This document shows positions 1 to 64,000 of a stretch of 64,000 nucleotides of DNA, one piece after another. The stretch comes from a virus. The stretch is from positions 1-64,000 of IMG/VR virus record IMGVR_UViG_3300035670_000009. One strand, written 5' to 3'. How positions within the stretch are numbered: position 1 is the first letter of the stretch; each line of letters begins with the position of its first letter. The position numbers and the translations under genes were made by a program. The notes below the pieces were generated by a model. The model worked only from the letters and a program-made list of their open reading frames with translations, searched no databases and was not told the origin of the DNA.

Positions 1-1393
1 CAACAAATGCGCCAGTTTCGTTGCCGATTAGGCAATTATGTAGGTCAGTCGCTTCGCGACCCAACGCCAGATATGCCGCAAGCCCCGCAAACCCCACTCT
101 TGATAGGTTTCCGTTTATGTCCAATTTATATGTTGTTGAAGTCAGCCCAACCGCAACATTTCCGCTCGCATCAATCACAAACGGATCGGTATCGCTGCTG
201 GCGTCGTTGACGACGAAACTATTGGCAGTTCCTGTGTTGGTAATCGTTACTGGGACGACGTTGCCGCTGTTCTCAAACGTGGCGGCCCCAGTGATCGCCG
301 CCCCCGCCTGCCCGACGATCTGCCCCGCGAACGTGGCGGTGCCGGTGGAGGAAATAGTGAGGCGGGTGGTGTTGTTTGTATCGATGTAGAGCGGCTTGTT
401 GACCTCAACGCGGATCACGCCCTCTTCGTTGCCGTTGAGGCCAAGCAGAAGCCCGGTACTGCTACCAGAGTCAGTGTTGGTGATGCGAGCGTATACGTCA
501 GCACCAGACCCTTCATGGACGTGTAGTTTCTGCGTAGGCGTTACGTTGATGCCGACACTGCCCGTGAAAGTCGGACTCGCCGTCGGCTGCACGGAGAGCG
601 CGGTCCTCGCCGCTGCGGCCGACACCGCAGTCAGCACTCCGCTGGTTGTGGTGACCACGAATTGATCCGCCGTCGATCCGATCGCACCGGCGTTGCTGAT
701 GTTGCCGTGCGTGTGCGATGTCGGCGTGCGTGCATCCGAGAGCCGCGAGTCGTTGCCCTGACAAGCCGTGCCGCTACTGGTCCCGTACGCGACGCTCGCC
801 GTCCCAGACGACACGCCCAGTCCCGTGCCGACGATGATTGCGCCCGCTGCGCCAGTTGTCGCTAAAGGAAGCCTGGCGGGATCCAACGTGCCGCTCGTTA
901 TGCTCGCCGCTGTAATTGGCGCGGCGATGCCGTTGAGGCTGACACCAAAAAAAGCCGCGTCGGACGCGGGCGCCTGGCTAAACGTAATGTTGTTGCCCGA
1001 GACTGTGTAATCTGTGACAGGTTCTTGCACAACACCGTTGAGCGAGATAATCAACGCCGCCGCGCTAGCTGGATACACAGCTGTTGCGCCGCTGAGCAAA
1101 GCAAACGTAGTCGTCACGCCATTAAACGTAAGCGCGTCGAGCTTGAGCGCTTCGCTTGCCGGACCGGTTGGCCCCGAAGGCCCCGTGGGCCCCACAGGCC
1201 CCGTTGCGCCAACTGCGCCCGTTGGACCGACCGGCCCCGTTGCGCCTGGCAGATTCAGCTGCTGAATGACGTTGTTCGCGTCTTTGTAAAACAACTTGCC
1301 GTCGGCATAGTTTAATGCCAGCTCGCCGTGTTCGAGCACTGATGGCGTGTTTGACGCGGTGCCGGAGCGTTTGATGCGAATCGTATTGGCCAT
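1..1393 (-). CDS. Tail-fibre-like protein, 3' part beyond window edge
   Basis: The first 464 codons of a tail-fibre-type protein are visible; the frame is still open at base 1. The start MANTIRIKRSG at 1393 has GGAG about 13 nt upstream. The first ~50 residues resemble the N terminus of the protein at 2423-4126 (RIKR, then ELA, then LFY/LYY). That layout is seen in the N-terminal virion-attachment region of Mtd-like tail proteins. A short collagen-like GPTGP block follows, then long Ala/Ser/Thr/Gly-rich stretches typical of beta-structured fibres. I infer a structural receptor-binding or decoration role. It is the last gene of a run of virion-surface genes. Confidence 0.8.
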   Translation of the reverse strand, partial: MANTIRIKRSGTASNTPSVLEHGELALNYADGKLFYKDANNVIQQLNLPGATGPVGPTGAVGATGPVGPTGPSGPTGPASEALKLDALTFNGVTTTFALLSGATAVYPASAAALIISLNGVVQEPVTDYTVSGNNITFSQAPASDAAFFGVSLNGIAAPITAASITSGTLDPARLPLATTGAAGAIIVGTGLGVSSGTASVAYGTSSGTACQGNDSRLSDARTPTSHTHGNISNAGAIGSTADQFVVTTTSGVLTAVSAAAARTALSVQPTASPTFTGSVGINVTPTQKLHVHEGSGADVYARITNTDSGSSTGLLLGLNGNEEGVIRVEVNKPLYIDTNNTTRLTISSTGTATFAGQIVGQAGAAITGAATFENSGNVVPVTITNTGTANSFVVNDASSDTDPFVIDASGNVAVGLTSTTYKLDINGNLSRVGFAGLAAYLALGREATDLHNCLIGNETGAFV

Positions 1394-1508
1394 GCGCAGC
1401 AGAACTCCGTCAAAGCAATTTAGGCGCGAAAACGCAGCCCTAAATCCTACTAACGAAGGAGAAAGGCGGCAACGGCTGAAATTGCGGCCAAAAAGCCACG
1501 CAGCGCCA

Positions 1509-1520
1509 AAAGATATCTTT
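1509..1520. repeat. Dispersed palindrome box 1 (AAAGATATCTTT)
   Basis: Perfect 12-bp palindrome in the gap between the glycosyltransferase stop (1530) and the tail gene start (1393). It is extended by flanking GCGCC/GGCGC into a longer inverted repeat. Confidence 0.8.
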
Positions 1521-1529
1521 GGGCGCGCG

Positions 1530-2408
1530 TCAACCGTCTTCTTTGCGCAGCAGAAAGTAGTCCATGGCGGCCGGAGCAGCTGCTGTGTAGCGCAACAGGC
1601 CGTCTTCCCGGTACTCGACGGGCGGCTCGCCGCTCGAAAGTTTGGGAAAATAGGTCTCGCGCTTGAGATATTGCCTATTTACGCGCTCGCCGTGCCAAAA
1701 ATGCGTCGCAGAGTCTCCCGGCACGCAGCCCACCCGAAAACGTTGATCCAAAGCGTTGGCCCGGTACAAATCGAAGCTCTCGACTCCGATATTCATCTCG
1801 CCTTTTCGCGCTTTCGTACGCAAAATCGATTCCATTTCAGGATGGTCTGAAAGCGCAAACCAAAACGCAGCGTCTCCGCCACCCGCAATTGCGCGATCGT
1901 AAAAACCGCCTAGGCGCTCAAACGCATCGCGGGTCATCGCCACGCCAAATCCAGGATGCGCGCGATGCGGCCACGGCGCTAAACCGCGAGTGACGGCCGC
2001 GCCAGCTGAAAGCATTTGCTGAAAAATATTGCCGTCTTTATCGAGCCACCGCGCGCGTTGAAACGGCGAGCAGATATCGAGCGCGTCGAGCACGCCAGAA
2101 ACATGACCCGCCCAGCCGTCAGACAGCCGAATGTCGCAGTCTAAGAAAAGCAGCTTGTCGCACTCTGGCAGCAACTGCGCGCCGAGATTCCAGAGATTTT
2201 CTTTGTAGAAAATCGGCTCTGCGTTTTCATAAACGCGGACTCGTACGTCTTTTGGCGCTGGCTGCGGCTCCTGGCCGGAGAAAGTAGCCTGCGTAAAAGC
2301 TACTTGAACTCCGGAATCCAGAAGCCACTGCAGCGTTGTCGCCAAATGACGCTTTGGCAGTTCGTAGTTACACGGACTGTAAAACGAAACGACGGCTCCG
2401 AGCGGCAC
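1530..2408 (-). CDS. GT-A type glycosyltransferase
   Basis: A 292-residue protein with a GT-A layout: an acidic DxD-type metal/nucleotide-sugar site in FLDCDIRL (residues 88-95), and later HPGFGVAMTRDAF followed by GGFYDRAIAGGGD, which resembles the acceptor-side motif of family 2/7-like transferases. It would transfer a sugar from a nucleotide sugar, presumably in the host cytoplasm, to a phage component or a host glycan; the acceptor is not shown. It lies between two tail-fibre genes, so glycosylation of virion proteins is a reasonable inference. It is one of five glycosyltransferases in the window. Confidence 0.8.
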   Translation of the reverse strand: MPLGAVVSFYSPCNYELPKRHLATTLQWLLDSGVQVAFTQATFSGQEPQPAPKDVRVRVYENAEPIFYKENLWNLGAQLLPECDKLLFLDCDIRLSDGWAGHVSGVLDALDICSPFQRARWLDKDGNIFQQMLSAGAAVTRGLAPWPHRAHPGFGVAMTRDAFERLGGFYDRAIAGGGDAAFWFALSDHPEMESILRTKARKGEMNIGVESFDLYRANALDQRFRVGCVPGDSATHFWHGERVNRQYLKRETYFPKLSSGEPPVEYREDGLLRYTAAAPAAMDYFLLRKEDG

Positions 2409-2422
2409 GGAGAACTCCGTTT

Positions 2423-4126
2423 TCAGAAGGTGCCGCCATCCAGCGAATCAGTCCACGCAATCGTGTCGCTCGACGCGGTGTACAGCAGCAGCTTGTCGGT
2501 CGAGCCGCCGCCGTCCAGCGCCGAAAGCGTGTCCGCGGTGTTCGCCACCAGGAGACTGCCTTTCGCAATTGACGTCAGTCCCGTGCCGCCCTGCGCCACG
2601 CCAACTGCGGTAAAACCTGTGCCAAGCGCGCCGCTTGTAAGCGTGCCAACGCTTGTAAGCGAAGACGCAGTGACACCCGAGCCGAGCGTGCTCGCACTAA
2701 GCACCGACGCGCCGTTGATGCGGTACGCGTATGTCGCGCCCAACTCAACGTTCTGATTAAAAGTCCAGCTGTCGGTCGCGTTGACCCACAGAATGGTTTT
2801 ATCCGTCGCGCCCTTGAGCGTAATGCCGCCGCCGTCGGCCGTGGTGTCGTCCGGCGCATACACGCTGCCCAGCTCAATGTTCTTATCGTCAACTGTGATC
2901 GTGGTGCTGTTTACGGTTGTAACCGTGCCATTTACGGTCAATGAACCGGAAACGACAAGATCTTTGTTAACCGTAACCGTGCCACCGGCGCTGGAGCCGA
3001 GGTTGATGTTCGTCGTCGAACCCGACGCGCCGCTTGTGCCAATGTTGATCGTGTTGGTTGCGCCGCTGTTGGTCGCGCCCACCGCCACATTGGTCGTGCT
3101 CGCACTCGTGCCGTCATAGCCCAAGTTCAACGTCGTGGCGGCGCCGAAGGCGTTCACCGTCGTCGCCGTCGTATCGAATACGCCGAACGTCGTGCTGCCC
3201 GTAGTTACGCTCGTCGTAAACGCGGGGCTTGTGCCAAACACCAGCGCGCCCGTGCCAGTCTCGTCGGTCACAGCCGTTGCGAGATTGGCACTGGACGGCG
3301 TGGCCAGAAAATCCGCGACTCCAGCGCCCAGACCAGAAATACCCGTGCTGACAGGCAGCCCCGTGCAGTTTGTCAGCGTGCCAGACGTTGGCGTACCAAG
3401 TACGGGCGTAACAAGCGTCGGGGTGTTGGCGAACACCAGCGCGCCCGTGCCAGTCTCGTCGCTGATTACGCCAGCCAACTCAGATGAAGTAGTTGCGGCA
3501 AAAGCGCTCAGCTTGTCAGTCGTGTAAACGACTGTGCCACCCGCGCCGAACGCGACGCTGCTGGAGTCGGTGCCCGTGAACGTCAGCGTGTTGCTCACGG
3601 TGAGCGTCTTGTTGTCGGCGATCGTGAGCGTCGCGGCCGTGGCGGGCGCGGTGATCGTGACCTTGTTAACCGAGGTCAGGCTCAGATGCCGCAGGCTGGC
3701 CAGGTCTTTGTTGGCGTCGACGACCAGAGCCTTGCTGGCGGTGACGGTGCCAGCTGTAACATCATCCAGAACGTTAAGTTCGGCGGCGCTCGTGTTGACC
3801 GTGACATTGTCAATCTTGATCGTGCCTTCAAGATTGACCGTGCCGTTGAACGTGTTCGTGTACGTCTCGCCAAACGTATTGTTTGCATCAAGTTTGGCGT
3901 ACTGCGACAAATTTGAGTTTGTCAGCGCTGTATCGACGTAGCTCTTGGTGGCAAAAGTTCCGTCGCCACCGATGGCAATGACGCTCGTAGCTACGCCGTC
4001 AGAATCGCCTTTACCGTAGTAAAGCGTATTGTTGACTTCGTTAAATGCTAACTCGGCGTTGGCCAGACTTGCCGGAGCGCCTGAATCACCAGTCTTACGA
4101 CGCTTGATGCGAATAACATTGGCCAT
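2423..4126 (-). CDS. Tail-fibre/tail-spike-like protein with Mtd-like N terminus
   Basis: A 567-residue protein. I use the ATG at 4126 (MANVIRIKRRKTG), which has GGAG 8 nt upstream, rather than the GTG three codons earlier. The N terminus (GAPASLANAELAF, then NTLYYGKG) matches the small attachment domain seen in Mtd-like phage tail proteins. The remainder is repetitive, with units such as LVTPVLGTPTSGTL and AVTDETGTGALVF that recur in fibres of many phages, and a short C terminus DGGTF. It is probably a trimeric fibre or spike, paralogous at its N terminus to the gene ending at the left edge. Confidence 0.82.
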   Translation of the reverse strand: MANVIRIKRRKTGDSGAPASLANAELAFNEVNNTLYYGKGDSDGVATSVIAIGGDGTFATKSYVDTALTNSNLSQYAKLDANNTFGETYTNTFNGTVNLEGTIKIDNVTVNTSAAELNVLDDVTAGTVTASKALVVDANKDLASLRHLSLTSVNKVTITAPATAATLTIADNKTLTVSNTLTFTGTDSSSVAFGAGGTVVYTTDKLSAFAATTSSELAGVISDETGTGALVFANTPTLVTPVLGTPTSGTLTNCTGLPVSTGISGLGAGVADFLATPSSANLATAVTDETGTGALVFGTSPAFTTSVTTGSTTFGVFDTTATTVNAFGAATTLNLGYDGTSASTTNVAVGATNSGATNTINIGTSGASGSTTNINLGSSAGGTVTVNKDLVVSGSLTVNGTVTTVNSTTITVDDKNIELGSVYAPDDTTADGGGITLKGATDKTILWVNATDSWTFNQNVELGATYAYRINGASVLSASTLGSGVTASSLTSVGTLTSGALGTGFTAVGVAQGGTGLTSIAKGSLLVANTADTLSALDGGGSTDKLLLYTASSDTIAWTDSLDGGTF

Positions 4127-4172
4127 GGTTAGCACTCCGTTGTTGCTGCTTGAAAGTCAAAACCTAAAGTTG

Positions 4173-4694
4173 TTAAAAACTGCCGCCGTCCGTAAGGCGT
4201 TCAAGTTTTGCCGGACGCCACTGATTGGTGTCAGGATCGTACACTAATGCTGATCGGTCAGGAGGTATTGTATCATCTACGTCGGTCAAACCGGCCAGCG
4301 TCGGCGTGGGCGCTAAAATCGGCGCCCAGTTCTCCAGCACGGCGGGATTCTGCCCCTGCAAAACAAACGTCGTGCTGATGTCTTCGCGAATGGCCAGGTC
4401 GCCAATTTGCGCCGACAGCGCAAGCATAGCCGCGGCTGAACTTACTGTAAAAGTCTCGGTGATCGCAACAGCAGGGAGCTGCGCCGCGGGGACGCGCGCG
4501 TTGGCGTCCAACGTTGCCACGCCGTCTGCAGCGCCCTTTTCCGGCTGCCGCACGGCGTTGACCTCGTCGATAATATCCTGAATCGTCGTGCGCTTTGTTT
4601 TCCGCCGCGCGAGCTCCGAGTCGACGATCGGAAGAATGTCCGTCGGCGCAAGATTACTCTTCGGCTCGAGTTCAGAGATTTTTTTGCGCGACAT
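4173..4694 (-). CDS. Tail-fibre-associated protein
   Basis: A 173-residue protein starting MSRKKISELE at 4694; a TTG five codons upstream is the alternative. The N terminus (ISELEPKSNLAPTDILPIVD) is the kind found at the start of phage fibre or tail-needle proteins. The C terminus LTDGGSF parallels the DGGTF end of the larger fibre at 2423-4126, suggesting a shared terminal element. No enzymatic motif is visible. A role as a short fibre or fibre adaptor is inferred from position and these matches only. Confidence 0.65.
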   Translation of the reverse strand: MSRKKISELEPKSNLAPTDILPIVDSELARRKTKRTTIQDIIDEVNAVRQPEKGAADGVATLDANARVPAAQLPAVAITETFTVSSAAAMLALSAQIGDLAIREDISTTFVLQGQNPAVLENWAPILAPTPTLAGLTDVDDTIPPDRSALVYDPDTNQWRPAKLERLTDGGSF

Positions 4695-4779
4695 GGTCAG
4701 CCCTAGCAAGCTTTACACCACACCAAGCCCGCCGCTCCGAGCTCAAAGAAATACGCCGAAAAGCACAGATTACCGGCCC

Positions 4780-4791
4780 AAAGATATCAAA
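4780..4791. repeat. Dispersed palindrome box 2 (AAAGATATCAAA)
   Basis: Copy with one degenerate half, in the 144-base gap between the methyltransferase stop (4839) and the fibre protein start (4694). I see no terminator or GCTAAA-type promoter in that gap. Confidence 0.65.
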
Positions 4792-4838
4792 TTCGCGCGC
4801 AGCCGTGTAAGCCTGTAGCTGGTAGCTAGCGCGGCGTG

Positions 4839-5405
4839 TCAGCGTACCTTCTTAACGATGACCTGGTTCAGCTTGTGCAGCAGCATGAAGCGCGTAGCGT
4901 AGGCCTGAAGAAAGCCGTCGATGCCCAGGCCTGGATCGATCACGCCGACCTGGTCGTTGGGATGGTTCCAGCGGTAATCGTCGAAGATCATGACGCCGCC
5001 GTTGCGCAACAGCGGCCAGGCCAGTACGGCGTCGCTGAGCACTCCCGCGGCGTCGTGATCGCCGTCAACGTAGACCACGTCATAGTGCCGGTCTGAACTC
5101 GCCTGCGCCGCCAGCCAAACAAACGACCGGGATTTGACCTTCTCGACCCGCGCGGCATAGGGCGCCATGGTCGCGTCCCAGGCCTGCTCGATCTCCGGCT
5201 TCCACCAGCCGTCGATACAGGTCATCCGGTCTTCCGGCCGCAGAATGTTCTCCAGCACCCAGGCAGCGCCATGGCCGCTGTAAGAACCGATCTCCAGCCA
5301 GTGCGCCGGGCGATTCGTGGGAAGCAGCCCGGGAAGAATTTTCAACCAGGCGGCGGTGTTTGCGAAATGCCAGGTCGTGCCCGGCGCATCAACCGCGTCA
5401 GTCAT
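4839..5405 (-). CDS. Class I SAM-dependent methyltransferase
   Basis: A 188-residue protein with a Rossmann methyltransferase layout: motif I LEIGSYSGHGA, an acidic strand MTCIDGWW (probable ribose contact), then VVYVDGDHDAAGVLSD and NGGVMIFDDY as later motifs. This arrangement is that of the Methyltransf_24/cephalosporin-hydroxylase-like group, usually small-molecule or sugar O-methyltransferases. Its neighbours are tail-fibre and glycan-modifying genes, so methylation of a sugar on the virion is a plausible but unproven role. Confidence 0.8.
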   Translation of the reverse strand: MTDAVDAPGTTWHFANTAAWLKILPGLLPTNRPAHWLEIGSYSGHGAAWVLENILRPEDRMTCIDGWWKPEIEQAWDATMAPYAARVEKVKSRSFVWLAAQASSDRHYDVVYVDGDHDAAGVLSDAVLAWPLLRNGGVMIFDDYRWNHPNDQVGVIDPGLGIDGFLQAYATRFMLLHKLNQVIVKKVR

Positions 5406-5434
5406 GAAATCAACCTTCTTTTAATTACTGTCGC

Positions 5435-6571
5435 CTACAACGGCGCGCTGCTCGAGCTAGCTATGTCGGGTAAAAAGTCCTGCGCGGCAGTGCCAAACCA
5501 GTTTGTGCCGTCTGAGACAAATCGAAAGATATCTATGGCGCCGACTTCTGGCGTGACTTCTGGTGCAATACCTGCAGGCCACCATGCGTCAGCAAATACA
5601 GCCGTGTAGGCGCCCAGCTGCGTTAGTATTACCGTGAAGCTGCGCCCTGCAATGGGCGCAGGCATCGTAAAAATACAGTCGTCCGTGAGCGCATACGCCT
5701 GCACGCCCCCGTCGTCGAGCGTGATCACCGGCGAAGCACCTGAGCTCGCGTGTTCGACGAAGCCCTCGGTCAGGGGCCCGCGCAGCTTGAGTCCTTCGAC
5801 GTACGTTGTGTTGGGCTCATCGGCTGTTAAATACGAACCAAGCAAGTGCGCGTTCGTTTGCTCGTTCGTGTCATTGAACTGCCCCGCCAGCACGCTTGAG
5901 TAATCTCCGCTGGCGACGTTGTCATTGTCGACATACGCCACGAGACTGCCCGCGCCCGTTCCGGCAGTAATAAGGCTGCTGCCAGAAGGCCCAGTAGCGC
6001 CAACTGCACCAGTTGCACCCACTGCGCCAGTTGCGCCAGTTGCGCCAACAACGCCAGATGGCCCAGAAGGCCCAGTAGCGCCAGAAGGGCCGACTAAGCC
6101 AGTAACGCCGACTGCGCCAGACGGACCCGCGGGCCCAATAGCGCCAGTAGCACCAGTTGCGCCGACTGCGCCAGATGCTCCAGATGCTCCGCTTGGGCCA
6201 GTTGGACCAGTCGGGCCGCCTGCCGGGCCGATCGGGCCGGTTGCGCCGCGCTGGCCTTCAGGACCAGTTGCGCCTGTAACGCCGCGAGGGCCAGTTGCGC
6301 CGCGCGCGCCTGTTACGCCCGTTGGGCCTGTTGCACCCGTAACGCCGACTGGACCTGTAGCGCCTGTCGCGCCCTGATATTGCGGCCCGCCGTCTTCCGG
6401 CGCAAAAGTCACAATCGTGCCGTCTGTTTTGGCGATGTAAAGCCGCTCTTCTGTCTCGCCAAAAGCTAATTCGCCGCGTTTCAGGCGCGTCGGCTCGCCG
6501 TTTACCGCATTTGCAGCGCGGCGACGCTTAGACCAGAGCCGAATAATGCGGAAAATGCGAGTAATAGACAC
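5435..6571 (-). CDS. Collagen-like tail fibre protein
   Basis: A 378-residue protein in three parts. Residues 1-62 hold a basic start followed by [20 protein letters not shown], the same attachment-domain style as the fibres at 1 and 2423. Residues ~63-205 are an almost uninterrupted Gly-X-Y collagen-like repeat rich in GPTGATG units. The C-terminal ~170 residues form a globular domain ([16 protein letters not shown], ending [14 protein letters not shown]). Collagen-like segments form trimeric rods in phage fibres. The repeats make this region a natural recombination hotspot. Contains palindrome box 3 near its 3' end. Confidence 0.85.
5525..5536. repeat. Dispersed palindrome box 3 (AAAGATATCTAT)
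   Basis: Copy inside the 3' part of the collagen-like gene, where it encodes IDIF. Confidence 0.8.
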
Positions 6572-6622
6572 AACGCAGCCTCATGCAGCAGCCAATGCCC
6601 GCAACAAAACAGTGATTGTAAT

Positions 6623-7306
6623 CTATTCGGTGGGCGGCGAGCTTGGGGCTAGGTCTGGAGTTAGGTCTGGCGCTGGGTCTGGCACCGGGGCAAGAACTGG
6701 CTCAACCGCGGGGTACGGCGGCAGCTCATCTGGCTGAATTTTGTAAGAAAAACGACGCAGATCTTCTTCCCACCAAAAACGCAGTGCTTCAATTACAGCC
6801 CGCGATAAACACGTGTTCCAACGCGGACTTGACTGGTTGGCGTCAAAGTAGTTTGAGCGCGGCAGATCTGTTGGAGCGGCAAGAACGCCAGCCTCATAAA
6901 GATCAGCGCCGAGCGATTCTTGCCGAATCAGCTCGTAGTTGTCAGCGCCCAGCACGCGGCTTTGATTCCAGCCGTAAAAATAGAAAGGATGAGCCTGGTG
7001 CACCACGTCCCAGGCAAACTGTTCGGGATTCGGTGCGCCACGGCCGTGCAGTAGCTCGTTCTTGGCAAAATGCCCCCAAAGACTCATGAGCCGCTGGAGC
7101 GGATGCCGCACCGTGGCAAGCTTGCGCCAGCTGTGCGCCAACGGCGGCGTCGCCGTCGAGTGATGGTCGTAGTGGCCTTCGTTACCAACCGGGCCGACGC
7201 ACAAGATGGCGTTATAAGGCGCGCGGCACAGCACCTCAATAAGCGTCGTGCTGGCGGTCTTCGGCGGCGTGTAAATCACCAGCTGTTTGTCAGGAAAAAG
7301 CAACAT
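6623..7306 (-). CDS. Sulfotransferase-family protein
   Basis: A 227-residue protein using the ATG at 7306, preceded by an AAGAGAGAC purine stretch. A longer version from 7366, immediately after the upstream stop, is possible. PPKTASTTL (residues ~14-22) matches the 5'-phosphosulfate-binding loop and TVRHPLQRLMSLW (~65-77) the 3'-phosphate motif of PAPS-dependent sulfotransferases. The C terminus is a Pro/Asp-rich tail. It would move sulfate from PAPS onto a hydroxyl of a sugar or protein. Position beside an epimerase and fibre genes suggests virion or surface glycan modification. Confidence 0.75.
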   Translation of the reverse strand: MLLFPDKQLVIYTPPKTASTTLIEVLCRAPYNAILCVGPVGNEGHYDHHSTATPPLAHSWRKLATVRHPLQRLMSLWGHFAKNELLHGRGAPNPEQFAWDVVHQAHPFYFYGWNQSRVLGADNYELIRQESLGADLYEAGVLAAPTDLPRSNYFDANQSSPRWNTCLSRAVIEALRFWWEEDLRRFSYKIQPDELPPYPAVEPVLAPVPDPAPDLTPDLAPSSPPTE

Positions 7307-7366
7307 GGCGCGTCTCTCTTTTGTGCGAGCTAGTGGGCTGCACGCTGTAGTAGCCTGCGCCCGCAT

Positions 7367-8341
7367 TTAACATTGTGCCATAAACCACTGCGCGGTTAAT
7401 CGCAGGCCGTAGCTCAGCGGCACGGTCGGTCGCCATCCCAGAATTTCATGCGCACGTGAAGCATCCACGAGATTGCTGCGTAGATCTCCTGGCCGTGCTG
7501 GACCGTATTCGGGCGCGGGCACGACAAACTGCGGCTGCTGCTCACATTTTTGCGCGCTAATTTCAGCCCGCACACGCGCCTCGAGCACGTTGACATCCGT
7601 GCCGATGCCCGTGCCGATATTCAAGCTCGTGAGCGCGCCTGCTGAAAGTAGCGCCGAATTTGTCAACGTCAGTGCCAGCACGTTAGCCCGCGCCACATCG
7701 GCTACGTAGACGTAGTCGCGCACGTAGTTTCCGTCGCCGTTGATACATGCCGCTTGGCCCGCGAGAAACTTCTTGCAAAAGATAGCCACCACGCCCGCCT
7801 CGCCGTGCGGACTTTGCCGCGGGCCGTAGACATTGGCGTAGCGCAGCGCGACAGCCGTGAAATTGTATTGCCGCGCATAGAACTCGAGATAGCGTTCGCC
7901 GACCCACTTCGAGATGCCGTAGGGGCTCACTGGGTTTGCCGGTGCAGACTCTGGCGCTGGCGCGCGCACGTCGCCATAGAGCACACCGCCGCTTGAGGCA
8001 AAAATTACGCGAGAGCACTTGTGTTGCACCGCGGCGTCGAGCACGTGCAACAAGCCCAGGCAGTTGATTTCAGCGTCAACGACTGGCTCGCGCACCGACC
8101 GGCTGACTGACAGCTGCGCTGCCTGATGGCACACGGCCTCGGGCTGCTCTTGCGCAAACACTTCGCTGACAGCTTTGGCGTCGCGAATATCGACGGCGTG
8201 CAACAACACGCCCGCCGGAAGATTTGCGAGCGTTCCCGTCGATAAATCGTCTAGTACGGCAACTGTGTGCCCAGCAGCACACAGCTGGTCGACAATGTGG
8301 CTGCCAATGAATCCCGCACCGCCAGTGACAAGTACGCGCAT
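7367..8341 (-). CDS. NAD-dependent sugar-nucleotide epimerase/dehydratase
   Basis: A 324-residue extended short-chain dehydrogenase/reductase. GGAGFIG at residues 7-13 is the NAD-binding loop, FASSGGVLYG supplies the serine, and YGISK (Tyr141, Lys145) is the catalytic pair. RYANVYGPRQ and GNYVRDYVYVADVA are standard motifs of UDP-glucose 4-epimerase-like enzymes. The likely substrate is a UDP- or dTDP-sugar, feeding the glycosyltransferases in this genome. Length is normal for the family. A dehydratase role cannot be excluded. Confidence 0.88.
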   Translation of the reverse strand: MRVLVTGGAGFIGSHIVDQLCAAGHTVAVLDDLSTGTLANLPAGVLLHAVDIRDAKAVSEVFAQEQPEAVCHQAAQLSVSRSVREPVVDAEINCLGLLHVLDAAVQHKCSRVIFASSGGVLYGDVRAPAPESAPANPVSPYGISKWVGERYLEFYARQYNFTAVALRYANVYGPRQSPHGEAGVVAIFCKKFLAGQAACINGDGNYVRDYVYVADVARANVLALTLTNSALLSAGALTSLNIGTGIGTDVNVLEARVRAEISAQKCEQQPQFVVPAPEYGPARPGDLRSNLVDASRAHEILGWRPTVPLSYGLRLTAQWFMAQC

Positions 8342-8375
8342 GTTTGAACTACCGAGGAAAAATCGGGCGTTCGTA

Positions 8376-11144
8376 TTATGGCGATTTTTGCTCGTCTTGC
8401 TTGGCTGGCGTGCCGACCTCGCGCAGAATCTTGCGAAACGCCTCGTTGAGCTGCTCTTTGTTCTGAGAGAGCGTCTCTAGAACCTCGTCGCCGGTGCGCT
8501 GGCGGCGTTGGCCCAGAAGCCTGCCTAGGAAACCCGGCTCGTCACTGCCGGATAGATATCTTTGGACCTGGACGTTCTTGAGATCTTCCGGCAGTCCTGC
8601 GTGCGAGTCAAAGCGCAAACCGCGGCCGCGTGCCTGCTGCGTACGGGCCTCGTTCCAGTGCGGATCCAGAAGCTGTATGAGATTCGTTCCCTTGGTCGAG
8701 ATACCCTCGGCGCCAGCTGGGCCAATAAGCAGGGCTCTGAGCTTGCCCTCGTTGTACTCTTTCAGCGCCTTCTGCCTGGCCTCGGGTGAAATTCCGCCAT
8801 GGAAAATGCCGTGCGGAATACCAGCACGCGCGAGCGCCGCAGCGTATGGGTTCACGCCGGACTCTATGAAGTTCGAGTAGATCAGCGCCTTCTTGCGCTC
8901 GTCGCCCTCGAGAGCTTTCTGCAAATTTTGCATGGCTGTCTGGAGTTTCCCAGACTGGTCGAAGGCTTTCAGTGGATCCCGGTCGCCGCGGAAGCTCTGC
9001 GTGGACAGCGATACTTGCCGGAGGCCATTGAGAAAGCTGTTCATCTTGGCCAGCTCTTCGCGCGACATCGGAAACTCTTTGTCCATCTTCCAGAGAAACC
9101 CTGGCGGCACTTTCGTGCGAATAGCTTTTTGGATCTTCTGCTGCGCCTTGGAGAGCGGCGTTTTAATCACCTCTTCTTGGACGTCCACGCCCTCGGGAGT
9201 CTTGCTGGGGTGGTAATCAACCCGGCCCTCGAGCAGCTGGCGCAGCTCTTTTTCGTTTTTGACGTACGGCACTTCGCCCCACTGCGCGCCGCGAAGATAC
9301 GGAATAATTCCCGGAAACTTAGACTTGTAGCCGATGTAGCGCTCTTCAAACTGCTTGGGCGTGAGCTCTTTGCTGGTCAGCATCGAGATCAGGCTCGCCA
9401 TGTCAGTAGGCGAGTTCGTGATCGGCGTGCCAGATAGGAGCACAAGGCGCTTGGCTTTCTGCGCTGCCTCGCGGGCTGCGCGAGAAGCTGCGCTTTCAGG
9501 GTTACGTAATCTCTGCGCCTCGTCCATGACCAGCGTGTCTGGCTGCGACTGGAACTTTTTGCCCAGCGCGAGTCCGGAGTAAGAAAGCAGCTCAGGATTC
9601 GAGCCCTGCGTGAACTTGCCGAGTTCTTTCTGAAAGTTGCCGCGCAAACTAGCTGGCACAACGACGCCGTAATTACCGCCATGGATTTTCTGCGCGGCTT
9701 CAGCAGCGGCAATAGCCGAGAGAGACTTGCCTGAACCTAAGCCGTGATAGACCAACAAGCGCGGGTCTTCTCCAGAGACGCGATCTGATACGCGCTGCTG
9801 ATGCTCCTGCAGCTCGACGTCGGGCGAAAGGGCGGCGGTCTTAGGGCGGCCGAGCCAGTATTTGCGCACAGCATTAGCGCGCGTGTTCTCACCTGGCAAG
9901 GGCGGAATGAGCTCGCGGCCGCTCAGGATATCGCCGGACCCGCCAGCCTGTCTGCCGCCAGACAAAGGCAACTGATAGTCGATGAGTTGTCCGCCTGGTC
10001 CTAGATTATCAGGGCGAATGTCTTTAACGCCAAAATTTAATAGCGGTTGATAAACCTTACGCGCCCGCTGCACCGCTTCGTTTTCTAGCGCTTCTCGCCG
10101 TGCCCATGGGTACGGCATCCCGGTCGTTAGATCGATGAACGTATCGTCAAAGCCCTTGTCAGTAATTGCAGGCAGGCCCGGCGCAAAGGTTGTGATCCAG
10201 CCGGGCACTACTGGCTTGTCGCCAAACTCTTGAAACACGCCTTTAACGCCGCTGCCGCGCAAGTATTTAGCTGCAGTGCCGGGAAACTGCCGGGCTAGAA
10301 TGCGCGAACCTTCAAGACTGCGTGCGGCTTCAGTGCGCAACGCTTGCCGGGACAAATCATGCGCGGGTAATTTGCGCACAATTAAACCAGACGTGCCTTT
10401 AAGTTTGCCCGCCATAAGGTCAGCTTGGTTAAATGTGCCGCGGCCAAGACTCTTGATAAATCGCATACTGCCGTCGGGCATACTGGCCGTAATCTTGCCC
10501 AGTGCCGCTGGAGAAAGCTGCCCTGCTCGGGCCAGCTGCACCCATTTTGGCGCGGCTGTTTTAACGTACTGTGCCAGGTCTTCATCGTCGTACGCGGCTG
10601 ATTTAAAAAGCGCAGACACAGCCCGCCACACCTGGCCCGGTTCCGCTTCGGTGCGACGTTCGTGACAGGAAACCGGAAAAACATCCCCTAGCTGTGTCTG
10701 CGCCTGTTTCACTTTGTCTTGGACGTATCGTTGCATCGCCTTTCGCTGGTACTCGTCCAGCATTTCGGTGACGCTGTTGGCCTGTTCGGCAGCTACGAGT
10801 TTTGCAGGATCAACGCCCCAGTTGCGCAGCGCCCAGCCGCGGCGAGCTGTGGGCTTGGCCGCAAACGGGCCGCCGTGGCGGGCTTTGAAGCTCAGCCAGC
10901 GTTTGATCTGGCGCTCGTCCTCGCCGGGAATTCTGCGACCACCAGCATAGCGCTTGTACCACTGCGCCCAGCCTTTGGGGTCGTGCTCGCTGAGCCACTC
11001 GGGTTTCCATTCGCCCAGGCTGGCTAGCCTGGGTGCGGCGCCTCGATACAGCGAGTCATATACGCCGAGATTTTCCAACTGCTCTGGAGTGTAATCTGGC
11101 TGGAACTTCGCAGAGATGTCGGGTTGTTGCGGCACATCGCTCAT
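8376..11144 (-). CDS. Large polyvalent protein: kinase-like region plus SNF2 helicase
   Basis: A 922-residue protein; its ATG at 11144 overlaps the upstream TGA (ATGA). Residues 9-32 repeat the N terminus of the upstream methyltransferase. Residues ~229-395 look like a divergent protein-kinase fold: LGRGTFNQ (glycine loop), VRK (candidate lysine), VKDIRPDNLG (catalytic-loop-like) and LIDY (metal-site-like). Residues ~445-860 are an SF2/SNF2 helicase: Walker A YHGLGSGKS, box II DEAQ, LSGTPITN, and the late motif ARGRGLRFD. Multi-domain proteins of this kind are known in phages as polyvalent proteins that may enter the host with the DNA. Kinase activity is inference. Confidence 0.8.
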   Translation of the reverse strand: MSDVPQQPDISAKFQPDYTPEQLENLGVYDSLYRGAAPRLASLGEWKPEWLSEHDPKGWAQWYKRYAGGRRIPGEDERQIKRWLSFKARHGGPFAAKPTARRGWALRNWGVDPAKLVAAEQANSVTEMLDEYQRKAMQRYVQDKVKQAQTQLGDVFPVSCHERRTEAEPGQVWRAVSALFKSAAYDDEDLAQYVKTAAPKWVQLARAGQLSPAALGKITASMPDGSMRFIKSLGRGTFNQADLMAGKLKGTSGLIVRKLPAHDLSRQALRTEAARSLEGSRILARQFPGTAAKYLRGSGVKGVFQEFGDKPVVPGWITTFAPGLPAITDKGFDDTFIDLTTGMPYPWARREALENEAVQRARKVYQPLLNFGVKDIRPDNLGPGGQLIDYQLPLSGGRQAGGSGDILSGRELIPPLPGENTRANAVRKYWLGRPKTAALSPDVELQEHQQRVSDRVSGEDPRLLVYHGLGSGKSLSAIAAAEAAQKIHGGNYGVVVPASLRGNFQKELGKFTQGSNPELLSYSGLALGKKFQSQPDTLVMDEAQRLRNPESAASRAAREAAQKAKRLVLLSGTPITNSPTDMASLISMLTSKELTPKQFEERYIGYKSKFPGIIPYLRGAQWGEVPYVKNEKELRQLLEGRVDYHPSKTPEGVDVQEEVIKTPLSKAQQKIQKAIRTKVPPGFLWKMDKEFPMSREELAKMNSFLNGLRQVSLSTQSFRGDRDPLKAFDQSGKLQTAMQNLQKALEGDERKKALIYSNFIESGVNPYAAALARAGIPHGIFHGGISPEARQKALKEYNEGKLRALLIGPAGAEGISTKGTNLIQLLDPHWNEARTQQARGRGLRFDSHAGLPEDLKNVQVQRYLSGSDEPGFLGRLLGQRRQRTGDEVLETLSQNKEQLNEAFRKILREVGTPAKQDEQKSP
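8552..8563. repeat. Dispersed palindrome box 4 (ATAGATATCTTT)
   Basis: Copy inside the 3' end of the SNF2-type gene, encoding QRYL. Confidence 0.8.
11048..11120 (-). repeat. Duplicated 73-bp leader segment, copy 1
   Basis: Near-identical to 11737-11809, with only a few substitutions by eye. Both copies are read in the same frame as the N-terminal leader (core PEQLENLGVYDSL) of two adjacent proteins. Confidence 0.9.
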
Positions 11145-11824
11145 GTTTTTACCGCCAGGCATTGATTCTGATGAATATCTAACACCTGCGTATCTGGAAA
11201 GAACTCTGTAATAGCCCGGCGAATGCCAGGGCAACAGACGTCGTCCCAGTCGTCAAACAGAATCGCGCCTCCCGGCACAATCTTTGGCCAAAACAACGAA
11301 AGCGCGTGACTTGTTGAATCATAGTGATCCATATCCATGTGCACGAAACAAAACGCGGCATGCACGTCTTTCGCAGACACTGGCAGCCAGCCGGGATAAA
11401 AGCGACAATTTGGCTTGTCGTCGAGATATGCCCGCACGGCCTCCAACGACGTATCTCCAAAACTGCCCGTATGAAATTGATTGGGCATTGAATCGTCGCA
11501 GATAAACCCCTGAAACGAATCAAATAACAGCACGTCTTTTGTTTCAAATGCCGTGGCTAGAATTCGCGCAGCGCCGCCTTTGTACACGCCGCACTCAGCC
11601 ACATGCCCGGGCAAATTCTTAGCCGCAATGTCGCAACAGACTTTGGCCAATAGCCTACGCTTTTCACCCAATACAGAGTGGTCAGGTTTTGCGGCAAACG
11701 CGCGGGCGAGCAGCGCATCCGCAGCGGCGTAGGGGCACAGCGAGTCGTACACGCCGAGATTTTCCAACTGCTCTGGAGTGTAGTCTGGCTGGAACTTCGC
11801 AGAGATGTCAGACGGCTCGGGCAT
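11141..11824 (-). CDS. TylF/MycF-like O-methyltransferase with phage leader segment
   Basis: A 227-residue protein. From residue ~45 it reads as a macrocin-O-methyltransferase-like enzyme: GHVAECGVYKGGAA (SAM site), LLFDSFQGF, FCFVHMDMDHYDST and GGAILFDDWDD, the acidic metal-binding motifs of TylF-type sugar O-methyltransferases. The first ~30 residues are a leader also found on the next protein, absent from ordinary TylF enzymes. It overlaps the helicase gene by ATGA. A palindrome box lies 23 bases upstream of the start, after the terminator at 11905-11945, so this two-gene unit probably has its own start signal. Confidence 0.82.
   Translation of the reverse strand: MPEPSDISAKFQPDYTPEQLENLGVYDSLCPYAAADALLARAFAAKPDHSVLGEKRRLLAKVCCDIAAKNLPGHVAECGVYKGGAARILATAFETKDVLLFDSFQGFICDDSMPNQFHTGSFGDTSLEAVRAYLDDKPNCRFYPGWLPVSAKDVHAAFCFVHMDMDHYDSTSHALSLFWPKIVPGGAILFDDWDDVCCPGIRRAITEFFPDTQVLDIHQNQCLAVKT
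11737..11809 (-). repeat. Duplicated 73-bp leader segment, copy 2
   Basis: Second copy of the leader-coding segment at 11048-11120, here at the 5' end of the TylF-like gene. Confidence 0.9.
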
Positions 11825-11846
11825 GCTGGCGTCCTTGCCATTGCCA

Positions 11847-11858
11847 ATAGATATCTAT
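11847..11858. repeat. Dispersed palindrome box 5 (ATAGATATCTAT)
   Basis: Perfect palindrome between terminator 11905-11945 and the TylF-like gene start at 11824. It is the only obvious element there that could restart or control transcription. Confidence 0.85.
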
Positions 11859-11904
11859 GTACCGGGCCAGTTTACCAAATGCACTTACACCCGAGCTCTG
11901 ATAG

Positions 11905-11945
11905 CAAAAGGAAAGCGGAGCGCCGGGGCCGAAGCCCCGGGCGCT
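11905..11945 (-). terminator. Factor-independent terminator with UUCG loop
   Basis: On the minus strand, AGCGCC-C-GGGGC, loop TTCG, GCCCC-GGCGCT (11919-11945), then a pyrimidine tract CTTTCCTTTTG. It ends the unit of the 84-residue gene. Confidence 0.85.
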
Positions 11946-11969
11946 GTTGCTTGCCTTGTGCGGGCTTTA

Positions 11970-12224
11970 TCAGCTCGCAAGCGCGGCGAGGCCCGCCTGG
12001 GCGATCACCGCGTTGAGCGCGGCGCCGAACTCCTCGACGGCGGCGACGATCTCCTCCTCGGAGAACTTGCCGACGTTGGCCTGGATCGCCTCGAGCTTGG
12101 CGCGCGCCTTGGTCAGTCGCCGCGTGGCGCGCACCCGCTTGCCGAGCTGGATGCCCTCGTGTACGGCGCAGCCGCCGATCGCCACCACCGCCACAGCCGC
12201 CACCGCCTTGATGAGCATGTTCAT
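11970..12224 (-). CDS. Small membrane- or lipid-anchored protein, function unknown
   Basis: An 84-residue protein. The first ~20 residues are hydrophobic (AVAAVAVVAIGGC) and end in AIGGC, which could be a lipobox; the rest is a charged Ala/Glu/Lys-rich helix likely to form a coiled coil. I do not recognise a family. It sits alone between its own promoter (12311-12339), a structured leader RNA and a terminator, inserted between genes of the virion-protein run. By eye its base composition is more GC-rich than its neighbours. This is the arrangement of a moron. Confidence 0.75.
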   Translation of the reverse strand: MNMLIKAVAAVAVVAIGGCAVHEGIQLGKRVRATRRLTKARAKLEAIQANVGKFSEEEIVAAVEEFGAALNAVIAQAGLAALAS

Positions 12225-12304
12225 CGTATCAGCCCTTCAGGTATTCTAGCCTGCAACGCTCACCCGGCGTTGCTGCAGCAAGTCCTGACTACCTAATCAG
12301 GGCT
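12225..12304 (-). promoter_or_regulatory. Structured leader RNA, type A/B (copy A)
   Basis: An ~80-nt leader of the 84-residue gene. Seen: hairpin CCTGA/TCAGG with loop TTAGGTAG; hairpin GCAACGC/GCGTTGC with loop CGGGTGA (12260-12266); and AATACCTGA just before the ribosome site, able to pair with the first loop as a pseudoknot. It aligns with copy B at 18381-18461, with stem changes that keep pairing. Probably controls translation of the gene below it; the ligand or partner is unknown. Confidence 0.75.
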
Positions 12305-12310
12305 CACTAG

Positions 12311-12339
12311 ATATGCCCGGCTGTGCGCTTTTCTTTAGC
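12311..12339 (-). promoter_or_regulatory. Promoter GCTAAA-N17-GCATAT
   Basis: Minus-strand GCTAAA (12334-12339) and GCATAT (12311-12316) are separated by exactly 17 bases, with GG before GCATAT. One of seven copies with identical spacing. Confidence 0.8.
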
Positions 12340-12341
12340 TA

Positions 12342-12893
12342 TCAGCGCGCAGCTTGTTGCGCAAACTGCTGCGCCGCCCCGGTGTAATTAAACGGCTTGG
12401 CCGACGACGTGATGCCCGGCAACAAATCCCACATCGGCTTCTGATAGCCGACTCGTGCAAGCTGCGCTGTTTGCCCAGCGTTCAACGCAACGGGCGCGCC
12501 GCCGCGTAAAACCTGCACGCCGTTGACCAGAGTCCGACTCGGCTGCGCTACGCCATTGATAGTCTGCGTGATGTGATTGAGCTGCGGCGTGTGAATCATG
12601 GCGTTGTGCATCGTGTGCCCGCCGCCCAAGAGCGCCAGGCCCGTGACAGCTGGCTTGACGACGCGGTCCATAGCAAGCTGTTTGAGCTTTGTGCCCATAG
12701 GCGTGACAGGCGCCCGGCCGGTGACCATCTGCGTGGCCTTTTGCATGAGCGTAGGCTTTGGCGCAGCCACGGCAAGCCGTTTGAAAGCAGGCGCCAGAGA
12801 ATGACCCAGCGCATCGAGCAGAGCTTGCTTTTCGCGCGGGCTTGTTTGCGCGCCCAGAACGTAGCCGAACTCGTAAGCTGACAGCGCGCTCAT
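12342..12893 (-). CDS. Virion-associated-type protein, function unknown
   Basis: A 183-residue protein starting MSALSAYEFGYVLG, with no enzymatic motif I recognise. The N terminus is the sort seen on head- or internal virion proteins of large phages. The middle contains a short glycine-rich hydrophobic stretch (VTGLALLGGGH) that could be membrane-interacting. The gene overlaps the upstream 969-residue gene by ATGA, so translation of the two is coupled. Its stop is directly followed by the moron promoter at 12311-12339. Confidence 0.7.
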   Translation of the reverse strand: MSALSAYEFGYVLGAQTSPREKQALLDALGHSLAPAFKRLAVAAPKPTLMQKATQMVTGRAPVTPMGTKLKQLAMDRVVKPAVTGLALLGGGHTMHNAMIHTPQLNHITQTINGVAQPSRTLVNGVQVLRGGAPVALNAGQTAQLARVGYQKPMWDLLPGITSSAKPFNYTGAAQQFAQQAAR

Positions 12894-15799
12894 TTTTTGC
12901 TCTTCTCTTTTTTCTGCCTGTCGGCCTTCGACTTCGATGCGGACTCTGACTCGTCGCGGTCAGAGTTGCTGTCTTCCGGCTTGTCGTCAGCGTACGTTCC
13001 CTTGCGCCGGGCTGCTTGCAACAGGCCATAAGCCTTGCCGCCGACCAGGCCAGCCAGTGCGCCATTCGGGCCGCCCAGCATTTTGCCCGCGTAGCTGCCG
13101 TACCCAGCAGGCAAAACTTTCTGCCGGTCGTGCAGAATCTCGTTGAGCTTGTTGGGCTTATCGCCGAGCGCCTTACGCAACGCCCGCTCAGAGCGCTGAT
13201 TTGCATTGGCCTCGTGAAGCAACGACACGAGCGGAATCTTGCCCGCCACGCTGTACAGATCTCGCTGGAGGCCCGTGCCCTGACGGCGCAACCAGGTAAG
13301 CAACTTGTTCTTGCCGGGCTCGTACTCGGGGACTTTCTTTGCGTTAAAGTCTAGCGCGTGGCCCAGCTCGTGTGAAAGCGCCGCAGGATTATTGCCGTAA
13401 AGATATGTGCTGTCGGAGAACGGGTTATAAGCGTTGCCGCGCGTCAGGGCCGTCGCGAGATAGCTCAGCGGCAACGAAGCGGTGCCAATTGCTTTGCCTG
13501 CAACGCTCGTACGGGGATTGGTCATCGTGCGCTTGATTTCCCGAAAGAAGCGCGGGCCGCCAAGATACACCTGATGATTACTCAAAGCTTGCGGGTCAGC
13601 CTGCGCCATGGTTTGCGCCAGCGCTTTCATTTTCTGCGCGCGAATGTCTTCTGGCGCAGCCTCGGGGTCAGTCACGCCCGCTGCGCCAGTCCAATCGGTT
13701 GGATTCACATGCAGCTGCGGCGAGAGAATGAGATTGCTGGGAAAGCCGCCGAGGTGCCCAAGCGTACTGCTCAGCGCCATGGCAGGCAGACCGCCGCGGG
13801 ACACGTCGATAGATATCTTTTCAGCCTGCGCGGCGCCGCGTGCAATAGCGAACAAGTCACACGCTGACTTTGGACGAATGCCCTGCAGCTGGCCCCACGT
13901 TGTCGCCTTCGTTGGCACATCGCCAAAGAACGACACAAACTCGCCCGTGCCGTACGACGAGGGAATACGCCCGGCAGCTTGGCCCACGCGTGTATAGCGC
14001 TGCATGGCTTTGCTCATTGCTGCCTGCGCGGCTTCAGTGTCGCCGAACCTGCGGAACATGTGAATGCCGTCGGGCATGCGCAGGCGCGTCGTGGGCGGCG
14101 CGATGGGGCGCGGCGTTCGGTTCCACAGAAACTCTGCCAGCTCGCTTAGCCTGGCCCCTGGTACCGCCTCGCGACGTGCAGCAGACAGCGCGGGCAATAC
14201 AGACGGATGCGCCGTTGACATACTCAGGACTTTTTTAGCCGCTGTTTGCGCTGCGCCAGCTACGCGAGAAGGCAACGCGGGCGCAGCTTCGCGGCCAAAG
14301 ATACCCGCCATCGTGCCCATGCGGCTGCTGAGATTTCGCGTCAAGTCGGTCATGAAGTTGGCAGACTTTTCACTCTGCGCAAGACCAGCTAGGACAGCCA
14401 GGTCTGTTACAGAACCGCATTTGCAGTTCCACTTACGCAAAGATTTGTTAATGCGCGAGTCGGGGTCTGATTTCGTTTCACTTCCCGTGTTCACGCGTTT
14501 CATGCCGCACATGCGCGCACAGAACGAATTTTGGCGCTTCTTACGCTCGCCGCTGGGGTTGCTCTCAGTGACGGGCGGCTTGAGATTCCCGCCGTGCGCT
14601 TTCTCGTAGCTCTTGCGGCCTTTTTCATTCAGGCCGCCTTCGGGGTTCTTGCCTTCGCTGCGCTGCCATGCGGGACTCGCTGCGCCTTGTTTCGCAAGCG
14701 CCGCCTCGATGAGCTGGCGCATCTCGGGCTTGAGCTGGCCCATGTGCGAGAACTCGAGTCTATTTGGCTGCTCCATGACGTGCATGCCGCGAATAGCCTT
14801 GAGCTTGCGCTTGTACTTGGGCACGTCTTCGCGCAGCACATAGGGATCCCGATCGAAGATTCGGCGCAGCCAGCCAGGCGGCTTGTCTACAACGTCGACG
14901 CCGTGCGTGTGCCCGTAGCGATATGCGTTGCCCACGTCGACGAGACCTTCGGCGCCGTACCAGCCGGGCATCTTTTCATCATTGCCGCCCAGAATGCTCG
15001 TAATCCCAGCGGTCTTTGAGCTATCAGGCGAGTTCTTCTGGCCGAACGCCGCGTTGCCATTGAGCTGGCCCTTGGCGCCCAGTGGCCCAAACGCCTGGAT
15101 GGGATTGTGCTGCGGATTCGAGCCGCCGCCGACCGGGCTGTTACTGGGTTGCGGCATACCTTGCTGCGCTGTTTGGGCGCCCTGCGCAGCTGACGCATTC
15201 GCCGGGGCGTTAACCGTACCCATGGGGGGCGTAATGTACGGAGACGGAATCGAGTACCTCTTCAACCCCATGTTTTGCGGGACAAAACGCGGCTCTCGAC
15301 CCTCGGCCAACGCTTGCGCAGTTTCCATTTCATTGCGAAAAGGCTTCGCCAAAACAGTGGAAATCTTTGCAAGCAAACTTTGCGCCGCCTCTTTATCGCA
15401 CTCTTCACGCTCACGCGATTCAGACTGCGAAGACTCGGCGTTGTCTAACTTTTGCTCGCCCTGCTCACGTTCTTGTCCGGCATACGTGGGTTTGTCGCTG
15501 TGGGGAATGTCCACTTTGACCAACGAATCCATAGCCGTTTTAGCGTTGGCGCTACCTTCTGTATTGCATATTAAAAAGGCACCGTTGCCCGAAAATTGTG
15601 CAAGCCCGGCCGAAAGAGCCGCGAGAGCGGCAGCTTTTTCTTTGCTATTGGCGCTGGGCTTTTTCTGGTCGTGGTCTTTCTTATCGGCGTACATCGGCAG
15701 ACCCTTGTTGGATTCGGGGTACTCATGCGCCCAACGTTTGGCGATGTCGGGATGCGCTGCCCATAGAAAACGGCGCTGCTTCTCAGACTGAAATGGCAT
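12890..15799 (-). CDS. Large virion-associated-type protein with HELGH metalloprotease motif
   Basis: A 969-residue protein. The N terminus (MPFQSEKQRRFLWAAHPDIA) is a conserved start found on many phage structural proteins. Around residues 400-470 it has GGLNEKGR, LKPPVTESNP and SFCARMCGM followed by NKSLRKWNCKC, a small conserved phage domain whose database name I will not guess. Near residue 815, LSHELGHALDF is a zinc-metalloprotease HExxH signature. The C terminus is Lys/Ser-rich. I infer a virion protein that may be proteolytically active on capsid or host proteins. Contains palindrome box 6. Confidence 0.78.
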   Translation of the reverse strand: MPFQSEKQRRFLWAAHPDIAKRWAHEYPESNKGLPMYADKKDHDQKKPSANSKEKAAALAALSAGLAQFSGNGAFLICNTEGSANAKTAMDSLVKVDIPHSDKPTYAGQEREQGEQKLDNAESSQSESREREECDKEAAQSLLAKISTVLAKPFRNEMETAQALAEGREPRFVPQNMGLKRYSIPSPYITPPMGTVNAPANASAAQGAQTAQQGMPQPSNSPVGGGSNPQHNPIQAFGPLGAKGQLNGNAAFGQKNSPDSSKTAGITSILGGNDEKMPGWYGAEGLVDVGNAYRYGHTHGVDVVDKPPGWLRRIFDRDPYVLREDVPKYKRKLKAIRGMHVMEQPNRLEFSHMGQLKPEMRQLIEAALAKQGAASPAWQRSEGKNPEGGLNEKGRKSYEKAHGGNLKPPVTESNPSGERKKRQNSFCARMCGMKRVNTGSETKSDPDSRINKSLRKWNCKCGSVTDLAVLAGLAQSEKSANFMTDLTRNLSSRMGTMAGIFGREAAPALPSRVAGAAQTAAKKVLSMSTAHPSVLPALSAARREAVPGARLSELAEFLWNRTPRPIAPPTTRLRMPDGIHMFRRFGDTEAAQAAMSKAMQRYTRVGQAAGRIPSSYGTGEFVSFFGDVPTKATTWGQLQGIRPKSACDLFAIARGAAQAEKISIDVSRGGLPAMALSSTLGHLGGFPSNLILSPQLHVNPTDWTGAAGVTDPEAAPEDIRAQKMKALAQTMAQADPQALSNHQVYLGGPRFFREIKRTMTNPRTSVAGKAIGTASLPLSYLATALTRGNAYNPFSDSTYLYGNNPAALSHELGHALDFNAKKVPEYEPGKNKLLTWLRRQGTGLQRDLYSVAGKIPLVSLLHEANANQRSERALRKALGDKPNKLNEILHDRQKVLPAGYGSYAGKMLGGPNGALAGLVGGKAYGLLQAARRKGTYADDKPEDSNSDRDESESASKSKADRQKKEKSKK
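13809..13820. repeat. Dispersed palindrome box 6 (ATAGATATCTTT)
   Basis: Copy inside the 969-residue gene, encoding EKISID. Confidence 0.8.
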
Positions 15800-15885
15800 G
15801 GCGCGCTTTCTGCGTTAAAGATCGTTGTATCTTCGCAAAACGCGTGCGCTACGGCAACGGCCAGAGTGTACGAGAGCGCTGATAG

Positions 15886-15926
15886 CAAAAGGAAAGCGGG
15901 AGGCCCGGGGACCGTAGCCCCCGGGC
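15886..15926 (-). terminator. Factor-independent terminator
   Basis: Stem GCCCGGGG/CCCCGGGC (15903-15910 with 15919-15926), then minus-strand CCGCTTTCCTTTTG. Ends the cassette of the 151-residue gene. Confidence 0.8.
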
Positions 15927-15975
15927 GCTCCACGTCTTTCCTCGCGATGAGGAGCAGCCGCGTGACCGCATGGCA

Positions 15976-16431
15976 CTAGGCCTGGGCCAGACCGCCCTGC
16001 GCGCAGATCTGCTGCACGTCGGCCGGGACCTGCTGGGCCTGCGCCTCGGGGGCGTAGAAGCCCTGCATGACGCCGCGGCTGAGCGGGTTGCTGCTGACCG
16101 CGGTGCCCGCCTTGGTCGTGACGTCGAGGACGGCCCGGGCGCTGCGGCCGATGCCGTAGCCCGTGACCTCGACGCCCTTGACCGCCGCGTCCGCCGTCAC
16201 CGTCGCGGCCGTGATGGCCGTGTCGGCGATGAGACAACCGGCGTCGAGCACCGCGCCGGTGGCGACCACCGCGCAGCCCGTGGTGAAGTTGCCGACCTTC
16301 GCGACGCCCTCCACCACCTTCTTGTCGCCACCGGAGCGGCGCAGGAGGTAGGACGCGACGGCGACGGTGCCGACGGCGATGGCGACCTTGGTGGCGGACT
16401 TGGCGAACAGGTTGCTGATGACGTGGAGCAT
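15976..16431 (-). CDS. Ala/Gly/Val-rich probable membrane protein, unknown
   Basis: A 151-residue protein starting MLHVISNLFAKSATKV at 16431. The N terminus has a hydrophobic helix (VAIAVGTVAVASYLL), and a second hydrophobic stretch follows (GCAVVATGAVLDAGCLIA). Small-residue repeats could pack as glycine-zipper helices. No family is recognised. The gene is strongly GC-rich compared with the flanking virion genes. It stands alone between promoter 16544-16572, leader RNA copy C and terminator 15886-15926. Confidence 0.75.
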   Translation of the reverse strand: MLHVISNLFAKSATKVAIAVGTVAVASYLLRRSGGDKKVVEGVAKVGNFTTGCAVVATGAVLDAGCLIADTAITAATVTADAAVKGVEVTGYGIGRSARAVLDVTTKAGTAVSSNPLSRGVMQGFYAPEAQAQQVPADVQQICAQGGLAQA

Positions 16432-16537
16432 CTGATTCCTCGAGTGTTAAGCTCGAGGTCCCAGTGGAGACAGATGGGTTTTCTAAGCCCAGGTTTCGGC
16501 CTTGTGGATCACCCGTCCACAACAGCTATATCTGCTC
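16432..16537 (-). promoter_or_regulatory. Structured leader RNA, type C/D (copy C)
   Basis: A ~106-nt leader. Seen: outer stem TGGAGCAGA/TCTG-T-CTCCA; hairpin TTGTGGA/TCCACAA with loop CGGGTGA (16509-16515); hairpin GGGCTT/AACCC; and a last hairpin CCTCGAG/CTCGAGG whose 3' strand contains the ribosome site GAGG just before the ATG. Aligned with copy D, stems change in compensating pairs. The start region appears sequestered, so translation is probably switched by refolding or binding. Confidence 0.8.
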
Positions 16538-16543
16538 CATCTC

Positions 16544-16572
16544 ATATGCCGGGTTTTTGGCTGTTATTTAGC
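16544..16572 (-). promoter_or_regulatory. Promoter GCTAAA-N17-GCATAT
   Basis: GCTAAA at 16567-16572 and GCATAT at 16544-16549 with 17 bases between. It feeds leader C and the 151-residue gene. Confidence 0.8.
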
Positions 16573-16640
16573 TCGCCCCAGATCATATGCGTAATACACC
16601 GTTTTGCGCACGTTTACGCATATGCGCGGGGCGCTGATAG

Positions 16641-16684
16641 CAAAAGAAAACCGCACGCCAGCGGCCCTGCAGACCGCCAGCGTG
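16641..16684 (-). terminator. Factor-independent terminator of the orphan RNA
   Basis: Stem CACGC/GCGTG with an inner GCGG/CCGC stem (16654-16684), then minus-strand CGGTTTTCTTTTG. It closes the transcript that starts near 16948. Confidence 0.75.
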
Positions 16685-16948
16685 GTTCTCTTCGTTGGAG
16701 TTTCACCAACACCCCGTTTCTTTCCGGTTTCCCGGTTCAGCCTTTCGGCAACCCCGCGAGGGGCGAGTGAGTTTCTCGACCGTAAGCACCTGCTAAGACG
16801 GCAGGCCCTTACGGATTTGGTCGGCCTCAGTCGACCTATACGGCGCTCGTCTTCCCGAAGCCAGGGAAAACTCGGGCTACTCACATGCCGTCACATATGA
16901 GTAACCGTAGCGCCGCTTGGACTATCAGTGCAATATGATAATCCAGGT
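16641..16948 (-). ncRNA. Orphan structured RNA (~300 nt), no coding gene
   Basis: Promoter and terminator bracket ~300 nt without a convincing ORF but with dense pairing: GGATTATCA/TGATAGTCC; CGGCGCT closed by AGCGCCG; TTCCC/GGGAA; GGTCG/CGACC; CCGTAAG..CCTGC with GCAGG..CTTACGG; and a chain of short hairpins, CCCC-TCGC-GGGG, GCC-GAAA-GGC, CCGG-GAAA-CCGG and GTTGG/CCAAC. It does not match RNase P, 6S, tmRNA or a group I/II intron core as far as I can tell. A 7-nt linker segment (16764-16770) can pair with the CGGGUGA loops with one G-U. Function unknown; a trans-acting regulator is one possibility. Confidence 0.72.
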
Positions 16949-16954
16949 CATTTA

Positions 16955-16983
16955 ATATGCCGGAGTTTTGGCCGGTATTTAGC
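16955..16983 (-). promoter_or_regulatory. Promoter GCTAAA-N17-GCATAT
   Basis: GCTAAA at 16978-16983 and GCATAT at 16955-16960, 17 bases apart. It drives the orphan RNA; no start codon with a ribosome site follows. Confidence 0.8.
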
Positions 16984-17005
16984 TCGGCGTTCAGCGCGCT
17001 AATAG

Positions 17006-17053
17006 CAAAAGGAAACCGGGCGGCCGGGACCCGAAGGCCCCGGCGCACCCGGT
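17006..17053 (-). terminator. Factor-independent terminator with nested UUCG hairpin
   Basis: Outer stem ACCGGG/CCCGGT and inner GCCGGGGCC-TTCG-GGTCCCGGC, then TTCCTTTTG on the minus strand. Over ~48 bases it is the same sequence as the terminator at 17852-17900. Confidence 0.88.
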
Positions 17054-17099
17054 GTGAGTGCTGTATTTGCTAACGCGCCCAGCAAGGCGCGGTCGGAGT

Positions 17100-17702
17100 T
17101 CAGTCGCAGGCCGCGGCGGTTGCGGCCATGTCCGGCGCCACTTCGGCGCCAAACATGCACCCCGCCGCATCGAGGGCCTGCATGAGGCTCTCGATGTTCA
17201 GGAACTCTGACCTGGTATCGGTCCCGGTCTTCCACGCGAGCTCGCAGCTCGCGACGTCCCAGGCCTTGTAGCCGACCTGGTTGAACGTCAACTTCACTTC
17301 CACGGACCTGTTTTTGGTCCACGTGCCCTCCCACCAGAGCATTAGCTCGGTGGGCGCGACGAGGCAGCAGCCGTCCTCGTCAAAGTCGGGCTCGCAGCTC
17401 GTGCCGCCCGACGCCACGAACCCTCCGCGGGGCGGGTCGAAGACGCCGTCCTCCGCCTCCGCGGCGGAGCGGAGGATCCGGCGGGCCTCGGCCGCGATCA
17501 CGGCCGGGTTCCAGGTACCCGTCTCGGGCAGCTGGATTGCGCGGATTAACGGGTCGAGCCGCTGCCCGATCAGCCCGGCCCAGTAGGCCAAGAGAACGGG
17601 CAGCGCCCGCCGGACGTTGTCCGGCACCTCGGAGGCGTATGCCTCCGAGGCGAACCAGCCCAGCTTACCCTCTCTGTACTGGTCCGGAGCGAAGTTGAAC
17701 AT
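17100..17702 (-). CDS. Cassette protein of unknown function (200 aa)
   Basis: A 200-residue protein starting MFNFAPDQYREGK at 17702, directly below leader copy D. It is GC-rich and soluble-looking, with several cysteines in the second half (TSCEPDFDEDGCCL, then VASCELAW). The segment VGYKAWDVASCELAW resembles LGYAAWDAAVEHQMAL in the next cassette protein, so the two may be distant relatives. No known domain is recognised. A longer ORF extends upstream to 17747 but would run through the structured leader, so I reject it. Monocistronic. Confidence 0.72.
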   Translation of the reverse strand: MFNFAPDQYREGKLGWFASEAYASEVPDNVRRALPVLLAYWAGLIGQRLDPLIRAIQLPETGTWNPAVIAAEARRILRSAAEAEDGVFDPPRGGFVASGGTSCEPDFDEDGCCLVAPTELMLWWEGTWTKNRSVEVKLTFNQVGYKAWDVASCELAWKTGTDTRSEFLNIESLMQALDAAGCMFGAEVAPDMAATAAACD

Positions 17703-17809
17703 TTGATTCCTCGGGCGGTAAGCCCGAGGCTCCAGTGGAGTCAGCATGGGTTTTCTAAACCCAGGTTTCAGCTGCGCGGATCACCCGTCCGCAACAGCTA
17801 TAGCTGCTC
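17703..17809 (-). promoter_or_regulatory. Structured leader RNA, type C/D (copy D)
   Basis: Outer stem GTGGAGCAGC/GCTG-A-CTCCAC; inner AGCTG/CAGCT; hairpin GCGGA/TCCGC with loop CGGGTGA (17781-17787); hairpin GGGTTT/AACCC; and last hairpin CCTCGGGC/GCCCGAGG holding the ribosome site GAGG before the ATG. Compared with copy C, CAGC/GCTG replaces CAGA/TCTG, GCGGA/TCCGC replaces GTGGA/TCCAC, and the last stem also covaries. Confidence 0.82.
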
Positions 17810-17815
17810 CACGTT

Positions 17816-17844
17816 ATATGCCCGAATATGCCCAGGTATTTAGC
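17816..17844 (-). promoter_or_regulatory. Promoter GCTAAA-N17-GCATAT
   Basis: GCTAAA at 17839-17844 and GCATAT at 17816-17821, 17 bases apart. A second GGGCATAT lies between the boxes, 10 bases upstream of the -10-like box. It abuts the terminator of the preceding cassette. Confidence 0.8.
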
Positions 17845-17851
17845 ACTGATA

Positions 17852-17900
17852 GCAAAAGGAAACCGGGCGGCCGGGACCCGAAGGCCCCGGCGCACCCGGT
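17852..17900 (-). terminator. Factor-independent terminator with nested UUCG hairpin
   Basis: Same stem-loop as 17006-17053 (outer ACCGGG/CCCGGT, inner UUCG hairpin), followed by TTCCTTTTG. It ends the 149-residue gene. Confidence 0.88.
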
Positions 17901-17930
17901 TTGCATCCGACGAGAACAGAATTGATTGCG

Positions 17931-18380
17931 TCAATCGACGAGGCACCCGCCCCGGTTGTTGACGCTCCATTTCCAGCCCGCCCGGGCCACGCGGGCCAGC
18001 GCCATTTGATGCTCCACAGCCGCGTCCCAGGCTGCGTAGCCCAGGTCCGCGATAGGGACCTCAAGCGCAGCCGTGGTCTCGTCGTGGGCAGCGCATAGCG
18101 CCGCCCAGCGCTCCTCTTGTTCCTCGTAAGAGCCGACGACTTGGTCCATTTCGACGGCCCAGGCGGCCGCCTTGGTCTCCTGGTCGGAGACCGGAGCCTG
18201 GTCTAACCAGGCCCACGGCATGACCTCCGGATGGAAGTCAGCCGGGTCCTCGGCGTCTTCGAGGGGCTGAAGCCAGAACGTCCCCGTCCGGTCGACCGGC
18301 AGGACTTTGCCCCGCTCGATGACGCTGAGGATCGTGAGCACCAGGCACGCCGCCAAAGGAACCAGAACGAAACCAGCCAT
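17931..18380 (-). CDS. Membrane-anchored cassette protein, unknown (149 aa)
   Basis: A 149-residue protein. Residues 1-22 form one hydrophobic helix (FVLVPLAACLVLTILSVI), so it is probably a single-pass inner-membrane protein with a cytoplasmic or periplasmic helical body rich in Trp, Ala and Glu. Near the C terminus LGYAAWDAAVEHQMAL resembles a segment of the protein at 17100-17702. The start at 18380 follows AGGAGG, which overlaps the pseudoknot of leader copy B. Family unknown. Autonomous unit with promoter 18468-18496 and terminator 17852-17900. Confidence 0.75.
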   Translation of the reverse strand: MAGFVLVPLAACLVLTILSVIERGKVLPVDRTGTFWLQPLEDAEDPADFHPEVMPWAWLDQAPVSDQETKAAAWAVEMDQVVGSYEEQEERWAALCAAHDETTAALEVPIADLGYAAWDAAVEHQMALARVARAGWKWSVNNRGGCLVD

Positions 18381-18461
18381 GATAGTGGCCTCCTAGGTAT
18401 TCACAGCTTGCATCGCTCACCCGGCAACGCTGCAGCAAGACCCGCATACCTAGACGGGACT
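18381..18461 (-). promoter_or_regulatory. Structured leader RNA, type A/B (copy B)
   Basis: Hairpin CCCG/CGGG with loop CTAGGTAT (18446-18453), hairpin GCGTTGC/GCGATGC (two G-U pairs) with loop CGGGTGA (18417-18423), and ATACCTAG (18393-18400) that pairs with the first loop over 8 bp as a pseudoknot. The ribosome site AGGAGG (18389-18394) overlaps the pseudoknot strand. This is the geometry of a translational switch. Confidence 0.8.
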
Positions 18462-18467
18462 CATTAC

Positions 18468-18496
18468 ATATGCCCGGGAAACGCGCTGGCTTTAGC
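18468..18496 (-). promoter_or_regulatory. Promoter GCTAAA-N17-GCATAT
   Basis: GCTAAA at 18491-18496 and GCATAT at 18468-18473, 17 bases apart. A palindrome box (18500-18511) sits immediately upstream. Confidence 0.8.
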
Positions 18497-18499
18497 CGA

Positions 18500-18511
18500 A
18501 TAGATATCTAT
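18500..18511. repeat. Dispersed palindrome box 7 (ATAGATATCTAT)
   Basis: Perfect palindrome just upstream of a GCTAAA-type promoter and beside the array of four hairpins. Confidence 0.85.
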
Positions 18512-18977
18512 TGACTGACTGCCTTGCTGAGAGCAGTCGGACTGCGCTCGTGAGAGCAGTCGGACTGCCTTGCTGAGAGCAGTCGGACTGCGCTCGTGAG
18601 AGCAGTCTGCGTTGCTGCGCGGGCATGTACCAGATTCCAGAAAATGGAAAATGCGCCGTAAGTGTTTTATACGCATGGACTTACGGCACATATTTTTTGC
18701 GAAACACGTAAGTCTTTTGCTGCCCACATGTTGCGCAGTAAATGCTTTTGTTTTGTCAAGCTGTTTGGCTGTAAAAACCACTGCTCGTGTATCCGTAGCG
18801 CGGCCTGTTTTATTGTTTTGCCCAGCAATACCGCAAAAACAGTAATTTTTTGGATACACGGGTATGTATGAAATAGCTGAAGATTGTGTACACAATGCGC
18901 AGTTTGGCAGGCTTCGCAAGTTCCGCAGTTCGCGAATCGCGAATCTTCGTTCCTGCTGCCCCAAAAACCGCCAATAG
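18512..18977. other. Gene-free palindrome-rich region, candidate origin or control region
   Basis: About 450 bases with no supportable gene and, by eye, lower GC than its surroundings. It holds four tandem 22-base hairpins (18517-18607), inverted repeat GCCGTAAGT/ACTTACGGC (18655-18687), a 75-base hairpin closed by CGTGTATCC/GGATACACG with inner CTGTTTT and TATTG stems (18786-18860), a 14-bp perfect palindrome ATTGTGTACACAAT (18883-18896) and TTCGCGA-A-TCGCGAA (18929-18943). It lies between a terminator (18978-19026) and a promoter, so it may be little transcribed. A replication origin or a protein-binding locus fits best; this is inference. Confidence 0.55.
18517..18607. repeat. Four tandem hairpins, exact 23-base period
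   Basis: Each unit is GACTGC-N10-GCAGTC, starting at 18517, 18540, 18563 and 18586. Two alternating loops (CTTGCTGAGA and GCTCGTGAGA) show that a 46-base pair of units was duplicated. Confidence 0.9.
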
Positions 18978-19026
18978 CAAAAAGAAACCGGGCGGCTGGA
19001 GCCTCGACGGCCCCAAACACGCCCGG
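18978..19026 (-). terminator. Factor-independent terminator ending the small-gene run
   Basis: Outer stem CCGGGC/GCCCGG (18988-18993 with 19021-19026), inner TGGGGCC/GGCTCCA, then minus-strand TTTCTTTTTG. Related in sequence to the cassette terminators. Confidence 0.85.
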
Positions 19027-19051
19027 CGTTCTCTACGCAGATTTCGCCGGA

Positions 19052-19252
19052 CTACTTTGCGTTCGCCGCAGACGACATTGCGACAAGAGTGATCTCCATG
19101 CCGCATTTGTCCGCGAACTTTCGAATTTCCCGCGGGTGTTTAAACCCGTGTAGGTCGCAAAACACGCTGAACAGATAAGGGAAATACCCTTCTTTTCCTG
19201 GCCAGCGCTGCATCGCGTCTTTCAACACCTCAGCGCTGGCCTCTTCCGTCAT
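19052..19252 (-). CDS. Small protein of unknown function (66 aa)
   Basis: Starts MTEEASAEVLKDAM at 19252, overlapping the upstream TGA as ATGA, which is why I reject the longer ORF to 19378. The sequence is mixed and soluble (YFPYLFSVFCDLHGFKHP), without a recognised motif. It is the last gene of the small-gene run, followed by the terminator at 18978-19026. Confidence 0.65.
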   Translation of the reverse strand: MTEEASAEVLKDAMQRWPGKEGYFPYLFSVFCDLHGFKHPREIRKFADKCGMEITLVAMSSAANAK

Positions 19253-19596
19253 CGCAAAAGCGACCACTCCAGGGTCCTTTCTATGACGTCCTCCACACGG
19301 CCCCAGAACCGCTGGGACCACCGGCGGATTGCGCGCCGAGCACGGTGCCACGGCGTGTACAACCCGTTTGCTCGGCAAAACGCGACGTATGCCTGGTAGA
19401 TCGCTTCGTCTGAAGTGCCGTCAACCACGCAGATCTCGCACGGCATGCACTTCAGGCAGGGCACGTTCTTCAGTGGTACGTCGTAGAGCCTCCCGTCGAT
19501 GTTCATCTTCCACACGTCTTTGAACGTGTAGGCGGCCATCGGCTCACCGCAGCGATGACATTTGACGGGTTTGTAGCTTGCTTGCGCTGTCTGCAT
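19249..19596 (-). CDS. Small zinc-finger-like protein (115 aa)
   Basis: Starts MQTAQASYKPVKCHRCG at 19596 after AAAGGAGACC. Two cysteine groups, CHRCGEP and CLKCMPCEIC, are placed like a treble-clef or zinc-ribbon fold, so zinc binding is likely. The C-terminal half is basic and aromatic (HRARRAIRRWSQRFWGR), compatible with nucleic-acid contact. No named family recognised. Coupled by ATGA to the next gene. Confidence 0.7.
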   Translation of the reverse strand: MQTAQASYKPVKCHRCGEPMAAYTFKDVWKMNIDGRLYDVPLKNVPCLKCMPCEICVVDGTSDEAIYQAYVAFCRANGLYTPWHRARRAIRRWSQRFWGRVEDVIERTLEWSLLR

Positions 19597-19627
19597 GGTC
19601 TCCTTTCTGGTCTGAATTAAAAGAACA

Positions 19628-20263
19628 CTAGAACACACTGCGCCCGCGCTTGTTGGCGCGCGAGCTGGTTTGCGCTGACTCGCCAGCTTCGACGACGGTT
19701 TTGGGCCGCGTGATGTTGGCGATCAACTTCCATTGCCCGTTTTCGTGCTTGAACAAAGCCTCGAACTCGATCGTTTCGTCTCGATCGGTCAAGGCCATCA
19801 TTCGCGCCAACTCGTCTTCCGTGCACTTACCGTCTTGGCAAGTGTCGGCCCATTGGCTTCGAATGTTCTCGGTCTGACGTACGTTGACCGTGCGTTGTTT
19901 AATGAGACACGTTGCATACGGATACTTAAATTGCGCCCAGCGGGACTGTGACCTTTTGAGAACTTTCACGTCCAACAACGTGTTGTAGGTGTCCGTCATC
20001 TCCCAAGCGTTTTCAACCGTATCGATAAACAGTTCTCGGTTGGGCATCTCTTCAGACATGCACGCGAGGAGCTTGTCCATGTCCTCGTAGGTGCACGCCT
20101 CGAGGTTTGCCTGCATGTTCTGGAAGATTCCGTCTCGGGTCGATTCCGTCGTTTCGGCTGCGTCGGCTGCGGGCGTATACGCCAGCAGCACGCACAGCAC
20201 GGCAAGCACAACGCCCCACATCAAAGCGATCTTGATCGCCTTCTTTTTGCTACTACTCGTCAT
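19628..20263 (-). CDS. Exported or membrane-anchored protein, unknown (211 aa)
   Basis: The N terminus has a basic start, a hydrophobic stretch (IALMWGVVLAVLCVLLAY) and an AADAAE end that could be a signal-peptidase site. The remainder is a mixed alpha/beta soluble domain with four spaced cysteines, consistent with a periplasmic location. DETIEFEALFKHENGQWKLI resembles the sheet of small NTF2-like or conjugal-transfer lipoproteins, but not enough for a call. Ribosome site AAAGGAC upstream of 20263. Confidence 0.7.
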   Translation of the reverse strand: MTSSSKKKAIKIALMWGVVLAVLCVLLAYTPAADAAETTESTRDGIFQNMQANLEACTYEDMDKLLACMSEEMPNRELFIDTVENAWEMTDTYNTLLDVKVLKRSQSRWAQFKYPYATCLIKQRTVNVRQTENIRSQWADTCQDGKCTEDELARMMALTDRDETIEFEALFKHENGQWKLIANITRPKTVVEAGESAQTSSRANKRGRSVF

Positions 20264-20287
20264 TTCTTTGTCCTTTACACAAAAGAG

Positions 20288-20353
20288 TTAAATCAACCGA
20301 TCGCGCAGCCAAATAAGCGCGATCACAAAAACAGCCAATAGATATCTATCCAC
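20288..20353 (-). CDS. Possible tiny membrane peptide (21 aa)
   Basis: GTG start at 20353, overlapping the upstream TAG. It encodes VDRYLLAVFVIALIWLRDR plus two residues, a single hydrophobic helix. There is no clear ribosome site and the 5' end coincides with a palindrome box, so it may be coincidental. Confidence 0.28.
   Translation of the reverse strand: MDRYLLAVFVIALIWLRDRLI
20338..20349. repeat. Dispersed palindrome box 8 (ATAGATATCTAT)
   Basis: Perfect palindrome at the end of the 54-residue gene; its TAG stop lies inside the box. Confidence 0.85.
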
Positions 20354-20510
20354 AAAACCACGGGTTAACACTACGCAACCAGGCCCGATGCGATTCGGGA
20401 ATAGCCGCGTAGACGCCCACTGCGTAGGTTCGGCACCAAAGGTCTTCCCACTGGTGCTCGGCCCACATTTCTTGCCGCAGCGCAGCAAGATACAGCACTT
20501 CAGCCGTCAT
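20346..20510 (-). CDS. Small protein of unknown function (54 aa)
   Basis: Starts MTAEVLYLAALRQEMW at 20510, overlapping the upstream stop as ATGA. Trp- and Arg-rich, no recognised motif. Evidence is the tight coupling to the larger gene above it; the alternative reading is a shadow frame. Confidence 0.6.
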   Translation of the reverse strand: MTAEVLYLAALRQEMWAEHQWEDLWCRTYAVGVYAAIPESHRAWLRSVNPWFCG

Positions 20511-21007
20511 TCGCCGCTCGGGCGCGCCGACTCCCACTCGGACCGCTCCCGCGTGGCCTGATCGCACATTGCCATCAGTGCCATGCTGCGCTTGGGCCAG
20601 GGTCCGATGCCGATTGGTTTCATACCTGCGACAGCGCCCAACCCGTCGTTTTGAGCCATCTGCACAGCTATATCGACAAGCGCTCCGTCGTCCATCTTCT
20701 CCGCGTACGGATTGATGGCGCGCATGGCCGACCTGTACAGCGCGAAGTCCCAGCGGATCACATGCCACACCGGCCCAGGAGCCTTTCTGATCGAGGGACC
20801 CTTGTCGAAAAGCGGCCCAATCGGGTCGCCTTTCTTCGGGGTGAACTCGATCACCAGAAAGAACATCCCGGTGTCTGTGTCCGCAAACACCTCGCGGACC
20901 GTCTTCACAGTCAGCCACTTCCGGCCGTTAGGGCCGTGAAAGCCGCCCATGCGGAGCTTGAACTCATGCAGGTTGTCCAGCCCGTGGGTCACACCATCCG
21001 TCGCCAT
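20507..21007 (-). CDS. Phage protein of unknown function (166 aa)
   Basis: Start at 21007 after AAGAAGGAGACAGCGCG. Segments such as FADTDTGMFFLVIEFTPKKG and GPVWHVIRWDFALYRSAM suggest a beta-rich soluble protein. No enzymatic motif or family recognised. Third gene from the end of the run served by the leftmost small-gene transcript. Confidence 0.7.
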   Translation of the reverse strand: MATDGVTHGLDNLHEFKLRMGGFHGPNGRKWLTVKTVREVFADTDTGMFFLVIEFTPKKGDPIGPLFDKGPSIRKAPGPVWHVIRWDFALYRSAMRAINPYAEKMDDGALVDIAVQMAQNDGLGAVAGMKPIGIGPWPKRSMALMAMCDQATRERSEWESARPSGE

Positions 21008-21033
21008 CGCGCTGTCTCCTTCTTAGAAATGAA

Positions 21034-21663
21034 TCAGTCTGCGCCGTGATCCCTGTACCACTGCGGGTCCAGGTAGTACGGCACCTCCACGCCCTCAGGC
21101 AACATTGCCCGAGTGTTTTCAGCGTAACGGCTGTTGGTGGCGACCCAAGTCAACGCTCGGAGGCCATCTGCACTGGTCAATAAACCAGTGCGATATTGCG
21201 ACGAGATCGTTTCGAAGTTGTCGATCTCCGTCTCGAGACGTTCCCGCCAAGGGTCATCTTCGTCAGTGGCGGCCAAATAAGCCTCGAGCGCCTGGTGCGT
21301 CCACCAATTCGTGACGAGGTCTTGGAAGAAACTCACCGCCACGTCTTCGGCGGAATGACGGTCGACCGGGTCAGCCTTGTCGCGTGACCACCGCGCGAGT
21401 TGCCGCAGCTGTTCGCTGCCGCACATACCGAGCACGGAATTCCCGGCGTGCCGCGCGATGTCGGCGATCAGCCGGGTTTCGAACTCGGGCACGGCCGTGA
21501 TGATCTTCTGCACGAGCGCCCGGCCCAGAAGATAGAGCCAGACGATCGCGTTGCTCTGCGTGTCTTCCCGCAGAATATGCGGGTCGTCCTGCATTGTGAA
21601 ACGCAGAACGCTGAGGCCATTTTCCGCGTCAGCTTTGATCGCCTCGTCGAGTGTCACCGTCAT
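21034..21663 (-). CDS. Phage protein of unknown function (209 aa)
   Basis: I take the ATG at 21663 (MTVTLDEAIKADAENG), which has AAGGAG nine bases upstream; ORFs extending to 21699 lack this spacing. Largely helical, acidic, ending PYYLDPQWYRDHGAD. No recognised domain. Upstream lies a 231-base gap containing a strong inverted repeat (21779-21842). Confidence 0.7.
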   Translation of the reverse strand: MTVTLDEAIKADAENGLSVLRFTMQDDPHILREDTQSNAIVWLYLLGRALVQKIITAVPEFETRLIADIARHAGNSVLGMCGSEQLRQLARWSRDKADPVDRHSAEDVAVSFFQDLVTNWWTHQALEAYLAATDEDDPWRERLETEIDNFETISSQYRTGLLTSADGLRALTWVATNSRYAENTRAMLPEGVEVPYYLDPQWYRDHGAD

Positions 21664-21778
21664 GTTCGTCGTCTCCTTCATAGGGGTTCGCTTTTCCAAC
21701 TCTCAAACGGCGCTTGACCAATTAAATTAGCCGAGCGCGCCACGTACTCTGGAACTGGCGCCGAGCCATTCCAGGCAG

Positions 21779-21842
21779 TCAAGGTTCATGAACGAGGGCC
21801 AGCGCTCTTGGGCAAACGCCAGCGCCTCGTTCATGAACTTGA
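21779..21842. repeat. Inverted repeat with twin GTTCATGAAC palindromes
   Basis: Arms TCAAGgTTCATGAACGAGG and CCTCGTTCATGAACTTGA enclose ~27 bases that can themselves pair (GCCAGCGC type). Each arm contains the 10-bp palindrome GTTCATGAAC (21784-21793 and 21829-21838). It may act as an operator pair or as an RNA hairpin. A 35-residue frame crosses it but has no ribosome site. Confidence 0.8.
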
Positions 21843-21894
21843 CTACGACAATCTCCAGGCTAGCGAGCGCCCGAAATCGTCGAACAACAAGAAA

Positions 21895-22488
21895 TCAAAT
21901 CGCCGCGTGGTTGCCGAGCTTTTTCAGCCGCGAGCGCCGGACGATCACCCGCGTGGCCGGTTTGCGTGTCCGCGGAGCTTTTGCTCGGATCGCTCCGGCA
22001 GTAATGGTCGTTCCTGCTACGCCCGCCGCTTTTTTGTCAGCGGCCCTCTTCCTGGCGGCGGCGGCCTTCGCGCGGGCCGTCTTCTTGACCGCGCGAATAC
22101 GCCATGACTTCGGAAGCGGCAGGATCCGGTACAGATCCGGAGGCAAACCCCAGTCGCCCGTTTTGTCGTCAAACACCTTCAGGTGTTTGGAAAGCACGCC
22201 GGATGTCGCGAACTGCACCTCGATCTTCGCGTCGATGTGCAGCACCTTGGTCAGCCCGGCACCGACTACGAAATCCAGACCAGGCGCGCCCAGCGCCCGG
22301 CGCAGACCCTTTGCGACCACGCACTGGTTGCCGCTGCGGCGCACGCTTTTCTTCAAGAGAGCGGGCGTCGGATCGATTCGGAAGTGGACTGGGTGGTCCG
22401 CTTCCACGACCGTCCAGCCGTCTTCGGTCTGGTAGACCGTCTTTCCCATCTCGAGCAGGGTCTTCTCCAAATTGTTCTTGCGCAACAT
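21895..22488 (-). CDS. Protein with basic, Lys/Arg/Ala-rich tail (197 aa)
   Basis: The preferred start is MLRKNNLEKTLLE at 22488, 10 bases after AAGGA; an ATG three codons upstream is too close to it. Residues 1-130 are mixed alpha/beta. The last ~65 residues are highly basic and Ala-rich (AVKKTARAKAAAARKRAADK), like histone H1-type or nucleoid-associated tails, so nucleic-acid binding is likely. No family name supported. Confidence 0.7.
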   Translation of the reverse strand: MLRKNNLEKTLLEMGKTVYQTEDGWTVVEADHPVHFRIDPTPALLKKSVRRSGNQCVVAKGLRRALGAPGLDFVVGAGLTKVLHIDAKIEVQFATSGVLSKHLKVFDDKTGDWGLPPDLYRILPLPKSWRIRAVKKTARAKAAAARKRAADKKAAGVAGTTITAGAIRAKAPRTRKPATRVIVRRSRLKKLGNHAAI

Positions 22489-22629
22489 AGCAAACATTTC
22501 CTTCAACACGAGAATGCGGGGTCCTCCCGCACATAAAACCAGACAGCTCCAGACAATCTGGAAACATGTCGTTTGACAAACCAATTACGTTTTCGGGCAA
22601 CATTGCCCGTTTTCGCCGTATGGTTTAAA

Positions 22630-23088
22630 TCATGCCGTTGCGACGACGCGCGGCGGCATCTTTTCCATGATCGCCGACAACTCGTCGAGACGAGCCTTGG
22701 CCGCCTTCTGCTTTTCGGCGGCGGCCTGGTACTTGGCCTCCGCCTCGTCTGCCAGCGCCTTAGCGGCGTCCAGCTCGACCTTCGGCGCGTCAGGCGCGTT
22801 GGGGTCGAGCTGCGCGGCCGCAGCATGCGCGACCTTGAACGCCTCATAAGCCTCGCGAGCCGCATCGGCGTCGGCGCTCGCCGACACCTCTTCGACCACA
22901 GACATGGTGTGCGCCTCCGCCGCCTCGTCGTACTCCTCCTGCTTCTGGAGAATCGGAAGGGCAGCGTGACGATGCTCGGGAGCGAAGTCGAACAGCTGCT
23001 GATGTTCATACCATGTTATTTCGGTGTCGCCGTACAGCTTCACCGGACCCATCATCAAGCCGCCGATCTTGTCGAGCCAAAAAGGCAT
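22630..23088 (-). CDS. Ala/Glu-rich coiled-coil protein (152 aa)
   Basis: Start MPFWLDKIGGLMMG at 23088 after AAAGGAC. Residues ~50-145 are a continuous charged, Ala-rich helix (AAREAYEAFKVAHAAAAQ and similar), predicted coiled coil. N-terminal ~45 residues are distinct and aromatic. Function unknown. First gene below the tRNA/tmRNA block. Confidence 0.7.
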   Translation of the reverse strand: MPFWLDKIGGLMMGPVKLYGDTEITWYEHQQLFDFAPEHRHAALPILQKQEEYDEAAEAHTMSVVEEVSASADADAAREAYEAFKVAHAAAAQLDPNAPDAPKVELDAAKALADEAEAKYQAAAEKQKAAKARLDELSAIMEKMPPRVVATA

Positions 23089-23130
23089 GCTTTGTCCTTT
23101 CCTAAGAAGTGATAGAAACACAAACACGAA

Positions 23131-23203
23131 TGCGGCCCCCGGGAATCGAACCCGGAACCGAGGGATTAAAAGTCCCTTGCTCTGCCGATTGAGCTAGAGC
23201 CGC
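23131..23203 (-). tRNA. tRNA-Lys (anticodon UUU)
   Basis: Complete cloverleaf: acceptor GCGGCTC/GGGCCGC with one G-U, D arm GCTC/GAGC, anticodon stem AGGGA/TCCCT with loop CTTTTAA, T arm CCGGG-TTCGATT-CCCGG. CCA is not encoded. Confidence 0.93.
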
Positions 23204-23210
23204 GACCGAA

Positions 23211-23283
23211 AGCCAGCGGCCGGGAACGATCCGGCGACCTACGGTTTACAAAACCGTTGCTCTACCAATTGAGCTACGCTGGC
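23211..23283 (-). tRNA. tRNA-Thr (anticodon UGU) with atypical T loop
   Basis: Acceptor GCCAGCG/CGCTGGC, D arm GCTC/GAGC, anticodon stem ACGGT/ACCGT with loop TTTGTAA, T stem GCCGG/CCGGC. The T loop reads ATCGTTC in place of TTCRANY, so the usual T54 and A58 are missing. CCA not encoded. Confidence 0.88.
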
Positions 23284-23301
23284 AAATTCCACAATCAATT
23301 A

Positions 23302-23661
23302 TGGAGGCGCCGGGAATCGAACCCGGGTCCAGTGATGTTTCAGAACAAACGTCTACGTGTGTATTTGGTCAACTTAAATCTCGTCTGTGCGCCCCCGGCC
23401 AACAGGGTGCAGCACAGACCAGCCTAGAACTTGTTTAGCCGCGACCGTACCAGGCGGTGAATCGCAGCGAGTCGGATTTGACGACCGCTTAGAAAGCCCT
23501 CCCGACTGGAGCTAACTTTGCGGGCTGCTGATTTTTAGATCAGGCAGCGAGAGCAAGCGGAGCGCCGGTTAAGCACTCAATCGACTTTTAACGTGGCCCG
23601 TCGATCAACCACGACACGCAATCTGAACCTCATGTCATCCTGTCGAAACCTTTTCGCCCCC
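23302..23661 (-). ncRNA. ssrA: tmRNA
   Basis: A 360-nt RNA. The 5' end GGGGGCGAAAAGGTTTCGAC is the classical tmRNA start and pairs with the 3' end CGCCTCC (one G-U). The tRNA-like domain has T arm CCGGG-TTCGATT-CCCGG, discriminator A and no encoded CCA. About 90 nt in, a frame reads SIECLTGAPLALAA then TGA; LALAA-stop matches the usual proteolysis-tag end, but the resume codon is uncertain. Pseudoknot-like stems fill the middle. It would rescue stalled ribosomes and tag the products. It sits with two tRNAs in the small-gene run. Confidence 0.9.
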
Positions 23662-23699
23662 TTGGTTCCGCAGTCTAGCAGACTGCAAAACTTGGACAA

Positions 23700-24083
23700 T
23701 CAACACTGCGGCAGGTTTTCGGGCACCGCCGCGTAGCACGACGTAAAGTACGACCGTTCTTCGCGCCACTTGTTGTACTCTTCGACGGGCATGGTGCCCA
23801 CGAACCACGTGTAATCATGGTAATACACGATCACGTAATGCTTTTGAAAATACATTGTCCCGACGATCGTAAAATTCTTGTTGCCGTACCGCCAAAGCGA
23901 CTGCTCGGTCGCCTCGGGATACACCCGCCGAATGAAGCCCAGAATGATCTGGGCCACTTCGGGCGCGACTGCGGCGTCCTCCGGCCGCGCGTCGCTGAAC
24001 GACAAGAGAGCGCCCCACTGACAGATATCGCTGGGGTAACTGCCGTGCCTCGGGATCTCGAACACTTCGGTTTCAGTCGTCAT
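23700..24083 (-). CDS. Phage protein of unknown function (127 aa)
   Basis: Starts MTTETEVFEIPRHGSYPSD at 24083 after GAAGGAGATGGAGG and overlaps the upstream small gene by ATGA. Aromatic-rich core (FTIVGTMYFQKHYVIVYYHD) suggests a compact beta-sheet. No family recognised. The tmRNA follows directly downstream. Confidence 0.7.
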   Translation of the reverse strand: MTTETEVFEIPRHGSYPSDICQWGALLSFSDARPEDAAVAPEVAQIILGFIRRVYPEATEQSLWRYGNKNFTIVGTMYFQKHYVIVYYHDYTWFVGTMPVEEYNKWREERSYFTSCYAAVPENLPQC

Positions 24084-24226
24084 CCTCCATCTCCTTCGTA
24101 GGAATGGCGGCGCGCCGCCTTGGGGTTGCAGATTAACCGCGTAACTCCTGAAACGCTCAGGGTCACGTTTTCTTCGCGCCCGGCGTAGGGCGCAAGAATA
24201 TCAAACCAATCTTCAAGATTTGGCAT
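24080..24226 (-). CDS. Small coupled protein (48 aa)
   Basis: Starts MPNLEDWFDILAPYAG at 24226 inside the end of the upstream gene, with AGGAGG six bases before the ATG, and ends in an ATGA overlap with the next gene. Both signals support a real gene. Function unknown. Confidence 0.68.
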   Translation of the reverse strand: MPNLEDWFDILAPYAGREENVTLSVSGVTRLICNPKAARRHSYEGDGG

Positions 24227-24719
24227 TCTCAGCCTCCTGGGCCTCCCGCTTCTCGCGGTACTTCTTCCAGCACTCCCGGTCGTGCGCGTCTGCGATGGCC
24301 AGGTGGTGTTCCGCCTGTTCCAGCAAGCTGCGCGCGATGTAATAGTGCTGAAAAGCAGTGTCGGCTTCGAGGCCCCATTCTGGGCCGGGCAAGAAGTCGG
24401 TGAAGATCATCTTCATCTTCAGACTGCCGACGATGTTCTTGACCTCCCGGATGTCCTCGAACCGGTCGTCTTGCCGCGGCATTTTGCCGGTCTTGTGGCA
24501 GCACAGGCCCGCCGCCATGGCGCGCATGTGCTGATCTTCAGCCCAGTTCTCGTTGGCAAACTGGTCCGCAAAGATCGACTGCGGCATCGAGTAGTAGTCG
24601 CCGCCATCGTCGCCGTGGCGCGCGATAATGCTTTGGTTACCACAGAGGTACACGTCGTGATCATAAAAATGACCGAGGAACGTGCAGGTCTCGCAGTCGT
24701 GCGTGAACTTGGGTTTCAC
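24213..24719 (-). CDS. Phage protein with Cys-rich N terminus (168 aa)
   Basis: MKPKFTHDCETCTFLGHF with later YLCGNQS and GLCCHKTG gives spaced cysteine/histidine groups, possibly a zinc site. The C-terminal third is a charged helix ending in EKREAQEAENAKS. Similar small proteins are common in phage early regions; no function can be assigned. ATGA overlap with the gene above. Confidence 0.7.
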   Translation of the reverse strand: MKPKFTHDCETCTFLGHFYDHDVYLCGNQSIIARHGDDGGDYYSMPQSIFADQFANENWAEDQHMRAMAAGLCCHKTGKMPRQDDRFEDIREVKNIVGSLKMKMIFTDFLPGPEWGLEADTAFQHYYIARSLLEQAEHHLAIADAHDRECWKKYREKREAQEAENAKS

Positions 24720-25054
24720 TTCAGGTCTCCAAGGTTAAGATCGTAAATCGCGCGCCCGGCGATAAATCGCGCGACCATATCCATGACTTGAATAGCGCCC
24801 TGGTCGCTGTAGACCCGCCGGGCTTCGGTTGGCGAGTACGAGCCAAAGCACGTCACGCGAAACTCCATCGGAATAGTTTTGCCGATTTGCTCGACTTGTC
24901 CGGTATCGTTCAGGCGAAGCTCGGCACGCTGGCCAGGCGCGGTCACTTCGATGGTTTCGATGTGGCCGTCTTGCTCGCCTACTCGCCCATCTTCCAGCGC
25001 GCGATTGCAGGCGTCGCGCAGCGCCGTCACGAACAATTGACTATTGTGGTCCAC
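24716..25054 (-). CDS. Phage protein of unknown function (112 aa)
   Basis: Starts MDHNSQLFVTALRDACN at 25054 after TTGGAGGCCCC. Alpha/beta soluble protein with no recognised motif. A terminator (25066-25114) lies just upstream, so expression needs read-through or a start signal that I cannot see in the 22 bases between. Confidence 0.7.
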   Translation of the reverse strand: MDHNSQLFVTALRDACNRALEDGRVGEQDGHIETIEVTAPGQRAELRLNDTGQVEQIGKTIPMEFRVTCFGSYSPTEARRVYSDQGAIQVMDMVARFIAGRAIYDLNLGDLK

Positions 25055-25065
25055 GGGGCCTCCAA

Positions 25066-25114
25066 CAAAATGAAAGGGCGGGCGCCAGGAAGGGTGAATT
25101 CCTAGCGCCCGCCC
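25066..25114 (-). terminator. Strong intergenic terminator or attenuator
   Basis: Stem GGGCGGGCGC..GGAA with TTCC..GCGCCCGCCC (25076-25114), then minus-strand TTTCATTTTG. It lies directly between 25181-25513 and 24716-25054, so it may attenuate rather than end transcription. Confidence 0.8.
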
Positions 25115-25180
25115 GAGAAACCGGGCCTTGATGCACGTCAGCCTTGCGGCGAGCGGTGCGCCCGGTGTGTTTCGCTCAGT

Positions 25181-25513
25181 TTACCGCCAGCTGCGGACTC
25201 GGTACCACCGACCGTCCGAGCCCTGCGCTGACGCGTCGCCCGTCAGGCGCATACTCGAACTCGGCGTGCAGGTGTTGCAGTTAGGCGAGCTACCCATACC
25301 AACACCCTCGAACCGCCCGATGCACGAACCGACGTGACCGCAGAACCGGCGGGATGCCATGATGTTGGCTTCCTGCTGGCAACGAGCCTGGTCGCTGCCC
25401 GCGCTGTCTATGACGTAGCTCATCGTGGGCTGGCTGTACGTTCGCCGCGGAGCTGCCTCGGCGATTCCCACACCGAGACCGACGAGCACGAGAGCAAGAA
25501 CAAAGCGAACCAT
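25181..25513 (-). CDS. Secreted small protein, unknown (110 aa)
   Basis: The start MVRFVLALVLVGLGVGIAEA at 25513 follows AAGGAGG. This is a clear signal peptide with AEA-AP as the likely cleavage site, giving a ~90-residue periplasmic or secreted protein with six cysteines (RCQQ, RFCGHVGSC, NCNTC), probably disulfide-bonded. Function unknown; an envelope-directed role is inferred. The longer ORF to 25576 lacks a ribosome site. Confidence 0.75.
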   Translation of the reverse strand: MVRFVLALVLVGLGVGIAEAAPRRTYSQPTMSYVIDSAGSDQARCQQEANIMASRRFCGHVGSCIGRFEGVGMGSSPNCNTCTPSSSMRLTGDASAQGSDGRWYRVRSWR

Positions 25514-25704
25514 TGGAATCCTCCTTGAGACCAAGAAACACAAAAACGCGATCAGCTGCCATAGCCCCTCACTCATTAGTTTGGACCTGTAGAGTGGCTG
25601 AAAAGAGGCGGGTTGACTGATCGCGCACAGAGGGCAGCCGGGGAACGAACCCGAGCTGACAGGTTGGGTACTGCCAGGCGCTGCGTTGCGCTCTACCCGT
25701 CGGA

Positions 25705-26181
25705 TCAGGAACCGACCCTGAAGACTTCAGGAACCAGGCCGATGGATCGGCCATAAATGGCGACTGAGTCTCCGGGATAAACCCGGCGCGAAACATCGTC
25801 TGTTTCCAGGTTATTGACCTGGACACGCCGCATGATGATCAATTCACGCGCCGTCGACGTGTCGCAGTCGTTCTTAGCCGCCACGAAGTCGACAAGCGAC
25901 TGCGCCTCGGACAGCGCCTGGTACTCGGCCAAGGCCGCCGGGTGACGCTGCAGCACGGCCAGCGCCTTGTCGAGCCGCCCGAGCGCTTCAGCGTGGAGCT
26001 TGTGCAGGTTGCGGGCAACACTCATCATGTTGCCCGCATTCTGCAGAAACACGTCGAGGTCGTCGATTTCGTGGGCCGCGATCGGCACCGTGAAATCGCC
26101 GTCGTATACTTTCGGCAACGACTGCTCGAGACGAATCAAGGCGGCCTTACATCTCTCAAATTGGTCATCAATCATCGCCAT
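25705..26181 (-). CDS. Helical phage protein of unknown function (158 aa)
   Basis: Starts MAMIDDQFERCKAALIRLEQ at 26181, overlapping the upstream gene by 14 bases. Mostly amphipathic helices (NLHKLHAEALGRLDKALAVL), ending in a small beta-type region (YPGDSVAIYGRSIGLV). No recognised domain. The 190 bases below it contain a degenerate tRNA-like segment (see rejected items). Confidence 0.7.
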   Translation of the reverse strand: MAMIDDQFERCKAALIRLEQSLPKVYDGDFTVPIAAHEIDDLDVFLQNAGNMMSVARNLHKLHAEALGRLDKALAVLQRHPAALAEYQALSEAQSLVDFVAAKNDCDTSTARELIIMRRVQVNNLETDDVSRRVYPGDSVAIYGRSIGLVPEVFRVGS

Positions 26182-26350
26182 CTTCGTCCACCTCCATAGG
26201 TTGGGTCAGAATGTCCGCCACGAGCGCAGCGCTGAACATCCCGGCCATTGCGCCAATTAGAGTCCACGCGTCAGTCTCGGCTGACACGTATCCGAACACT
26301 CCGCCGAAGAGCCCGGCGGAGGAGACTATCGCGTGCTTAACGAAGAACAT
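26168..26350 (-). CDS. Small two-helix membrane protein (60 aa)
   Basis: Start MFFVKHAIVSSAGLFGG at 26350 after AAGGAGG. Two hydrophobic helices (IVSSAGLFGGVFGYVS and LIGAMAGMFSAALVADIL) and an acidic C terminus (EVDEDGDD). The size and topology resemble small holins, but no endolysin is in the window, so this is only a possibility. Confidence 0.7.
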   Translation of the reverse strand: MFFVKHAIVSSAGLFGGVFGYVSAETDAWTLIGAMAGMFSAALVADILTQPMEVDEDGDD

Positions 26351-26573
26351 GAACGCCTCCTTGCGCAAGAACATGTTGCCGCCACACCAGCCACTGCCCT
26401 TGCTCGTACTTCCACCACTCGCCGTTGTGGTAGATGACGTTCGTTTGGCCGACTTCCGGCGGTTGTGGCGCCCGTTCGGTTACGCGGGCCTGCAGACGAT
26501 TCACCGCTTTTTCGACCTGTGTTTGAACCACCGGCGAAAAAAGCGACACGAGTAACAGTATCAACCAGTTCAT
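26337..26573 (-). CDS. Small membrane-anchored protein (78 aa)
   Basis: Start MNWLILLLVSLFSPVVQTQ at 26573 after GGAGGGGGAA. One N-terminal hydrophobic helix followed by a charged, Trp-rich tail (NGEWWKYEQGQWLVW). It lies below a terminator (26608-26643) with a palindrome box between, making it the first gene of a new transcript. Function unknown. Confidence 0.72.
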   Translation of the reverse strand: MNWLILLLVSLFSPVVQTQVEKAVNRLQARVTERAPQPPEVGQTNVIYHNGEWWKYEQGQWLVWRQHVLAQGGVHVLR

Positions 26574-26587
26574 TTCCCCCTCCGTGG

Positions 26588-26599
26588 AAAGATATCTAT
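26588..26599. repeat. Dispersed palindrome box 9 (AAAGATATCTAT)
   Basis: Between terminator 26608-26643 and the gene start at 26573, only a few bases from the ribosome site. Fits a restart or control site. Confidence 0.85.
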
Positions 26600-26607
26600 C
26601 CAACCAA

Positions 26608-26643
26608 CAAAAAACCCGCTGCCAAACACGCGTTGGCAGCGGG
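26608..26643 (-). terminator. Strong factor-independent terminator
   Basis: Stem CCCGCTGCCAA/TTGGCAGCGGG (26615-26643), then TTTTTTG on the minus strand. Ends the two-gene unit that begins at promoter 27598-27626. Confidence 0.93.
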
Positions 26644-26671
26644 CAAGTTAACACAAGCAATAGCGACGACA

Positions 26672-27028
26672 CTACTGCGCCGCGGCTACTTCTTCTGGTT
26701 TGTTTTGCGCAGTCTGGGCGGTCTGCGCTGCGGCGTCACGCACGGCGTTCGCCTGGTCGTATCCGGCGTGCCAAATGGCGCGCAGATCTGGCTGCGCAAG
26801 CGCGGCCGTGACGCCCGTCACGAAGTGCCGAGTCTTGGACATCTCCAGCTCGATCTTCATTTGCTGCAAGTCGTACAGCAAATCGCGAATCTGATTCGCG
26901 TCGATCTCGCGGATTTTCTGGCTGATGGCGACGGTTTCTCGCGCCTTTGCCAAATCCCGATTCGTCGACCACCACGCCCAGCTTGCACCAACAGCCGTCA
27001 AGACGGCGAGCCACCCTATCGCACGCAT
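26672..27028 (-). CDS. Membrane-anchored coiled-coil protein (118 aa)
   Basis: Starts MRAIGWLAVLTAVGASWAWW at 27028 after CGGAGACAGAC. One N-terminal membrane helix, then a long helix (LAKARETVAISQKIREIDAN, RDLLYDLQQMKIELEMSK), and a Gln/Ala-rich tail. The topology resembles phage inner-membrane spanins, but no outer-membrane partner is visible, so this remains unassigned. Confidence 0.72.
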   Translation of the reverse strand: MRAIGWLAVLTAVGASWAWWSTNRDLAKARETVAISQKIREIDANQIRDLLYDLQQMKIELEMSKTRHFVTGVTAALAQPDLRAIWHAGYDQANAVRDAAAQTAQTAQNKPEEVAAAQ

Positions 27029-27078
27029 GTCTGTCTCCGTGAAAAGAATTGAGACTGCAACCTCGGTCAGAATTGTCT

Positions 27079-27555
27079 TTATCTGCGCGTGTCTGTCCAG
27101 GTCTGCGTGACAACGCGAGCGACTTTTTCTTCCGCAGGTTCACCGCCGCGCAAATCGCGCACTTCGCTGGCGCGCTGCAGAATCTCTTCTTCGGTGGGGT
27201 CTTTTTCGGTCTTTTCTTTCCGCGGGCGGCCGCATTTCTTTTTGGGCGCCGTCTGCAACGCGAATACTTTGCGCACCGTTCGCTGCAGAGACCAACCGAG
27301 CGAACGCATGATCATTCGGGTCGGCACTTTGTTCTTGACGAGCCACGCGGCCCACACGTCTTCTGTGAGCGCGGGGATGACTCGCGAACAAGTCCGCTTC
27401 ATTATTTCGGCGTGCTCGTCGCCGGACCGGCTCCACAACCAGTTCACCAGCTCAAATATCTCGCTGGTGTCCACATCAAACTTGCGCGCAACTTCTTTTG
27501 CGCTGCGTTTCTTGTTGTACTCGTCGACAGCGGCCGCGGCTGTCTGGTAGTCCAT
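27079..27555 (-). CDS. Putative DNA-binding protein with HTH and AT-hook
   Basis: Preferred start MDYQTAAAAVDEYNKK at 27555 after AAAGGGGG. KRSAKEVARKFDVDTSEI reads as a helix-turn-helix of the Mor/resolvase style, MIMRSLGWSLQRTVRKV may be a second, and KKKCGRPRKEK is an AT-hook (core GRP). This suggests a sequence- or AT-tract-binding regulator. It is the first gene behind promoter 27598-27626, a typical place for a regulator. Confidence 0.7.
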   Translation of the reverse strand: MDYQTAAAAVDEYNKKRSAKEVARKFDVDTSEIFELVNWLWSRSGDEHAEIMKRTCSRVIPALTEDVWAAWLVKNKVPTRMIMRSLGWSLQRTVRKVFALQTAPKKKCGRPRKEKTEKDPTEEEILQRASEVRDLRGGEPAEEKVARVVTQTWTDTRR

Positions 27556-27597
27556 CACCGTTTGCCCCCTTTCTGGTAGCGACACACTGGGCACCTA

Positions 27598-27626
27598 ATA
27601 TGCCCGCAAATTGGCATTTTTTTAGC
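27598..27626 (-). promoter_or_regulatory. Promoter GCTAAA-N17-GCATAT
   Basis: GCTAAA at 27621-27626 and GCATAT at 27598-27603, 17 bases apart. Downstream, GGGCA..TGCCC forms a short inverted repeat over the start region, shared with the copy at 38679-38707. Confidence 0.82.
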
Positions 27627-28774
27627 TAGCGGCTGGCAATAGCGCGCGGCCCCATGGGCGCAGAAAACGGCCGAGGCATAAACGCCTGGTCGATTTTGGG
27701 AAGCGTGTACCAACCGTCTTCATATAACTCGTCAAGCTGCCGAAACACGACGTCGTATTCAGAGCCGCACTGCTGCAAACTGTAACGGGCTCGAGCAGCC
27801 GCGGCAATCTTTCGCCGATCGAGCTTTCCGGCCGCCTGAATTGCGCCCAGCCATTGTTTCAGCACGTGACAACGGTAGCCGTTAAAACCGGGCTGAACAG
27901 TCTCTGTGAAAGCGCCAAAGTCGCGGGCGATCAGTGGCGTGCCGCAAAGCAACCCTTCGACGCCTGAACCACCGAATGGCTCTACGAATTCTGTAGGCAT
28001 TAGCTGGCAGTAGGCATTGCGCAAAAAATCGCTGCGCTCGCGGCCTTTGAGCGCCCCAACGTGCTCAATGTTCGGGTGCGCCCATTGCCGCATATCGCCC
28101 TGCCCGGCAACTTTAATTGGCACGTTGATGCGTTTGGCAATTTCTAACAACGTATCCATGCCTTTCGCAGAACCAATACGCCCAAGAAACGCTATGTACT
28201 TGCCGGGCTCGAAGCTGGGTTCCCATTCGTCTACGTCGAAATAGTTGGGTATGACCCATTCGTAATTGTGCCCGACACGTTTTTCTCGCCCCTGGTGGTA
28301 ATGCATCCAGGCGTAACTCTCAAAAATCTTCATTGCGCCGGGCAACAACGCGTTGTACCCGATGCCGGTTTCAAGATGGACATTGTTGGGAAACTCTTGC
28401 ACAAGCCGCGCGTGCGCGTGACCGAACGGATGGCAAATGATGTCGCGCGGACGTACACGATCACGAAGCGCTGAAACAAGCCGCTCTTCAAAAAGCGCGT
28501 GCCACGGACTTTGAATTTGCGCCAGGTCACCGTGAAACATTGCTTCGCGGTGGCGCCTGCCGAGCAAATTCTCAAACTCGTCGTGCGAAAGCATCGGAAC
28601 TTTTTCAGCTGCGACGCTTTCACTGCCCTCGTTGGCATACTCGATGACCTGATAACCGTAAGGTTGCACCATTTTGGCGAAGCGCAACACTTTGCCGGTA
28701 AAAGCGCAGTGCGAAAAAGCGCTCGTCGGCACCGTGTGAAAAACGCCGATCAAATGCAGCGCGGGCTTGGCCAT
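27626..28774 (-). CDS. GT-B type glycosyltransferase (GT4-like)
   Basis: A 382-residue protein. The C-terminal half carries the family pattern: YIAFLGRIGSAKGMDTLLEI, IKVAGQGDM, and the nucleotide-sugar site EFVEPFGGSGVEGLLCGTPL followed by FGAFTETV. The N-terminal half is the acceptor domain (GVFHTVPTSAFSHCAFTGKV). It would transfer a sugar from a nucleotide sugar in the cytoplasm. The acceptor may be phage DNA, virion protein or host glycan. Its stop abuts the promoter at 27598-27626. Confidence 0.85.
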   Translation of the reverse strand: MAKPALHLIGVFHTVPTSAFSHCAFTGKVLRFAKMVQPYGYQVIEYANEGSESVAAEKVPMLSHDEFENLLGRRHREAMFHGDLAQIQSPWHALFEERLVSALRDRVRPRDIICHPFGHAHARLVQEFPNNVHLETGIGYNALLPGAMKIFESYAWMHYHQGREKRVGHNYEWVIPNYFDVDEWEPSFEPGKYIAFLGRIGSAKGMDTLLEIAKRINVPIKVAGQGDMRQWAHPNIEHVGALKGRERSDFLRNAYCQLMPTEFVEPFGGSGVEGLLCGTPLIARDFGAFTETVQPGFNGYRCHVLKQWLGAIQAAGKLDRRKIAAAARARYSLQQCGSEYDVVFRQLDELYEDGWYTLPKIDQAFMPRPFSAPMGPRAIASR

Positions 28775-28777
28775 CGC

Positions 28778-29188
28778 TCACTCCGGAAACTGAAACAACA
28801 TTTGATTCGAGTTGTTTTTGGAGACGACCGGAGAAACGGCCAGGTCAGCAGCCGCCTGCGCGCACTGCGTGGCAAGTACGCGCCGTTGCTGCGCGCTGAC
28901 TGCAGGGATGTGCAAAACGTAAGAATTATCGGGACCAAACCGCAGAGTGAGCGCGCGATTCTTGGCGACAATTTCTGGAGGCGTAATTGGTTGGCTGGGC
29001 CGGACTAGCGCGACAATCATTTGCGCAAGCTGAGCTAGTTCTGCCGTGTCCCAAGCAAAACTGTCAATTCCAGTTCGGGCGACCTCGAGCAGGCTGGTAA
29101 GCGCTTCGCCTACGCCGAGTCCAAGATCGAGCAGCATTTCATTGCGCGGTAAATCGCACTTGCGGCACCCATCTTTTTTGCAGCTCAT
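28778..29188 (-). CDS. Protein with N-terminal Cys cluster, unknown (136 aa)
   Basis: Start MSCKKDGCRKCDLPRNE at 29188; the frame continues to 29257 but without support. Three closely spaced cysteines suggest a metal site. The rest is helical, with no recognised family. Its stop is four bases from the glycosyltransferase start. Confidence 0.65.
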   Translation of the reverse strand: MSCKKDGCRKCDLPRNEMLLDLGLGVGEALTSLLEVARTGIDSFAWDTAELAQLAQMIVALVRPSQPITPPEIVAKNRALTLRFGPDNSYVLHIPAVSAQQRRVLATQCAQAAADLAVSPVVSKNNSNQMLFQFPE

Positions 29189-29266
29189 ATTCCGGCCCGT
29201 AGAGAAACGAATTTTGACGACGTTTCGGATTATGAGACCGCGCACGAGAAGGCGCAATGGTCGCGT

Positions 29267-29848
29267 TTACACACGCTCAGCGAATCGGTGCTGCTCGGCA
29301 AAACACGCGGCGCACGCGGGCTGGTAAAGTTCTTCAGCGCCCAATTCGATTGACGGCCCTTCTCGCGTAGGCCGCCCGGCGACAAACTTCAGATTAAAAA
29401 TCGCTTTGCGGTCGCAGTAGGCGCAGGTCGTCTTGATCTCTTCGATCGTGTCGGCCAGCTCTAGAAGACGGGCGGCGGCCGGAAAGAGCTTCGTTTTGAA
29501 ATCAGTCCGCAGGCCGTAACAAATCACGGGGATCTTTGGATTGTTGTGCGCGATGTGCGCAAGCTGTTCAACGACGAACAACGGCAAGAACTGCGCCTCG
29601 TCAACCAGCGCGCAACAGGCGCCTTGAAGCTGGTCGCAGGTAATCACGGTATTTGGTTCACAGATGACGTCGGCACGCGCTTGAAGGCCTGCCCGGGCCG
29701 TAATCCACTCTTGCCCCCAGCGAGTGTCAAGCGCTGGTTTGACCAAAAGTGGCCGCTTACCCTGCTGGCGATAATTGTGCGCAACAGCCAGAAGGTTGAG
29801 CGTTTTAGCCGAATTGACCGTACCGTACCGAAAGTAAAGCTTAGCCAT
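29267..29848 (-). CDS. tdk: Thymidine kinase (type II)
   Basis: A 193-residue enzyme. The P-loop variant YGTVNSAKTLNLL (residues ~8-20), ALVDEAQF (Walker B/DEAQ) and zinc-binding CAYCDRK with CAACF are the type II thymidine kinase signature. It phosphorylates thymidine to dTMP in the salvage pathway, which the thymidylate kinase at 30992-31615 then converts to dTDP. Overlaps the upstream stop by one base (TGATG). Length is normal. Confidence 0.92.
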   Translation of the reverse strand: MAKLYFRYGTVNSAKTLNLLAVAHNYRQQGKRPLLVKPALDTRWGQEWITARAGLQARADVICEPNTVITCDQLQGACCALVDEAQFLPLFVVEQLAHIAHNNPKIPVICYGLRTDFKTKLFPAAARLLELADTIEEIKTTCAYCDRKAIFNLKFVAGRPTREGPSIELGAEELYQPACAACFAEQHRFAERV

Positions 29849-30087
29849 CAGAAAAAATCACGGCTCAGATTTGGTGGCTGTATATGTCCGTAATAGCGAT
29901 TCAATGATCGAAACGAATGACGATGCCGCGCAAACCGAATCGTGTAGGTTGGCCGATGCCGCATGCTGTGTTTGCGATTTTGAAAATCGCTCAGCCAATG
30001 ACGGCGAAAACGCTGACGGAGCCAGCAAATTAAGTAGCCGCAAACGGCGCCAGATAGAAAACAACTAACTGAAATCAGTGCGATCAC
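29848..30087 (-). CDS. Small membrane protein, basic tail (79 aa)
   Basis: GTG start at 30087 after TGGAGG. One N-terminal hydrophobic helix (LISVSCFLSGAVCGYLICWL) followed by an Arg/His-rich tail (RQRFRRHW, RFARHRHSFRSL). Probably anchored in the inner membrane with a basic cytoplasmic part. Unknown. Confidence 0.62.
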   Translation of the reverse strand: MIALISVSCFLSGAVCGYLICWLRQRFRRHWLSDFQNRKHSMRHRPTYTIRFARHRHSFRSLNRYYGHIQPPNLSRDFF

Positions 30088-30141
30088 AAAAACCTCCAGA
30101 AGAGTACGCGCAGCGGCATTATCTGCCGCTTTGCGTTGCCG

Positions 30142-30441
30142 TCAAGTTTCGTCGTCTTGCTCGTAGTGCGACGGCTTTGTGCCCGCGCGCGGCTTGTGGC
30201 TATCTGCGCCTTCGAGCTCGTCTGCCGCGCGCTGCAGCCATTTTGCTAGCTTTCGCGCTTCAGTGGGCGAGATTAACGGCGAGACGTCGCCAAAGACGGA
30301 GACGGAAATGCCGGAGATATTTCCGTGCGCCGTTTTCCATTTGCCCGACTCGAGGAGCAAGGTCGGCGCGTCGTTGCCTTCGCCTGGAACGATTTCGTTC
30401 TTCAGCTCAAAAATGTCGCTTTCGTTTGTGACAATTACCAC
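30142..30441 (-). CDS. Phage protein of unknown function (99 aa)
   Basis: GTG start at 30441 overlapping the upstream stop by seven bases. SPLISPTEARKLAKWLQRAA is a phrase common in small phage proteins. N-terminal half beta-rich, C-terminal half helical. No catalytic motif. Confidence 0.68.
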   Translation of the reverse strand: MVIVTNESDIFELKNEIVPGEGNDAPTLLLESGKWKTAHGNISGISVSVFGDVSPLISPTEARKLAKWLQRAADELEGADSHKPRAGTKPSHYEQDDET

Positions 30442-30977
30442 GGTTTTCGCAGCCTCGTCTGAAATTGTTCCAAATCGTCTAGAAACAACGCCGCAATGTC
30501 GCTGGCGTGCTGATAGGCGTCTCGCATGCCGCGTTGATATTCCGCACTGCCTTTGGCGGGCGGCCTATCCGCCAGATCGGCGACGGTTGCTAGACCCGCG
30601 ACGGCGCGGCTCCGCAGCAATCGATATTCGGGCGCGCTGAGCACAAGCGCCGCTTCTTGGTCTGCGGCAACTGCTTGCATTTCGGCGGGCGCCTCGACCA
30701 GGACGCCAAGCGTCTGCAGCAACTTGGTGCAGCGCGCGACCAGATTGAAATCATGAAAATTTGTTGCGGAAACAGACTTTCGCGCAATTGTATGAAGGAG
30801 CACGCAGAGATCGAGCAAATCGTTATCAGGTTTTGGCGGCGTCGCCTCTTGCGACAAGGAACGCGAAATAGGTTTTTTTCTGCTTCTTTGTGCCGTAGTT
30901 CTTTCCTGCTTTTCGGCGTGCGCAAAGTCGAAATACAGCTGATTTTTCATCGGCTTTCTAACCGGCATGGTCAGCAT
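30435..30977 (-). CDS. Phage protein of unknown function (180 aa)
   Basis: Start MLTMPVRKPMKNQLYFD at 30977 after AAAGGAGTTCATCT. Basic N-terminal linker then helices (LLDLCVLLHTIARKSVSATN). The C-terminal helix region (YQRGMRDAYQHASDIAALFL) is of a kind common in phage proteins. Function unknown. Confidence 0.68.
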   Translation of the reverse strand: MLTMPVRKPMKNQLYFDFAHAEKQERTTAQRSRKKPISRSLSQEATPPKPDNDLLDLCVLLHTIARKSVSATNFHDFNLVARCTKLLQTLGVLVEAPAEMQAVAADQEAALVLSAPEYRLLRSRAVAGLATVADLADRPPAKGSAEYQRGMRDAYQHASDIAALFLDDLEQFQTRLRKPW

Positions 30978-30991
30978 AGATGAACTCCTTT

Positions 30992-31615
30992 TCAGGTTTC
31001 GACAGTCGCAGGTGAATATTTGCACGCGTAATACGAGCTGTAGACGTGCTTATGAACGGCGTCGGGTGACAATAAAGCGTCGCTGATAAACGTCTGTTCT
31101 CCAGCTTCGCGTTTGCTTGCGTGCCGAAGATACGCTTGACGCATTGCAACGCGCGTCTCGACCGGAATGCGCTCGTAACGATCGCGGCCGGGGCCGGTAC
31201 GCTGCACTGAAATGTCGCCGGGCATGTCCAGCAAAAAACACAGGTCCGGGACGAGGCTCGAGGTTTGGCGGAAAACCTGGAGAATAAACTCTTCGTCGAT
31301 CCGGTTGATCTCGCCCTGGTAAACGAGCGTTGAGAGCAACCACCTATCACAGATTACTGTGAAATTGTCGGCTAGCCGCTCACGAATGTAGGCGGCCAGC
31401 TCCGCCCGGGCGGCGGAAAACAAAAGCATCTGCGCTGCGCTAGAAATCGGCGCGTCGTTATGCAGCAGGATTTGCCGAATAGCAGTACCAATCTGCGTTG
31501 TACCTGGATCTGCCACCTGCTCGACTCTGCCGCCTTCGGATTTAAGGCGGTCGTACAACATGCGGGCTTGGGTGGTCTTCCCAGCCCCGTCGATTCCTTC
31601 GAACACGACGAACAC
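30992..31615 (-). CDS. tmk: Thymidylate kinase
   Basis: A 207-residue protein with GTG start at 31615 after AAGGAGACGCT. P-loop FEGIDGAGKTTQ (residues 5-16), CDRW (the DR motif) and a lid-region basic segment RTGPGRDRYE identify thymidylate kinase (dTMP to dTDP). Together with thymidine kinase it supplies dTTP precursors for phage DNA synthesis. A palindrome box lies 23 bases upstream. Confidence 0.92.
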   Translation of the reverse strand: MFVVFEGIDGAGKTTQARMLYDRLKSEGGRVEQVADPGTTQIGTAIRQILLHNDAPISSAAQMLLFSAARAELAAYIRERLADNFTVICDRWLLSTLVYQGEINRIDEEFILQVFRQTSSLVPDLCFLLDMPGDISVQRTGPGRDRYERIPVETRVAMRQAYLRHASKREAGEQTFISDALLSPDAVHKHVYSSYYACKYSPATVET

Positions 31616-31637
31616 AGCGTCTCCTTGCTGCGAGTGG

Positions 31638-31649
31638 ATAGATATCTAT
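31638..31649. repeat. Dispersed palindrome box 10 (ATAGATATCTAT)
   Basis: Perfect palindrome between the stop of 31646-31960 (which it overlaps) and the tmk ribosome site. Confidence 0.85.
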
Positions 31650-31960
31650 CGCCCAGTGATACCGAAGCTCGGCGAATCGCCCAAAATACGGCGCGGGTCT
31701 TCACGCTGGGCTGCGTTTATGCCGACCGATGGCGTGTCGGTCGTTGCGTACGGCGTATCCGCCGTAATCAGCGCCAATTGGCTGCCGTCGGCCAGGCGCA
31801 ACGCCAAACCGGCCGCTTGCATGCCGACACCTTGAATGCCTTTTTGGGCCAGCCAGTCGGTCATGAATGCGCAAAAGTGGTCAATCGGCGCGGCGGCCGC
31901 GTTTGGATTGGCCTGAAGATACTGTTTACGAATCTCGTCGACCAGCTCGCTTTTTGCCAC
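31646..31960 (-). CDS. Phage protein of unknown function (104 aa)
   Basis: I choose the GTG at 31960, preceded by AAAGGAGAAACCCA; the ATG at 31999 would lie deeper inside the upstream gene. Alpha/beta fold (GLALRLADGSQLALITADTP). No recognised family. Overlaps the HD hydrolase gene by 35 bases in another frame. Confidence 0.65.
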   Translation of the reverse strand: MAKSELVDEIRKQYLQANPNAAAAPIDHFCAFMTDWLAQKGIQGVGMQAAGLALRLADGSQLALITADTPYATTDTPSVGINAAQREDPRRILGDSPSFGITGR

Positions 31961-32675
31961 TGGGTTTCTCCTTTTTGGGGTTTTCTTCGTGACTGACACG
32001 CGCCGCGATTCGTGCGCGAGCCTGACCCGCGATTTGCGCTGCCTGGCGCGCAGCGCGAGCTTTGGCTTTTGTTTCTTTTATCATTTGGCTGACTTCTTGC
32101 AAGCGATTCCGCGCGGCGTGTACGTAGAGCCGCAACTGATAGAACCGCGCTGCAGAGGTAACAGCGAGCAGATCGCCGTCCAATTGCATCAAAATCTTAC
32201 GCGCGCGGGCGGCGGCTTCAATACCGCGGTCGCTTAGTAGTGTCAGCAGCTCGCTAGCTGTGCAAATGACGTCAGCGACAGCGATGATCTGCGTTTTTAC
32301 AGTGCTTGCGCTAAGCCGCCCGCGATATTCCATATCGCGTTTGGTTTCCACCAGGCGAAAATCACGACTTAAATCGGCTACAGTGGCGGCAATCTGCACA
32401 GTCGTGTGTTCGGCGATTTGCTCAAACGGACAACGACTAACGTTGATCACATCATGCAGCAGAGCGCTGTGCACGACAATCGCCACACTCTCCTGCGTTT
32501 CTTCGCAAATCAAGTCTTTGCGAACGTCATAATAAACTTTGGTGGCAATCGTCTCGGCCATACGGGCTACGGCGACTGCGTGTTCCAACAGTGTCTGTCC
32601 GTGGACAGACGGCTTGTCCTGGTAGTGCTGCCGGGCGAAAGCCATGGTTGCACTAATCGTCTGTTCGACGTTCAT
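31926..32675 (-). CDS. RelA/SpoT-like HD-domain hydrolase
   Basis: A 249-residue protein; start MNVEQTISATM at 32675 after AAGGAGG. The HD fold is shown by LLEHAVAVARMAETIA (first His), VVHSALLHDVIN (His-Asp pair), VADLSRD and a late VKTQIIAVADVI (Asp), the order seen in RelA/SpoT/Mesh1-type (p)ppGpp hydrolases. The C-terminal ~60 residues are a basic Ala/Lys/Arg tail not typical of the family. It may degrade alarmones or other nucleotides during infection. Specificity is not proven by sequence. Confidence 0.72.
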   Translation of the reverse strand: MNVEQTISATMAFARQHYQDKPSVHGQTLLEHAVAVARMAETIATKVYYDVRKDLICEETQESVAIVVHSALLHDVINVSRCPFEQIAEHTTVQIAATVADLSRDFRLVETKRDMEYRGRLSASTVKTQIIAVADVICTASELLTLLSDRGIEAAARARKILMQLDGDLLAVTSAARFYQLRLYVHAARNRLQEVSQMIKETKAKARAARQAAQIAGQARARIAARVSHEENPKKEKPSGKKRAGRRDS

Positions 32676-32697
32676 CGGCACCTCCTTGTGCCTATGC

Positions 32698-33738
32698 TTA
32701 CAAGTTCAACAGCTTTCGCCAGCTAGCCTCAAACACGTCCCGGCGCGCCTGCAGATTGTACGAAACTTTCTTTTGCATTGTGCTGATGTGCCGCGGATCG
32801 GCGATCAGTTCTTGGAGCGCGGCGGCGTACCGGCCATAATCGGCGACAGCGTGCGGCACGCCGTTGTCGTCGTAATCGATTTTGGTCTTGACCAGAGTCG
32901 CGTTGACGTCCGGATAGAGAAATTCAGTCTGCGGCGGAACGGCCAGACTCAGCAGCGGCGTACCCGCTGCCAAACTGCTCAAAGCACAATATCCGTAGTT
33001 ATCGCACTCGGCAGGCCACAGGGTTAAATCGGCGTTTGTATACAGGTTAAATCGCTTGATCAAGGGTACGTTGCGCACCAAAGTCACTCGACCGCCCACG
33101 CGTTTTCCAAGCCGCGTGAAATAACGGGCAACTGCGGGACCAAAACGGCTCGAACTCACCGCCACGGTTAGGTGCGGCTCTTCCATCCGCTCGAGGATAT
33201 AGCCCAGCGCGCCGATAAAAATGCGGGTCGCGCAGCGCGCATTTCTGTCAAACCACGGGAGAAACAGTCGAATGTGCCGGAAATCGAGTGGTTGACTTTT
33301 GCGCGTGATTGGCAGACCCGCGTCAAAAGGAATGAGCTCGACACGATTGAGTCTGTAAACGTCAACAAACAAATCACGGCACTCGTTCGACATAGCGACG
33401 ATGTGATCTGCGCGCTTCAACGTTTTTTTAAATGGCGGCACCAGCTCTTGCCACATCGGCACAATAATGGTTTTTATGCCGCGGCGCGCAGCGTAATTTA
33501 CTTGCTCGACCCGCGGCGCGTGCGTCCAAATAATCGCGGAACGGTTTTTAGCCCAGTCAGTGAACTTGCAGTTACCTCGAAAAAGCACGCTGTGGTCGAA
33601 CGACAGCCGCAATTTACCGGGCGAGTTGTCGGAATAGATGTCGCACGGCTCGCCCAGTCCGCGCAATAGCCCTGCCAGGCGCACTGCGAGATAGGCCTGG
33701 TCGCAATGTGCGTAGTGGGTGTAGATCCCAACACACAT
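32698..33738 (-). CDS. GT-B type glycosyltransferase
   Basis: A 346-residue protein. N-terminal Rossmann half starts GIYTHYAHCDQAYLAVRLAG; C-terminal half has AECDNYGYCALSSLAAGTPL, the nucleotide-sugar site equivalent to ExGFGxxxxEAxAxGxPV of GT4-like enzymes. The substrate is not predictable. It lies directly downstream of portal, separated by six bases. Confidence 0.8.
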   Translation of the reverse strand: MCVGIYTHYAHCDQAYLAVRLAGLLRGLGEPCDIYSDNSPGKLRLSFDHSVLFRGNCKFTDWAKNRSAIIWTHAPRVEQVNYAARRGIKTIIVPMWQELVPPFKKTLKRADHIVAMSNECRDLFVDVYRLNRVELIPFDAGLPITRKSQPLDFRHIRLFLPWFDRNARCATRIFIGALGYILERMEEPHLTVAVSSSRFGPAVARYFTRLGKRVGGRVTLVRNVPLIKRFNLYTNADLTLWPAECDNYGYCALSSLAAGTPLLSLAVPPQTEFLYPDVNATLVKTKIDYDDNGVPHAVADYGRYAAALQELIADPRHISTMQKKVSYNLQARRDVFEASWRKLLNL

Positions 33739-33744
33739 TGTGGT

Positions 33745-35652
33745 TTACCCGGGGGGCTGACCCTGCCCAAACTGCTGCGCCATCATCATGGCGCCGCCCT
33801 GGGTTTTCGCCTGTTGTCGAATGTCGTCAATAATGCTCGACACCAGCGCGTGCGTTGTTGGGTCGGTGCGTTTGAGCTTAATCAGTTCAGAATCTTTTTG
33901 CGCTTCGGGCAGCGCAAGAATCTGCTGCGCAAGCAGCTGCGCCTGAGACTGCATATCTTCTGGCGTAATGGGAACATTGGGAGAATTTTGTCGCTGCATC
34001 ATAAATGCGTCGACAGGGCTTCCACCGCCCATACCTGGTTGCATTGGCGCGCCCGCAGGGGCCGCGCCGGGCTGCCCTGTCGCGCTGGCACCTGGATTGC
34101 CCGCGCCCTGCATCATCTCGGCCTGCTGCGACAGATCCTGCATGCTTTGAGCTTGCTCCATCTCTTTTTGCATGCGGCCCTGTTCCTCGGCGTAAATCCG
34201 CTCTTCTTCGAGCATTCGCTTTGTTTCTTCCTCGTAGTCCAGGCCCACGCTCTTGAGCCCCGTGGTCTTGGAGACCATTTGACCCTGCATGAGCTGGAGC
34301 TTGGCCATCTGGCGGTTGAGATCGTCTGCGTGAGTGACCCGCTGCAGTTTGATCGAGATCGGCTCCCACGATTGAACGCGCGAAAGCGCCTGGCCCAAAT
34401 TACGAAGAAAGTTGTTCAAGCAATGCGGCAGATGGCTCCAATTGGCCTCGAACAGTCGCAACGCTGCGGGCGCCGCCTGGAAGCTGAGCGTGCCGTTCAT
34501 CAATTCGACCGGCATGCCGATGCATTTCATAAGCGTGTCGAACGCCTGCTCAATAAGATCACGCGGCGCCAGCGCCGTGGCGTCGCCGCCCAGCGCCTGG
34601 TATTCAACGGGAAACGGAAGAATGTTCCAGCGCGCGGGGTCAACGCGACGGGCGCGAAGCATTGCCTGGACGCGCGCCGTGAAGCTGCCCAGATTAATCG
34701 CGTGAACCGGGTCGCCGGACGCTGGATCTCCACCGCGAGGCGCGGGCGTGATCACGCGGAAGGGAATCACGTAATCCAACGCGATCGCTTCGTTGTAGCG
34801 CTGGAGAATTTGGTAGTACCACGCCTGCCGGAAATTCACCAACACGCGCGAAATGCCCCAACCTCGGTTGCGCATTCCAGACAGCGCGTCTTCTTTGGCG
34901 TGATAAATGACGGCCTTATCAAACATCAAATCCTTGCCGTCCTTAATCGCCTGAATCACTTCCCAGCTGGCGTGCTCTAGGTGGTGAAGGTGCCCGGCTT
35001 TGATCAGGTTTCGGTAGTCCTCGGGAATTTTCCAGACGTAGGTGCATTCCTCGCTGTACGGGTCCCAAAGAATGTCGATCTCGTGCGGGTTCCAACGTTT
35101 AATGCGCAGGCCGTCTTCGCTGGAACGGCGATCGATGTGATTGAATCGGCCGCTGTAATGGCACTGCGGGCAGGTCGCGTGAAAGTCGAATTCTTCCCAC
35201 TTAAATTTGTAAGCAGACGAGCTGTGCATTTTGACGAGCGGCGCTTCAAGCCCGCATTTTTTGCACGCGAGATACCTGCGAAAAGGAACAAGCAAACTGG
35301 TGAAGCTGTTTCCGTAGGTGAGCATGTCCATCGCAACGGTTTTGAGAACCGTTTTGATGCCCAGCGTTTCCTCGAGAAACACCCGGTACTTTTCCTTCTC
35401 CTCGCGGCCGATCGTGTTTTCGCCGAGATCGCCTACCTCGACGTCAGTGATGAAGTACGAAACGACGCGGTCAATGGCCTGCCGGTAAGGGCCATTGGCG
35501 TTCATGATGTACTCGCACCACCGTAGCGCGACCTGGATGCTCTCCGGCATCGACAGGCTGGCGACGTCGCAAAACGGGTCGGGAAAACGCTCGTCGGCCA
35601 AGGCGCCGCGACCAAGATTGCCGAATCCGGCGGAGCCAGAAGGAGTTAACAC
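33745..35652 (-). CDS. Portal protein
   Basis: A 635-residue protein with GTG start at 35652. The N-terminal half fits large-phage portals: YRQAIDRVVSYFITDVEV, MDMLTYGNSFTSLLVP, NPHEIDILWDP, and RNRGWGISRVLVNFRQAWYY. It contains an inserted zinc-ribbon-like element (CKKCG, then CPQCH), known from some portal families. The C-terminal ~130 residues are Gln/Met/Gly-rich and probably disordered. The portal forms the dodecameric DNA gate of the head. Terminase and capsid genes are not adjacent in this window. Confidence 0.78.
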   Translation of the reverse strand: MLTPSGSAGFGNLGRGALADERFPDPFCDVASLSMPESIQVALRWCEYIMNANGPYRQAIDRVVSYFITDVEVGDLGENTIGREEKEKYRVFLEETLGIKTVLKTVAMDMLTYGNSFTSLLVPFRRYLACKKCGLEAPLVKMHSSSAYKFKWEEFDFHATCPQCHYSGRFNHIDRRSSEDGLRIKRWNPHEIDILWDPYSEECTYVWKIPEDYRNLIKAGHLHHLEHASWEVIQAIKDGKDLMFDKAVIYHAKEDALSGMRNRGWGISRVLVNFRQAWYYQILQRYNEAIALDYVIPFRVITPAPRGGDPASGDPVHAINLGSFTARVQAMLRARRVDPARWNILPFPVEYQALGGDATALAPRDLIEQAFDTLMKCIGMPVELMNGTLSFQAAPAALRLFEANWSHLPHCLNNFLRNLGQALSRVQSWEPISIKLQRVTHADDLNRQMAKLQLMQGQMVSKTTGLKSVGLDYEEETKRMLEEERIYAEEQGRMQKEMEQAQSMQDLSQQAEMMQGAGNPGASATGQPGAAPAGAPMQPGMGGGSPVDAFMMQRQNSPNVPITPEDMQSQAQLLAQQILALPEAQKDSELIKLKRTDPTTHALVSSIIDDIRQQAKTQGGAMMMAQQFGQGQPPG

Positions 35653-35673
35653 AATAGCGCCTCGTCCTTGAAG

Positions 35674-35856
35674 TTAACGAAGCGACTTTTTGGTCGCCTC
35701 GGCCGCAGCCTTGCGAAAATCACTATCCAGCTGGCGAACGATTTCACGCCCGGCTTCAGTCGTTTCACACGGTTGTGTGATACTGGCCGCGGTTTTGGCC
35801 GTATCGCCGTCTTCGGGCGGCGTGGTGTGAGGCGCGATGATTCCTTGTTTTTCCAT
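35674..35856 (-). CDS. Small protein next to portal (60 aa)
   Basis: ATG at 35856, one-base overlap with the upstream stop (TGATG). Starts MEKQGIIAPHTTPPEDGD, Thr/Ala/Lys-rich, likely disordered N terminus with a helical C terminus. Unknown. Confidence 0.6.
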   Translation of the reverse strand: MEKQGIIAPHTTPPEDGDTAKTAASITQPCETTEAGREIVRQLDSDFRKAAAEATKKSLR

Positions 35857-36812
35857 CACTGGTCGGATCCTTCCAACGCCCAAAGCGCCTTTTCGACGCG
35901 AAGTACACAATACTCCCGAGAATCGTAAATGTACTGAAAACCAGTGGTATGGACAAGATATAACCGGTTGTCGTCGCTAATCTTAGCGGCCCAGGGACGC
36001 GCGTAAGGATCGTTGCTAGGCGGAAACCACCTGGCGGCAGACTGTTCAAATCGCACGTCATAAACCAGCACAATAAACCCCATTTCTTCCGGACTGTCTG
36101 GCTCAGGCCGGGCCACGTGAACCAGCACGTCGTGGAAGAAAGCCGGGACCGTGCCGATTCCTTCTTTCTCGAAATAGACGAGTTTCTGTGGCGGGCCATT
36201 GGTTGCGCTTTTTGCAACCACTGGAACAGTGTTGGCGGCCATAGAGCCTTTCTTCAGGCCGAAAGCGGCCATGGGACTGTAGCCCCGGTCGATTTTATCA
36301 ATGGGCGGCGCAGCTGGGCGCAGAACAGGCTGCGCGAATCTGCGGATGGCTTCGACTTCTTCTTCCAGCTCAGCGACGACGTCTTGCTCTTCAGTGTCGT
36401 AAGAAACCGCTACAGGCGCTGGGGGCACGGGCGGCGGAGTTTGTTTGATCGGCACCCGTTTCACGCCCGACTTAGATATCTTTGCCAATTCCTCGAATGC
36501 CACGGCAGCGCGCTCCCGGATTGAATTAATGTCGTTTCCCTGTACAGCTTGCCGTGCGGTCGCCAGGGCGTGCGCCACGGCGTCACCGGTAATTTTGTCC
36601 ATAGTCAAAACGGCGTTACCCCCGTCGGGTTCTACGTGGATCTCCAAATGCGCGCGGTCATGCGGATCGTAATTCTCCGGCAACCCGCCTGGCGTCGAGG
36701 GCGCAACCACAACACCGCGGATGCCACCTGGCCCGCGCCGCATTAAATCGGCCAAGGAGCGGCCGTTGTCCATACGGACTTGGGACGGATCAAGATAGTT
36801 TGTTGTGCTCAT
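35856..36812 (-). CDS. Phage protein of unknown function (318 aa)
   Basis: Starts MSTTNYLDPSQVRMDNGRSL. Three parts: a helical N-terminal ~120 residues, a Pro-rich linker (PIKQTPPPVPPAP), and a beta-rich C-terminal domain (FIVLVYDVRFEQSAARWF). Position just upstream of portal suggests a head or packaging role, without direct support. Contains palindrome box 11, and box 12 lies just upstream. Confidence 0.7.
   Translation of the reverse strand: MSTTNYLDPSQVRMDNGRSLADLMRRGPGGIRGVVVAPSTPGGLPENYDPHDRAHLEIHVEPDGGNAVLTMDKITGDAVAHALATARQAVQGNDINSIRERAAVAFEELAKISKSGVKRVPIKQTPPPVPPAPVAVSYDTEEQDVVAELEEEVEAIRRFAQPVLRPAAPPIDKIDRGYSPMAAFGLKKGSMAANTVPVVAKSATNGPPQKLVYFEKEGIGTVPAFFHDVLVHVARPEPDSPEEMGFIVLVYDVRFEQSAARWFPPSNDPYARPWAAKISDDNRLYLVHTTGFQYIYDSREYCVLRVEKALWALEGSDQ
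36472..36483. repeat. Dispersed palindrome box 11 (TTAGATATCTTT)
   Basis: Copy inside the 318-residue gene, encoding AKISK. Confidence 0.75.
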
Positions 36813-36817
36813 AAGCG

Positions 36818-36829
36818 CTGATATCTAAA
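36818..36829. repeat. Dispersed palindrome box 12 (CTGATATCTAAA)
   Basis: Degenerate on one side. Located between terminator 36826-36872 and the start of the gene at 36812, repeating the terminator-box-gene order seen at 11.9 and 26.6 kb. Confidence 0.65.
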
Positions 36830-36872
36830 GAAGAGCGTAGGCCCGGGGCTTGCGCCCCGAGCTTAGCTCTTC
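36826..36872 (-). terminator. Factor-independent terminator
   Basis: Outer stem GAAGAGC/GCTCTTC (36830-36836 with 36866-36872), inner CGGGGC-GCAA-GCCCCG, then TTTAG on the minus strand. It follows the stop at 36873 directly and ends the unit from promoter 38679-38707. Confidence 0.82.
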
Positions 36873-37151
36873 TCACTCAAAGGCGGCCGAGGTCAACTCC
36901 GGGCACGTACTATATAGCGCAGATCTTGCAATCTGGAAATACAGCCGCCCCAGCGGAAACCCCGGGCCGCAGACTTCTTTAAGGTGGTCCGCGGAAAGGA
37001 CTACCTCAGCTAATACCTCACCGCTTATCAAATGCGCACACACCAGTCCTTTGTCTTTCTCTGCTGGAAAGAAGGGGAGCACGTGTGGATGGCCGTCTTG
37101 AGCGAGCAGCCACGCAAGCGTTTTCCCCGGAGGACGAAGTATGTAACGCAC
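36873..37151 (-). CDS. Small protein of unknown function (92 aa)
   Basis: GTG start at 37151, five bases after the upstream stop; starts VRYILRPPGKTLAWLLAQDG. No strong ribosome site, so translation is probably coupled. Mixed alpha/beta (VCAHLISGEVLAEVVLSADH). The longer ORF reaching 37379 overlaps the larger gene and is rejected. Confidence 0.6.
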   Translation of the reverse strand: MRYILRPPGKTLAWLLAQDGHPHVLPFFPAEKDKGLVCAHLISGEVLAEVVLSADHLKEVCGPGFPLGRLYFQIARSALYSTCPELTSAAFE

Positions 37152-37156
37152 TTGAT

Positions 37157-38353
37157 TTACGCCGCGTTGGCGCCCACGCTGCGCGTCTTTGTCGGCGGAC
37201 GCCAATCCGGCGGCGGGAGAAAATCGCCCGCGTACGGCGCTGGCAACGCCGTCAAGCTTTCCGCCGTGACGATCTGTGTCGCCGACAGCCGAGAGAGCAA
37301 CAACGGACCGCGCGGATTTTGCGCTGCCCGCAGGAGATCCTCGTCCGAGGCCTCCCAAGCAGCGCGACTGTTGCCGCACGCGTGCCGCATTGCCAAAGCG
37401 ACGCGGTGTGGTTCAAACCCTTCGAATCCCGCCGCGCAATTCACTTGCTCAGAAGGATTACAAAGGGCGTCAAAGAGCTCCTCTTCGGTGAGGCGCTCGC
37501 CGAGTGGAACAGCCGCGCGGAACTCGTGGGCCAGCCGGTCGAGCGTTTCCGCCGAGACTGCTTCCAGATCCGTGACGCCGTATTTGGCCAGCACGTCGGT
37601 CGCCGGGTTCGGCATTTCGTGCAGAGCTGCTGCGGGGTTCCAGTGAGGAACTCCAAGCACCGGCGCGAAATCCTGATACCCAGTTTCTTGATCGATCGCC
37701 TCGGCGACGATCGCGTCAGGCACAATGGCGCTGTTGACCAGCGTCATCCCGCGCACAGACGTGCTATCGCAGAGATCTTCGCGCAGCCTCTCGGCGTACG
37801 CTTCGATCAAAGCGGGCTGCATCCCTGCAGTGAGTGCGCGCAGTTTTGTCATATCGATTTCCTCGCGTCCCGTGAAAAACGGAACAAGGAAACTTGGGTG
37901 CCGCGGAAGCGCCGGTCGGACGCTTCTTGGCTGACTCACGGCCCGCTCACCATATCGCACCAGAGCGCGGAGCATGCCGACTGCACGCCGAGCTAACACG
38001 AGGTTATCTGCGGGCAGGCACGCGCCGCGGGCGCCGATCGTCATGGGTTGCGTGAACTCGTAGCGGAAAATTCCGCCGTAGACCATCTTGCCGTGCCGGG
38101 GACGCGCGACGGCGCCCGAAAACGACAGCCCGCCGGTATCGGTCACTTCCATCTTCACCGCGATCGGCCGCCGCAGCCGGTCTTGGCTCGATCCACCGAT
38201 CCGCCGCGGTCCACTGAAACGCTGCTGGCGACCGGGCAGCCACATAAGAGCGACAAGGCCCGTTACTGCCGCCGCGACCCGAGAAAATCTTCTAAGCTCC
38301 ACGACCTGCTGGTTGATCAGATCGTTGACTTCGTTTTCCTGGTGCGTGCTCAT
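37157..38353 (-). CDS. Phage protein of unknown function (398 aa)
   Basis: Start MSTHQENEVNDLINQQVVEL at 38353 after AAGAAGGAGCATTGGG. N-terminal ~165 residues contain a short hydrophobic stretch (VAAAVTGLVALMW) and basic segments; the rest is helical (LTEEELFDALCNPSEQVNC and similar). No recognised domain. Second gene in the unit from promoter 38679-38707, overlapping the first by 62 bases. Confidence 0.68.
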   Translation of the reverse strand: MSTHQENEVNDLINQQVVELRRFSRVAAAVTGLVALMWLPGRQQRFSGPRRIGGSSQDRLRRPIAVKMEVTDTGGLSFSGAVARPRHGKMVYGGIFRYEFTQPMTIGARGACLPADNLVLARRAVGMLRALVRYGERAVSQPRSVRPALPRHPSFLVPFFTGREEIDMTKLRALTAGMQPALIEAYAERLREDLCDSTSVRGMTLVNSAIVPDAIVAEAIDQETGYQDFAPVLGVPHWNPAAALHEMPNPATDVLAKYGVTDLEAVSAETLDRLAHEFRAAVPLGERLTEEELFDALCNPSEQVNCAAGFEGFEPHRVALAMRHACGNSRAAWEASDEDLLRAAQNPRGPLLLSRLSATQIVTAESLTALPAPYAGDFLPPPDWRPPTKTRSVGANAA

Positions 38354-38603
38354 CCCAATGCTCCTTCTTAGGTGGTTGTTTCGTAAACAAATCCAATCGT
38401 CCAGCCGCGAAAGCAGCGTAAGCGGCCTGCCGGGTCATTTTGGTGCCGTCATACACAACGAACACCTTCTCTTTTTGCCAAACTTGTCCTTCGATTGGCA
38501 CGAACTTTTGCGTGTTCGCAAATTTCACAAACACTTTGGTTTTGTCGGGCGCGCCGTACTGCTGTACGACAACGCGCCCCCTGTACGTCAGAAACTGCGC
38601 CAC
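38292..38603 (-). CDS. Small protein of unknown function (103 aa)
   Basis: I place the start at the GTG at 38603 (VAQFLTYRGRVVVQQYG), downstream of AAGGAGG and a small hairpin CGGGC-TTAT-GCCCG; ORFs reaching 38699 would cross the promoter. The N-terminal 70 residues are beta-rich (KVFVKFANTQKFVPIEGQVW); the tail is charged. First gene after promoter 38679-38707. Confidence 0.68.
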   Translation of the reverse strand: MAQFLTYRGRVVVQQYGAPDKTKVFVKFANTQKFVPIEGQVWQKEKVFVVYDGTKMTRQAAYAAFAAGRLDLFTKQPPKKEHWDEHAPGKRSQRSDQPAGRGA

Positions 38604-38678
38604 AGCACGTTGGCTCCTCCTTCGGGCATAAGCCCGGCTAAATGTGCCCCGGGCTAAACACAGCACACTGGGCACGTA

Positions 38679-38707
38679 ATATGCCCGCAAAACGCGCACA
38701 ATTTAGC
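38679..38707 (-). promoter_or_regulatory. Promoter GCTAAA-N17-GCATAT
   Basis: GCTAAA at 38702-38707 (including the TAA stop of the gene at 38703) and GCATAT at 38679-38684, 17 bases apart. Shares TTTGCGGGCATATTA and a downstream TGCCCAGTGTG with the copy at 27598-27626. Confidence 0.82.
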
Positions 38708-39146
38708 TGTCCGGATCAGGAAGCACGTCGTCAAATACACCAAGGCCATCGCCGCTGTCGTCGAACGGATCTACAGCTGCAGCGCGGTGATTTACCGCTG
38801 GCATTTTTAATTGCGGCGGATCCTCGAGATTGATGGGATCAACGCCCAGGTAGCCGGTCTCGTCTTCTTCAAATTCAGTCGGCGAGTCAAACAACGGGAT
38901 TGGTTCTTGCCCGGGCACAAGCAGGTGGCGCATGGGCGGCTTGGAGATCTTCAACCGCTCGCCACGAAATGCGAACACAGAAACGTCCTGATTAATGCGG
39001 GTTTTGAGATACGCTGTCAGCTCTTCCAGCGTTTTAAATGCCTGCGTGAAATACGTACCGTCATGGTTTAAGACGGCTACGTGGAAAGATATCTTTTGAA
39101 CCTCGGCCGTGGCGGGTGCGGCAAGTTCCTTCTTTTCTTTTGTCAT
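38703..39146 (-). CDS. Phage protein of unknown function (147 aa)
   Basis: Starts MTKEKKELAAPATAEVQKIS at 39146, one-base overlap with the stop above. Ordered region ~15-75 (VAVLNHDGTYFTQAFKTLEE, a small alpha/beta unit), then a long acidic C terminus (FEEDETGYLGVDP, then DPFDDSGDGLG). The acidic tail is reminiscent of nucleic-acid mimics or SSB tails, but there is no family match. Contains box 13. Confidence 0.68.
   Translation of the reverse strand: MTKEKKELAAPATAEVQKISFHVAVLNHDGTYFTQAFKTLEELTAYLKTRINQDVSVFAFRGERLKISKPPMRHLLVPGQEPIPLFDSPTEFEEDETGYLGVDPINLEDPPQLKMPAVNHRAAAVDPFDDSGDGLGVFDDVLPDPDS
39085..39096. repeat. Dispersed palindrome box 13 (AAAGATATCTTT)
   Basis: Perfect palindrome inside the 147-residue gene, encoding QKISF. 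Confidence 0.8.
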
Positions 39147-39784
39147 CAGTCACCCTCCCTCATCTGCAACGGGTCGCGCTTGGGCACGCCGCCAAGAAAA
39201 TTGGCGCGCGGAATATCGGCGGGCAAAACGCCGCCATGCAGTCCCACATTCCGCGCCAGGGGTCGAAACGGCGATCGGTCTTGCATGTAGGCGACAAACG
39301 TGTTCGCCAGCACGCCAAAAATCTTCACCGACAAAACCTCATGTTTTCGTGAGGTCGGATCGGGAATGAGCAAATCGTAGCTCATCGTGTTTGCGAACAC
39401 GCCGCGGCTTTGATCGGAAAAAGCGATGCCGCCAATGAACTCAAAACAATCTCCGGCGTACTCCTCGTCGATGGCGTACAGGCGCTGATCCCAGTTCACC
39501 TTGGGGTGGCCAGGAATCTGCACAACGCCCAGGCCGTCGAAGAACCGCTCTGCGTCTTTCTTGAGCTGGATGCAGAACGGGCGGTAATCCGGCGGCAAGT
39601 TATACCGCGCGTCAAACTCCTGCACCGGATCGCGGTCAAAGCCGCCGTGCGTAATCAGAAGCGCAGGCGTGAACAAACAAAACTTCTTGCCTTTGTTGCG
39701 CAAGGCTTCTGCGCAAGAGATCTGCCGAACAGCGTCGGCGTTAGTGATCGGCTCGACGGGCTGAAATGTGCTCGGGCGGATCAT
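39146..39784 (-). CDS. Phage protein of unknown function (212 aa)
   Basis: Starts MIRPSTFQPVEPITNADAVR, ATGA overlap with the resolvase gene above. Globular alpha/beta protein (GDCFEFIGGIAFSDQSRGVF, VLSVKIFGVLANTFVAYMQD). No recognised catalytic motif. Its position in a coupled run with a RuvC-like enzyme hints at DNA metabolism, but nothing more can be said. Confidence 0.68.
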   Translation of the reverse strand: MIRPSTFQPVEPITNADAVRQISCAEALRNKGKKFCLFTPALLITHGGFDRDPVQEFDARYNLPPDYRPFCIQLKKDAERFFDGLGVVQIPGHPKVNWDQRLYAIDEEYAGDCFEFIGGIAFSDQSRGVFANTMSYDLLIPDPTSRKHEVLSVKIFGVLANTFVAYMQDRSPFRPLARNVGLHGGVLPADIPRANFLGGVPKRDPLQMREGD

Positions 39785-40422
39785 GGTTTGACCTTCAGCG
39801 GCGCAGCATTTCGTACGTTCTGCAACAAAAGCAAAAGAACAAAAGCGGCGTCTGCTACGTTATCTAGACCGTCCGACTTGTATTTAGACTGGTCGAACGC
39901 CGTGCCAAGTTTCTTGTTGGCGGCCGCAATCATGTCTTCCTTGTTCGCCCGCCCGTTGCCGGTTGCGAATTTCTTAATCGTGGCGATCGCGTAGCCGTTC
40001 GAGAGAATGTTGTTTTCCTGCGCCCAGGTCGCCACGGTCACCTTGAGCCCGCCCAACACTTCGCTCGCAGTGGCCACGCGAGCGAGTACGGCCGGAATGC
40101 CGAATTTCTTGTTCATGAAAAACTCTTTGGGCGGAGAGTATTTCACGTCTTCGTAGGCCACCGCGTCTGGTTTCACGGCATTGAGAAAAGCACGTAACCG
40201 CACAAACCGCGCTGCGCCGCTCTCTAACCCCTGCGTGGACAGGTCCCATTGAAAAAGCTGGAGTTTTTCCTGAAGCAGTTTTTGGCCTGCGACGTAGTCA
40301 TAAATGGCCACGCCGCAATTGCTCCCCAAGTCGAGACCTAGGCAACGAATTGCATCTTCAGGCGCTTTTCCTAGTTTCCCCGAAAACTCACCGGGGTCTT
40401 TGTACATCCTGTACTTGGCCAC
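39781..40422 (-). CDS. RuvC-like Holliday junction resolvase
   Basis: A 213-residue protein with GTG start at 40422 directly after the upstream TAA. The RNase H-like core shows the expected acidic sites: CLGLDLGSNCGVAIYD (first Asp), AVAYEDVKY (Glu) and DNVADAAFVLLLL (last Asp pair). Phage RuvC-like enzymes resolve branched DNA before packaging. The ~25 residues before the core are an extension. Confidence 0.78.
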   Translation of the reverse strand: MAKYRMYKDPGEFSGKLGKAPEDAIRCLGLDLGSNCGVAIYDYVAGQKLLQEKLQLFQWDLSTQGLESGAARFVRLRAFLNAVKPDAVAYEDVKYSPPKEFFMNKKFGIPAVLARVATASEVLGGLKVTVATWAQENNILSNGYAIATIKKFATGNGRANKEDMIAAANKKLGTAFDQSKYKSDGLDNVADAAFVLLLLLQNVRNAAPLKVKP

Positions 40423-41067
40423 TTAATTCTCCCGAATGCCGATAAGTTGTTTCCACCAGGGTCGCCGCTCGGACGTCTTGAGCCGGACAAGCTGCGCTTC
40501 AGCCTCGAGCGCGCGGCTGCGCCATGTAATGCGATCGGTCTGCATCAAATCCAATCGCGTGCGCAATAGATCGCACTGTAAACGCAAGTGTTCAGCCGTA
40601 ACGTTGGCGTTAATCACTGGCGCGCCCATGCGGGCTGTAAAATCGCGCACAGCCGCCGCAAACCGGCACATTTCGTTCTGCGACGGAGAATCTTCGCCCA
40701 CCTCGGTCACCTCGCGAACGGCCTTGAACCAGGCGCCCAGAATGACCTCTCCGACGGTTGCGAGCAGGTAGAGCCGCACAGTTAACCGCGTCGAAAACCA
40801 ATCACGGCGGGCGAGCGCTTTTTCAAGCGAGTCCACAGGGTCGGCGCCGTTAACGAAATCACGCTGCGCGTCGGCGAGAACGTTCACGACGGCAATAATT
40901 TCTGCCTCGCTGATCTCGTTGTTTTCTTTCCACTGCTGCAGCTCGGGCGTTGGCGCGTCTAAGTTTTCAATCGCTGTCTTCAGCAGCGTCGGCGTAATGT
41001 ACGCGTAGTCGCGTTCCGGGTGGTAAAGCGGACCGTGGCTGTCCTTTTTCTTATAGCCAATCGTCAT
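40423..41067 (-). CDS. Phage protein of unknown function (214 aa)
   Basis: Start MTIGYKKKDSHGPLYHPE at 41067, ATGA overlap with the glycosyltransferase gene above. Mainly helical (SEAEIIAVVNVLADAQRDF, LYLLATVGEVILGAWFKAV, then a coiled-coil-like C terminus LRLQCDLLRTRLDLMQTD). No recognised family. Confidence 0.66.
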   Translation of the reverse strand: MTIGYKKKDSHGPLYHPERDYAYITPTLLKTAIENLDAPTPELQQWKENNEISEAEIIAVVNVLADAQRDFVNGADPVDSLEKALARRDWFSTRLTVRLYLLATVGEVILGAWFKAVREVTEVGEDSPSQNEMCRFAAAVRDFTARMGAPVINANVTAEHLRLQCDLLRTRLDLMQTDRITWRSRALEAEAQLVRLKTSERRPWWKQLIGIREN

Positions 41068-41744
41068 GATCGCCTCTGAGTCGAGGGGTTTTGCGCTTCC
41101 TGCGGCCGCGGATGCCACTGGTGAAAAAAACCGGGCACCCGTTCCCGCACAATCTCCATTTTCTGATAGGCGCGCCAATACACGTCGTCATCTTCTCGAC
41201 CGTAGCGCGCGCCCCAACGCTGTCCGTTCCAACCGCCTAGATCGTAAAAATCTTCGGCAACAAAACCGCAATTGCCGCGGCCGCTGTCGCGCCACCAGCC
41301 GTTCGCCGTCGAGCCTGGCGCGCGAGTGAACGGGCGACCGTTGTCGCGCACTGCCATTGGCGCGTGCTCGTAGAGCGAGTAACAGATTGGAAAATAGGCT
41401 TGTCCGGTGTTGACATAGCGGCGCACGCGGGCGGAAAAGTCCGGTGGCAGCACCATATCACAGTCGACAAAAAACACCAGGTCATCTGCGCAGGGTTGCG
41501 CGAATCGCATCGCCTGGTTGCGCGCGTGAGCGCGATTGATGTGCCCGTACTCATGCCCGGCGACATAACGGACGCGCCGCGACGACGCGGAATAGATATC
41601 TTTCCCGCTACCGTCCCAGTCGTAGACGTGAAGAAGATCGGTCTCGTTGTCAGGCTGCGCCGCCAAGCGTAAGTAACTGTCCCGCAGAACGGCAAAGGTG
41701 TCCCAGCGATTGTAAACCGCTGTGCAGTAATGAATTCGGCTCAT
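41064..41744 (-). CDS. GT-A type glycosyltransferase (GT2-like)
   Basis: A 226-residue protein. VYNRWDTFAVLRDSYLRL at the N terminus, NRAHARNQAMRFA, and the metal site VFFVDCDMVLP (DCD) are typical of GT2/GT27-like enzymes. GNCGFVAEDFYDLGGWN and REDDDVYWR form the acceptor/base region. It probably uses a UDP-sugar. Contains palindrome box 14. Confidence 0.82.
   Translation of the reverse strand: MSRIHYCTAVYNRWDTFAVLRDSYLRLAAQPDNETDLLHVYDWDGSGKDIYSASSRRVRYVAGHEYGHINRAHARNQAMRFAQPCADDLVFFVDCDMVLPPDFSARVRRYVNTGQAYFPICYSLYEHAPMAVRDNGRPFTRAPGSTANGWWRDSGRGNCGFVAEDFYDLGGWNGQRWGARYGREDDDVYWRAYQKMEIVRERVPGFFHQWHPRPQEAQNPSTQRRS
41592..41603. repeat. Dispersed palindrome box 14 (ATAGATATCTTT)
   Basis: Copy inside the GT2-like gene, encoding KDIYS. 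Confidence 0.8.
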
Positions 41745-41759
41745 GCGGCGCCTCGCGCG

Positions 41760-42593
41760 TCATTGGGGATGCGTGCCGCGGCAGTTTAGGCATACCGTGC
41801 CATCGTCGTCGTGTTCGAAGAATCCCATATTAACGCACTGTGTGCATTCGCGCTGGACAAGGCTTTTGGGATAAATGCCCGCGGGGCACTCATCTTGCCC
41901 AACCCAGCATTTATCGCAGTCATGCTGGTAGCCGCGCGGACACGGCTTCGCCCGGCAGCGAACCTCGATCTTTGGTTTGTTTTGCGCAAGCAGCCCGCTG
42001 GAATTGCTCACTGTCTGAAAATAGGGCGCGTCCGTACTGCGGCCTGCCTCGATGTGGGCGAAAAACATCAATCCCATAAAATACGTCGGCGACTTGTAGG
42101 GGTAGAGCCCGCGCGACGAAGAAAAGCCGAGCGTGCGCGAAATTGCGCGACAGCTGCGCAAGCTGAAGAACTGCGAGAACACCATCGGACAAGGCGTGCC
42201 CGCCAGTGCCCGCACATCCATAATGTAGCCCAGGCTATTACGCCGTTTGTCTGGGCGCATACGCTCTACGCGCACCGGTACGATCTCGTCTTTAATTTGT
42301 CGCGTCCATGGAAGCACCCGTTCGCCGCGGACAAGACTATCAACGTTTCCGGCCAGCCGCCAGGCGAGGTCCCGCGCCTCCCGGTGGCTGAGCGTTGTGC
42401 CCGCGAGAACACGCAATGACTCAAAAAGCGCGTGACGCGAGGCGGTCTCTGGGAGCTCGCGCAAAATGTCGTTACAAACATCCGTGACGGTCTCGCCCAC
42501 GAGTCGCGCGCCTACGTACGGCCGCAGCGCATGAGCAAAAAGACGGTCACGCCGGAGCCGCACGCGAGAGAAGCTGAACCCTTTGACTTTCAT
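41760..42593 (-). CDS. Protein with C-terminal Cys-rich zinc-binding-type region (277 aa)
   Basis: The first ~200 residues are helical and basic without a known motif. The last ~75 carry many cysteines and histidines in pairs (VRCRAKPCPRGYQHDCDKCW, QRECTQCVNMG, VCLNCRGTHP), consistent with three small zinc ribbons or knuckles. Unknown; nucleic-acid or protein binding is plausible. ATGA-coupled to the gene above. Confidence 0.68.
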   Translation of the reverse strand: MKVKGFSFSRVRLRRDRLFAHALRPYVGARLVGETVTDVCNDILRELPETASRHALFESLRVLAGTTLSHREARDLAWRLAGNVDSLVRGERVLPWTRQIKDEIVPVRVERMRPDKRRNSLGYIMDVRALAGTPCPMVFSQFFSLRSCRAISRTLGFSSSRGLYPYKSPTYFMGLMFFAHIEAGRSTDAPYFQTVSNSSGLLAQNKPKIEVRCRAKPCPRGYQHDCDKCWVGQDECPAGIYPKSLVQRECTQCVNMGFFEHDDDGTVCLNCRGTHPQ

Positions 42594-43024
42594 GATGCAC
42601 CGTTGCGTTGGGCGTTTACGGCGTACTGCGCACGGCTACAGACTGCTTCAATGACCTCAGCTGCCTCGCGAGCACGCGCAGCCTGATCGCGGATAAGCGC
42701 GATTAGGCGATCGGTTTCCTGTGAAAGCAACGGTGCAAGATCGCCTACACGTTTTACTGCGCGGAGCACGGCTGTAGTTTCCTTGCCGTTTACCTGAAAC
42801 GCGATAGTGATCTTGTTAATATCGACGTGATCTGGAATCGGGTCACTGTCGTGCAACCCGTTGAGCTGGCTAGTCAGCGCGCGCAGCGCGTCGTATGCCT
42901 GATAGGCGTCAACGATCCGAGGGCCTGCCGCGGAAATTGCGCTGGCTGGGTCGTTGGCTGCGGGAGCCGCTGCGCTTGCAGTTTCCAGCGCCGAAGCAGG
43001 CAAAGAAAGCGGAATCTTGACCAT
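42590..43024 (-). CDS. Phage protein of unknown function (144 aa)
   Basis: Starts MVKIPLSLPASALETASAAA at 43024 after GGAG. Ala/Pro-rich N terminus, then a helical body with DHVDINKITIAFQVNGKETT as a beta insertion. No family recognised. Confidence 0.66.
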   Translation of the reverse strand: MVKIPLSLPASALETASAAAPAANDPASAISAAGPRIVDAYQAYDALRALTSQLNGLHDSDPIPDHVDINKITIAFQVNGKETTAVLRAVKRVGDLAPLLSQETDRLIALIRDQAARAREAAEVIEAVCSRAQYAVNAQRNGAS

Positions 43025-43027
43025 GGT

Positions 43028-43429
43028 TCACTCCGTGATGATGGCAAATCCGACCCAGTTGCAAATGCTGACGCACTCCTGCGTGTCAGGGTCGTAACGC
43101 AGTTCAACCGGAACGCCGGTCACGATGTACAACTCGGTGATCGGCGTCGGCAAATAGCTGGCGCAGGACAACCCCAGCTGCAACATGAACGCCAAGGCCT
43201 TGTCGCCTTTGGGGCTGAGCGTGTACGGAAACAGGGGAATCCGAATGTACTCGTCGTGCTCAGTTTTGGCCCAATGCGGCGCGGTGCCGGACACCAACGG
43301 GTCTGCGAGCACCACCCATTTGCGTTTATCTTCTTTGCGCGACCGAATCAGCGCAGGGCGAAAGGGCTGCTCACGCGGCCAGCGCTCGCGCGTCTCGATA
43401 AGGTCGACGGTTTCGACTGTCAGTTTCAT
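43028..43429 (-). CDS. Phage protein of unknown function (133 aa)
   Basis: Starts MKLTVETVDLIETRERW at 43429, overlapping the stop of the Cys-rich mini-protein as ATGA. Beta-rich (HDEYIRIPLFPYTLSPKGDK, ELYIVTGVPVELRYD). Unknown. Confidence 0.68.
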   Translation of the reverse strand: MKLTVETVDLIETRERWPREQPFRPALIRSRKEDKRKWVVLADPLVSGTAPHWAKTEHDEYIRIPLFPYTLSPKGDKALAFMLQLGLSCASYLPTPITELYIVTGVPVELRYDPDTQECVSICNWVGFAIITE

Positions 43430-43614
43430 GATTTGACCTTCGTGCTACCGCGCCTGTACCGCGGTTCATAAGGGCAGTTCTGACAGCCAGAGCCGCAGCA
43501 CTTACCTTGGGCCAGAAGCGCCTGGCGTGGGAGCGGGCGAGGGCCGATAGCGAAAGCCGATCGGCGCCTCGTTGTGCCCGCGGCGGGGCGCTTTGCTTTC
43601 GACCCCTTTTTCAT
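43426..43614 (-). CDS. Small CCGxGCxxCP zinc-binding-type protein
   Basis: The C-terminal ~30 residues read GKCCGSGCQNCPYEPRYRRG, matching a conserved small-protein motif (CCGNGCxNCPY) found in bacteria and phages. The frame is open well into the glycosyltransferase gene; the first reasonable ATG (43614, MKKGSKAKRPAAG) lies 113 bases inside it and has a weak ribosome site. The ATGA junction with the next gene supports translation. Start position uncertain. Confidence 0.55.
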   Translation of the reverse strand: MKKGSKAKRPAAGTTRRRSAFAIGPRPLPRQALLAQGKCCGSGCQNCPYEPRYRRGSTKVKS

Positions 43615-44269
43615 TGGCGTTAATCCAAACTGAGTCACGAAAGTGAGAAATCGGCACGTCTTGCTGGCCGCATAGCGCGCCCAGCATAACGTCGCCTCCT
43701 CGATGCCGCAGGTCTCGCGGCGGCCAGTCGTGCAACAAAAGCAGACTAGAACGCGCCACCCACCAGCCGCCCGTAATAAACTTGACATACGGCGGAATGG
43801 CCCTTCCCGTATACCATGGCTGGTCTTTAATCCACCGCGGTTGGTCGCCTAACAGCCGCTGCCTGTAAAGCGATCCGACCATGGCGTACGTGTCGAGCAA
43901 ATTCTTAACCCTTGGCCACCACGTTGCCACGTCGCAGTTCGGCGCCAGACAAGAGTCGTCGTCGAACCACATCGTAAGCGGCGCACGAAGCGGCCGGTCA
44001 TACAGCATCCGGCGCATGATGGGGTATTTGAAAATGTTGCCGTCGGGCTCGACCCACACGTGTGTGTGAAAGTCGCGCTCTGCGGCCTCGCGCACGTACG
44101 CCTTGGTCTTCTCGCCGACAGCGTTGAAGCCAAACCGGAACTCGACGTTTTGCTTAGCCAGGGCGCGCATCGGTGCATTAAGCACTCTTTGTGCGAGCGG
44201 CAGGCAAATGTCATCTTCTCCGTAGAAGAGCACGCACACGCAAAGTTCAGGAGTTGCGTCACACGCCAT
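43502..44269 (-). CDS. GT-A type glycosyltransferase
   Basis: A 255-residue protein. CVCVLFYGEDDICLPLAQR at the N terminus, PLTMWFDDDSCLAP (the DxD site), FITGGWWVARSSLLLLHDW and HRGGDVMLGALC define a GT-A fold like family 2 enzymes. The last ~100 bases overlap the CCGxGC mini-gene in another frame. The fifth glycosyltransferase of the window. Confidence 0.78.
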   Translation of the reverse strand: MACDATPELCVCVLFYGEDDICLPLAQRVLNAPMRALAKQNVEFRFGFNAVGEKTKAYVREAAERDFHTHVWVEPDGNIFKYPIMRRMLYDRPLRAPLTMWFDDDSCLAPNCDVATWWPRVKNLLDTYAMVGSLYRQRLLGDQPRWIKDQPWYTGRAIPPYVKFITGGWWVARSSLLLLHDWPPRDLRHRGGDVMLGALCGQQDVPISHFRDSVWINANEKGVESKAPRRGHNEAPIGFRYRPSPAPTPGASGPR

Positions 44270-44303
44270 CGTGGCCGTCCTTGGCTAAATTCGCGCGGGG
44301 ACG

Positions 44304-44852
44304 CTAAATGCGCGCGTTTTGTAGTTTGCTTTTAGCAATTGCTACAGGAAGCACCACAGGCTGCACGCGAGAGCGACTGAGAAGGTTTACCGCTTCCGTC
44401 ATGTCCGTTTTGGCAACGGAACCACCCTCCCGAACCGCCTTCACCATGTTCTGCATTAGCGTTACAAACTTGTTGCGATCCTTGGCTACGCTAAAACAAA
44501 ACCGCACAGAAAACTGCGTTACAGACTTGCCCGCGTGCTCGTCAATGACAGCATGACGTTCCCACGCTTGGCCTTTCTTATCGCGGGTGTAAACCAGCGA
44601 AAGGCGGCCGAGCAAATCGTACACCAATAACAGCGGCGATTTATCCACGTCGTCGTTGAGCGAAAAGACGTGCGGATGCTCGGTCGTTGGCACGAGCGGC
44701 AAACTAGGCGCGGTCTTCTCGTCCAGCGGAACACGGAAAAAGTGCGTCGCGACAGTTCGCTCGCCCGCGACGTCATTGTTGACGAGCATGCTCGCCTCCA
44801 ACACGTTGACGCCGGGCTCGATGACCACAGGGATTTCACGAACAAAGAACAT
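44304..44852 (-). CDS. Phage protein of unknown function (182 aa)
   Basis: Starts MFFVREIPVVIEPGVNVLEA. Beta-rich N-terminal region, then a helical C terminus (KFVTLMQNMVKAVREGG). The pattern of strands separated by charged turns is compatible with a single-strand DNA-binding fold, but there is no diagnostic motif. Unknown. Confidence 0.66.
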   Translation of the reverse strand: MFFVREIPVVIEPGVNVLEASMLVNNDVAGERTVATHFFRVPLDEKTAPSLPLVPTTEHPHVFSLNDDVDKSPLLLVYDLLGRLSLVYTRDKKGQAWERHAVIDEHAGKSVTQFSVRFCFSVAKDRNKFVTLMQNMVKAVREGGSVAKTDMTEAVNLLSRSRVQPVVLPVAIAKSKLQNARI

Positions 44853-44861
44853 GAGGAAGCC

Positions 44862-45764
44862 TCAGCGGGTGATTTTGTTTTTGCGCCGAGTCGCGGCGGC
44901 GGCCGCTGCGGCGCGCCGTGCACTAGTCGTAAGATCTGAATCGCTCTCCTCTTCTTCGTCCTGCTCAGCAGGTTCCAGGGCCTCGCAAGCCTTGTTGAAC
45001 ATGCCAACGTGATCGCCCACTACGTCTGAGAGCTTGGTAAGCATCTCACCAATTTCTTCCCAGTGTTGCTGGGCCACGCCGTCTCGCTTGGTGGGCGAGG
45101 TGTTTACGTAGTCGTCGTAGATGTTCTCGTCACCCAACCAGAGGCTTTCAGAACGGCCAATAAACCGCCGCAAATGCTGCAGCAGGTCGTGGAGCTGGTT
45201 TTTGATGCCCTTGGGCGCCTGGTGGTTCCGGCCACCCTTGCTCTTCTTGCCGCGCACTTCCTGCAGTTCAACGGCAAGCGTTTTGGCCGGAAGAGCCTCT
45301 TCTGCGCACTTTTCTTCGAGAGCCGCGCGCTTGTCGTCGTCTGAAATTTGGCTGAGCAGCTGGACGTGCGACATCGTCAAACGCCACCGCGGCGCGGACG
45401 GGCAACGCATTTCCAGCAGGCGCTGCAGCTGTCGTTCACCTGCGTACCGCTCGTAAAACGTTTCCGCCGACCGCATTTGATCTGCGGTGTAAATCGGAGC
45501 AAAAACAGAGATCAGCAGCGATGCGGCGTCGACATGCGCCGTCTTCTGTTCAGCTGTAAGGTACGTGTCGGGGTTTTCCGATACCTCACGAATAAGCCGC
45601 CCGATATTCCAGAATGACGTCAGGCTTACGGCGTGCGCCTCGCCGAACAACCCTTCGATCTGGCGAACGACTGTCTGCATGTTGGGCGCCAAATCAGGCG
45701 CATTTGCGATACGCGTGGCCGCCGCCGTTTGTGCAACAACCATTGCATTAGATTTACGAGCCAT
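44862..45764 (-). CDS. DUF1016-like N-terminal domain protein (300 aa)
   Basis: Start MARKSNAMVVAQTAAA at 45764 after AAAGGAGG. SLTSFWNIGRLIREV and WRLTMSHVQLLSQISDDDKR followed by LPAKTLAVELQEV mirror the YWEIGRLI and LSWSHY-L-I-R-S-R-L-QI pattern of the DUF1016/YhcG N-terminal domain, which elsewhere precedes a PD-(D/E)XK nuclease. Here the nuclease part is absent and an acidic/basic low-complexity tail follows. Function unknown, perhaps DNA binding or interference with host systems. Confidence 0.6.
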   Translation of the reverse strand: MARKSNAMVVAQTAAATRIANAPDLAPNMQTVVRQIEGLFGEAHAVSLTSFWNIGRLIREVSENPDTYLTAEQKTAHVDAASLLISVFAPIYTADQMRSAETFYERYAGERQLQRLLEMRCPSAPRWRLTMSHVQLLSQISDDDKRAALEEKCAEEALPAKTLAVELQEVRGKKSKGGRNHQAPKGIKNQLHDLLQHLRRFIGRSESLWLGDENIYDDYVNTSPTKRDGVAQQHWEEIGEMLTKLSDVVGDHVGMFNKACEALEPAEQDEEEESDSDLTTSARRAAAAAAATRRKNKITR

Positions 45765-45832
45765 AGAAACCTCCTTTAATGAATAACCCGTTTCTACTTC
45801 TTGCTCTGATAAAGTCAAGACAATTTTCAAGA

Positions 45833-46996
45833 TCAAGCAGAATCGCCCGGTTTTCGACCCTTCCGAATTTTTGGCGTCATCATTTCCATTGCTGCCATCT
45901 GCAATCGATCTCGCGAGGCGGCGGGCTCGTCGCGAGCGAAGCGCAGCAACGAACAGACCAGGTCATAGGCTGTGCGCGCACCAAGAACACTGTGCGTATA
46001 GACCTCAGTCGGGTCGCGAGGATCCAGATCTGCGCCGACCATTGCTGCGTTTTTAACGATTGTTTTGGCGTCGTCGCGCAGCAGGCCACGCCGTACAAGC
46101 TGTTCCACCCACTGGCCGACAACGTCGTTGAACTTCTCCGTGTCGTCAGTCAGCCCGAGCGGCGTTGCTTGTAGCTTGCCCAGTTGCGCCACAATACGCG
46201 GCATATCCAGCTCGCGAACGACGGCCTTGGCGACAAGCATGTTTGTACGCCCGGCCAAATCTGCGCCCACGTGGCTCATACGGGCGTTGTTTCTGGGCCG
46301 TTCCAACGCAGGGCCAAAACGCGTCAGCAAGCAAAGCACGGCGCTAATCGCTTTGTGTCGGTCTTCGCTATTGTTGAAAGACCAGCCCGCGGCAATCGTG
46401 TGCCGTGAATCTCGATAGATATCTTTCCGCTGACTGGTCGGGTCGATGTAGAACACGCGCAACGCGCGGCCAACAAGCTCGGCTCGCTGAAAACGGGCCG
46501 TCGGCTGCTGGGCCTGCATCTCGTTAACGACAATCTCCAAGAACGCGCTATTGTCGAGCATGCGATGATTCAAACCCAAGAACCCCTCGACGACGCGTTC
46601 GCGGTGATCGACCAGAAGCGTCCGCTCACGCACGGCGTCAATTCGAGTGCGGGCAACAAGGTTAAACAGACTGACCGCGGCTTGCAGGCTCGGCTCTGCT
46701 TCTTGATTTGCACTAATGCGCTGCTCGCCCGCCACTTCGCTGAAAACGCTGGCAAGGCCTGGCGCTAAACCGGTCGCCAGCGCCTGAAAGCCCAGGTAGT
46801 TAAACCGGTAGCCGTTTTCTGCCAGGCGGCCGTCAGGCGCCATGAGAAGCTGCTCGACATCTGAGATGGGCACGCAGTCCGTGTGCTCGCTGCGCTGCGC
46901 AAGAAACTGTTGCAGATCGTTCAGCTGCTGGGAGTTAAAAGCCAGCGCCGTGACGGGCGCAAAAATCGATCGGTTACGAATTGTAGCGCCAGCCAT
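45833..46996 (-). CDS. Phage protein of unknown function (387 aa)
   Basis: Starts MAGATIRNRSIFAPVTALAF. TLLVDHRERVVEGFLGLNHR and TIAAGWSFNNSEDRHKAIS are faintly like DUF932-type plasmid/phage proteins, but the match is too weak for a call. Mixed alpha/beta with a basic C terminus (KIRKGRKPG). Contains box 15. Confidence 0.66.
   Translation of the reverse strand: MAGATIRNRSIFAPVTALAFNSQQLNDLQQFLAQRSEHTDCVPISDVEQLLMAPDGRLAENGYRFNYLGFQALATGLAPGLASVFSEVAGEQRISANQEAEPSLQAAVSLFNLVARTRIDAVRERTLLVDHRERVVEGFLGLNHRMLDNSAFLEIVVNEMQAQQPTARFQRAELVGRALRVFYIDPTSQRKDIYRDSRHTIAAGWSFNNSEDRHKAISAVLCLLTRFGPALERPRNNARMSHVGADLAGRTNMLVAKAVVRELDMPRIVAQLGKLQATPLGLTDDTEKFNDVVGQWVEQLVRRGLLRDDAKTIVKNAAMVGADLDPRDPTEVYTHSVLGARTAYDLVCSLLRFARDEPAASRDRLQMAAMEMMTPKIRKGRKPGDSA
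46415..46426. repeat. Dispersed palindrome box 15 (ATAGATATCTTT)
   Basis: Copy inside the 387-residue gene, encoding RKDIYR. Confidence 0.8.
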
Positions 46997-47010
46997 CCAT
47001 GCGCCTTCAG

Positions 47011-47553
47011 TTAGAGCGAGAACCAGTCTAACCCGATGGTTTTGAATAAGTGTTTAGTGGGGCACGTTGCAATTTCGAGGCGGCCGTCTTCGTCTCGCAA
47101 TTGAAACGACGGGCCGGACACGTTGTAGTCCAAATTGTGAGCACAATAGAACGTACGCACCACTGGAAACACGAAAATCCAACGATTATCTGTGCCGTTA
47201 ACGGCGTCTGTGGCCAGCGATTTAGTCACCGCTTTTACAAGTCGATTCTTGTCATGCGGCCTAAAAAGTGCCTGAAAATCCAGCTCGTGAAGTCGAGGAA
47301 CCCGCCGCCCGTGAAGCCGCCCTGGAAATCCGCGAAACGTATGATTAAACCAAGCAAAGTTCAGTTTGTTCTGACCTGTTTCGCGACGACACGCGTTCGC
47401 CATAAAACTCCAGCCAGTAATCTTGATGCCGCATTCGGCAAAAACGCGTTTGATGACGCGCTCTTCGTAGTCGAGCTGCCGTTGTTGGCGGCGGAGCTCG
47501 TCCTGCGCAGTGTCCTCACGGCGGAGGTTGTCAAAGAAGTTGTCACGGTTCAT
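47011..47553 (-). CDS. Phage protein of unknown function (180 aa)
   Basis: Starts MNRDNFFDNLRREDTAQDE, one-base overlap with the stop above (TGATG). A charged N-terminal coiled-coil-like helix precedes an aromatic beta-rich region (RWIFVFPVVRTFYCAHNLDY). No motif recognised. Confidence 0.66.
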   Translation of the reverse strand: MNRDNFFDNLRREDTAQDELRRQQRQLDYEERVIKRVFAECGIKITGWSFMANACRRETGQNKLNFAWFNHTFRGFPGRLHGRRVPRLHELDFQALFRPHDKNRLVKAVTKSLATDAVNGTDNRWIFVFPVVRTFYCAHNLDYNVSGPSFQLRDEDGRLEIATCPTKHLFKTIGLDWFSL

Positions 47554-47885
47554 CAGGTCGCCTGCGCGGGTTGCTCCGGTTCCTTCTTCAGCAGCTCGCC
47601 CTGTGGTTTCTCGGACTTGTGTTGGCGTTCACGCCGGACACGCCGCTTGAGCGTTTCGATTTCGCGCTGCAGCGCATTCACCTTCGTCGCCATAGTCCAA
47701 AGCGCGAACTTGATGTCGGCTATGTGCGGAATTTCAGGCCCGTCCTCAATGTCCATTTCAAACTGCTCAAGCATGAGCCCGCGACACACGCCAATAATCA
47801 AATCCGGTTCTGCGTCTTTCCGCAGCAAATGACTCAGCTGCTGATACGGAGTCATCTCGTGCGACTTGTGCTTTGTGGTTGCCAT
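47553..47885 (-). CDS. Small helical protein (110 aa)
   Basis: Start MATTKHKSHEMTPYQQLS at 47885 after GAAAGG; the longer ORF to 47927 would enter the recombinase gene. C-terminal coiled coil (TKVNALQREIETLKRRV) and Lys/Glu tail. Directly downstream of the RecA-family gene. Unknown. Confidence 0.66.
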   Translation of the reverse strand: MATTKHKSHEMTPYQQLSHLLRKDAEPDLIIGVCRGLMLEQFEMDIEDGPEIPHIADIKFALWTMATKVNALQREIETLKRRVRRERQHKSEKPQGELLKKEPEQPAQAT

Positions 47886-47901
47886 ACAAACCTTTCTATA
47901 A

Positions 47902-49275
47902 CTAACTGACCTGCCCCAGAGGATCAAAATCCGCCGGAATCACATCTTCGGTCATGCGAGATTCGCTCGCGCGCAACTCGGGCTCATCGACGATGTTTTG
48001 CTTGGCCAGTTCGGCCATCACCTGTTCGCGATAACGCACTGCTGGGTCGCACACCAGATAGTCATTTACACCCAGAAGCCCGTGAAGCACGCCCATTACC
48101 TTGGTGTTCTTCTCGAGCACCATGGCGATGTCGACCTCAGACAGGGCTTCTTGTTTGGATACGCCCAAAGCCTCGGACCAGACCAGCGGCACGTCGGCGT
48201 TTTTGGTGCCGTGCTTGTACTCCAGATCACACACCTGCCGGAGCAGCGCCGGAAGCTTGGGGTCCATGCCCGCCGGGAGCTTCTTGTTGTTCTCGTCCTG
48301 CAGCTCTATGAGGAGCCGGATCGTGGCGGTGTGCCAGTCCCAGTAGTGGAACTGCTGATTCTTGAACGTGTCCTCGCCGTTTTTGTCTTTAGCGGGCACG
48401 ATCTCGTTGTACCACATGAGATTAACTACAACTTTGCGCCCAGGCGCGCCGAGATTGTTTTTGGTCGCCGTGATGCGCACCGCCTGGCCTTCGGCCCGGC
48501 CGAACTGAAGCGTCTTGCTCGAGGTGCGTTGCATATCAAGAATCAAGGTCGGATAGTAGTCGAGACTGGCGCCGCCGGGAGCGTATTTCTTGGGCGGGCC
48601 AAACCCCATGGAGTTGATTTCCTCCTTGAGGTGGTTGGTAGCCACGAACGCGATCGGGTAATGCCGCAGGGTGGGCACCAGCGCCGTGCGCATAAAATCC
48701 GATAGGTTGCGGGCCAGGTACGGGTGACCTGCCGCCGCGTGCCCCTCTTCGGCCACCTTGTCGACGCGACGATCGACCTCCACGGCCGAGATCGAGTCGA
48801 TGCCGATGCACACGGGAAAAGCCTTGTCGGCGTTGTCGGCCTGCGCGTGGATCTTCTGGCAGAAACCCATGTACTTCTTTTGCCAGTCTTCGACCGACTG
48901 CGCTTTCACGCAGAACGTGCGCTTCTTGTAGTCGGCGTTGTGCCCCATGATGCCCTCGAGCATCGTCTCGGAGTTCTTGTTCTCCGTGTCAATCAGGATT
49001 GCGCCGCCGCCGTAGACGTTAAACCAGCGCATGATCTCCATGAGCAACGCAGACTTACCGGCAGAGAACTCGCCGCGAAGCTGTGTAAACCGCGAGAGCG
49101 GAAAGATGTTGGCCTGAAGCAAGTACCGCGCAGCCAACGACGGCAACGGCAAACCGATTAGTGGATCCTGGTCCTCGGCATTCGCCTTGAGAACTTCCGT
49201 GATCGCGGGGTGCTCCCCGTTCCTCGTTTGAAGGCTAATTCCTTCTTCTTCCGTCGCCTTTTTACGTTTTGCCAT
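47902..49275 (-). CDS. RecA-family recombinase
   Basis: A 457-residue protein. Walker A GEFSAGKSALLME (residues ~68-80), AILIDTEN (conserved acidic strand), VCIGIDSISAVE (Walker B) and IAFVATNHLKEE (L2-preceding strand) identify a RecA/UvsX-like strand-exchange ATPase. The C-terminal ~180 residues are phage-specific. It would coat ssDNA and promote recombination-dependent replication and repair alongside the nuclease, helicase and resolvase here. An attenuator-like hairpin (49325-49363) precedes it. Confidence 0.85.
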   Translation of the reverse strand: MAKRKKATEEEGISLQTRNGEHPAITEVLKANAEDQDPLIGLPLPSLAARYLLQANIFPLSRFTQLRGEFSAGKSALLMEIMRWFNVYGGGAILIDTENKNSETMLEGIMGHNADYKKRTFCVKAQSVEDWQKKYMGFCQKIHAQADNADKAFPVCIGIDSISAVEVDRRVDKVAEEGHAAAGHPYLARNLSDFMRTALVPTLRHYPIAFVATNHLKEEINSMGFGPPKKYAPGGASLDYYPTLILDMQRTSSKTLQFGRAEGQAVRITATKNNLGAPGRKVVVNLMWYNEIVPAKDKNGEDTFKNQQFHYWDWHTATIRLLIELQDENNKKLPAGMDPKLPALLRQVCDLEYKHGTKNADVPLVWSEALGVSKQEALSEVDIAMVLEKNTKVMGVLHGLLGVNDYLVCDPAVRYREQVMAELAKQNIVDEPELRASESRMTEDVIPADFDPLGQVS

Positions 49276-49324
49276 AACTCCCTCAAAAACCGCCGCGCAC
49301 TACACAGTGCTGACAGTAGGCTGT

Positions 49325-49363
49325 GAAAAACACCAACACAGTGCCCGCGCGGGACCGCTGTGT
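49325..49363 (-). terminator. Terminator or attenuator upstream of the recombinase gene
   Basis: Stem ACACAG/CTGTGT (49336-49341 with 49358-49363), inner CCCGCGCGGG, then TGGTGTTTTTC on the minus strand. It lies between 49376-50791 and the recombinase, suggesting reduced downstream expression. Confidence 0.75.
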
Positions 49364-49375
49364 CTAATCAGACGT

Positions 49376-50791
49376 TCAGCGCTTACGGGCCGAAGCTGCC
49401 TGCCGCGCTTTAGCGATGATGTCTTGAACATTCGCAACCGGGCGCGGAGTTGCCGCGGGCGTCGACGGAGGCGTTGCGTCAGCCGCAGAAGAGAACATCT
49501 CATCAACGCCTGCAGCTTCATCGTCAGTCAGCTCGCCCGGCACATTAAACGGCACAGACTGGGCGGTAGCGGCGGCGGGCGCGACGCCAGTCGCTTTGGT
49601 TTGATTCACCGGCGGCGAGAACGGCTGGACTGCCGCACGGCGTGGCGCGACTTCCGGTTCCTCCAGATTCTCGACGTCGCAGTCGCTCATATCGACCGTC
49701 GTCGTACCGCGCGGGAGCGTCCGCAGATACTGCGGGAACTCCTGCCAAGCGAACTGCAACGCCTCTCTGGGAAACGCCTTGGACAGCATTTCAGCCTGCT
49801 CTTCGTACGTGGGAATAAACATGTATTCGTCCCACGACTGCGTCTCGGTAACAAGCTGCTCGGCGTAGGGCTCGAGCGACACCGGGTGCCCGTTGTAGGC
49901 ATCGTGAATCACCACACGGTGCGTCATTGAGCTCGGCTGCGCGCAGCTGCCCACAATCACAGGCGTTTGCTGCTGCGCGTACTTCGGAATCTGCACGCCC
50001 GTGAGACCCTGAACCGACATCGCCGTAGCGTTCTTGACGTTGTGCCCGTTTGTGAAACCCTCGGGCACAAATGTGATCAGTTTGGCGGCCCCAAAGCTGA
50101 GCATGTCACCCGTGAGGTACTCGCCGGTCGCTTCGTCACGAACGGCCAATGCCGAGTAAAGCGCTTGAGCGGCCGAGGTCTTCAGGCCGATAATCCGGGC
50201 GTTCTTCTTCTGGTCTTCGCCGAACGTCAGCAGTGTGGGACGGCCCATTTCATCGAGGCCCACGGCCGAGGCCGACACGAACAACGTCTTCTCCGGCTTG
50301 CGGAGCGAACCGACGTGCGACTTGGGCACAAAGTTTTTCGACAGCAGTTCGGCGTAGAGCCGACCGATGCCCGGGGTGTCCTGATTCTTGTACGCCGTGT
50401 TGCGCAGGACGTGATAAGGCGACTCATACATGTCCAGATCGGGGTTGCCGTCGTGGATGATGAAGCACACGCCCGGGTTGCCGACCCAGTTGGCGCAGGT
50501 ATAGAGTCGCGACCAGTCGCCGAATGCGGCGTCGTCTCGACCTTCACGAAAATTGACAAACTGCCGATTACCGGCAGCGTCCTTGTTGGTCTCGTCATAA
50601 ATCGGCAAAAGACGAATGGTGAAGCCGTTGGCGAACAAATCCGCGCCCTGAGCTACCAGGACGTTGTTCTGCTTGCCGTATGCGTAGCGGCGTTTGGCTG
50701 GGTCGCCGCCACCGCCGCCCGAGCCGATACCGTGCGCCTTGCGGTACTCCGGATCGATGGCGGCCAGATTTTGAGAAGCGTATCGGGGCAT
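49376..50791 (-). CDS. Replication-region protein of unknown function (471 aa)
   Basis: Start MPRYASQNLAAIDPEYRK at 50791 after GAAGGAGTGGCACAT. N-terminal ~340 residues are globular (FGDWSRLYTCANWVGNPGVC, VSLEPYAEQLVTETQSWDEY). The last ~110 are a Pro/Ala/Thr-rich linker and a short basic helix (DIIAKARQAASARKR). Position between polymerase and recombinase, and the flexible tail, would suit an ssDNA-binding protein, but there is no OB-fold signature that I can name. Strong ribosome site implies high expression. Confidence 0.62.
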   Translation of the reverse strand: MPRYASQNLAAIDPEYRKAHGIGSGGGGGDPAKRRYAYGKQNNVLVAQGADLFANGFTIRLLPIYDETNKDAAGNRQFVNFREGRDDAAFGDWSRLYTCANWVGNPGVCFIIHDGNPDLDMYESPYHVLRNTAYKNQDTPGIGRLYAELLSKNFVPKSHVGSLRKPEKTLFVSASAVGLDEMGRPTLLTFGEDQKKNARIIGLKTSAAQALYSALAVRDEATGEYLTGDMLSFGAAKLITFVPEGFTNGHNVKNATAMSVQGLTGVQIPKYAQQQTPVIVGSCAQPSSMTHRVVIHDAYNGHPVSLEPYAEQLVTETQSWDEYMFIPTYEEQAEMLSKAFPREALQFAWQEFPQYLRTLPRGTTTVDMSDCDVENLEEPEVAPRRAAVQPFSPPVNQTKATGVAPAAATAQSVPFNVPGELTDDEAAGVDEMFSSAADATPPSTPAATPRPVANVQDIIAKARQAASARKR

Positions 50792-50875
50792 ATGTGCCAC
50801 TCCTTCGAGAATGCCATGTTTCAAATGGCGGTGTGAAATCGCAGTCTAACTCGGAAAACCAGAAAGTCCAGATGA

Positions 50876-53800
50876 TCAGTCCGCGCAAAGCCAACCCAAG
50901 CCCAAAGCCCTTGCCTGGTCTGGCTTTAGCTTTTCTCCCCAACTGACAAACACCTCTCGATCAGCGCCGAAGTGGTACGGCTGCTTGATCGGAATCAGTG
51001 ACCCGTCAAGGTAACGAGGCCAAAACGGGACATCGTCGACCATGCATTTAGGCACCACGTGCTTGTACACGTGCTCAGCGTGTTCAACTGGCACGATAAG
51101 CATGATTGCGTCGTGGATCTGCAGCGCAATGTCGTATTGCACTTCGGGATGCGCGCGACGGTATTGATAGAAGTTGTTTAACGCGATCGATACAGCGTCC
51201 GCCACGCCGCCTTGAATCGGAAAGTTCTGCGCCTGGCGCTGTTGTTCCCCGATCACGGCGCGGTCAGTCGACGGCATAAACCGCCGGTAGCGACCGTACG
51301 GACCCACGAGCCAGCCTGGCATTTGGCTACGTTCGCGGCACTCGGCCAGAAAATCTTTGGTGCGGGGATACGTGTCGAAGTAGGCGTCGATCATCAATTG
51401 GCACTCTTCGGCCGTGACCTCGACGCCCTCCTCTTTGCACTGCCGCGCGATAGCCTCGGCGCCGCGGCCGTAAGGAATTCCAAAATTCACGTTCTTGGCC
51501 GCCACCCGAAGGCCTTTCTTACCGGCCTTCTTCATGCCGCCCTTGGTCGGCTCAATGCCAGTCAAGGCAAAAGCCTTTACAGCCTGCCGAGAATGGATGT
51601 CGTAGTGGTCAGGGTGCTCCTCGGGCAGGAGATTCCGCCTTACGTGTTCGATAAAATTCTGGTCCTGGCTCAACCACGCGAGGACCGCCAGTTCCGCACC
51701 TGTGAGGTCCGTCTCGATGCCAACGCAGCCCTCGGGTACACGAAGGATCGAGCGGACGGGATGCCGGTAGGACTCTCCGAGGATTCGCCCGTAGTCGTCT
51801 TCGCGGCGGGAGCTGAGGTTTTGCAGCGGGGGCCGGGAGCTGCTGGCGCGGCCGGTTTCCTTGGTCTGAAAAAGATGCGTGCGCACTTTGCCATCTGCAT
51901 GCATAGCGCCAATAAGGCCTTTTTCATATTGGTAGTGGCCGCCTTCATCGGTTTCAAAATCTCCATCTTCGTTAATGGCTGGTTTCCGCAACACGGAAAC
52001 GAGCACCTGGCTGATGAACTTGTAATCGCGGATTTTAGCGGCCGTAACGTTCTGGTGTCCAAGAATGCCGAGGCTTTCTTTGTCGGTACTGGGAACGGCC
52101 GACTCCCTTCGCGTTTTGTAGTTCAATTCGCGCCAGAGCGCGGGCCGTTTGCCCGTTGTCTTGATGGGCGTAAGCCCAAGCGGTTGCGCGTCGTCAGGAA
52201 CCTGAACCGCTGCGGCGTAACGGTTTAGGAACTGCCTCCCAAACAGCGCCACGGAAAGCTGCGGCTGACTTTTGGGATTAAACGCAGGCCAGTTTAAGTC
52301 TGCGCGAAGCTCTGCCAGCAACCGGTCCTGCGCGTTCATGAAGATGGTCGTTAATTCGTCGGCCCGCGCGCGATCCACGACCAAACCGGTTCGCTCCATT
52401 TCCAGAAAGGCGAGACTGGCCTGATGAGCCGTCCAGTATGGCAGCCAGCAGTCGTTTCCATAGATATCTTTGGCGATCAACCCGTCGGTTCCGTCGGTGC
52501 CGTAAAAGCGCAGCATGATCCGCCGAGTAACGTCGGCGTCGTAGCTGGCATAAGGGTGAAGAACAGAACACGGAATCACGCCGTAGCCCGCCATCTCGCT
52601 GGCCTTGATCTTCTTTCGCTTCTCGTAGCGTTTCTTCCACTTGTCCAGCGCGACCCAGTAGGTCGGCGCGGTAGTGAACCGCATTGAGCACTCGTCCAGG
52701 CCGAACTTCGCGGTCTCGTTGACTGCGTGATACATCAAGCTGGTGTCCCAGCCGCCCTCGGTACGAATGTCGGGAGAAGCCGCCGGGGCGTACTCGTCGC
52801 GGCAATCTACGCCGAAGTCGATGAGCCACGGCAAATCGGCGCGGAGGAAATGGCCGCCCACCCGGACCTTGCGGTCTGGGCTGCTCTTGAGGAGCCGGTT
52901 CAGCTGAACGCGAGCTGCTTCAAGATTGGGCCGGAACGCCTCCGCGCCGTTGTCGTAGCGAAGGACGACGGTCCGCGCCCACTTGTCGCGGTTGCTGACC
53001 TGAATCGTCCTAAGATAAGCGCCAGCCTCCGTCGGGTAATCGCCGTGCCATTCGCAGTCCACGGCGATGATGTTTGCGTTTGGGTCAGGGTCCGAGAGCA
53101 TCTCATCGACCATCTCGGTGAGCGCCTCTTCGGTGTAAACGTCGGCATGGTCGACCAGTTCTTGCTCAGGCATGCGGTCATGAATGAGATCCACGAACCG
53201 CCGAACCTGGCCGCGTAAGTCTTCGTAAGCCTCGGGCTTACGCAACAAGTACGCGGGGTTCATGGCCGTCATCACCTTGATTTCGCGTTCGCCTGCACCG
53301 TCGGGGACCTTGATCGTCATCACCCGCCCCGAAAGATTGGAGACGTTGCCGGTCGTGTTTAACACGGCCTTAGCGGCCTCTTGGCCCAAGCAGAGAACAT
53401 AGTCCGGCCGGACAAGCTGCAGTTCTTGGTGCAAGAGCGGCGCGCAATCTTTGAGCCACGCAGCCGGGGTCGTGCTCGAGTCGGGCGTCGGCGAGCCGAA
53501 CTTGCAAGCGAAAGTAACGTACCAGCTGTGATATTCCTCCTCGGGCACGTTCAGGTCGGCCAGCACGTTTTCAAATTCCTCGCCGATTCGGCCGGTCATT
53601 ACGCGCTGCGCGGCCATCTCGTCTCGTCCAGGTATTTTCGAGACGACCATCACCCGCGCCGCTTTGGGGCCGTACGTGCCTTCGTCTGCTAGGCCCCAGA
53701 TGTGCCCGGGGACGAACTGCGAAACCTTCGAACCGTTCTTGAGTTTGATTGGTAACGAAAAAGTCGGCTCGTACAGCGCGAGGCGGTAGAGATAGACAAG

Positions 53801-54016
53801 ATGTTTTCCGGGGTCGACTTTCTTTTTCTTAACCTGCGCCGGGTCAATCGAGTCGCCCAACATGGTGGCGTGCTCGATGAAATTCGGCCCTGGTTGCGGC
53901 ATGCCTGGGCCGGTCATGTCTAGAAACGGGTAGAGAGCGTCGGCCAGGGCGGCGCTCTCCTCGTCGCCGTCCAGGGCCCGAGACAACAGGTGCGTAAACG
54001 TCAGCGTGGCCGTCAT
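50876..54016 (-). CDS. UDG-like domain, 3'-5' exonuclease and family A DNA polymerase fusion
   Basis: A 1046-residue protein with ATGA start overlap at 54016. Residues ~118-285 resemble a family 4-type uracil-DNA glycosylase (MVVSKIPGRDE, GRIGEEFENVL, DYVLCLGQEAAKAVL), but the catalytic HPS/HPA motif reads NPAYLLR. Residues ~315-505 are a DEDDy exonuclease (VDCEWHG, GHFLRADLPWL, SYDADVTRR). Residues ~540-1046 are polymerase A: motif A ETDLTGAELAVLA, motif B RVAAKNVNFGIPYG, motif C LQIHDAIML. This is the likely replicative polymerase. Contains box 16. Confidence 0.9.
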   Translation of the reverse strand: MTATLTFTHLLSRALDGDEESAALADALYPFLDMTGPGMPQPGPNFIEHATMLGDSIDPAQVKKKKVDPGKHLVYLYRLALYEPTFSLPIKLKNGSKVSQFVPGHIWGLADEGTYGPKAARVMVVSKIPGRDEMAAQRVMTGRIGEEFENVLADLNVPEEEYHSWYVTFACKFGSPTPDSSTTPAAWLKDCAPLLHQELQLVRPDYVLCLGQEAAKAVLNTTGNVSNLSGRVMTIKVPDGAGEREIKVMTAMNPAYLLRKPEAYEDLRGQVRRFVDLIHDRMPEQELVDHADVYTEEALTEMVDEMLSDPDPNANIIAVDCEWHGDYPTEAGAYLRTIQVSNRDKWARTVVLRYDNGAEAFRPNLEAARVQLNRLLKSSPDRKVRVGGHFLRADLPWLIDFGVDCRDEYAPAASPDIRTEGGWDTSLMYHAVNETAKFGLDECSMRFTTAPTYWVALDKWKKRYEKRKKIKASEMAGYGVIPCSVLHPYASYDADVTRRIMLRFYGTDGTDGLIAKDIYGNDCWLPYWTAHQASLAFLEMERTGLVVDRARADELTTIFMNAQDRLLAELRADLNWPAFNPKSQPQLSVALFGRQFLNRYAAAVQVPDDAQPLGLTPIKTTGKRPALWRELNYKTRRESAVPSTDKESLGILGHQNVTAAKIRDYKFISQVLVSVLRKPAINEDGDFETDEGGHYQYEKGLIGAMHADGKVRTHLFQTKETGRASSSRPPLQNLSSRREDDYGRILGESYRHPVRSILRVPEGCVGIETDLTGAELAVLAWLSQDQNFIEHVRRNLLPEEHPDHYDIHSRQAVKAFALTGIEPTKGGMKKAGKKGLRVAAKNVNFGIPYGRGAEAIARQCKEEGVEVTAEECQLMIDAYFDTYPRTKDFLAECRERSQMPGWLVGPYGRYRRFMPSTDRAVIGEQQRQAQNFPIQGGVADAVSIALNNFYQYRRAHPEVQYDIALQIHDAIMLIVPVEHAEHVYKHVVPKCMVDDVPFWPRYLDGSLIPIKQPYHFGADREVFVSWGEKLKPDQARALGLGWLCAD
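52460..52471. repeat. Dispersed palindrome box 16 (ATAGATATCTTT)
   Basis: Copy inside the polymerase gene, encoding AKDIYG, between exonuclease and polymerase domains. Confidence 0.8.
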
Positions 54017-54375
54017 GGCGAACTCGTAGCTTCCTGACTTTTCTTGAACTCTTCGCTCAGGTCTTTCACGTAAATGCGCATTAACTTGAGCATCTTCTCG
54101 AAGAACACCGGGTGCTCCCGCATTATCCGCCTGGTGTCGGAGCTGTAAGGGCTCATTTCGCAAACCGTGTTGCCCGCGTGAACATAGGTCGTCATGTTGT
54201 CGGCGTGCCGGACAGGCTGAACCTTGATGAGGTTGCAAAAGTTGCCTAGGCCGATCGTCGTCGGACCCGAGACAGCGTTGCTGGCTGCATACACGGCGTC
54301 GGCGAATTCCTGCGCATGCGTGCGAATCAGGTCAATGCCGTCGTTGTAAATTGTCAGTGTGGTCAGGTTACCCAT
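54013..54375 (-). CDS. Small replication-region protein (120 aa)
   Basis: Start MGNLTTLTIYNDGIDLIR at 54375 after GAGGAGCCCC; ATGA overlap with the polymerase. Compact alpha/beta protein (NMTTYVHAGNTVCEMSPYSS) with a helical C terminus. No family recognised; tight coupling suggests a polymerase or primase accessory role. Confidence 0.68.
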   Translation of the reverse strand: MGNLTTLTIYNDGIDLIRTHAQEFADAVYAASNAVSGPTTIGLGNFCNLIKVQPVRHADNMTTYVHAGNTVCEMSPYSSDTRRIMREHPVFFEKMLKLMRIYVKDLSEEFKKSQEATSSP

Positions 54376-54383
54376 GGGGCTCC

Positions 54384-55409
54384 TCAAAGAACTTGAGAGA
54401 TCAACGCGTGGATATCCTCACGTGAATAATCCGCCGGATCGCGTTCGTCCGGCAGATAGGCCAACCGGACGTCGGCGCCGCGGGCCTTGAGCAGCTCGGC
54501 GGCCTGCGCCATCTCGTTGCGGGCATCATAGTCGAGCATCAGGACTACGGGCTTGCTCATCCAGGTTGTGGCGAGCGTGATCTGCTGCCACAGACTCATT
54601 GTCTTGCCAAACAGGCAAACGGCCGGAGCCCCGATCCGCCAGACACTCGGCACGCCCTCAACCACAACGACATACGGCTCTTCGCGCGCCCGATCGTAGT
54701 TGTAGAGCATGCGGCTCTTCGAGCTGCCCGGGCAGTTGAAATACTTGGGCGCCCCAGTTCCGCCGAGCACGCGCCCTTGCCAACTCACCAGCTGCCCGTT
54801 GAACGTAATTGGAATGTAAATTCGGTTGAACATCACGCGATAAGCAGGTTCTTTGACATACGTGCAAACGCCAATCTGAAATTCGCGGTCAAGCGCCGTC
54901 GTGTCGAAATCTCGCGACCGCAGGTATTGCACGGCCGGATGAAAATCTGGCAGTCCGGCAACCGAACAAATTTCGCCCGGAGGCGCCACAGCCTTGTGAA
55001 CGAACTCTGCCGTGGCGGCTTTGATCGTGGCGCGTTTAATCAACCGCTTGCCGCCCCCGAAGATCAAGTCCTCGAGCTGTTCGCGCTTGCCAGGTTGGTC
55101 GATGCAGTTCTCGTTGTAGCAGACGGCCAGGTGCGTGTGTGTTCGTCGGTTGTTCTTGTAGTCTGCGCCGTAAAGATGGTTAATCCAAAGCCGCTGTCGG
55201 GTGTCTTTGCAAAACGGACAATTAACGCAATAGTATTCGCCCCAGGTATGTGCGCGCTCAATTACACGTCCCGGACGCAGCGGGTCGTTCATGCGCTGAA
55301 TGTGTGCAGAGACCCCCTCGTTGGCTATCTTCACCTCGCCGAATTTGTGCTCTAGCAGCGAGTAAAGCATGGAATTTAAAGGGTCAACGGCAGGCGCGGT
55401 CATTGTCAT
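54384..55409 (-). CDS. DNA primase (zinc finger plus TOPRIM)
   Basis: A 341-residue protein starting MTMTAPAVDPLNSMLYS after AAAGGACC. N-terminal zinc-binding region (YYCVNCPFCKD, VCYNENC), then a DnaG/T7-type core and a TOPRIM fold: YVVVVEGVPSVWRIG (Glu) and VLMLDYDARNEM (DxD). It makes RNA primers for lagging-strand synthesis next to a DnaB-like helicase and family A polymerase, the common T7- or T4-like replisome composition. Confidence 0.85.
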   Translation of the reverse strand: MTMTAPAVDPLNSMLYSLLEHKFGEVKIANEGVSAHIQRMNDPLRPGRVIERAHTWGEYYCVNCPFCKDTRQRLWINHLYGADYKNNRRTHTHLAVCYNENCIDQPGKREQLEDLIFGGGKRLIKRATIKAATAEFVHKAVAPPGEICSVAGLPDFHPAVQYLRSRDFDTTALDREFQIGVCTYVKEPAYRVMFNRIYIPITFNGQLVSWQGRVLGGTGAPKYFNCPGSSKSRMLYNYDRAREEPYVVVVEGVPSVWRIGAPAVCLFGKTMSLWQQITLATTWMSKPVVLMLDYDARNEMAQAAELLKARGADVRLAYLPDERDPADYSREDIHALISQVL

Positions 55410-55420
55410 GGTGGTCCTTT

Positions 55421-57097
55421 CTAGAAGCCGTCCGCAAAAGTATCAGTGTCCCACCCACGACGGCGATTGTTGTCTTCACGGCCTTCGCGCACGGGGGTCG
55501 CTACGCGAACTTCGTTTCGGCGCAAAATTGCGCGACTTGCCGAGTCAGCGATGTATTCATCGTTGACTAGGTGGACGTCCACAAGATGGTCATCCATGCG
55601 AATCAATCCGTGAGGCGTACCGCAAGGCGGAAGCCCTAGACGGATTTTGGACCAGTAAATCGTCGAAACCAACGTGGAAACATCCCGAATGTTAATGCAC
55701 ATGCAGGAATGAACGTTCTCGGCGAAACTTTTGGAACCAGACGCATCTAGGTGCGAAATGTATTCAAACGGTTTAATTTTCTTGCACTCGCCCGGCGCAA
55801 GCTGGTGCGCCAACACAACCGTGCACCGCATTGGAACCGCAATCGTCGTGCGAAGTTCGTCGGGGACTTTCTTAATCGGCCTAGTAATGGCGTTTTGTTC
55901 CGTCATCGCGCGTGTGTTTCCGGACGCCGAAATTTCGCGCTCAACAAGAATGCCCGCGTAATCCACACTAACACAACCAATCTCCATTCCGCGCTCATCC
56001 GATAACCGTTCCAGCGCAGATTTGATCTCTACTACGCCGCCAGCACCGCGACCACCCGTCGCCTCGTTGTAACTGAAATCAAGAAACACGAAGTTCCGAT
56101 TGAACCAATGCATGGCCGCTTCCCAGCGCTCTCGCTCTCCAAACATAATTTCGCCATTGCGGTTTTCCGGAAGGTTTCGGTCGTAGTCTTTAAGCTGGTT
56201 GCGGTCAGATAGCTCTGCCCAGAATCGTTCTCCCGCTGAAGTAAAAAGATTGCGGTCAATTCGCGCAGCAGCAGACCAAAAAAGCGGGCCCATACGCTCG
56301 GCGCCGTCTTCGTAACCCACAAACACTGAAAGCTTATTTTCACCCAGATTGGCGTAGAGCTCCGCCATGCGCACAGCGAAAGTAGCCAGAATCGTCGTCT
56401 TGCCGCCTGCATACGGACCAAGTACGCCAATCACGTCGCCGGGGCGAACGCCGCTGATGTACTGATCTATCCAAGGCAATCCGGTTGTAACCGCTGGCGG
56501 TGGCAACACAATAGGAGAGCCAAAACTCGGCATCGCTGCCGAATTCAATGTCGGCGTACCGATGTGGTCTACCCGCTGCGCCGCCCGGCCAAACCGCTCG
56601 AGCAGATTTTTGATCTGCGCTGGAACGGTATCTTCCGTAGACCGGTTCAGGATATTCTGCAGTTGCGGCTTGATGTACCGCACATTCATGAATCGTTTGA
56701 GCACGCTCTCGAGAAACTGGCGCTCTGCGCGCTGACCCGCGGCGTCAGGCAGCGGCGCGTCGAACGCCTCGTCGATAACGCCCTGCCCTTCGGCGGCTCC
56801 GAACAAGAAAACGATTTCCTGCGGGCTGAGAATGACAGCTTCTGTTTCGATCCACGATCCGATCTTAGTGAGCATCATGTCCTTGGTCACCGAGCGGAAC
56901 TCGTTGTAGAGGTCCCGCGCGGCTGAGAAAAGGACCAGGAACACCTGCTCGGTGTGCTTGAAATGCGACGCATTAAAATCCAGCTGCAGCGCCTCCTTGA
57001 GCAAGGAGGGATACCGCAAAAAGCCCTTGAAGAGCGAAAGGATTTCGTCACGCGTCAGCGCTGCGTCTTCTTGTTCAAATTGTCGCTGATCCGTCAT
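55421..57097 (-). CDS. DnaB-like replicative helicase
   Basis: A 558-residue protein with ATGA start overlap at 57097 (MTDQRQFEQEDAALTRDE). The RecA-fold motor is shown by Walker A GPYAGGKTTILAT (residues ~230), FVGYEDGAER, VSVDYAGILV (Walker B) and VVLAHQLAPG (H4-type). The N-terminal ~200 residues fit the DnaB helical domain. It would unwind DNA as a hexamer with the neighbouring primase. Confidence 0.85.
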   Translation of the reverse strand: MTDQRQFEQEDAALTRDEILSLFKGFLRYPSLLKEALQLDFNASHFKHTEQVFLVLFSAARDLYNEFRSVTKDMMLTKIGSWIETEAVILSPQEIVFLFGAAEGQGVIDEAFDAPLPDAAGQRAERQFLESVLKRFMNVRYIKPQLQNILNRSTEDTVPAQIKNLLERFGRAAQRVDHIGTPTLNSAAMPSFGSPIVLPPPAVTTGLPWIDQYISGVRPGDVIGVLGPYAGGKTTILATFAVRMAELYANLGENKLSVFVGYEDGAERMGPLFWSAAARIDRNLFTSAGERFWAELSDRNQLKDYDRNLPENRNGEIMFGERERWEAAMHWFNRNFVFLDFSYNEATGGRGAGGVVEIKSALERLSDERGMEIGCVSVDYAGILVEREISASGNTRAMTEQNAITRPIKKVPDELRTTIAVPMRCTVVLAHQLAPGECKKIKPFEYISHLDASGSKSFAENVHSCMCINIRDVSTLVSTIYWSKIRLGLPPCGTPHGLIRMDDHLVDVHLVNDEYIADSASRAILRRNEVRVATPVREGREDNNRRRGWDTDTFADGF

Positions 57098-57825
57098 GCG
57101 AACGCTCTCCAATGCTGCCTAATTTCTAATGCGGCTGCGCGCAACGCAGGTGTGACGCACCACGACTCAACAGCCGTGTCGTAAATGCGCTGCTGCGCCT
57201 CGTAATCCAGCGCGGCGAGCCATAGATATCTTTCCACGCCGCGCGAGTTTTCCAGCTGATGCGCAAAGGCATGCCGGAAAAACGGGCTGGCCGAGACGTA
57301 GCCCTCGTCGCAAAGAACGTAGAAAACCTGGTCGTCAGGGGCCAGGTTTAGCGCCTGCGTGCCGCGGATGCGATTAGCGATCGTCGCTCCGGCTACGTCA
57401 AAGCTGTACTTGAGCATCTTCGGCAAGGCCTGAAGATACTCTTGGTAAATTGCGGGAGATTGCGCGCCATACAACCGGCTTGGCCGCATGTCCGGAACAA
57501 TATGCGTCTGCGCAACCTGTCGCGCATACTGCACGCCTGAAAAGTGCGCAGCCACGTAAAGCCCGGGGTCGGCTCGCGACGCGCGCACCGCGTCCGCGAT
57601 CTTTTGCCATACAGCTGTACGTTTAACGCCGTACGCGTCTTTACCGCCATCCCAACTGACGCGCCGTCGATTATGAACTGGCGCATCCCAATCCGGCTCA
57701 TTTTCGTAATGCCGGACAAACTGATACCGCAGATAGGCAGTCAGTTGATGTGCTTGAAGCGTTAAATGCCAATCCGGGGATAGGTCAATCTCCGCCAATG
57801 CCGCGCCAGCTTCTCTGCGCTTCAT
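57094..57825 (-). CDS. Phage protein of unknown function (243 aa)
   Basis: Start MKRREAGAALAEIDLSPD at 57825, within the end of the helicase gene; GGGAG lies 10 bases upstream. Helical, with YVAAHFSGVQYARQVAQTHI and an aromatic C terminus. Related in style to the 312-residue protein at 62560-63498 (YLRYQFVRHYE versus FLRYLRYNWLD), perhaps a family of replication accessories. No known domain. Contains box 17. Confidence 0.68.
   Translation of the reverse strand: MKRREAGAALAEIDLSPDWHLTLQAHQLTAYLRYQFVRHYENEPDWDAPVHNRRRVSWDGGKDAYGVKRTAVWQKIADAVRASRADPGLYVAAHFSGVQYARQVAQTHIVPDMRPSRLYGAQSPAIYQEYLQALPKMLKYSFDVAGATIANRIRGTQALNLAPDDQVFYVLCDEGYVSASPFFRHAFAHQLENSRGVERYLWLAALDYEAQQRIYDTAVESWCVTPALRAAALEIRQHWRAFA
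57222..57233. repeat. Dispersed palindrome box 17 (ATAGATATCTTT)
   Basis: Copy inside the 243-residue gene, encoding VERYL. Confidence 0.8.
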
Positions 57826-60331
57826 GCCAATTCTGCTCCCATCCCAATAGCTTGTAGCTGTTTCGACGACCAAGGCTTTTTCGATAAAAAGTTGGGTCGA
57901 ACGTGTCCATGCAGTCGAGTACTTCTCCGTACTCCTTGCGGGTTCCATCCGGCGCTGTGTAAATGCGGCTCACGCGGCCCGGCCCCTGAACGTCGACGAT
58001 ATCGCTGTCGCGGTCGTCGGCGCGGACCAGTACGTTGAGCTGCTCAAAGTCGACGCCCGTAGACCACACATCCGTAGCGATGACACGACGCAGTTCGCCC
58101 GACTCGAACTGGGCGCGCATGTTGTGCTTTTCGATTTCACTGAGCGGCGTGTAATTTTCGGGCAACAGTTTGTGCTTTCTGTACGCCGCGCAATCAGCGG
58201 GCGACATCGAGCCGTAGACCAGCCGAAAATCCGGTAACTGCGCGCCCAGGTGAACTGCATGTTCAATCGTTTCAACCAAGATCAAGATCTGATGCGTGTC
58301 GGGATAGTCCCGAACGGCGGCGGCGATGATAGAGTTGCGCTCGTGGTTTGTCCAGATTCCGTGTCGCTTGCGGGCTACACGGTTGCTGAATCGCTCAGCT
58401 GGGTTGGTCAACAACCGCATCGGCAGCCACTTGACCCGCACCGGCACGACCAGCCCCAGATCAACGGCCTGCTGATATGTGAGCTCAAACACCATCGGCC
58501 CAAAGAGCGGCTCGAGCACGTTGTGCGCGTTGTCCATCCGAGCATAGGGCGTAGCCGACATGCCAAAGTTCCGCGAATTGCGGTAGCGACTGGCGAGCGT
58601 TGTCGAAAAATTGATCGTCGCCAGCTGGTGAACTTCGTCGGCAAACAGAAAGTCTGCGTCGCCATCGGCGTGCTGCAACGAACCCGCGGTGATAATCGTT
58701 ACTCGTTGTCGCTCGCGCCAGCCGTCGCCAATCATGCCGACCTTGGGAACAAATCGCCGCAAACTGCGCTTGATCCGCTCGGCCACGTCGACGCTTTTGG
58801 TCACAACGTCAATGCGGGCCTCGGGGAAAAGCAGCGCGGCAGCGCCGATCAAAGTTGTATTGTGCGTGACGGTGTAGTCGCGCGTAAGGTACAACCCGTC
58901 GTCGGCGCTGACAGAAATGCAAGCGCACGGCATTTGACCTGCGGGGCGGATGGCCACAATTGCCTTGGTCTTGCCCTGCTTAGTTTTTGCGCGCCAATGT
59001 TTCGCTTTGCGCGGCAACCAAAAGGGATTTACGGGCAAATTCACGGCCACGCGCCAGTACGTTTTGCCAGGCTGTGCCGCGTATTCTTGTGATTTGACCC
59101 GCGTCACGCCGCCCAGCGACCGCACAAGGTCGCAGACGTCCTCGGCTAACTGTTTGGACGCGACGGGACCAAACTCGACGTGATAATTGCGTTTACGCAA
59201 CGTGCCGTCCGTGTCCATCAGGCCGCGCAACAGTTCAAGCCGCTGCTCGTAGCTGGCGTGCTTGTAAATTTCCGGGATCTTCTTGTCATGCGACAAAACG
59301 CACACGCCGAGCTGTTCAAGCGCTGTCTTGAGAAGATTTTCGCGTTTCTTGATGCCGTGCGTAATTCGCCAGTCGTGTCCGGCAATGTACGCCGTAAACA
59401 AATCAAACGGCGCCACAAGTTGCTCAACACGATCGACAATTTCGGGATCGTCGGTGCTGAACCGAACGCCGCTTTGCGTCAACCCGCCATCCCCCAGCAA
59501 AACGCCGAGAAGATACGGATCGACCGGCAACTCGCGCCGCTGAAAACGGACGGGGCCGGTCACCGGGACAAACCACTTCTTGTTGCCCTGGTTATCAAAC
59601 AGGTCGTCGACCAACTCGCCAATAGCAACGGCGCAAAAGCCCTGTTTCCGGTGCTTTTGCGTTTTGGTTTGCACGTTCCACAGATGCTCTTTGCAGCACT
59701 GCACCACAGAACCATCCGAAAATTCAACCTCGACGATATCCTTCACGCCTTGCGGGTAGACGCCCGTCACTTCTGTGGGGTATCCGTTCGCGCCGATGAC
59801 GTAGTCGCCCGGCTGAAGGGCACCGAGCGGCACAGGACCAATGGGCGTATACACGGTTTCGGTGAGCGGTTGCGCTTTCCCGAACCCGGTGACGGCCTTG
59901 ATAACGCCGCACGGCACGCGAGCGATCGTTTGAAGGCACTCTTCCTGGCGGGCGCGAAACTCGATGCGGCTGCGCAGGTTGTCCCACTGCGGCACGAAAC
60001 AATTGGGCCGTTTACGTTCAGGTGAGATGTCTCGTAATGACGTCTGACACCCGAGCTTTCTGAGCCGCCCGACCATCCGCGCTAAATAACCAGCCAAAAC
60101 GATCACTTTGCCATTCTCGATCCGGTGCAGCTTGTACTCTTTAGTCTGGTAGTACATCTTCTGCCCGGTAATTGGGTCGCGGCGGCCCTGCCCGCCCTGG
60201 ACCGCCTCCATATGCTCGTACCGCAAGTCGAACGTGAGGCGTTTGATCAACGCCTGTTCGAGCGGTCCGCCGTCAGAACCCGACAGAGTGAGCACGTTGC
60301 CGCTACGAGTAATCAGCACAGGTTGCTGCAT
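57785..60331 (-). CDS. SF2 helicase (UvsW-like) interrupted by an intein
   Basis: An 848-residue precursor; start MQQPVLITRSGNVLTLSG at 60331, one base after the upstream stop. Extein motifs: AVTGFGK + TTLIGAA (Walker A, split by the intein), FADEVHQLA (box II, DEVH), GMSATPYAR (III), LVETIEHAV (IV), VIATDVWSTGVDF (V), VQGPGRVSRI (VI). This is the pattern of UvsW/RecG-like phage SF2 helicases that remodel branched DNA. The mature helicase is ~509 residues after splicing. The intein occupies residues 153-491. Confidence 0.88.
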   Translation of the reverse strand: MQQPVLITRSGNVLTLSGSDGGPLEQALIKRLTFDLRYEHMEAVQGGQGRRDPITGQKMYYQTKEYKLHRIENGKVIVLAGYLARMVGRLRKLGCQTSLRDISPERKRPNCFVPQWDNLRSRIEFRARQEECLQTIARVPCGVIKAVTGFGKAQPLTETVYTPIGPVPLGALQPGDYVIGANGYPTEVTGVYPQGVKDIVEVEFSDGSVVQCCKEHLWNVQTKTQKHRKQGFCAVAIGELVDDLFDNQGNKKWFVPVTGPVRFQRRELPVDPYLLGVLLGDGGLTQSGVRFSTDDPEIVDRVEQLVAPFDLFTAYIAGHDWRITHGIKKRENLLKTALEQLGVCVLSHDKKIPEIYKHASYEQRLELLRGLMDTDGTLRKRNYHVEFGPVASKQLAEDVCDLVRSLGGVTRVKSQEYAAQPGKTYWRVAVNLPVNPFWLPRKAKHWRAKTKQGKTKAIVAIRPAGQMPCACISVSADDGLYLTRDYTVTHNTTLIGAAALLFPEARIDVVTKSVDVAERIKRSLRRFVPKVGMIGDGWRERQRVTIITAGSLQHADGDADFLFADEVHQLATINFSTTLASRYRNSRNFGMSATPYARMDNAHNVLEPLFGPMVFELTYQQAVDLGLVVPVRVKWLPMRLLTNPAERFSNRVARKRHGIWTNHERNSIIAAAVRDYPDTHQILILVETIEHAVHLGAQLPDFRLVYGSMSPADCAAYRKHKLLPENYTPLSEIEKHNMRAQFESGELRRVIATDVWSTGVDFEQLNVLVRADDRDSDIVDVQGPGRVSRIYTAPDGTRKEYGEVLDCMDTFDPTFYRKSLGRRNSYKLLGWEQNWHEAQRSWRGIGGD
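58859..59875 (-). mobile_element. Class 3 intein with LAGLIDADG endonuclease
   Basis: A 339-residue intein inserted after GFGK in the helicase P-loop. It starts with Ala rather than Cys/Ser, ends VTHN and is followed by Thr. Block B carries Trp (KEHLWNV) and block F Cys (CISVSADDGLYL), giving the Trp-Cys-Thr triplet that defines class 3 inteins, where the block F Cys starts splicing. Two LAGLIDADG-type helices, YLLGVLLGDGGL and LELLRGLMDTDGTL, indicate a homing endonuclease, apparently intact. Confidence 0.88.
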
Positions 60332-60332
60332 G

Positions 60333-60830
60333 TTAGCTGGCGTTGAGCCCTGGTCCGGCGACGGGTTCGATTGAAACAATTTCAAATGTCCCATATTTTT
60401 CGCTGTCGTTGTTAAACGGTGAAAACCCCTTGTACTTGCCAATGAGTGTGAGCATGTGCTCAAAATCACTGATTGAGATCTCTTCGGGCAAAACGGCAGA
60501 GATTGTTGCAGTGTCGCCAGGTCGAAACGCTTCGTGTACCACAAAATGACTTTTGGTTTGCGGGCCGCCCTGCGTCACAACTGTGCGGCGCCAATCGTTA
60601 CAGGGTTCGCCGCCTACTACTGGGCAGAAATCGATTTTTTTGACTGCAGATTGATGCCGGTTGGCCAGTTTCGCCGCATATCGCATAAGACTGGCCCAGG
60701 CGCTGGGTAAAAACATGACGCGACCGTTCGGATCGCGTTCAAACGCAAATACGGTCTGGCCGTGTCGCCGCCGTTTAGCTGCGCCCAGCGCCACACGGTT
60801 GAAACGCAGCGTGACAGTAACTTCTTGCAT
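60333..60830 (-). CDS. Phage protein of unknown function (165 aa)
   Basis: Start MQEVTVTLRFNRVALGAAK at 60830; the ATG lies inside palindrome box 18, and the ribosome site is weak. YAAKLANRHQSAVKKIDFCP and HFVVHEAFRPGDTATISAVL are typical of small conserved phage replication-region proteins. Beta-rich. Immediately upstream of the helicase. Confidence 0.7.
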   Translation of the reverse strand: MQEVTVTLRFNRVALGAAKRRRHGQTVFAFERDPNGRVMFLPSAWASLMRYAAKLANRHQSAVKKIDFCPVVGGEPCNDWRRTVVTQGGPQTKSHFVVHEAFRPGDTATISAVLPEEISISDFEHMLTLIGKYKGFSPFNNDSEKYGTFEIVSIEPVAGPGLNAS

Positions 60831-60840
60831 AGATATCAAT
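60829..60840. repeat. Dispersed palindrome box 18 (ATAGATATCAAT)
   Basis: Covers the start codon of 60333-60830 and the stop of 60836-61198, so a bound protein could block translation-linked transcription here. Confidence 0.7.
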
Positions 60841-61198
60841 CCGCATTTTGTCGCGACATCCAATCACGGATCTTTTTGACAGCCTCGATGAGGTGCGCCA
60901 TCCGCTCATCGTCATCGAATATGCCGTCTCCACGAGGATGCGCCTCGTGAACCGTCTCGCCGCTGTAGTCCGGACAGGATACCCGGAACCAACCGTGTCG
61001 CAGCCGAAGATACCCCACTTGTCGCTCGCCGTCGAATACGTCGTACTGCTCTGGGCAGGCGCCGCTGGTGCAGACAAACTTTAAGCCGTCGATCTCGAGG
61101 TTCTCGGGCCACCTGAACTGGTCCAGGCCGAGTTCCTGATCAAGCGCGGAAAGCTCGTTCAGCGCCTTCAGGCGCGGGTCTTGATTGTCGGTCATCAA
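60836..61198 (-). CDS. Phage protein of unknown function (120 aa)
   Basis: Starts MMTDNQDPRLKALNELSALD. Beta-rich middle (YDVFDGERQVGYLRLRHGWF) with two cysteines (CTSGACPEQY), helical C terminus. The pattern YVRLRxGxFxxxxP is recurrent in small phage proteins. No function known. Confidence 0.68.
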   Translation of the reverse strand: MMTDNQDPRLKALNELSALDQELGLDQFRWPENLEIDGLKFVCTSGACPEQYDVFDGERQVGYLRLRHGWFRVSCPDYSGETVHEAHPRGDGIFDDDERMAHLIEAVKKIRDWMSRQNAD

Positions 61199-62007
61199 TC
61201 CTCCTGTTGTTTGTTATTCAGCTCTGGTATGAGCGTGACTTCGGCGCACCGCCCGCGGCCGCCTTTTTCAATTCTGAGCAAACCGGCTTTCTCCAAAGCG
61301 TGAATGCCCCGGCGGGCTTGGTCGTTTGACAGCCCCATCGACCGACGGAGGAAAGCATTGACGCGAATAGGCAGCGGTTGACCCCGGCGCAAACCGTGCT
61401 TGAACCACAGCGCAATTCCGACGGTCACAGCCGATTTGCTGATTTTTGCCGCATTCAACAGCCACTCCATGGGCGGTTTGCTGCCGAGATACAGTGGCTT
61501 TTTTCTTTTTGGCGGCGAGGTCGTTTTCGATTGCGCGCCGCGCCACTGCACGAGGTTTCCTGCACGTTTCCAGAGCTCTGCAACATCTGTGTTGATAAAA
61601 AAAGGAAGATCAAACACACCCGCACCAGCGCCGTGGCTCATTTCAAACACAGTCACAGTTGGGTCAACTCCAAACCCCGCACCGGCGTTTGCGTCAATTT
61701 TTTCCACTTGTCCCGTGAAATCGTTGTAACGCTGCCCATACGCCCAAGTCATGCACGGGTGATTCTTGAAATCTGCCGCGTCGAAGTACGGTTTCACTTC
61801 GACAAACAACGTGTGACAATCGGGGCATTCAGAATGGCCGCATGGAAATTTAAGCCAAAAATCCGGCGTCCAACCGTAAAGGTCGATTGACTCATATTGC
61901 CATTCAAAACCGCAAAGATCGAAGAACGCGGCCCAGCGCGCTTCAAGCCGCGAGCGAAACATAACGCCGTTGTATTGCGTCGGGTGCGCTTTGAATTTGT
62001 ACTTCAC
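61195..62007 (-). CDS. PD-(D/E)XK nuclease-like protein with winged-helix C terminus
   Basis: A 270-residue protein with GTG start at 62007 overlapping the upstream stop. MFRSRLEARWAAFFDLCGF (Glu helix), GWTPDFWL (PD) and TLFVEVKPY (ExK) form the PD-(D/E)XK core; a CGHSECPDC loop is inserted between. The C-terminal ~75 residues (AFLRRSMGLSNDQARRGIHA, LEKAGLLRIE) are a winged helix like those of replication initiators. It may cut or bind phage DNA at a defined site. Confidence 0.72.
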   Translation of the reverse strand: MKYKFKAHPTQYNGVMFRSRLEARWAAFFDLCGFEWQYESIDLYGWTPDFWLKFPCGHSECPDCHTLFVEVKPYFDAADFKNHPCMTWAYGQRYNDFTGQVEKIDANAGAGFGVDPTVTVFEMSHGAGAGVFDLPFFINTDVAELWKRAGNLVQWRGAQSKTTSPPKRKKPLYLGSKPPMEWLLNAAKISKSAVTVGIALWFKHGLRRGQPLPIRVNAFLRRSMGLSNDQARRGIHALEKAGLLRIEKGGRGRCAEVTLIPELNNKQQED

Positions 62008-62573
62008 TCACTCACCGACATGAATCGCACGGGAAGGCTCTGCCGTGCCAGCTTTTCGGGGTATCCGTTGTCAATCATCCACTGCCGCATATCTGGATGC
62101 TCTTTTCGGTTCCAGATCTTTGGAAACCCATATCGCCAGCCGCTCGGCGGGTCGACCCAAACTTCTTCGGCATCCATCCATGACGTGTCGGGCGCGGGCT
62201 TTTCCGGCAGTTTTTTTGATTCCACTGTTGGTCGATTTCTTGGCGCGTTTGGCGCGAGAGCTTCGGCTTCCGCTTCTGACATACCATAGTCGTCTGACTG
62301 CGCCTCTCGTACGACCGTCAACATACGCGCTGTTAACGCCTGCTGCTCTTCCTCGTCGCGCGAAAGTTCTAGTTCATCAAACACCTCTGGGCAGGCTCTG
62401 GCAGCCACATGCAGCTCATACAGCCCCGGAAAGTGCCGCAGAATAGCCAAAGCTTCAGCGCGGACGGCGCTGGGAATTTTTTTGAAACCGCCCGCAACAT
62501 AAGGACTGGTCAATTGCTTCAAAAACTGCGCCGCGCTGATCACAGCTCGTGTGCGTTGATTAGGCAACGTCAT
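62004..62573 (-). CDS. BPSL0761-like protein (189 aa)
   Basis: N-terminal segment AAQFLKQLTSPYVAGGFKKI followed by VRAEALAILRHFPGLYEL resembles the BPSL0761-type domain of small phage proteins. The rest is acidic then Pro/Trp-rich (WMDAEEVWVDPPSGWRYGFP). Function of the domain is not established. Confidence 0.62.
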   Translation of the reverse strand: MTLPNQRTRAVISAAQFLKQLTSPYVAGGFKKIPSAVRAEALAILRHFPGLYELHVAARACPEVFDELELSRDEEEQQALTARMLTVVREAQSDDYGMSEAEAEALAPNAPRNRPTVESKKLPEKPAPDTSWMDAEEVWVDPPSGWRYGFPKIWNRKEHPDMRQWMIDNGYPEKLARQSLPVRFMSVSE

Positions 62574-63498
62574 TCATGAACCTTTCATATGTCTCTCGCT
62601 CGCTTGGCGTTTTAAAAAACAACTCAGGCGCAAATAACCCATCTCTTGCGCCTTTTCGTTTGTCAATGGCGTCCAACCAGTTGTAACGCAAATAACGCAA
62701 GAACGCCTGGTTTGCCCGCAGATCACCCCGCGGACCCATTCCCGAAGCGGCGTAGATGCGGTAAAGAAAATTGCGCGGATCGGCAAAGTTAACCGCGTCG
62801 GGGTGCTGGGTCTTCCAGGATTCAAGAACTGCTGCGCACCGCAACTCGCGCGATTTCACCAATAACTGCGTCTCGTCAGAAACGCGCCGCTGGACCGCAG
62901 GCGTCAGCCCCATGAACAACTCAAGTTTGCCTTGCCGTTCCGGAGCCCGCCGGTCAACGTACCAACGAGGATCGACGATGAGCTGCACTACCTGCGCGGC
63001 ATTAAACGCAGACAACGTAGGAATGTAAGAAAGCGCGCGAAATACCGGATGCGCGCTAAAGTACGTCGCGGCGACAGAATCAAATGTCCCGCTGGTTCGG
63101 CGAAACCGCGCGATTAACGCATAGGTTAGATAATCCGCTTCATTGGCCGTGTGCCATCCGCCGCAAGCGCTAGCCAGCGACGTAGACCGCATCCGATAAA
63201 AGACGGTTTCTGGATCATCAAGCTCGTCGCGCGTTTCACAAATATTAGGCCCGGCGATCTCGATTGATACAACCTCGCGTTTGTGCCGCCGCAAATACAA
63301 CGCCGTTATCAGTTCGGCATTTTGCGGCACTCCCAACACGCGCACGCGCAGGCCGATTCCGCTGATCACTGGCGAGAGCAAAAACGCGTCGAGAATTTTT
63401 CCGGAATTTTGCGCCGCATTAATTGCCGCCGCGTACCAGACGTTGCCGTGCCTATCAATGTGAAGCTTGAGCGAAGTTTCATCCGTTTGTAAGGGCAT
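62560..63498 (-). CDS. Phage protein of unknown function (312 aa)
   Basis: Start MPLQTDETSLKLHIDRHG at 63498, overlapping the SbcC-like stop by 20 bases. N-terminal beta-rich (RVLGVPQNAELITALYLRRH), C-terminal helical (SGMGPRGDLRANQAFLRYLR). No motif recognised. Coupled to recombination genes on both sides. Confidence 0.68.
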   Translation of the reverse strand: MPLQTDETSLKLHIDRHGNVWYAAAINAAQNSGKILDAFLLSPVISGIGLRVRVLGVPQNAELITALYLRRHKREVVSIEIAGPNICETRDELDDPETVFYRMRSTSLASACGGWHTANEADYLTYALIARFRRTSGTFDSVAATYFSAHPVFRALSYIPTLSAFNAAQVVQLIVDPRWYVDRRAPERQGKLELFMGLTPAVQRRVSDETQLLVKSRELRCAAVLESWKTQHPDAVNFADPRNFLYRIYAASGMGPRGDLRANQAFLRYLRYNWLDAIDKRKGARDGLFAPELFFKTPSERETYERFMNDVA

Positions 63499-64000
63499 GA
63501 CGCAGTTCCGGTGGCTCGAGTTCAATAGCAGACTCGAATAGATTAGACAACGTTGTCGCGTGCGTCACCAGCAGACACTGCAGCCCCTTGGCGGTCGACA
63601 GCTCGCGCAACTTTTCTAAGACCGGCGCCAGCGCGCGAATTCGGGGCTGATCCAGTGACGCAGTCGGCTCGTCCAGTGCGAGCAGTCCAATCTCTTCGGC
63701 GAACTGAGCGTTGACAGCCACGCGGAAAGCCAAGGCCAATACAGTTTTCTGGCCGATGGAGAGCCGCTGCGCAACCTGTCGGCGGCCATCGTAGAACTCT
63801 GCAATAAAGGTCGGCGTACCGTCTTCAGCTACCTTGACCTGGAAGTTCACCTGGAAGATACGTAGCAGCTCATTGATTGAAGCCTCTAATCGCTGCAGGT
63901 TGCGCTGGGCCACAAGCCGCGGCGCGTTCTTGAGGGCCTCGCGTGTTCGTTCTGCTCGCTCAACCCAAGTGCGCAGCCGGGCGGCCGTCTGTTCGGCGGC
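63479..64000 (-). CDS. SbcC/Rad50-like SMC ATPase, C-terminal part (5' end beyond window)
   Basis: The frame stays open to base 64000. A coiled-coil (ERTREALKNAPRLVAQRN) leads into the ABC signature RLSIGQKTVLALAF, Walker B and D-loop GLLALDEPTASLDQ, and the H-loop LLVTHATTL: the C-terminal ATPase half of SbcC/Rad50/gp46-like proteins. With a partner nuclease it would process DNA ends for recombination. Confidence 0.85.
   Translation of the reverse strand, partial: AAEQTAARLRTWVERAERTREALKNAPRLVAQRNLQRLEASINELLRIFQVNFQVKVAEDGTPTFIAEFYDGRRQVAQRLSIGQKTVLALAFRVAVNAQFAEEIGLLALDEPTASLDQPRIRALAPVLEKLRELSTAKGLQCLLVTHATTLSNLFESAIELEPPELRHALTNG

Follow-up and report, generated by a model that had tools for sequence, protein, structure and literature searches.

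Four short leader regions in one phage genome carry a hairpin with the same seven-base loop, CGGGUGA, on stems that differ. The question that this locus raises is whether such a loop is recognized by one factor that controls the four genes together, or whether it came along with copied expression modules and is not read at all. For only a few phage leader RNAs is a protein reader known, and large phages have many ORFans under promoters of their own. The window analyzed here covers bases 1-64000 of a virus record of 203,910 bases (IMGVR_UViG_3300035670_000009).

Profile searches of the window found a family A DNA polymerase and matches to a terminase and a virion protein; a tmRNA and two tRNAs are encoded as well. 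The relatives are IMG/VR records, with polymerases that are 57-86% identical to that of this phage. No isolated phage is close at the DNA level, and the annotated polymerase matches are below 60% identity. Cyanophage megablast matches named 'tRNA-Thr' were first taken for a leader, but their query coordinates are 23228-23297 of the window, which is the phage's own tRNA-Thr. A 919-aa ORF (57785-60544, minus strand, counted from the first TTG) matches terminase large subunit and helicase profiles in separate stretches and is likely mis-started or a P-loop overlap. Two 86-nt stretches in or beside a helicase-like ORF (11035-11120 and 11724-11809, 689 bases apart) are 90% identical, and we read them as a partial duplication.

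Promoters and single-gene cassettes

A promoter with the motif CTAAA-N16-GGCATAT stands directly 5' of each of the four hairpins, and the loops follow 28-44 nt 3' of GGCATAT. This 28-nt motif with its fixed spacing has 98 sites in 19 related records, compared with 2 in a reversed-sequence control; it is common to the whole phage group and conserved in the relatives. The spacing of 17 nt between CTAAAT and CATATT suggests a sigma-type promoter with a start ~5-8 nt downstream. Nine high-score sites are found in the phage's own genome, five of them between 12.3 and 18.5 kb, where one stands before each of the four leaders and the fifth before a non-coding RNA candidate. Judged by sequence, the same promoter also drives other leaders of this phage, which lack the CGGGUGA hairpin. 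A mini-ORF (RUG-N9-UAG) that opens all four leaders was considered and rejected, since it would need a leaderless start 5' of the likely transcription start; UAG at the same distance also recurs in the leaders of relatives. Directly 5' of one of these promoters, that of B18, an inverted-repeat unit (GACTGC..GCAGTC) recurs in tandem 23/46-nt repeats at 18517-18607.

The leaders form two paralogous pairs, A16 and A17 (16.5/17.8 kb, 80-84% identity) and B12 and B18 (12.3/18.4 kb, ~79% identity), and within each pair the similarity extends from the promoter to about the start codon (Table 1). The genes behind them (g12, g16, g17 and g18) have no family match in Pfam or PHROG and no homologue in the related records, and g17 has no relative in viral contigs. 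The ORFs behind paralogous leaders show no convincing similarity to each other (comparing two Ala-rich proteins at a time gave best E values of 0.07 and 5e-4), and it is thus the leader, not the gene, that the members of a pair have in common.

The region 11893-19028 is made of single-gene cassettes, which end in terminator-like stems with T tails and are parted by recurrent terminator modules with TTTTGCTATCAG at the end (six copies; one 58-nt pair is 97% identical). The 16-nt element TGATAGCNAAAGNAAA is found only in this region of the 204-kb genome; similar TTTAG(C/A)TATCAG elements precede promoters in relatives. From its sequence the region may be a place where cassettes are exchanged. 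A candidate for a 315-nt non-coding RNA (16640-16954, minus strand), which lies between the cassettes of A16 and A17, has a terminator and a phage promoter of its own (16955-16982). Its predicted fold, at -154 kcal/mol (z -8.4), comprises some twelve hairpins, and the candidate has no Rfam match and no relative in 19 records.

Table 1. Positions in the window of the four leaders, their predicted helices, promoters and genes, and coordinates of the leaders in related phages
Feature	Position	Strand	Basis
ORFan gene g12, 84 aa, hydrophobic N-terminus	11970-12224	minus	no Pfam/PHROG match
Leader B12	12225-12307	minus	alignment A3
3' strand of proposed pseudoknot, before g12 RBS	12237-12243	minus	counted pairs
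Hairpin P2 of B12, loop CGGGUGA 12260-12266	12253-12273	minus	counted pairs
5' hairpin P1 of B12, loop 12290-12296 = 5' strand of proposed pseudoknot	12280-12305	minus	counted pairs
Phage promoter of leader B12	12311-12338	minus	motif
ORFan gene g16, 151 aa	15976-16431	minus	no Pfam/PHROG match
Leader A16	16432-16540	minus	aligned to A17 (alignment A2)
Hairpin P4 of A16, holds Shine-Dalgarno	16438-16458	minus	counted pairs
Hairpin P2 of A16, loop CGGGUGA 16509-16515	16503-16521	minus	counted pairs
Phage promoter of leader A16	16544-16571	minus	motif
ORFan gene g17, 200 aa	17100-17702	minus	no Pfam/PHROG match
Leader A17	17703-17812	minus	just 5' of inferred transcription start to start codon
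Hairpin P4 of A17, holds Shine-Dalgarno GAGG	17709-17729	minus	one double-changed pair vs A16
Hairpin P2 of A17, loop CGGGUGA 17781-17787	17775-17793	minus	counted pairs
Phage promoter (CTAAAT-N15-GGCATAT) of leader A17	17816-17843	minus	motif, fixed spacing
ORFan gene g18, 149 aa	17931-18380	minus	no Pfam/PHROG match
Leader B18	18381-18464	minus	alignment A3
3' strand of proposed pseudoknot, adjoins g18 RBS	18393-18399	minus	7 pairs, kept in B12 and B18
Hairpin P2 of B18, loop CGGGUGA 18417-18423	18410-18430	minus	counted pairs
5' hairpin P1 of B18, loop 18447-18453 = 5' strand of proposed pseudoknot	18437-18462	minus	two double-changed pairs
Phage promoter of leader B18	18468-18495	minus	motif
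Leaders L274/L291/L306/L328 of related phages (alignment A4)	G004:178837, G008:107983, G021:54878, G027:109641	minus	

Two leader scaffolds with one loop

The initial annotation had described an identical loop on four stems that differ and still pair. CGGGTGA lies on the minus strand at exactly the four places it gave (Table 1), and each loop is closed by 6-7 contiguous pairs in which the changes keep the pairing; A16 and A17 differ in the P2 stem by one double and one single change, B12 and B18 by one double and two single changes. In RNAfold predictions, P2 is absent from the global optimum in some leaders. All four hairpins are real, yet they belong to two paralogous pairs and represent effectively two independent occurrences. 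The heptamer was also said to be almost absent elsewhere, which is wrong: there are 14 copies in the window, where 8.4 are expected, and 23 in the genome. What sets the leader copies apart is the hairpin context and not the rarity of the heptamer, as those with a stem of at least 4 bp (4 of the 23 genome copies) are exactly the four in the leaders, and the remaining 19 have stems of 0-2 bp. Across the 19 related records CGGGTGA on a stem of at least 6 bp occurs nine times, four of them in leaders, in a count that allowed the loop to be 0-3 bases wider and in which leaders make up 0.47% of both strands.

The A leaders are predicted to start with a 5'-terminal helix (P1), followed by the hairpin P2 with the invariant loop, a stem P3 and a hairpin P4 that holds the Shine-Dalgarno sequence. 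For A17 the fold has an energy of -57.4 kcal/mol (z -6.4). The Shine-Dalgarno GAGG of the A leaders is almost fully paired in the predicted ensemble, with an unpaired probability near 0, and the loop lies ~77 nt upstream of the start codon. Compensatory changes are found in P2 and in P4, one double change in each, and the signal collapses in controls in which the partners are slid. With two sequences, and with 136 of 500 shuffles doing as well, this covariation is suggestive of P2 and of the Shine-Dalgarno hairpin and not conclusive. In the Rfam search nothing exceeded the gathering threshold; the best match, P36 (23.9 bits against a threshold of 36, E 0.21), was judged to be chance. Over 12 nt, GCGGACGGGTGA, the P2 region of A17 matches 16S exactly (at E. 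coli position 105; taken alone, A17 has p 0.007), and P3 of A17 has 12 nt in common with 23S (CTGGGTTTAGAA). Mimicry of rRNA was rejected, as the match is only 10 nt in A16 and only 8 nt in B.

The B leaders are predicted to have another architecture, in which P1 is a 5' hairpin, the loop of hairpin P2 is CGGGUGA, and the P1 loop (UAGGUA) forms a pseudoknot with UACCU before the RBS. The end of the CGGGUGA loop is ~36 nt upstream of the start codon. Alignment A3 contains two double changes in P1, one double and two one-sided changes in P2, and one double and one one-sided change in the proposed pseudoknot, which keeps 7 pairs in both leaders (two sequences only). The three helices are mutually compatible, and 44 of 44 cells pair, compared with 27-41% when the partners are slid. 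Shuffling equals this result in 36 of 500 cases, because a pair can be in no more than two states, and the compensatory changes, coming from two sequences, are suggestive of the B helices and not conclusive.

Homology between A and B was considered and dropped, because no local alignment is significant once the loop is removed (p 0.06-0.62). Among 20,000 shuffled A/B leader pairs none had an identical hairpin loop of at least 5 nt (stem at least 6), and in comparisons of the real A17 with shuffled B18 a common loop of at least 7 nt appeared at a frequency of 5e-5; the common loop is therefore unlikely to be due to chance. Throughout 63 leader clusters of the phage group no other loop of at least 7 nt is common to different leaders. 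The central observation of the initial annotation, that the loop stays constant while the stems vary and the two architectures are unrelated, is borne out by these shuffles and by flanks that cannot be aligned, and it speaks for selection on the loop. Two histories are possible, namely common descent of the hairpin only, by module exchange, or convergence on one reader.

Distribution of the hairpin and leaders of relatives

When covariance models built from A and from B were run on the genome and its relatives (1.84 Mb), each recovered its own members only; in 15 further related records they had no match. The promoter-plus-loop pattern had no match in IMG/VR, and its single match in a GTDB genome has no stem and was dismissed as chance. 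Exact hairpin patterns in IMG/VR gave, among the matches listed, chance coding matches without the flanks or the stem. A covariance search without further copies was named in the initial annotation as one sign against its reading; outside this genome, in IMG/VR, GTDB and the relatives searched, there are none. Among everything searched, the CGGGUGA hairpins thus appear to be found only in this phage. The collections may omit records very near to its genome, so that orthologues could exist unseen.

In four related phages (G004, G008, G021 and G027) a conserved ORF is preceded by another type of long leader, a four-hairpin family in which 12 pairs are changed on both sides (alignment A4). This family is like the present leaders in its promoter, in its multi-hairpin form and in a closing 5' helix together with CTATAGCT, which is also found in A17; the loops of its second hairpin are CCGGUGA, CGGCGACAU and CGGGGCU. 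It is unlike them in that it has no score with the A or B models and in that its loop varies between species and is not CGGGUGA. Of 46 leaders in the group as a whole, 13 have a fold with z below -2, and a stem placed right at the 5' end is frequent. Together with the A4 leaders, this indicates that structured leaders are a habit of this phage group.

Possible readers of the loop and known systems

The explanation that we prefer, tentatively and with a probability of roughly 40%, is that the hairpin is an operator under one trans-acting factor, in leader RNAs specific to this lineage. The four regions would be structured 5' leaders of single-gene cassettes, each transcribed from the phage's own promoter. 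Two scaffolds would shape the RBS, which may be held in a hairpin in A and lie behind a loop-to-RBS pseudoknot in B, and both would present the same recognition hairpin with a variable stem and an invariant loop. The hairpin would serve as a translational operator for one factor, probably an RNA-binding protein of the phage or the host, which may stabilize or open the RBS structure and so control the four small genes together. Several results tell against this: the occurrences are effectively two, P2 is missing from some global optima, other leaders with this promoter lack the hairpin, and the searches gave no orthologous leaders. Helices near the RBS occur in both scaffolds, and P2 lies upstream of the RBS, to which it is presumably linked. 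Translational control is a plausible mechanism and the simplest one that makes use of all the predicted anatomy. A broader claim, that these leaders form a phage RNA regulon in which a trans factor reads the heptaloop on two unrelated RBS scaffolds and switches the ORFan cluster post-transcriptionally, is possible but we hold it more loosely.

It is rather doubtful, though worth serious thought, that the leaders are only duplicated or recombined expression modules, with a promoter and a stable 5' structure for mRNA stability or insulation, in which the loop was shuffled between A and B and is not read. The paralogy of the two pairs from promoter to start codon fits this idea, and so do the repeated terminators that flank the cassettes and the strong 5'-terminal stems common across the group's leaders. 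However, A and B are alignable only in the loop, and in each pair the stem has changed with compensation while the loop has not. Another possibility, an unlikely one, is that the loop docks the ribosome at a standby or enhancer site, as GGUGA(UCC) could pair with the 3' end of 16S (GGAUCACC) beside the anti-Shine-Dalgarno. The 3' end of E. coli 16S (TGGATCACC), which may not be that of the host, is indeed complementary to GGTGATCCA in A16 and GGTGATCC in A17, but B offers only GGUGA (GGGUGA with one wobble), the UCC part in A is held in the P2 stem, and the invariant first C is not explained. The loop might also act in cis, by pairing with CRCYCG in A (the 3' strand of the Shine-Dalgarno hairpin, before GAGG) and with UACCU in B, which would open the RBS structure in A and compete with it in B. 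Six such pairs are kept in both A leaders and five in both B leaders; still, there are no double changes, G-U pairs are needed and a complement of this length is often expected by chance, which makes this option quite unlikely.

A specific reader would be the CsrA homologue that this phage encodes outside the window (104957-105103, minus strand, locus L362), which is over the Pfam cut-off (E 7.8e-23), is CsrA-like in PHROG and has homologues in large related genomes; it would repress or activate the four leaders. Like CsrA/RsmA-controlled leaders, the present ones are hairpin-rich, and those of A have four GGA, one of them at the Shine-Dalgarno. Unlike such leaders, they share a loop without the GGA core; the B leaders have one GGA each, in differing places, and away from the Shine-Dalgarno region the leaders show no enrichment of GGA (33 vs 28.2 +/- 4.7). 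The adjacent non-coding RNA candidate has only 4 GGA in 315 nt, unlike a CsrB sponge. Based on these counts, neither CsrA as the reader nor the RNA as a CsrB-like sponge is supported, and we think CsrA control of the loop very unlikely. The homologue is in its own right a candidate global RNA regulator of the phage group. We give the least credence to the idea that the leaders are riboswitches for a metabolite, with an aptamer core that includes the loop: the B pseudoknot and the multi-helix A scaffold beside the RBS recall the layout of translational riboswitches, but no Rfam family matches, the sole constant part is a terminal loop and not a junction core, and the genes have no metabolic annotation. 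As for other partners of the proposed operator, the complement UCACCCG is absent from the RNAs checked (the phage tmRNA and tRNAs and the neighbouring non-coding RNA), and a profile search of the phage found no cold-shock domain. RegA (PF01818) had no match in the phage in a search whose control was also without match, and which is hence uninformative.

The four leaders can be compared with phage systems in which control by RNA is known. In the lambdoid nut/boxB system one would look for a boxA with a boxB hairpin near the promoter; the four leaders contain no boxA-like GCTCTT, and with terminator-like stems at the cassette ends antitermination would hardly be of use. A review of T4 names the targets of RegB, RegA, gp32 and gp43 (PMC3014915). 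The gene 32 leader of T4 and RB69 has a pseudoknot that is tied to translation control and gp32 autoregulation (PMC3014915), and the B leaders are also predicted to form a pseudoknot in a phage mRNA leader. They differ from it in that the loop of the 5' hairpin pairs with bases before the RBS, an extra CGGGUGA hairpin is inserted and there is no A+U-rich repeat; neither g12 nor g18 has a family match as an ssDNA-binding protein, the type of gene that gp32 represents. The B leaders offer a loop-to-RBS pseudoknot that can be tested, and one loop on two unrelated scaffolds at four ORFans is a bait for a post-transcriptional regulator.

The gene 43 operator of T4 and RB69, which is bound up with the DNA polymerase gp43, differs in serving one autoregulated gene, with a loop UAAC and a hairpin of 16-18 bases that reaches the RBS, whereas here there are four ORFans and a 7-nt loop, CGGGUGA. 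The T4 operator lies ~40 bases upstream of the start codon (PMC3014915), close to the distance seen in the B leaders, while the loop in A is ~77 nt away. The present leaders add to a known kind, the phage leader RNA elements, and for them we infer a single reader; as in the gene 43 operator, a phage mRNA leader carries a hairpin whose loop is conserved although the stem may vary.

Follow-up and report, generated by a model that had tools for sequence, protein, structure and literature searches.

The unit at positions 16641-16950 raises the question of what a phage cassette carries when it has a promoter and a terminator and no protein gene between them. The DNA analysed here, referred to as the window, covers the opening 64 kb (64,000 nucleotides) of a 203,910-base (204-kb) virus record. 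Judged from its DNA polymerase, UvsX, terminase-like and tail-fibre genes, the source virus is a large tailed phage. When its DNA polymerase was compared with those of named phages, identity was below 60% throughout, and 80% coverage was reached in 3 records only. Approximately 40 related contigs were found in IMG/VR, several of them close to 200 kb. A search of IMG/VR with a terminator-tail pattern returned 3 extra family contigs besides G034, and its remaining matches were one recurring, apparently coding sequence from an unrelated, AT-richer phage group.

Anatomy and setting of the cassette unit

We examined the signals that bound the unit, all on the minus strand. The promoter at 16955-16982 consists of CTAAATA at -35, 14 nt, and GGCATAT at -10. 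Exact copies of the form GCTAAATA...GGCATAT were found at 16983-16955 and 16572-16544 on this strand (0.00 expected in shuffles), with a third promoter copy at 17847-17810. Across the window and the related contigs there were 93 promoter-like sites with 0-3 mismatches, and the consensus in relatives, CTAAAT[AT]-N14-GG[CT]ATAT-N4-TG, occurs dozens of times. The family promoter has sigma70-type spacing but a different -35 box (CTAAAT), and no sigma70-like promoter was found by consensus within 15800-19100. At the other end, an intrinsic terminator (16643-16693) has a long GC-rich stem at 16684-16654 followed by a T-run. It carries the terminator tail TTTTCTTTTGCTATCAGCGC (16631-16667; repeat D2), a five-copy repeat that closes the cassettes and recurs in relatives, where the family terminators have a common tail of the form TTT..TTTNGCTATCAGCGC. 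The original prediction of an orphan unit with the promoter and terminator of the protein cassettes was thus borne out. From these signals, the transcript would start at about 16950-16948 and end at about 16643. It was also noted that GCTATCAGCGC stands 3' of the terminator U-run at 16631-16641 and at other cassette ends and is conserved across the family, while its reverse complement, GCTGATAGC, often stands before the CTAAATA of the promoter. The pair is a possible protein-binding or recombination site.

The unit occupies one slot in a series of one-gene cassettes that is hypervariable and lies between the tmRNA and a large conserved gene (12890-15799). The tmRNA, tRNA-Thr and tRNA-Lys lie at 23131-23661, and the tmRNA and the two tRNAs were the only Rfam matches at gathering score elsewhere in the window. 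A cassette slot usually contains one small orphan protein gene. The upstream neighbour (17100-17847, minus strand) has a promoter, a structured leader and a 215-aa ORF without a family, and in the downstream neighbour (15976-16575, minus strand) a promoter and a leader, the latter homologous to its upstream counterpart, precede a 151-aa ORF, also without a family. These two leaders (17746-17844 and 16474-16572, minus strand) are structured, 80% alike and share CGGGUGA, and a similar CGGGTGA element was seen in leaders at 18475 and 12318.

No ATG, GTG or TTG start preceded by a Shine-Dalgarno motif was found on the transcribed strand of the unit. An 81-codon GTG frame is present that lacks a Shine-Dalgarno motif and reads through the terminator, and its product matched no PHROG or Pfam family, in agreement with the original reading of the unit as having no gene. 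Behind 77 of the 82 distinct family promoters, an ORF start with a Shine-Dalgarno motif follows within 185 nt (median 72), whereas the promoter at 16955-16982 has none ahead of its terminator. We therefore considered whether the unit is an overlooked small protein gene. Micro-ORFs do occur in cassettes: in G002, a unit with a 26-codon micro-ORF fills the slot that precedes the conserved large gene. However, this coding unit does not fold strongly (z -1.9) and the window unit does, and the lack of both a Shine-Dalgarno-led ORF and a family match makes such a gene extremely unlikely. From its fold and the absence of such an ORF, the unit from 16950 to 16641 (minus strand) very probably represents a gene for a non-coding, orphan RNA of approximately 308 nt. 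In G040 the corresponding slot holds other small ORFs. Because the contents of the slot differ in G002 and G040, the window RNA is an optional, lineage-specific item.

Fold strength, strand bias and secondary structure

The unit folds at -156.6 kcal/mol, compared with -113.9 +/- 5.7 kcal/mol in shuffles (z -7.5), and none of 100 shuffles folded as well. When the terminator was left out, the transcribed strand scored z -6.6 versus -3.9 on the opposite strand. The RNA locus ranked first among 214 sampled 254-nt segments (mean z -0.7, sd 1.6), and the first 120 nt of the transcript had the lowest score (z -9.7) among 74 promoter-proximal segments of the phage family. Because ORF-internal stretches of the window near 17401 and 25801 also reach z of about -6 (-5.2 on a re-test at 25801), fold strength alone cannot rule out coding. 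On the transcribed strand the body helices contain 9 G.U pairs and 0 A.C mismatches, whereas the best fold of the opposite strand has 2 and 3, respectively. This bias points to selection on the predicted RNA and not on a DNA palindrome, and it was ranked as supporting evidence only because folding itself favours pairs.

These measurements bear on two alternatives in which the RNA would have no role. The unit may be a decayed or chimeric protein cassette, with the promoter and terminator left behind, the ORF lost or replaced and the RNA idle. Such a history fits the hypervariability of the locus, with its micro-ORF in G002 and other small ORFs in G040, and the lack of conservation of the window RNA. 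However, a decaying gene would not be expected to outfold nearly all of the window or to show strand-biased wobble pairs, and no remnant ORF with any family match was present, so that we regard this history as unlikely. The second alternative is a DNA-level element, in which a hairpin-rich spacer between promoter and terminator promotes cassette recombination. The promoter and terminator modules repeated around every cassette are in its favour, as in the PeSL modules of T4-like phages. The shared, recombination-prone sequence, however, is the promoter and the terminator, with the 260-nt body between them unique, and the strand bias of the wobble pairs also argues against a purely DNA-level function, which appears quite improbable.

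The predicted structure begins with a 5' domain at 16840-16944, read on the minus strand like all elements that follow, with pair probabilities of 0.98-0.99. It contains hairpin P1 (16944-16919) and a three-way junction, P2 (16916-16840), that includes P2a (16906-16875) and P2b (16871-16849). Hairpins P3 (16836-16819) and P4 (16814-16780) follow with pair probabilities of 0.96-0.99. A 3' row of short hairpins at 16694-16777 has the loops AAACUCA, UCGC, GAAA, GAAA and UGAAACU, with pair probabilities of 0.75-0.99 for the first four and 0.98 for the last. The weakest structural part is the closing helix ACCU/GGGU, with a pair probability of about 0.67 and a rival closure, GACCU/AGGUC; both lie within about 5 kcal/mol. 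The string of hairpins with GAAA and UCGC loops that was originally described therefore holds, and the overall closure of the RNA is uncertain.

Several motifs were considered and set aside. GAAAC occurs four times (P 0.0015 for this word) and was considered as a repeated protein-binding site, yet 13% of shuffles repeat some 5-mer four times. A tRNA-like 3' end, suggested by a T-arm-like hairpin followed by GAAGAGAACCA, was rejected on inspection, as GAAGAGAACCA pairs with the terminator U-run and no matching 5' acceptor strand was seen. As a CRISPR-repeat mimic, the RNA offered nothing beyond a weak look-alike hairpin. A Csr/Rsm sponge would have many AGGA or ANGGA sites in hairpin loops, and the RNA body contains 0 of either.

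Homologue searches and structured RNAs in related phages

A search of Rfam 15, including GOLLD, ROOL, OLE, 6S, RNase P, tmRNA and introns, returned no family at gathering score at the locus. A permissive search gave a best E of 0.18 with scores far under gathering, and the earlier failure to place the RNA among known families was upheld. Using blastn, no credible match was found in 50,697 phage and 72,556 plasmid records. Against 38 relatives, nearly all blastn matches were the shared terminator tail and the remainder were short and at chance level. With nhmmer across 1.8 Mb of relatives, the window RNA matched itself alone, as did single-sequence covariance models of both halves in 41 related contigs (42 records). 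Scans of IMG/VR and GTDB genomes with two degenerate patterns gave no match, and neither did the use of neighbour proteins as anchors for relatives. Because single-sequence models and exact patterns lose sensitivity beyond moderate divergence, the failure to find a homologue is no proof of absence. The missing homologue, and with it the missing covariation for the window RNA itself, counts against an accessory RNA gene. The window RNA is assigned to no RNA family, the searches and comparisons for membership having returned none.

GOLLD and ROOL, large structured RNAs encoded by phages and prophages, are frequently located close to tRNA islands, and many GOLLD members exceed 800 nt (PMC12286853). 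Like them, the window RNA is phage-encoded and non-coding, has many helices and lies in a region with a tmRNA and tRNAs. It differs in having approximately 308 nt and no Rfam match. Compared with GOLLD, which has a conserved 3' region besides its length of more than 800 nt in many members, no covariance-model match was obtained. An ornate self-assembling or catalytic RNA, GOLLD/ROOL-like or a ribozyme, would suit the ornate fold and the nearby tmRNA and tRNAs, and loop-loop contacts are possible between the complements GACG/CGUC and GCUUC/GAGGC present in the RNA. Complements that short, however, are expected by chance, and the absence of an Rfam match and a length below that of the many GOLLD members over 800 nt (PMC12286853) leave this alternative with a low probability.

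We sought family promoters without a near ORF. Among the 82, these were the promoter of the window RNA, two loci in G012 that are also present in the near-identical G014, and one locus in G011; the fifth outlier on the list, the promoter-like site L117:4308, immediately precedes the second G012 RNA. The G011 unit (G011:135241-135852, equal to L178 15852-15241, minus strand) is an orphan non-coding unit of approximately 600 nt with the family promoter and its own terminator. It lies directly before the same conserved large gene as in the window phage, was found nowhere else among 42 records and had no Rfam match. The first G012 RNA (G012:12143-13149, equal to L117 144-1150, plus strand) is approximately 1 kb long, has the family promoter and no credible ORF, and ends in the T-arm-like GCCGGGTTCGATTCCCGGC. 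The second (G012:16391-17104, equal to L117 4392-5105, plus strand) is approximately 0.7 kb long with a 25-nt long-range closing helix; neither had a credible Rfam match. A 0.5-kb homologue of the second was found in G041 (L210 1752-2250, plus strand; nhmmer about 1e-30). The G012, G014 and G041 RNAs stand before a small ORF and hence may be long leaders.

In the consensus structure of the G012/G041 RNA, 40 of 122 pairs were changed on both sides yet kept, versus 1-5 doubly changed pairs when partners were slid by 1-4 columns, a contrast that is inflated since the structure was derived from those same two sequences. As a comparison of two sequences, the 40 double changes are a strong covariation signal, and the G012/G041 RNA is probably a new RNA family. 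The G011, G012/G014 and G041 RNAs fold at z -5.3 to -9.5 in sense versus -3.8 to -4.6 in antisense, the margin being small for G011 and G041. Three of these relatives' RNA sequences were tried by blastn and had no match in known phages. We also found an orphan RNA of approximately 115 nt conserved between G034 and G039 (L111 7482-7375, minus strand; L201 31-145, plus strand), in which the terminator stem varies but is kept and the GACGAACACCC loop is invariant. This RNA, too, stands behind the family promoter and folds strongly in sense.

None of the relatives' RNAs showed sequence similarity to the window RNA, and covariance models from the window RNA and from the G012/G041 core gave no cross-match; kinship between these two RNAs was rejected, as neither search supported it. 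The G000, G011 and G012 RNAs all lie upstream of the conserved large gene and near it. Structured RNAs of 0.5 to 1 kb, with one of approximately 0.11 kb, are a recurrent cargo behind the family promoter, and this recurrence raises the prior for the window RNA being functional. A new RNA class, as suggested earlier, would require at least one more member, and blastn, nhmmer, covariance models and pattern scans found none. Given the different structured RNAs behind the same promoter in related phages, the window RNA is better viewed as a single case of a type of RNA cassette that recurs.

PeSL (promoter early stem-loop) modules of T4-like phages were reportedly described by Arbiol in 2010 and Comeau in 2014. 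They are promoter-terminator cassettes that shuffle orphan genes (cited in PMC4503421). The window cassettes resemble that description in their repeated promoter and stem-loop terminator units around orphan genes and in their shuffling region (repeats D2 and D5). They differ in that the T4-type promoter is early (host-like sigma70) while theirs has CTAAAT at -35, and in that a structured RNA makes up the promoter-terminator interval of the window unit. To our knowledge, it is new for a shuffling cassette to carry a structured RNA as cargo, with unrelated RNAs likewise in relatives.

Proposed role of the window RNA

Our preferred reading, to which we give a probability of roughly 45%, is that the window RNA is a free-standing, trans-acting accessory RNA that likely binds a protein or RNP of host or phage origin. 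Transcription from the family promoter would yield a compact, untranslated RNA with many helices, occupying a slot of the fast-turnover cassette row in place of a small orphan protein gene. The folded RNA would most likely work in trans, serving its protein or RNP as a ligand or decoy, and it would belong to the optional host-adaptation set of the phage. We infer the transcription of the unit, its timing and its partner, and the host-adaptation role likewise.

A trans-acting RNA could instead be a base-pairing sRNA directed at host messages or at phage messages such as those of the neighbouring cassettes, and its size, its own promoter and its intrinsic terminator all fit. However, the unpaired segments are short, and against the leaders of the neighbours and 173 phage translation-start regions, a comparison that covers phage targets only, they paired no better than shuffled segments. 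We consider an sRNA of this kind rather improbable, and the earlier proposal of a regulator of the neighbouring cassettes found no support in the comparison with their leaders. A role as ligand of a protein or RNP is favoured because helices make up most of the RNA and its loops are short and lack pairing to phage start regions.

The optional genes of phages are commonly thought of as encoding small orphan proteins. A wider and more tentative proposal, which may be correct but which we hold with some doubt, is that the cassette locus of this ~200-kb phage family is a store of rapidly replaced, unrelated structured RNAs of 0.1-1 kb ("RNA ORFans"), each of which acts in trans and independently on a host component, with 16641-16950 as the free-standing 0.3-kb example. 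If cassettes also carry fast-turnover folded RNAs, a class of phage factors would be missed by protein-based annotation, and such RNAs would also escape Rfam, since Rfam needs conserved families. The family-specific promoter would offer a direct route for finding them, by listing promoters without an ORF behind.

Two further features were noted. An intergenic stretch of approximately 480 nt in the window (18495-18975) contains tandem palindromes (GACTGC...GCAGTC) spaced 23 nt apart and longer inverted repeats, and G040 has a resembling stretch at the corresponding place. In L112 (11642-10830, minus strand) and L116 (12838-12160, minus strand), a cassette has a structured leader followed by a 75-aa ORF and, after it, a tRNA-like element, ACCTC...CTGGGTGCAATTCCCAGCGAGGT, that was reported by neither ARAGORN nor Rfam; related cassettes occur in L113, L114 and L115.
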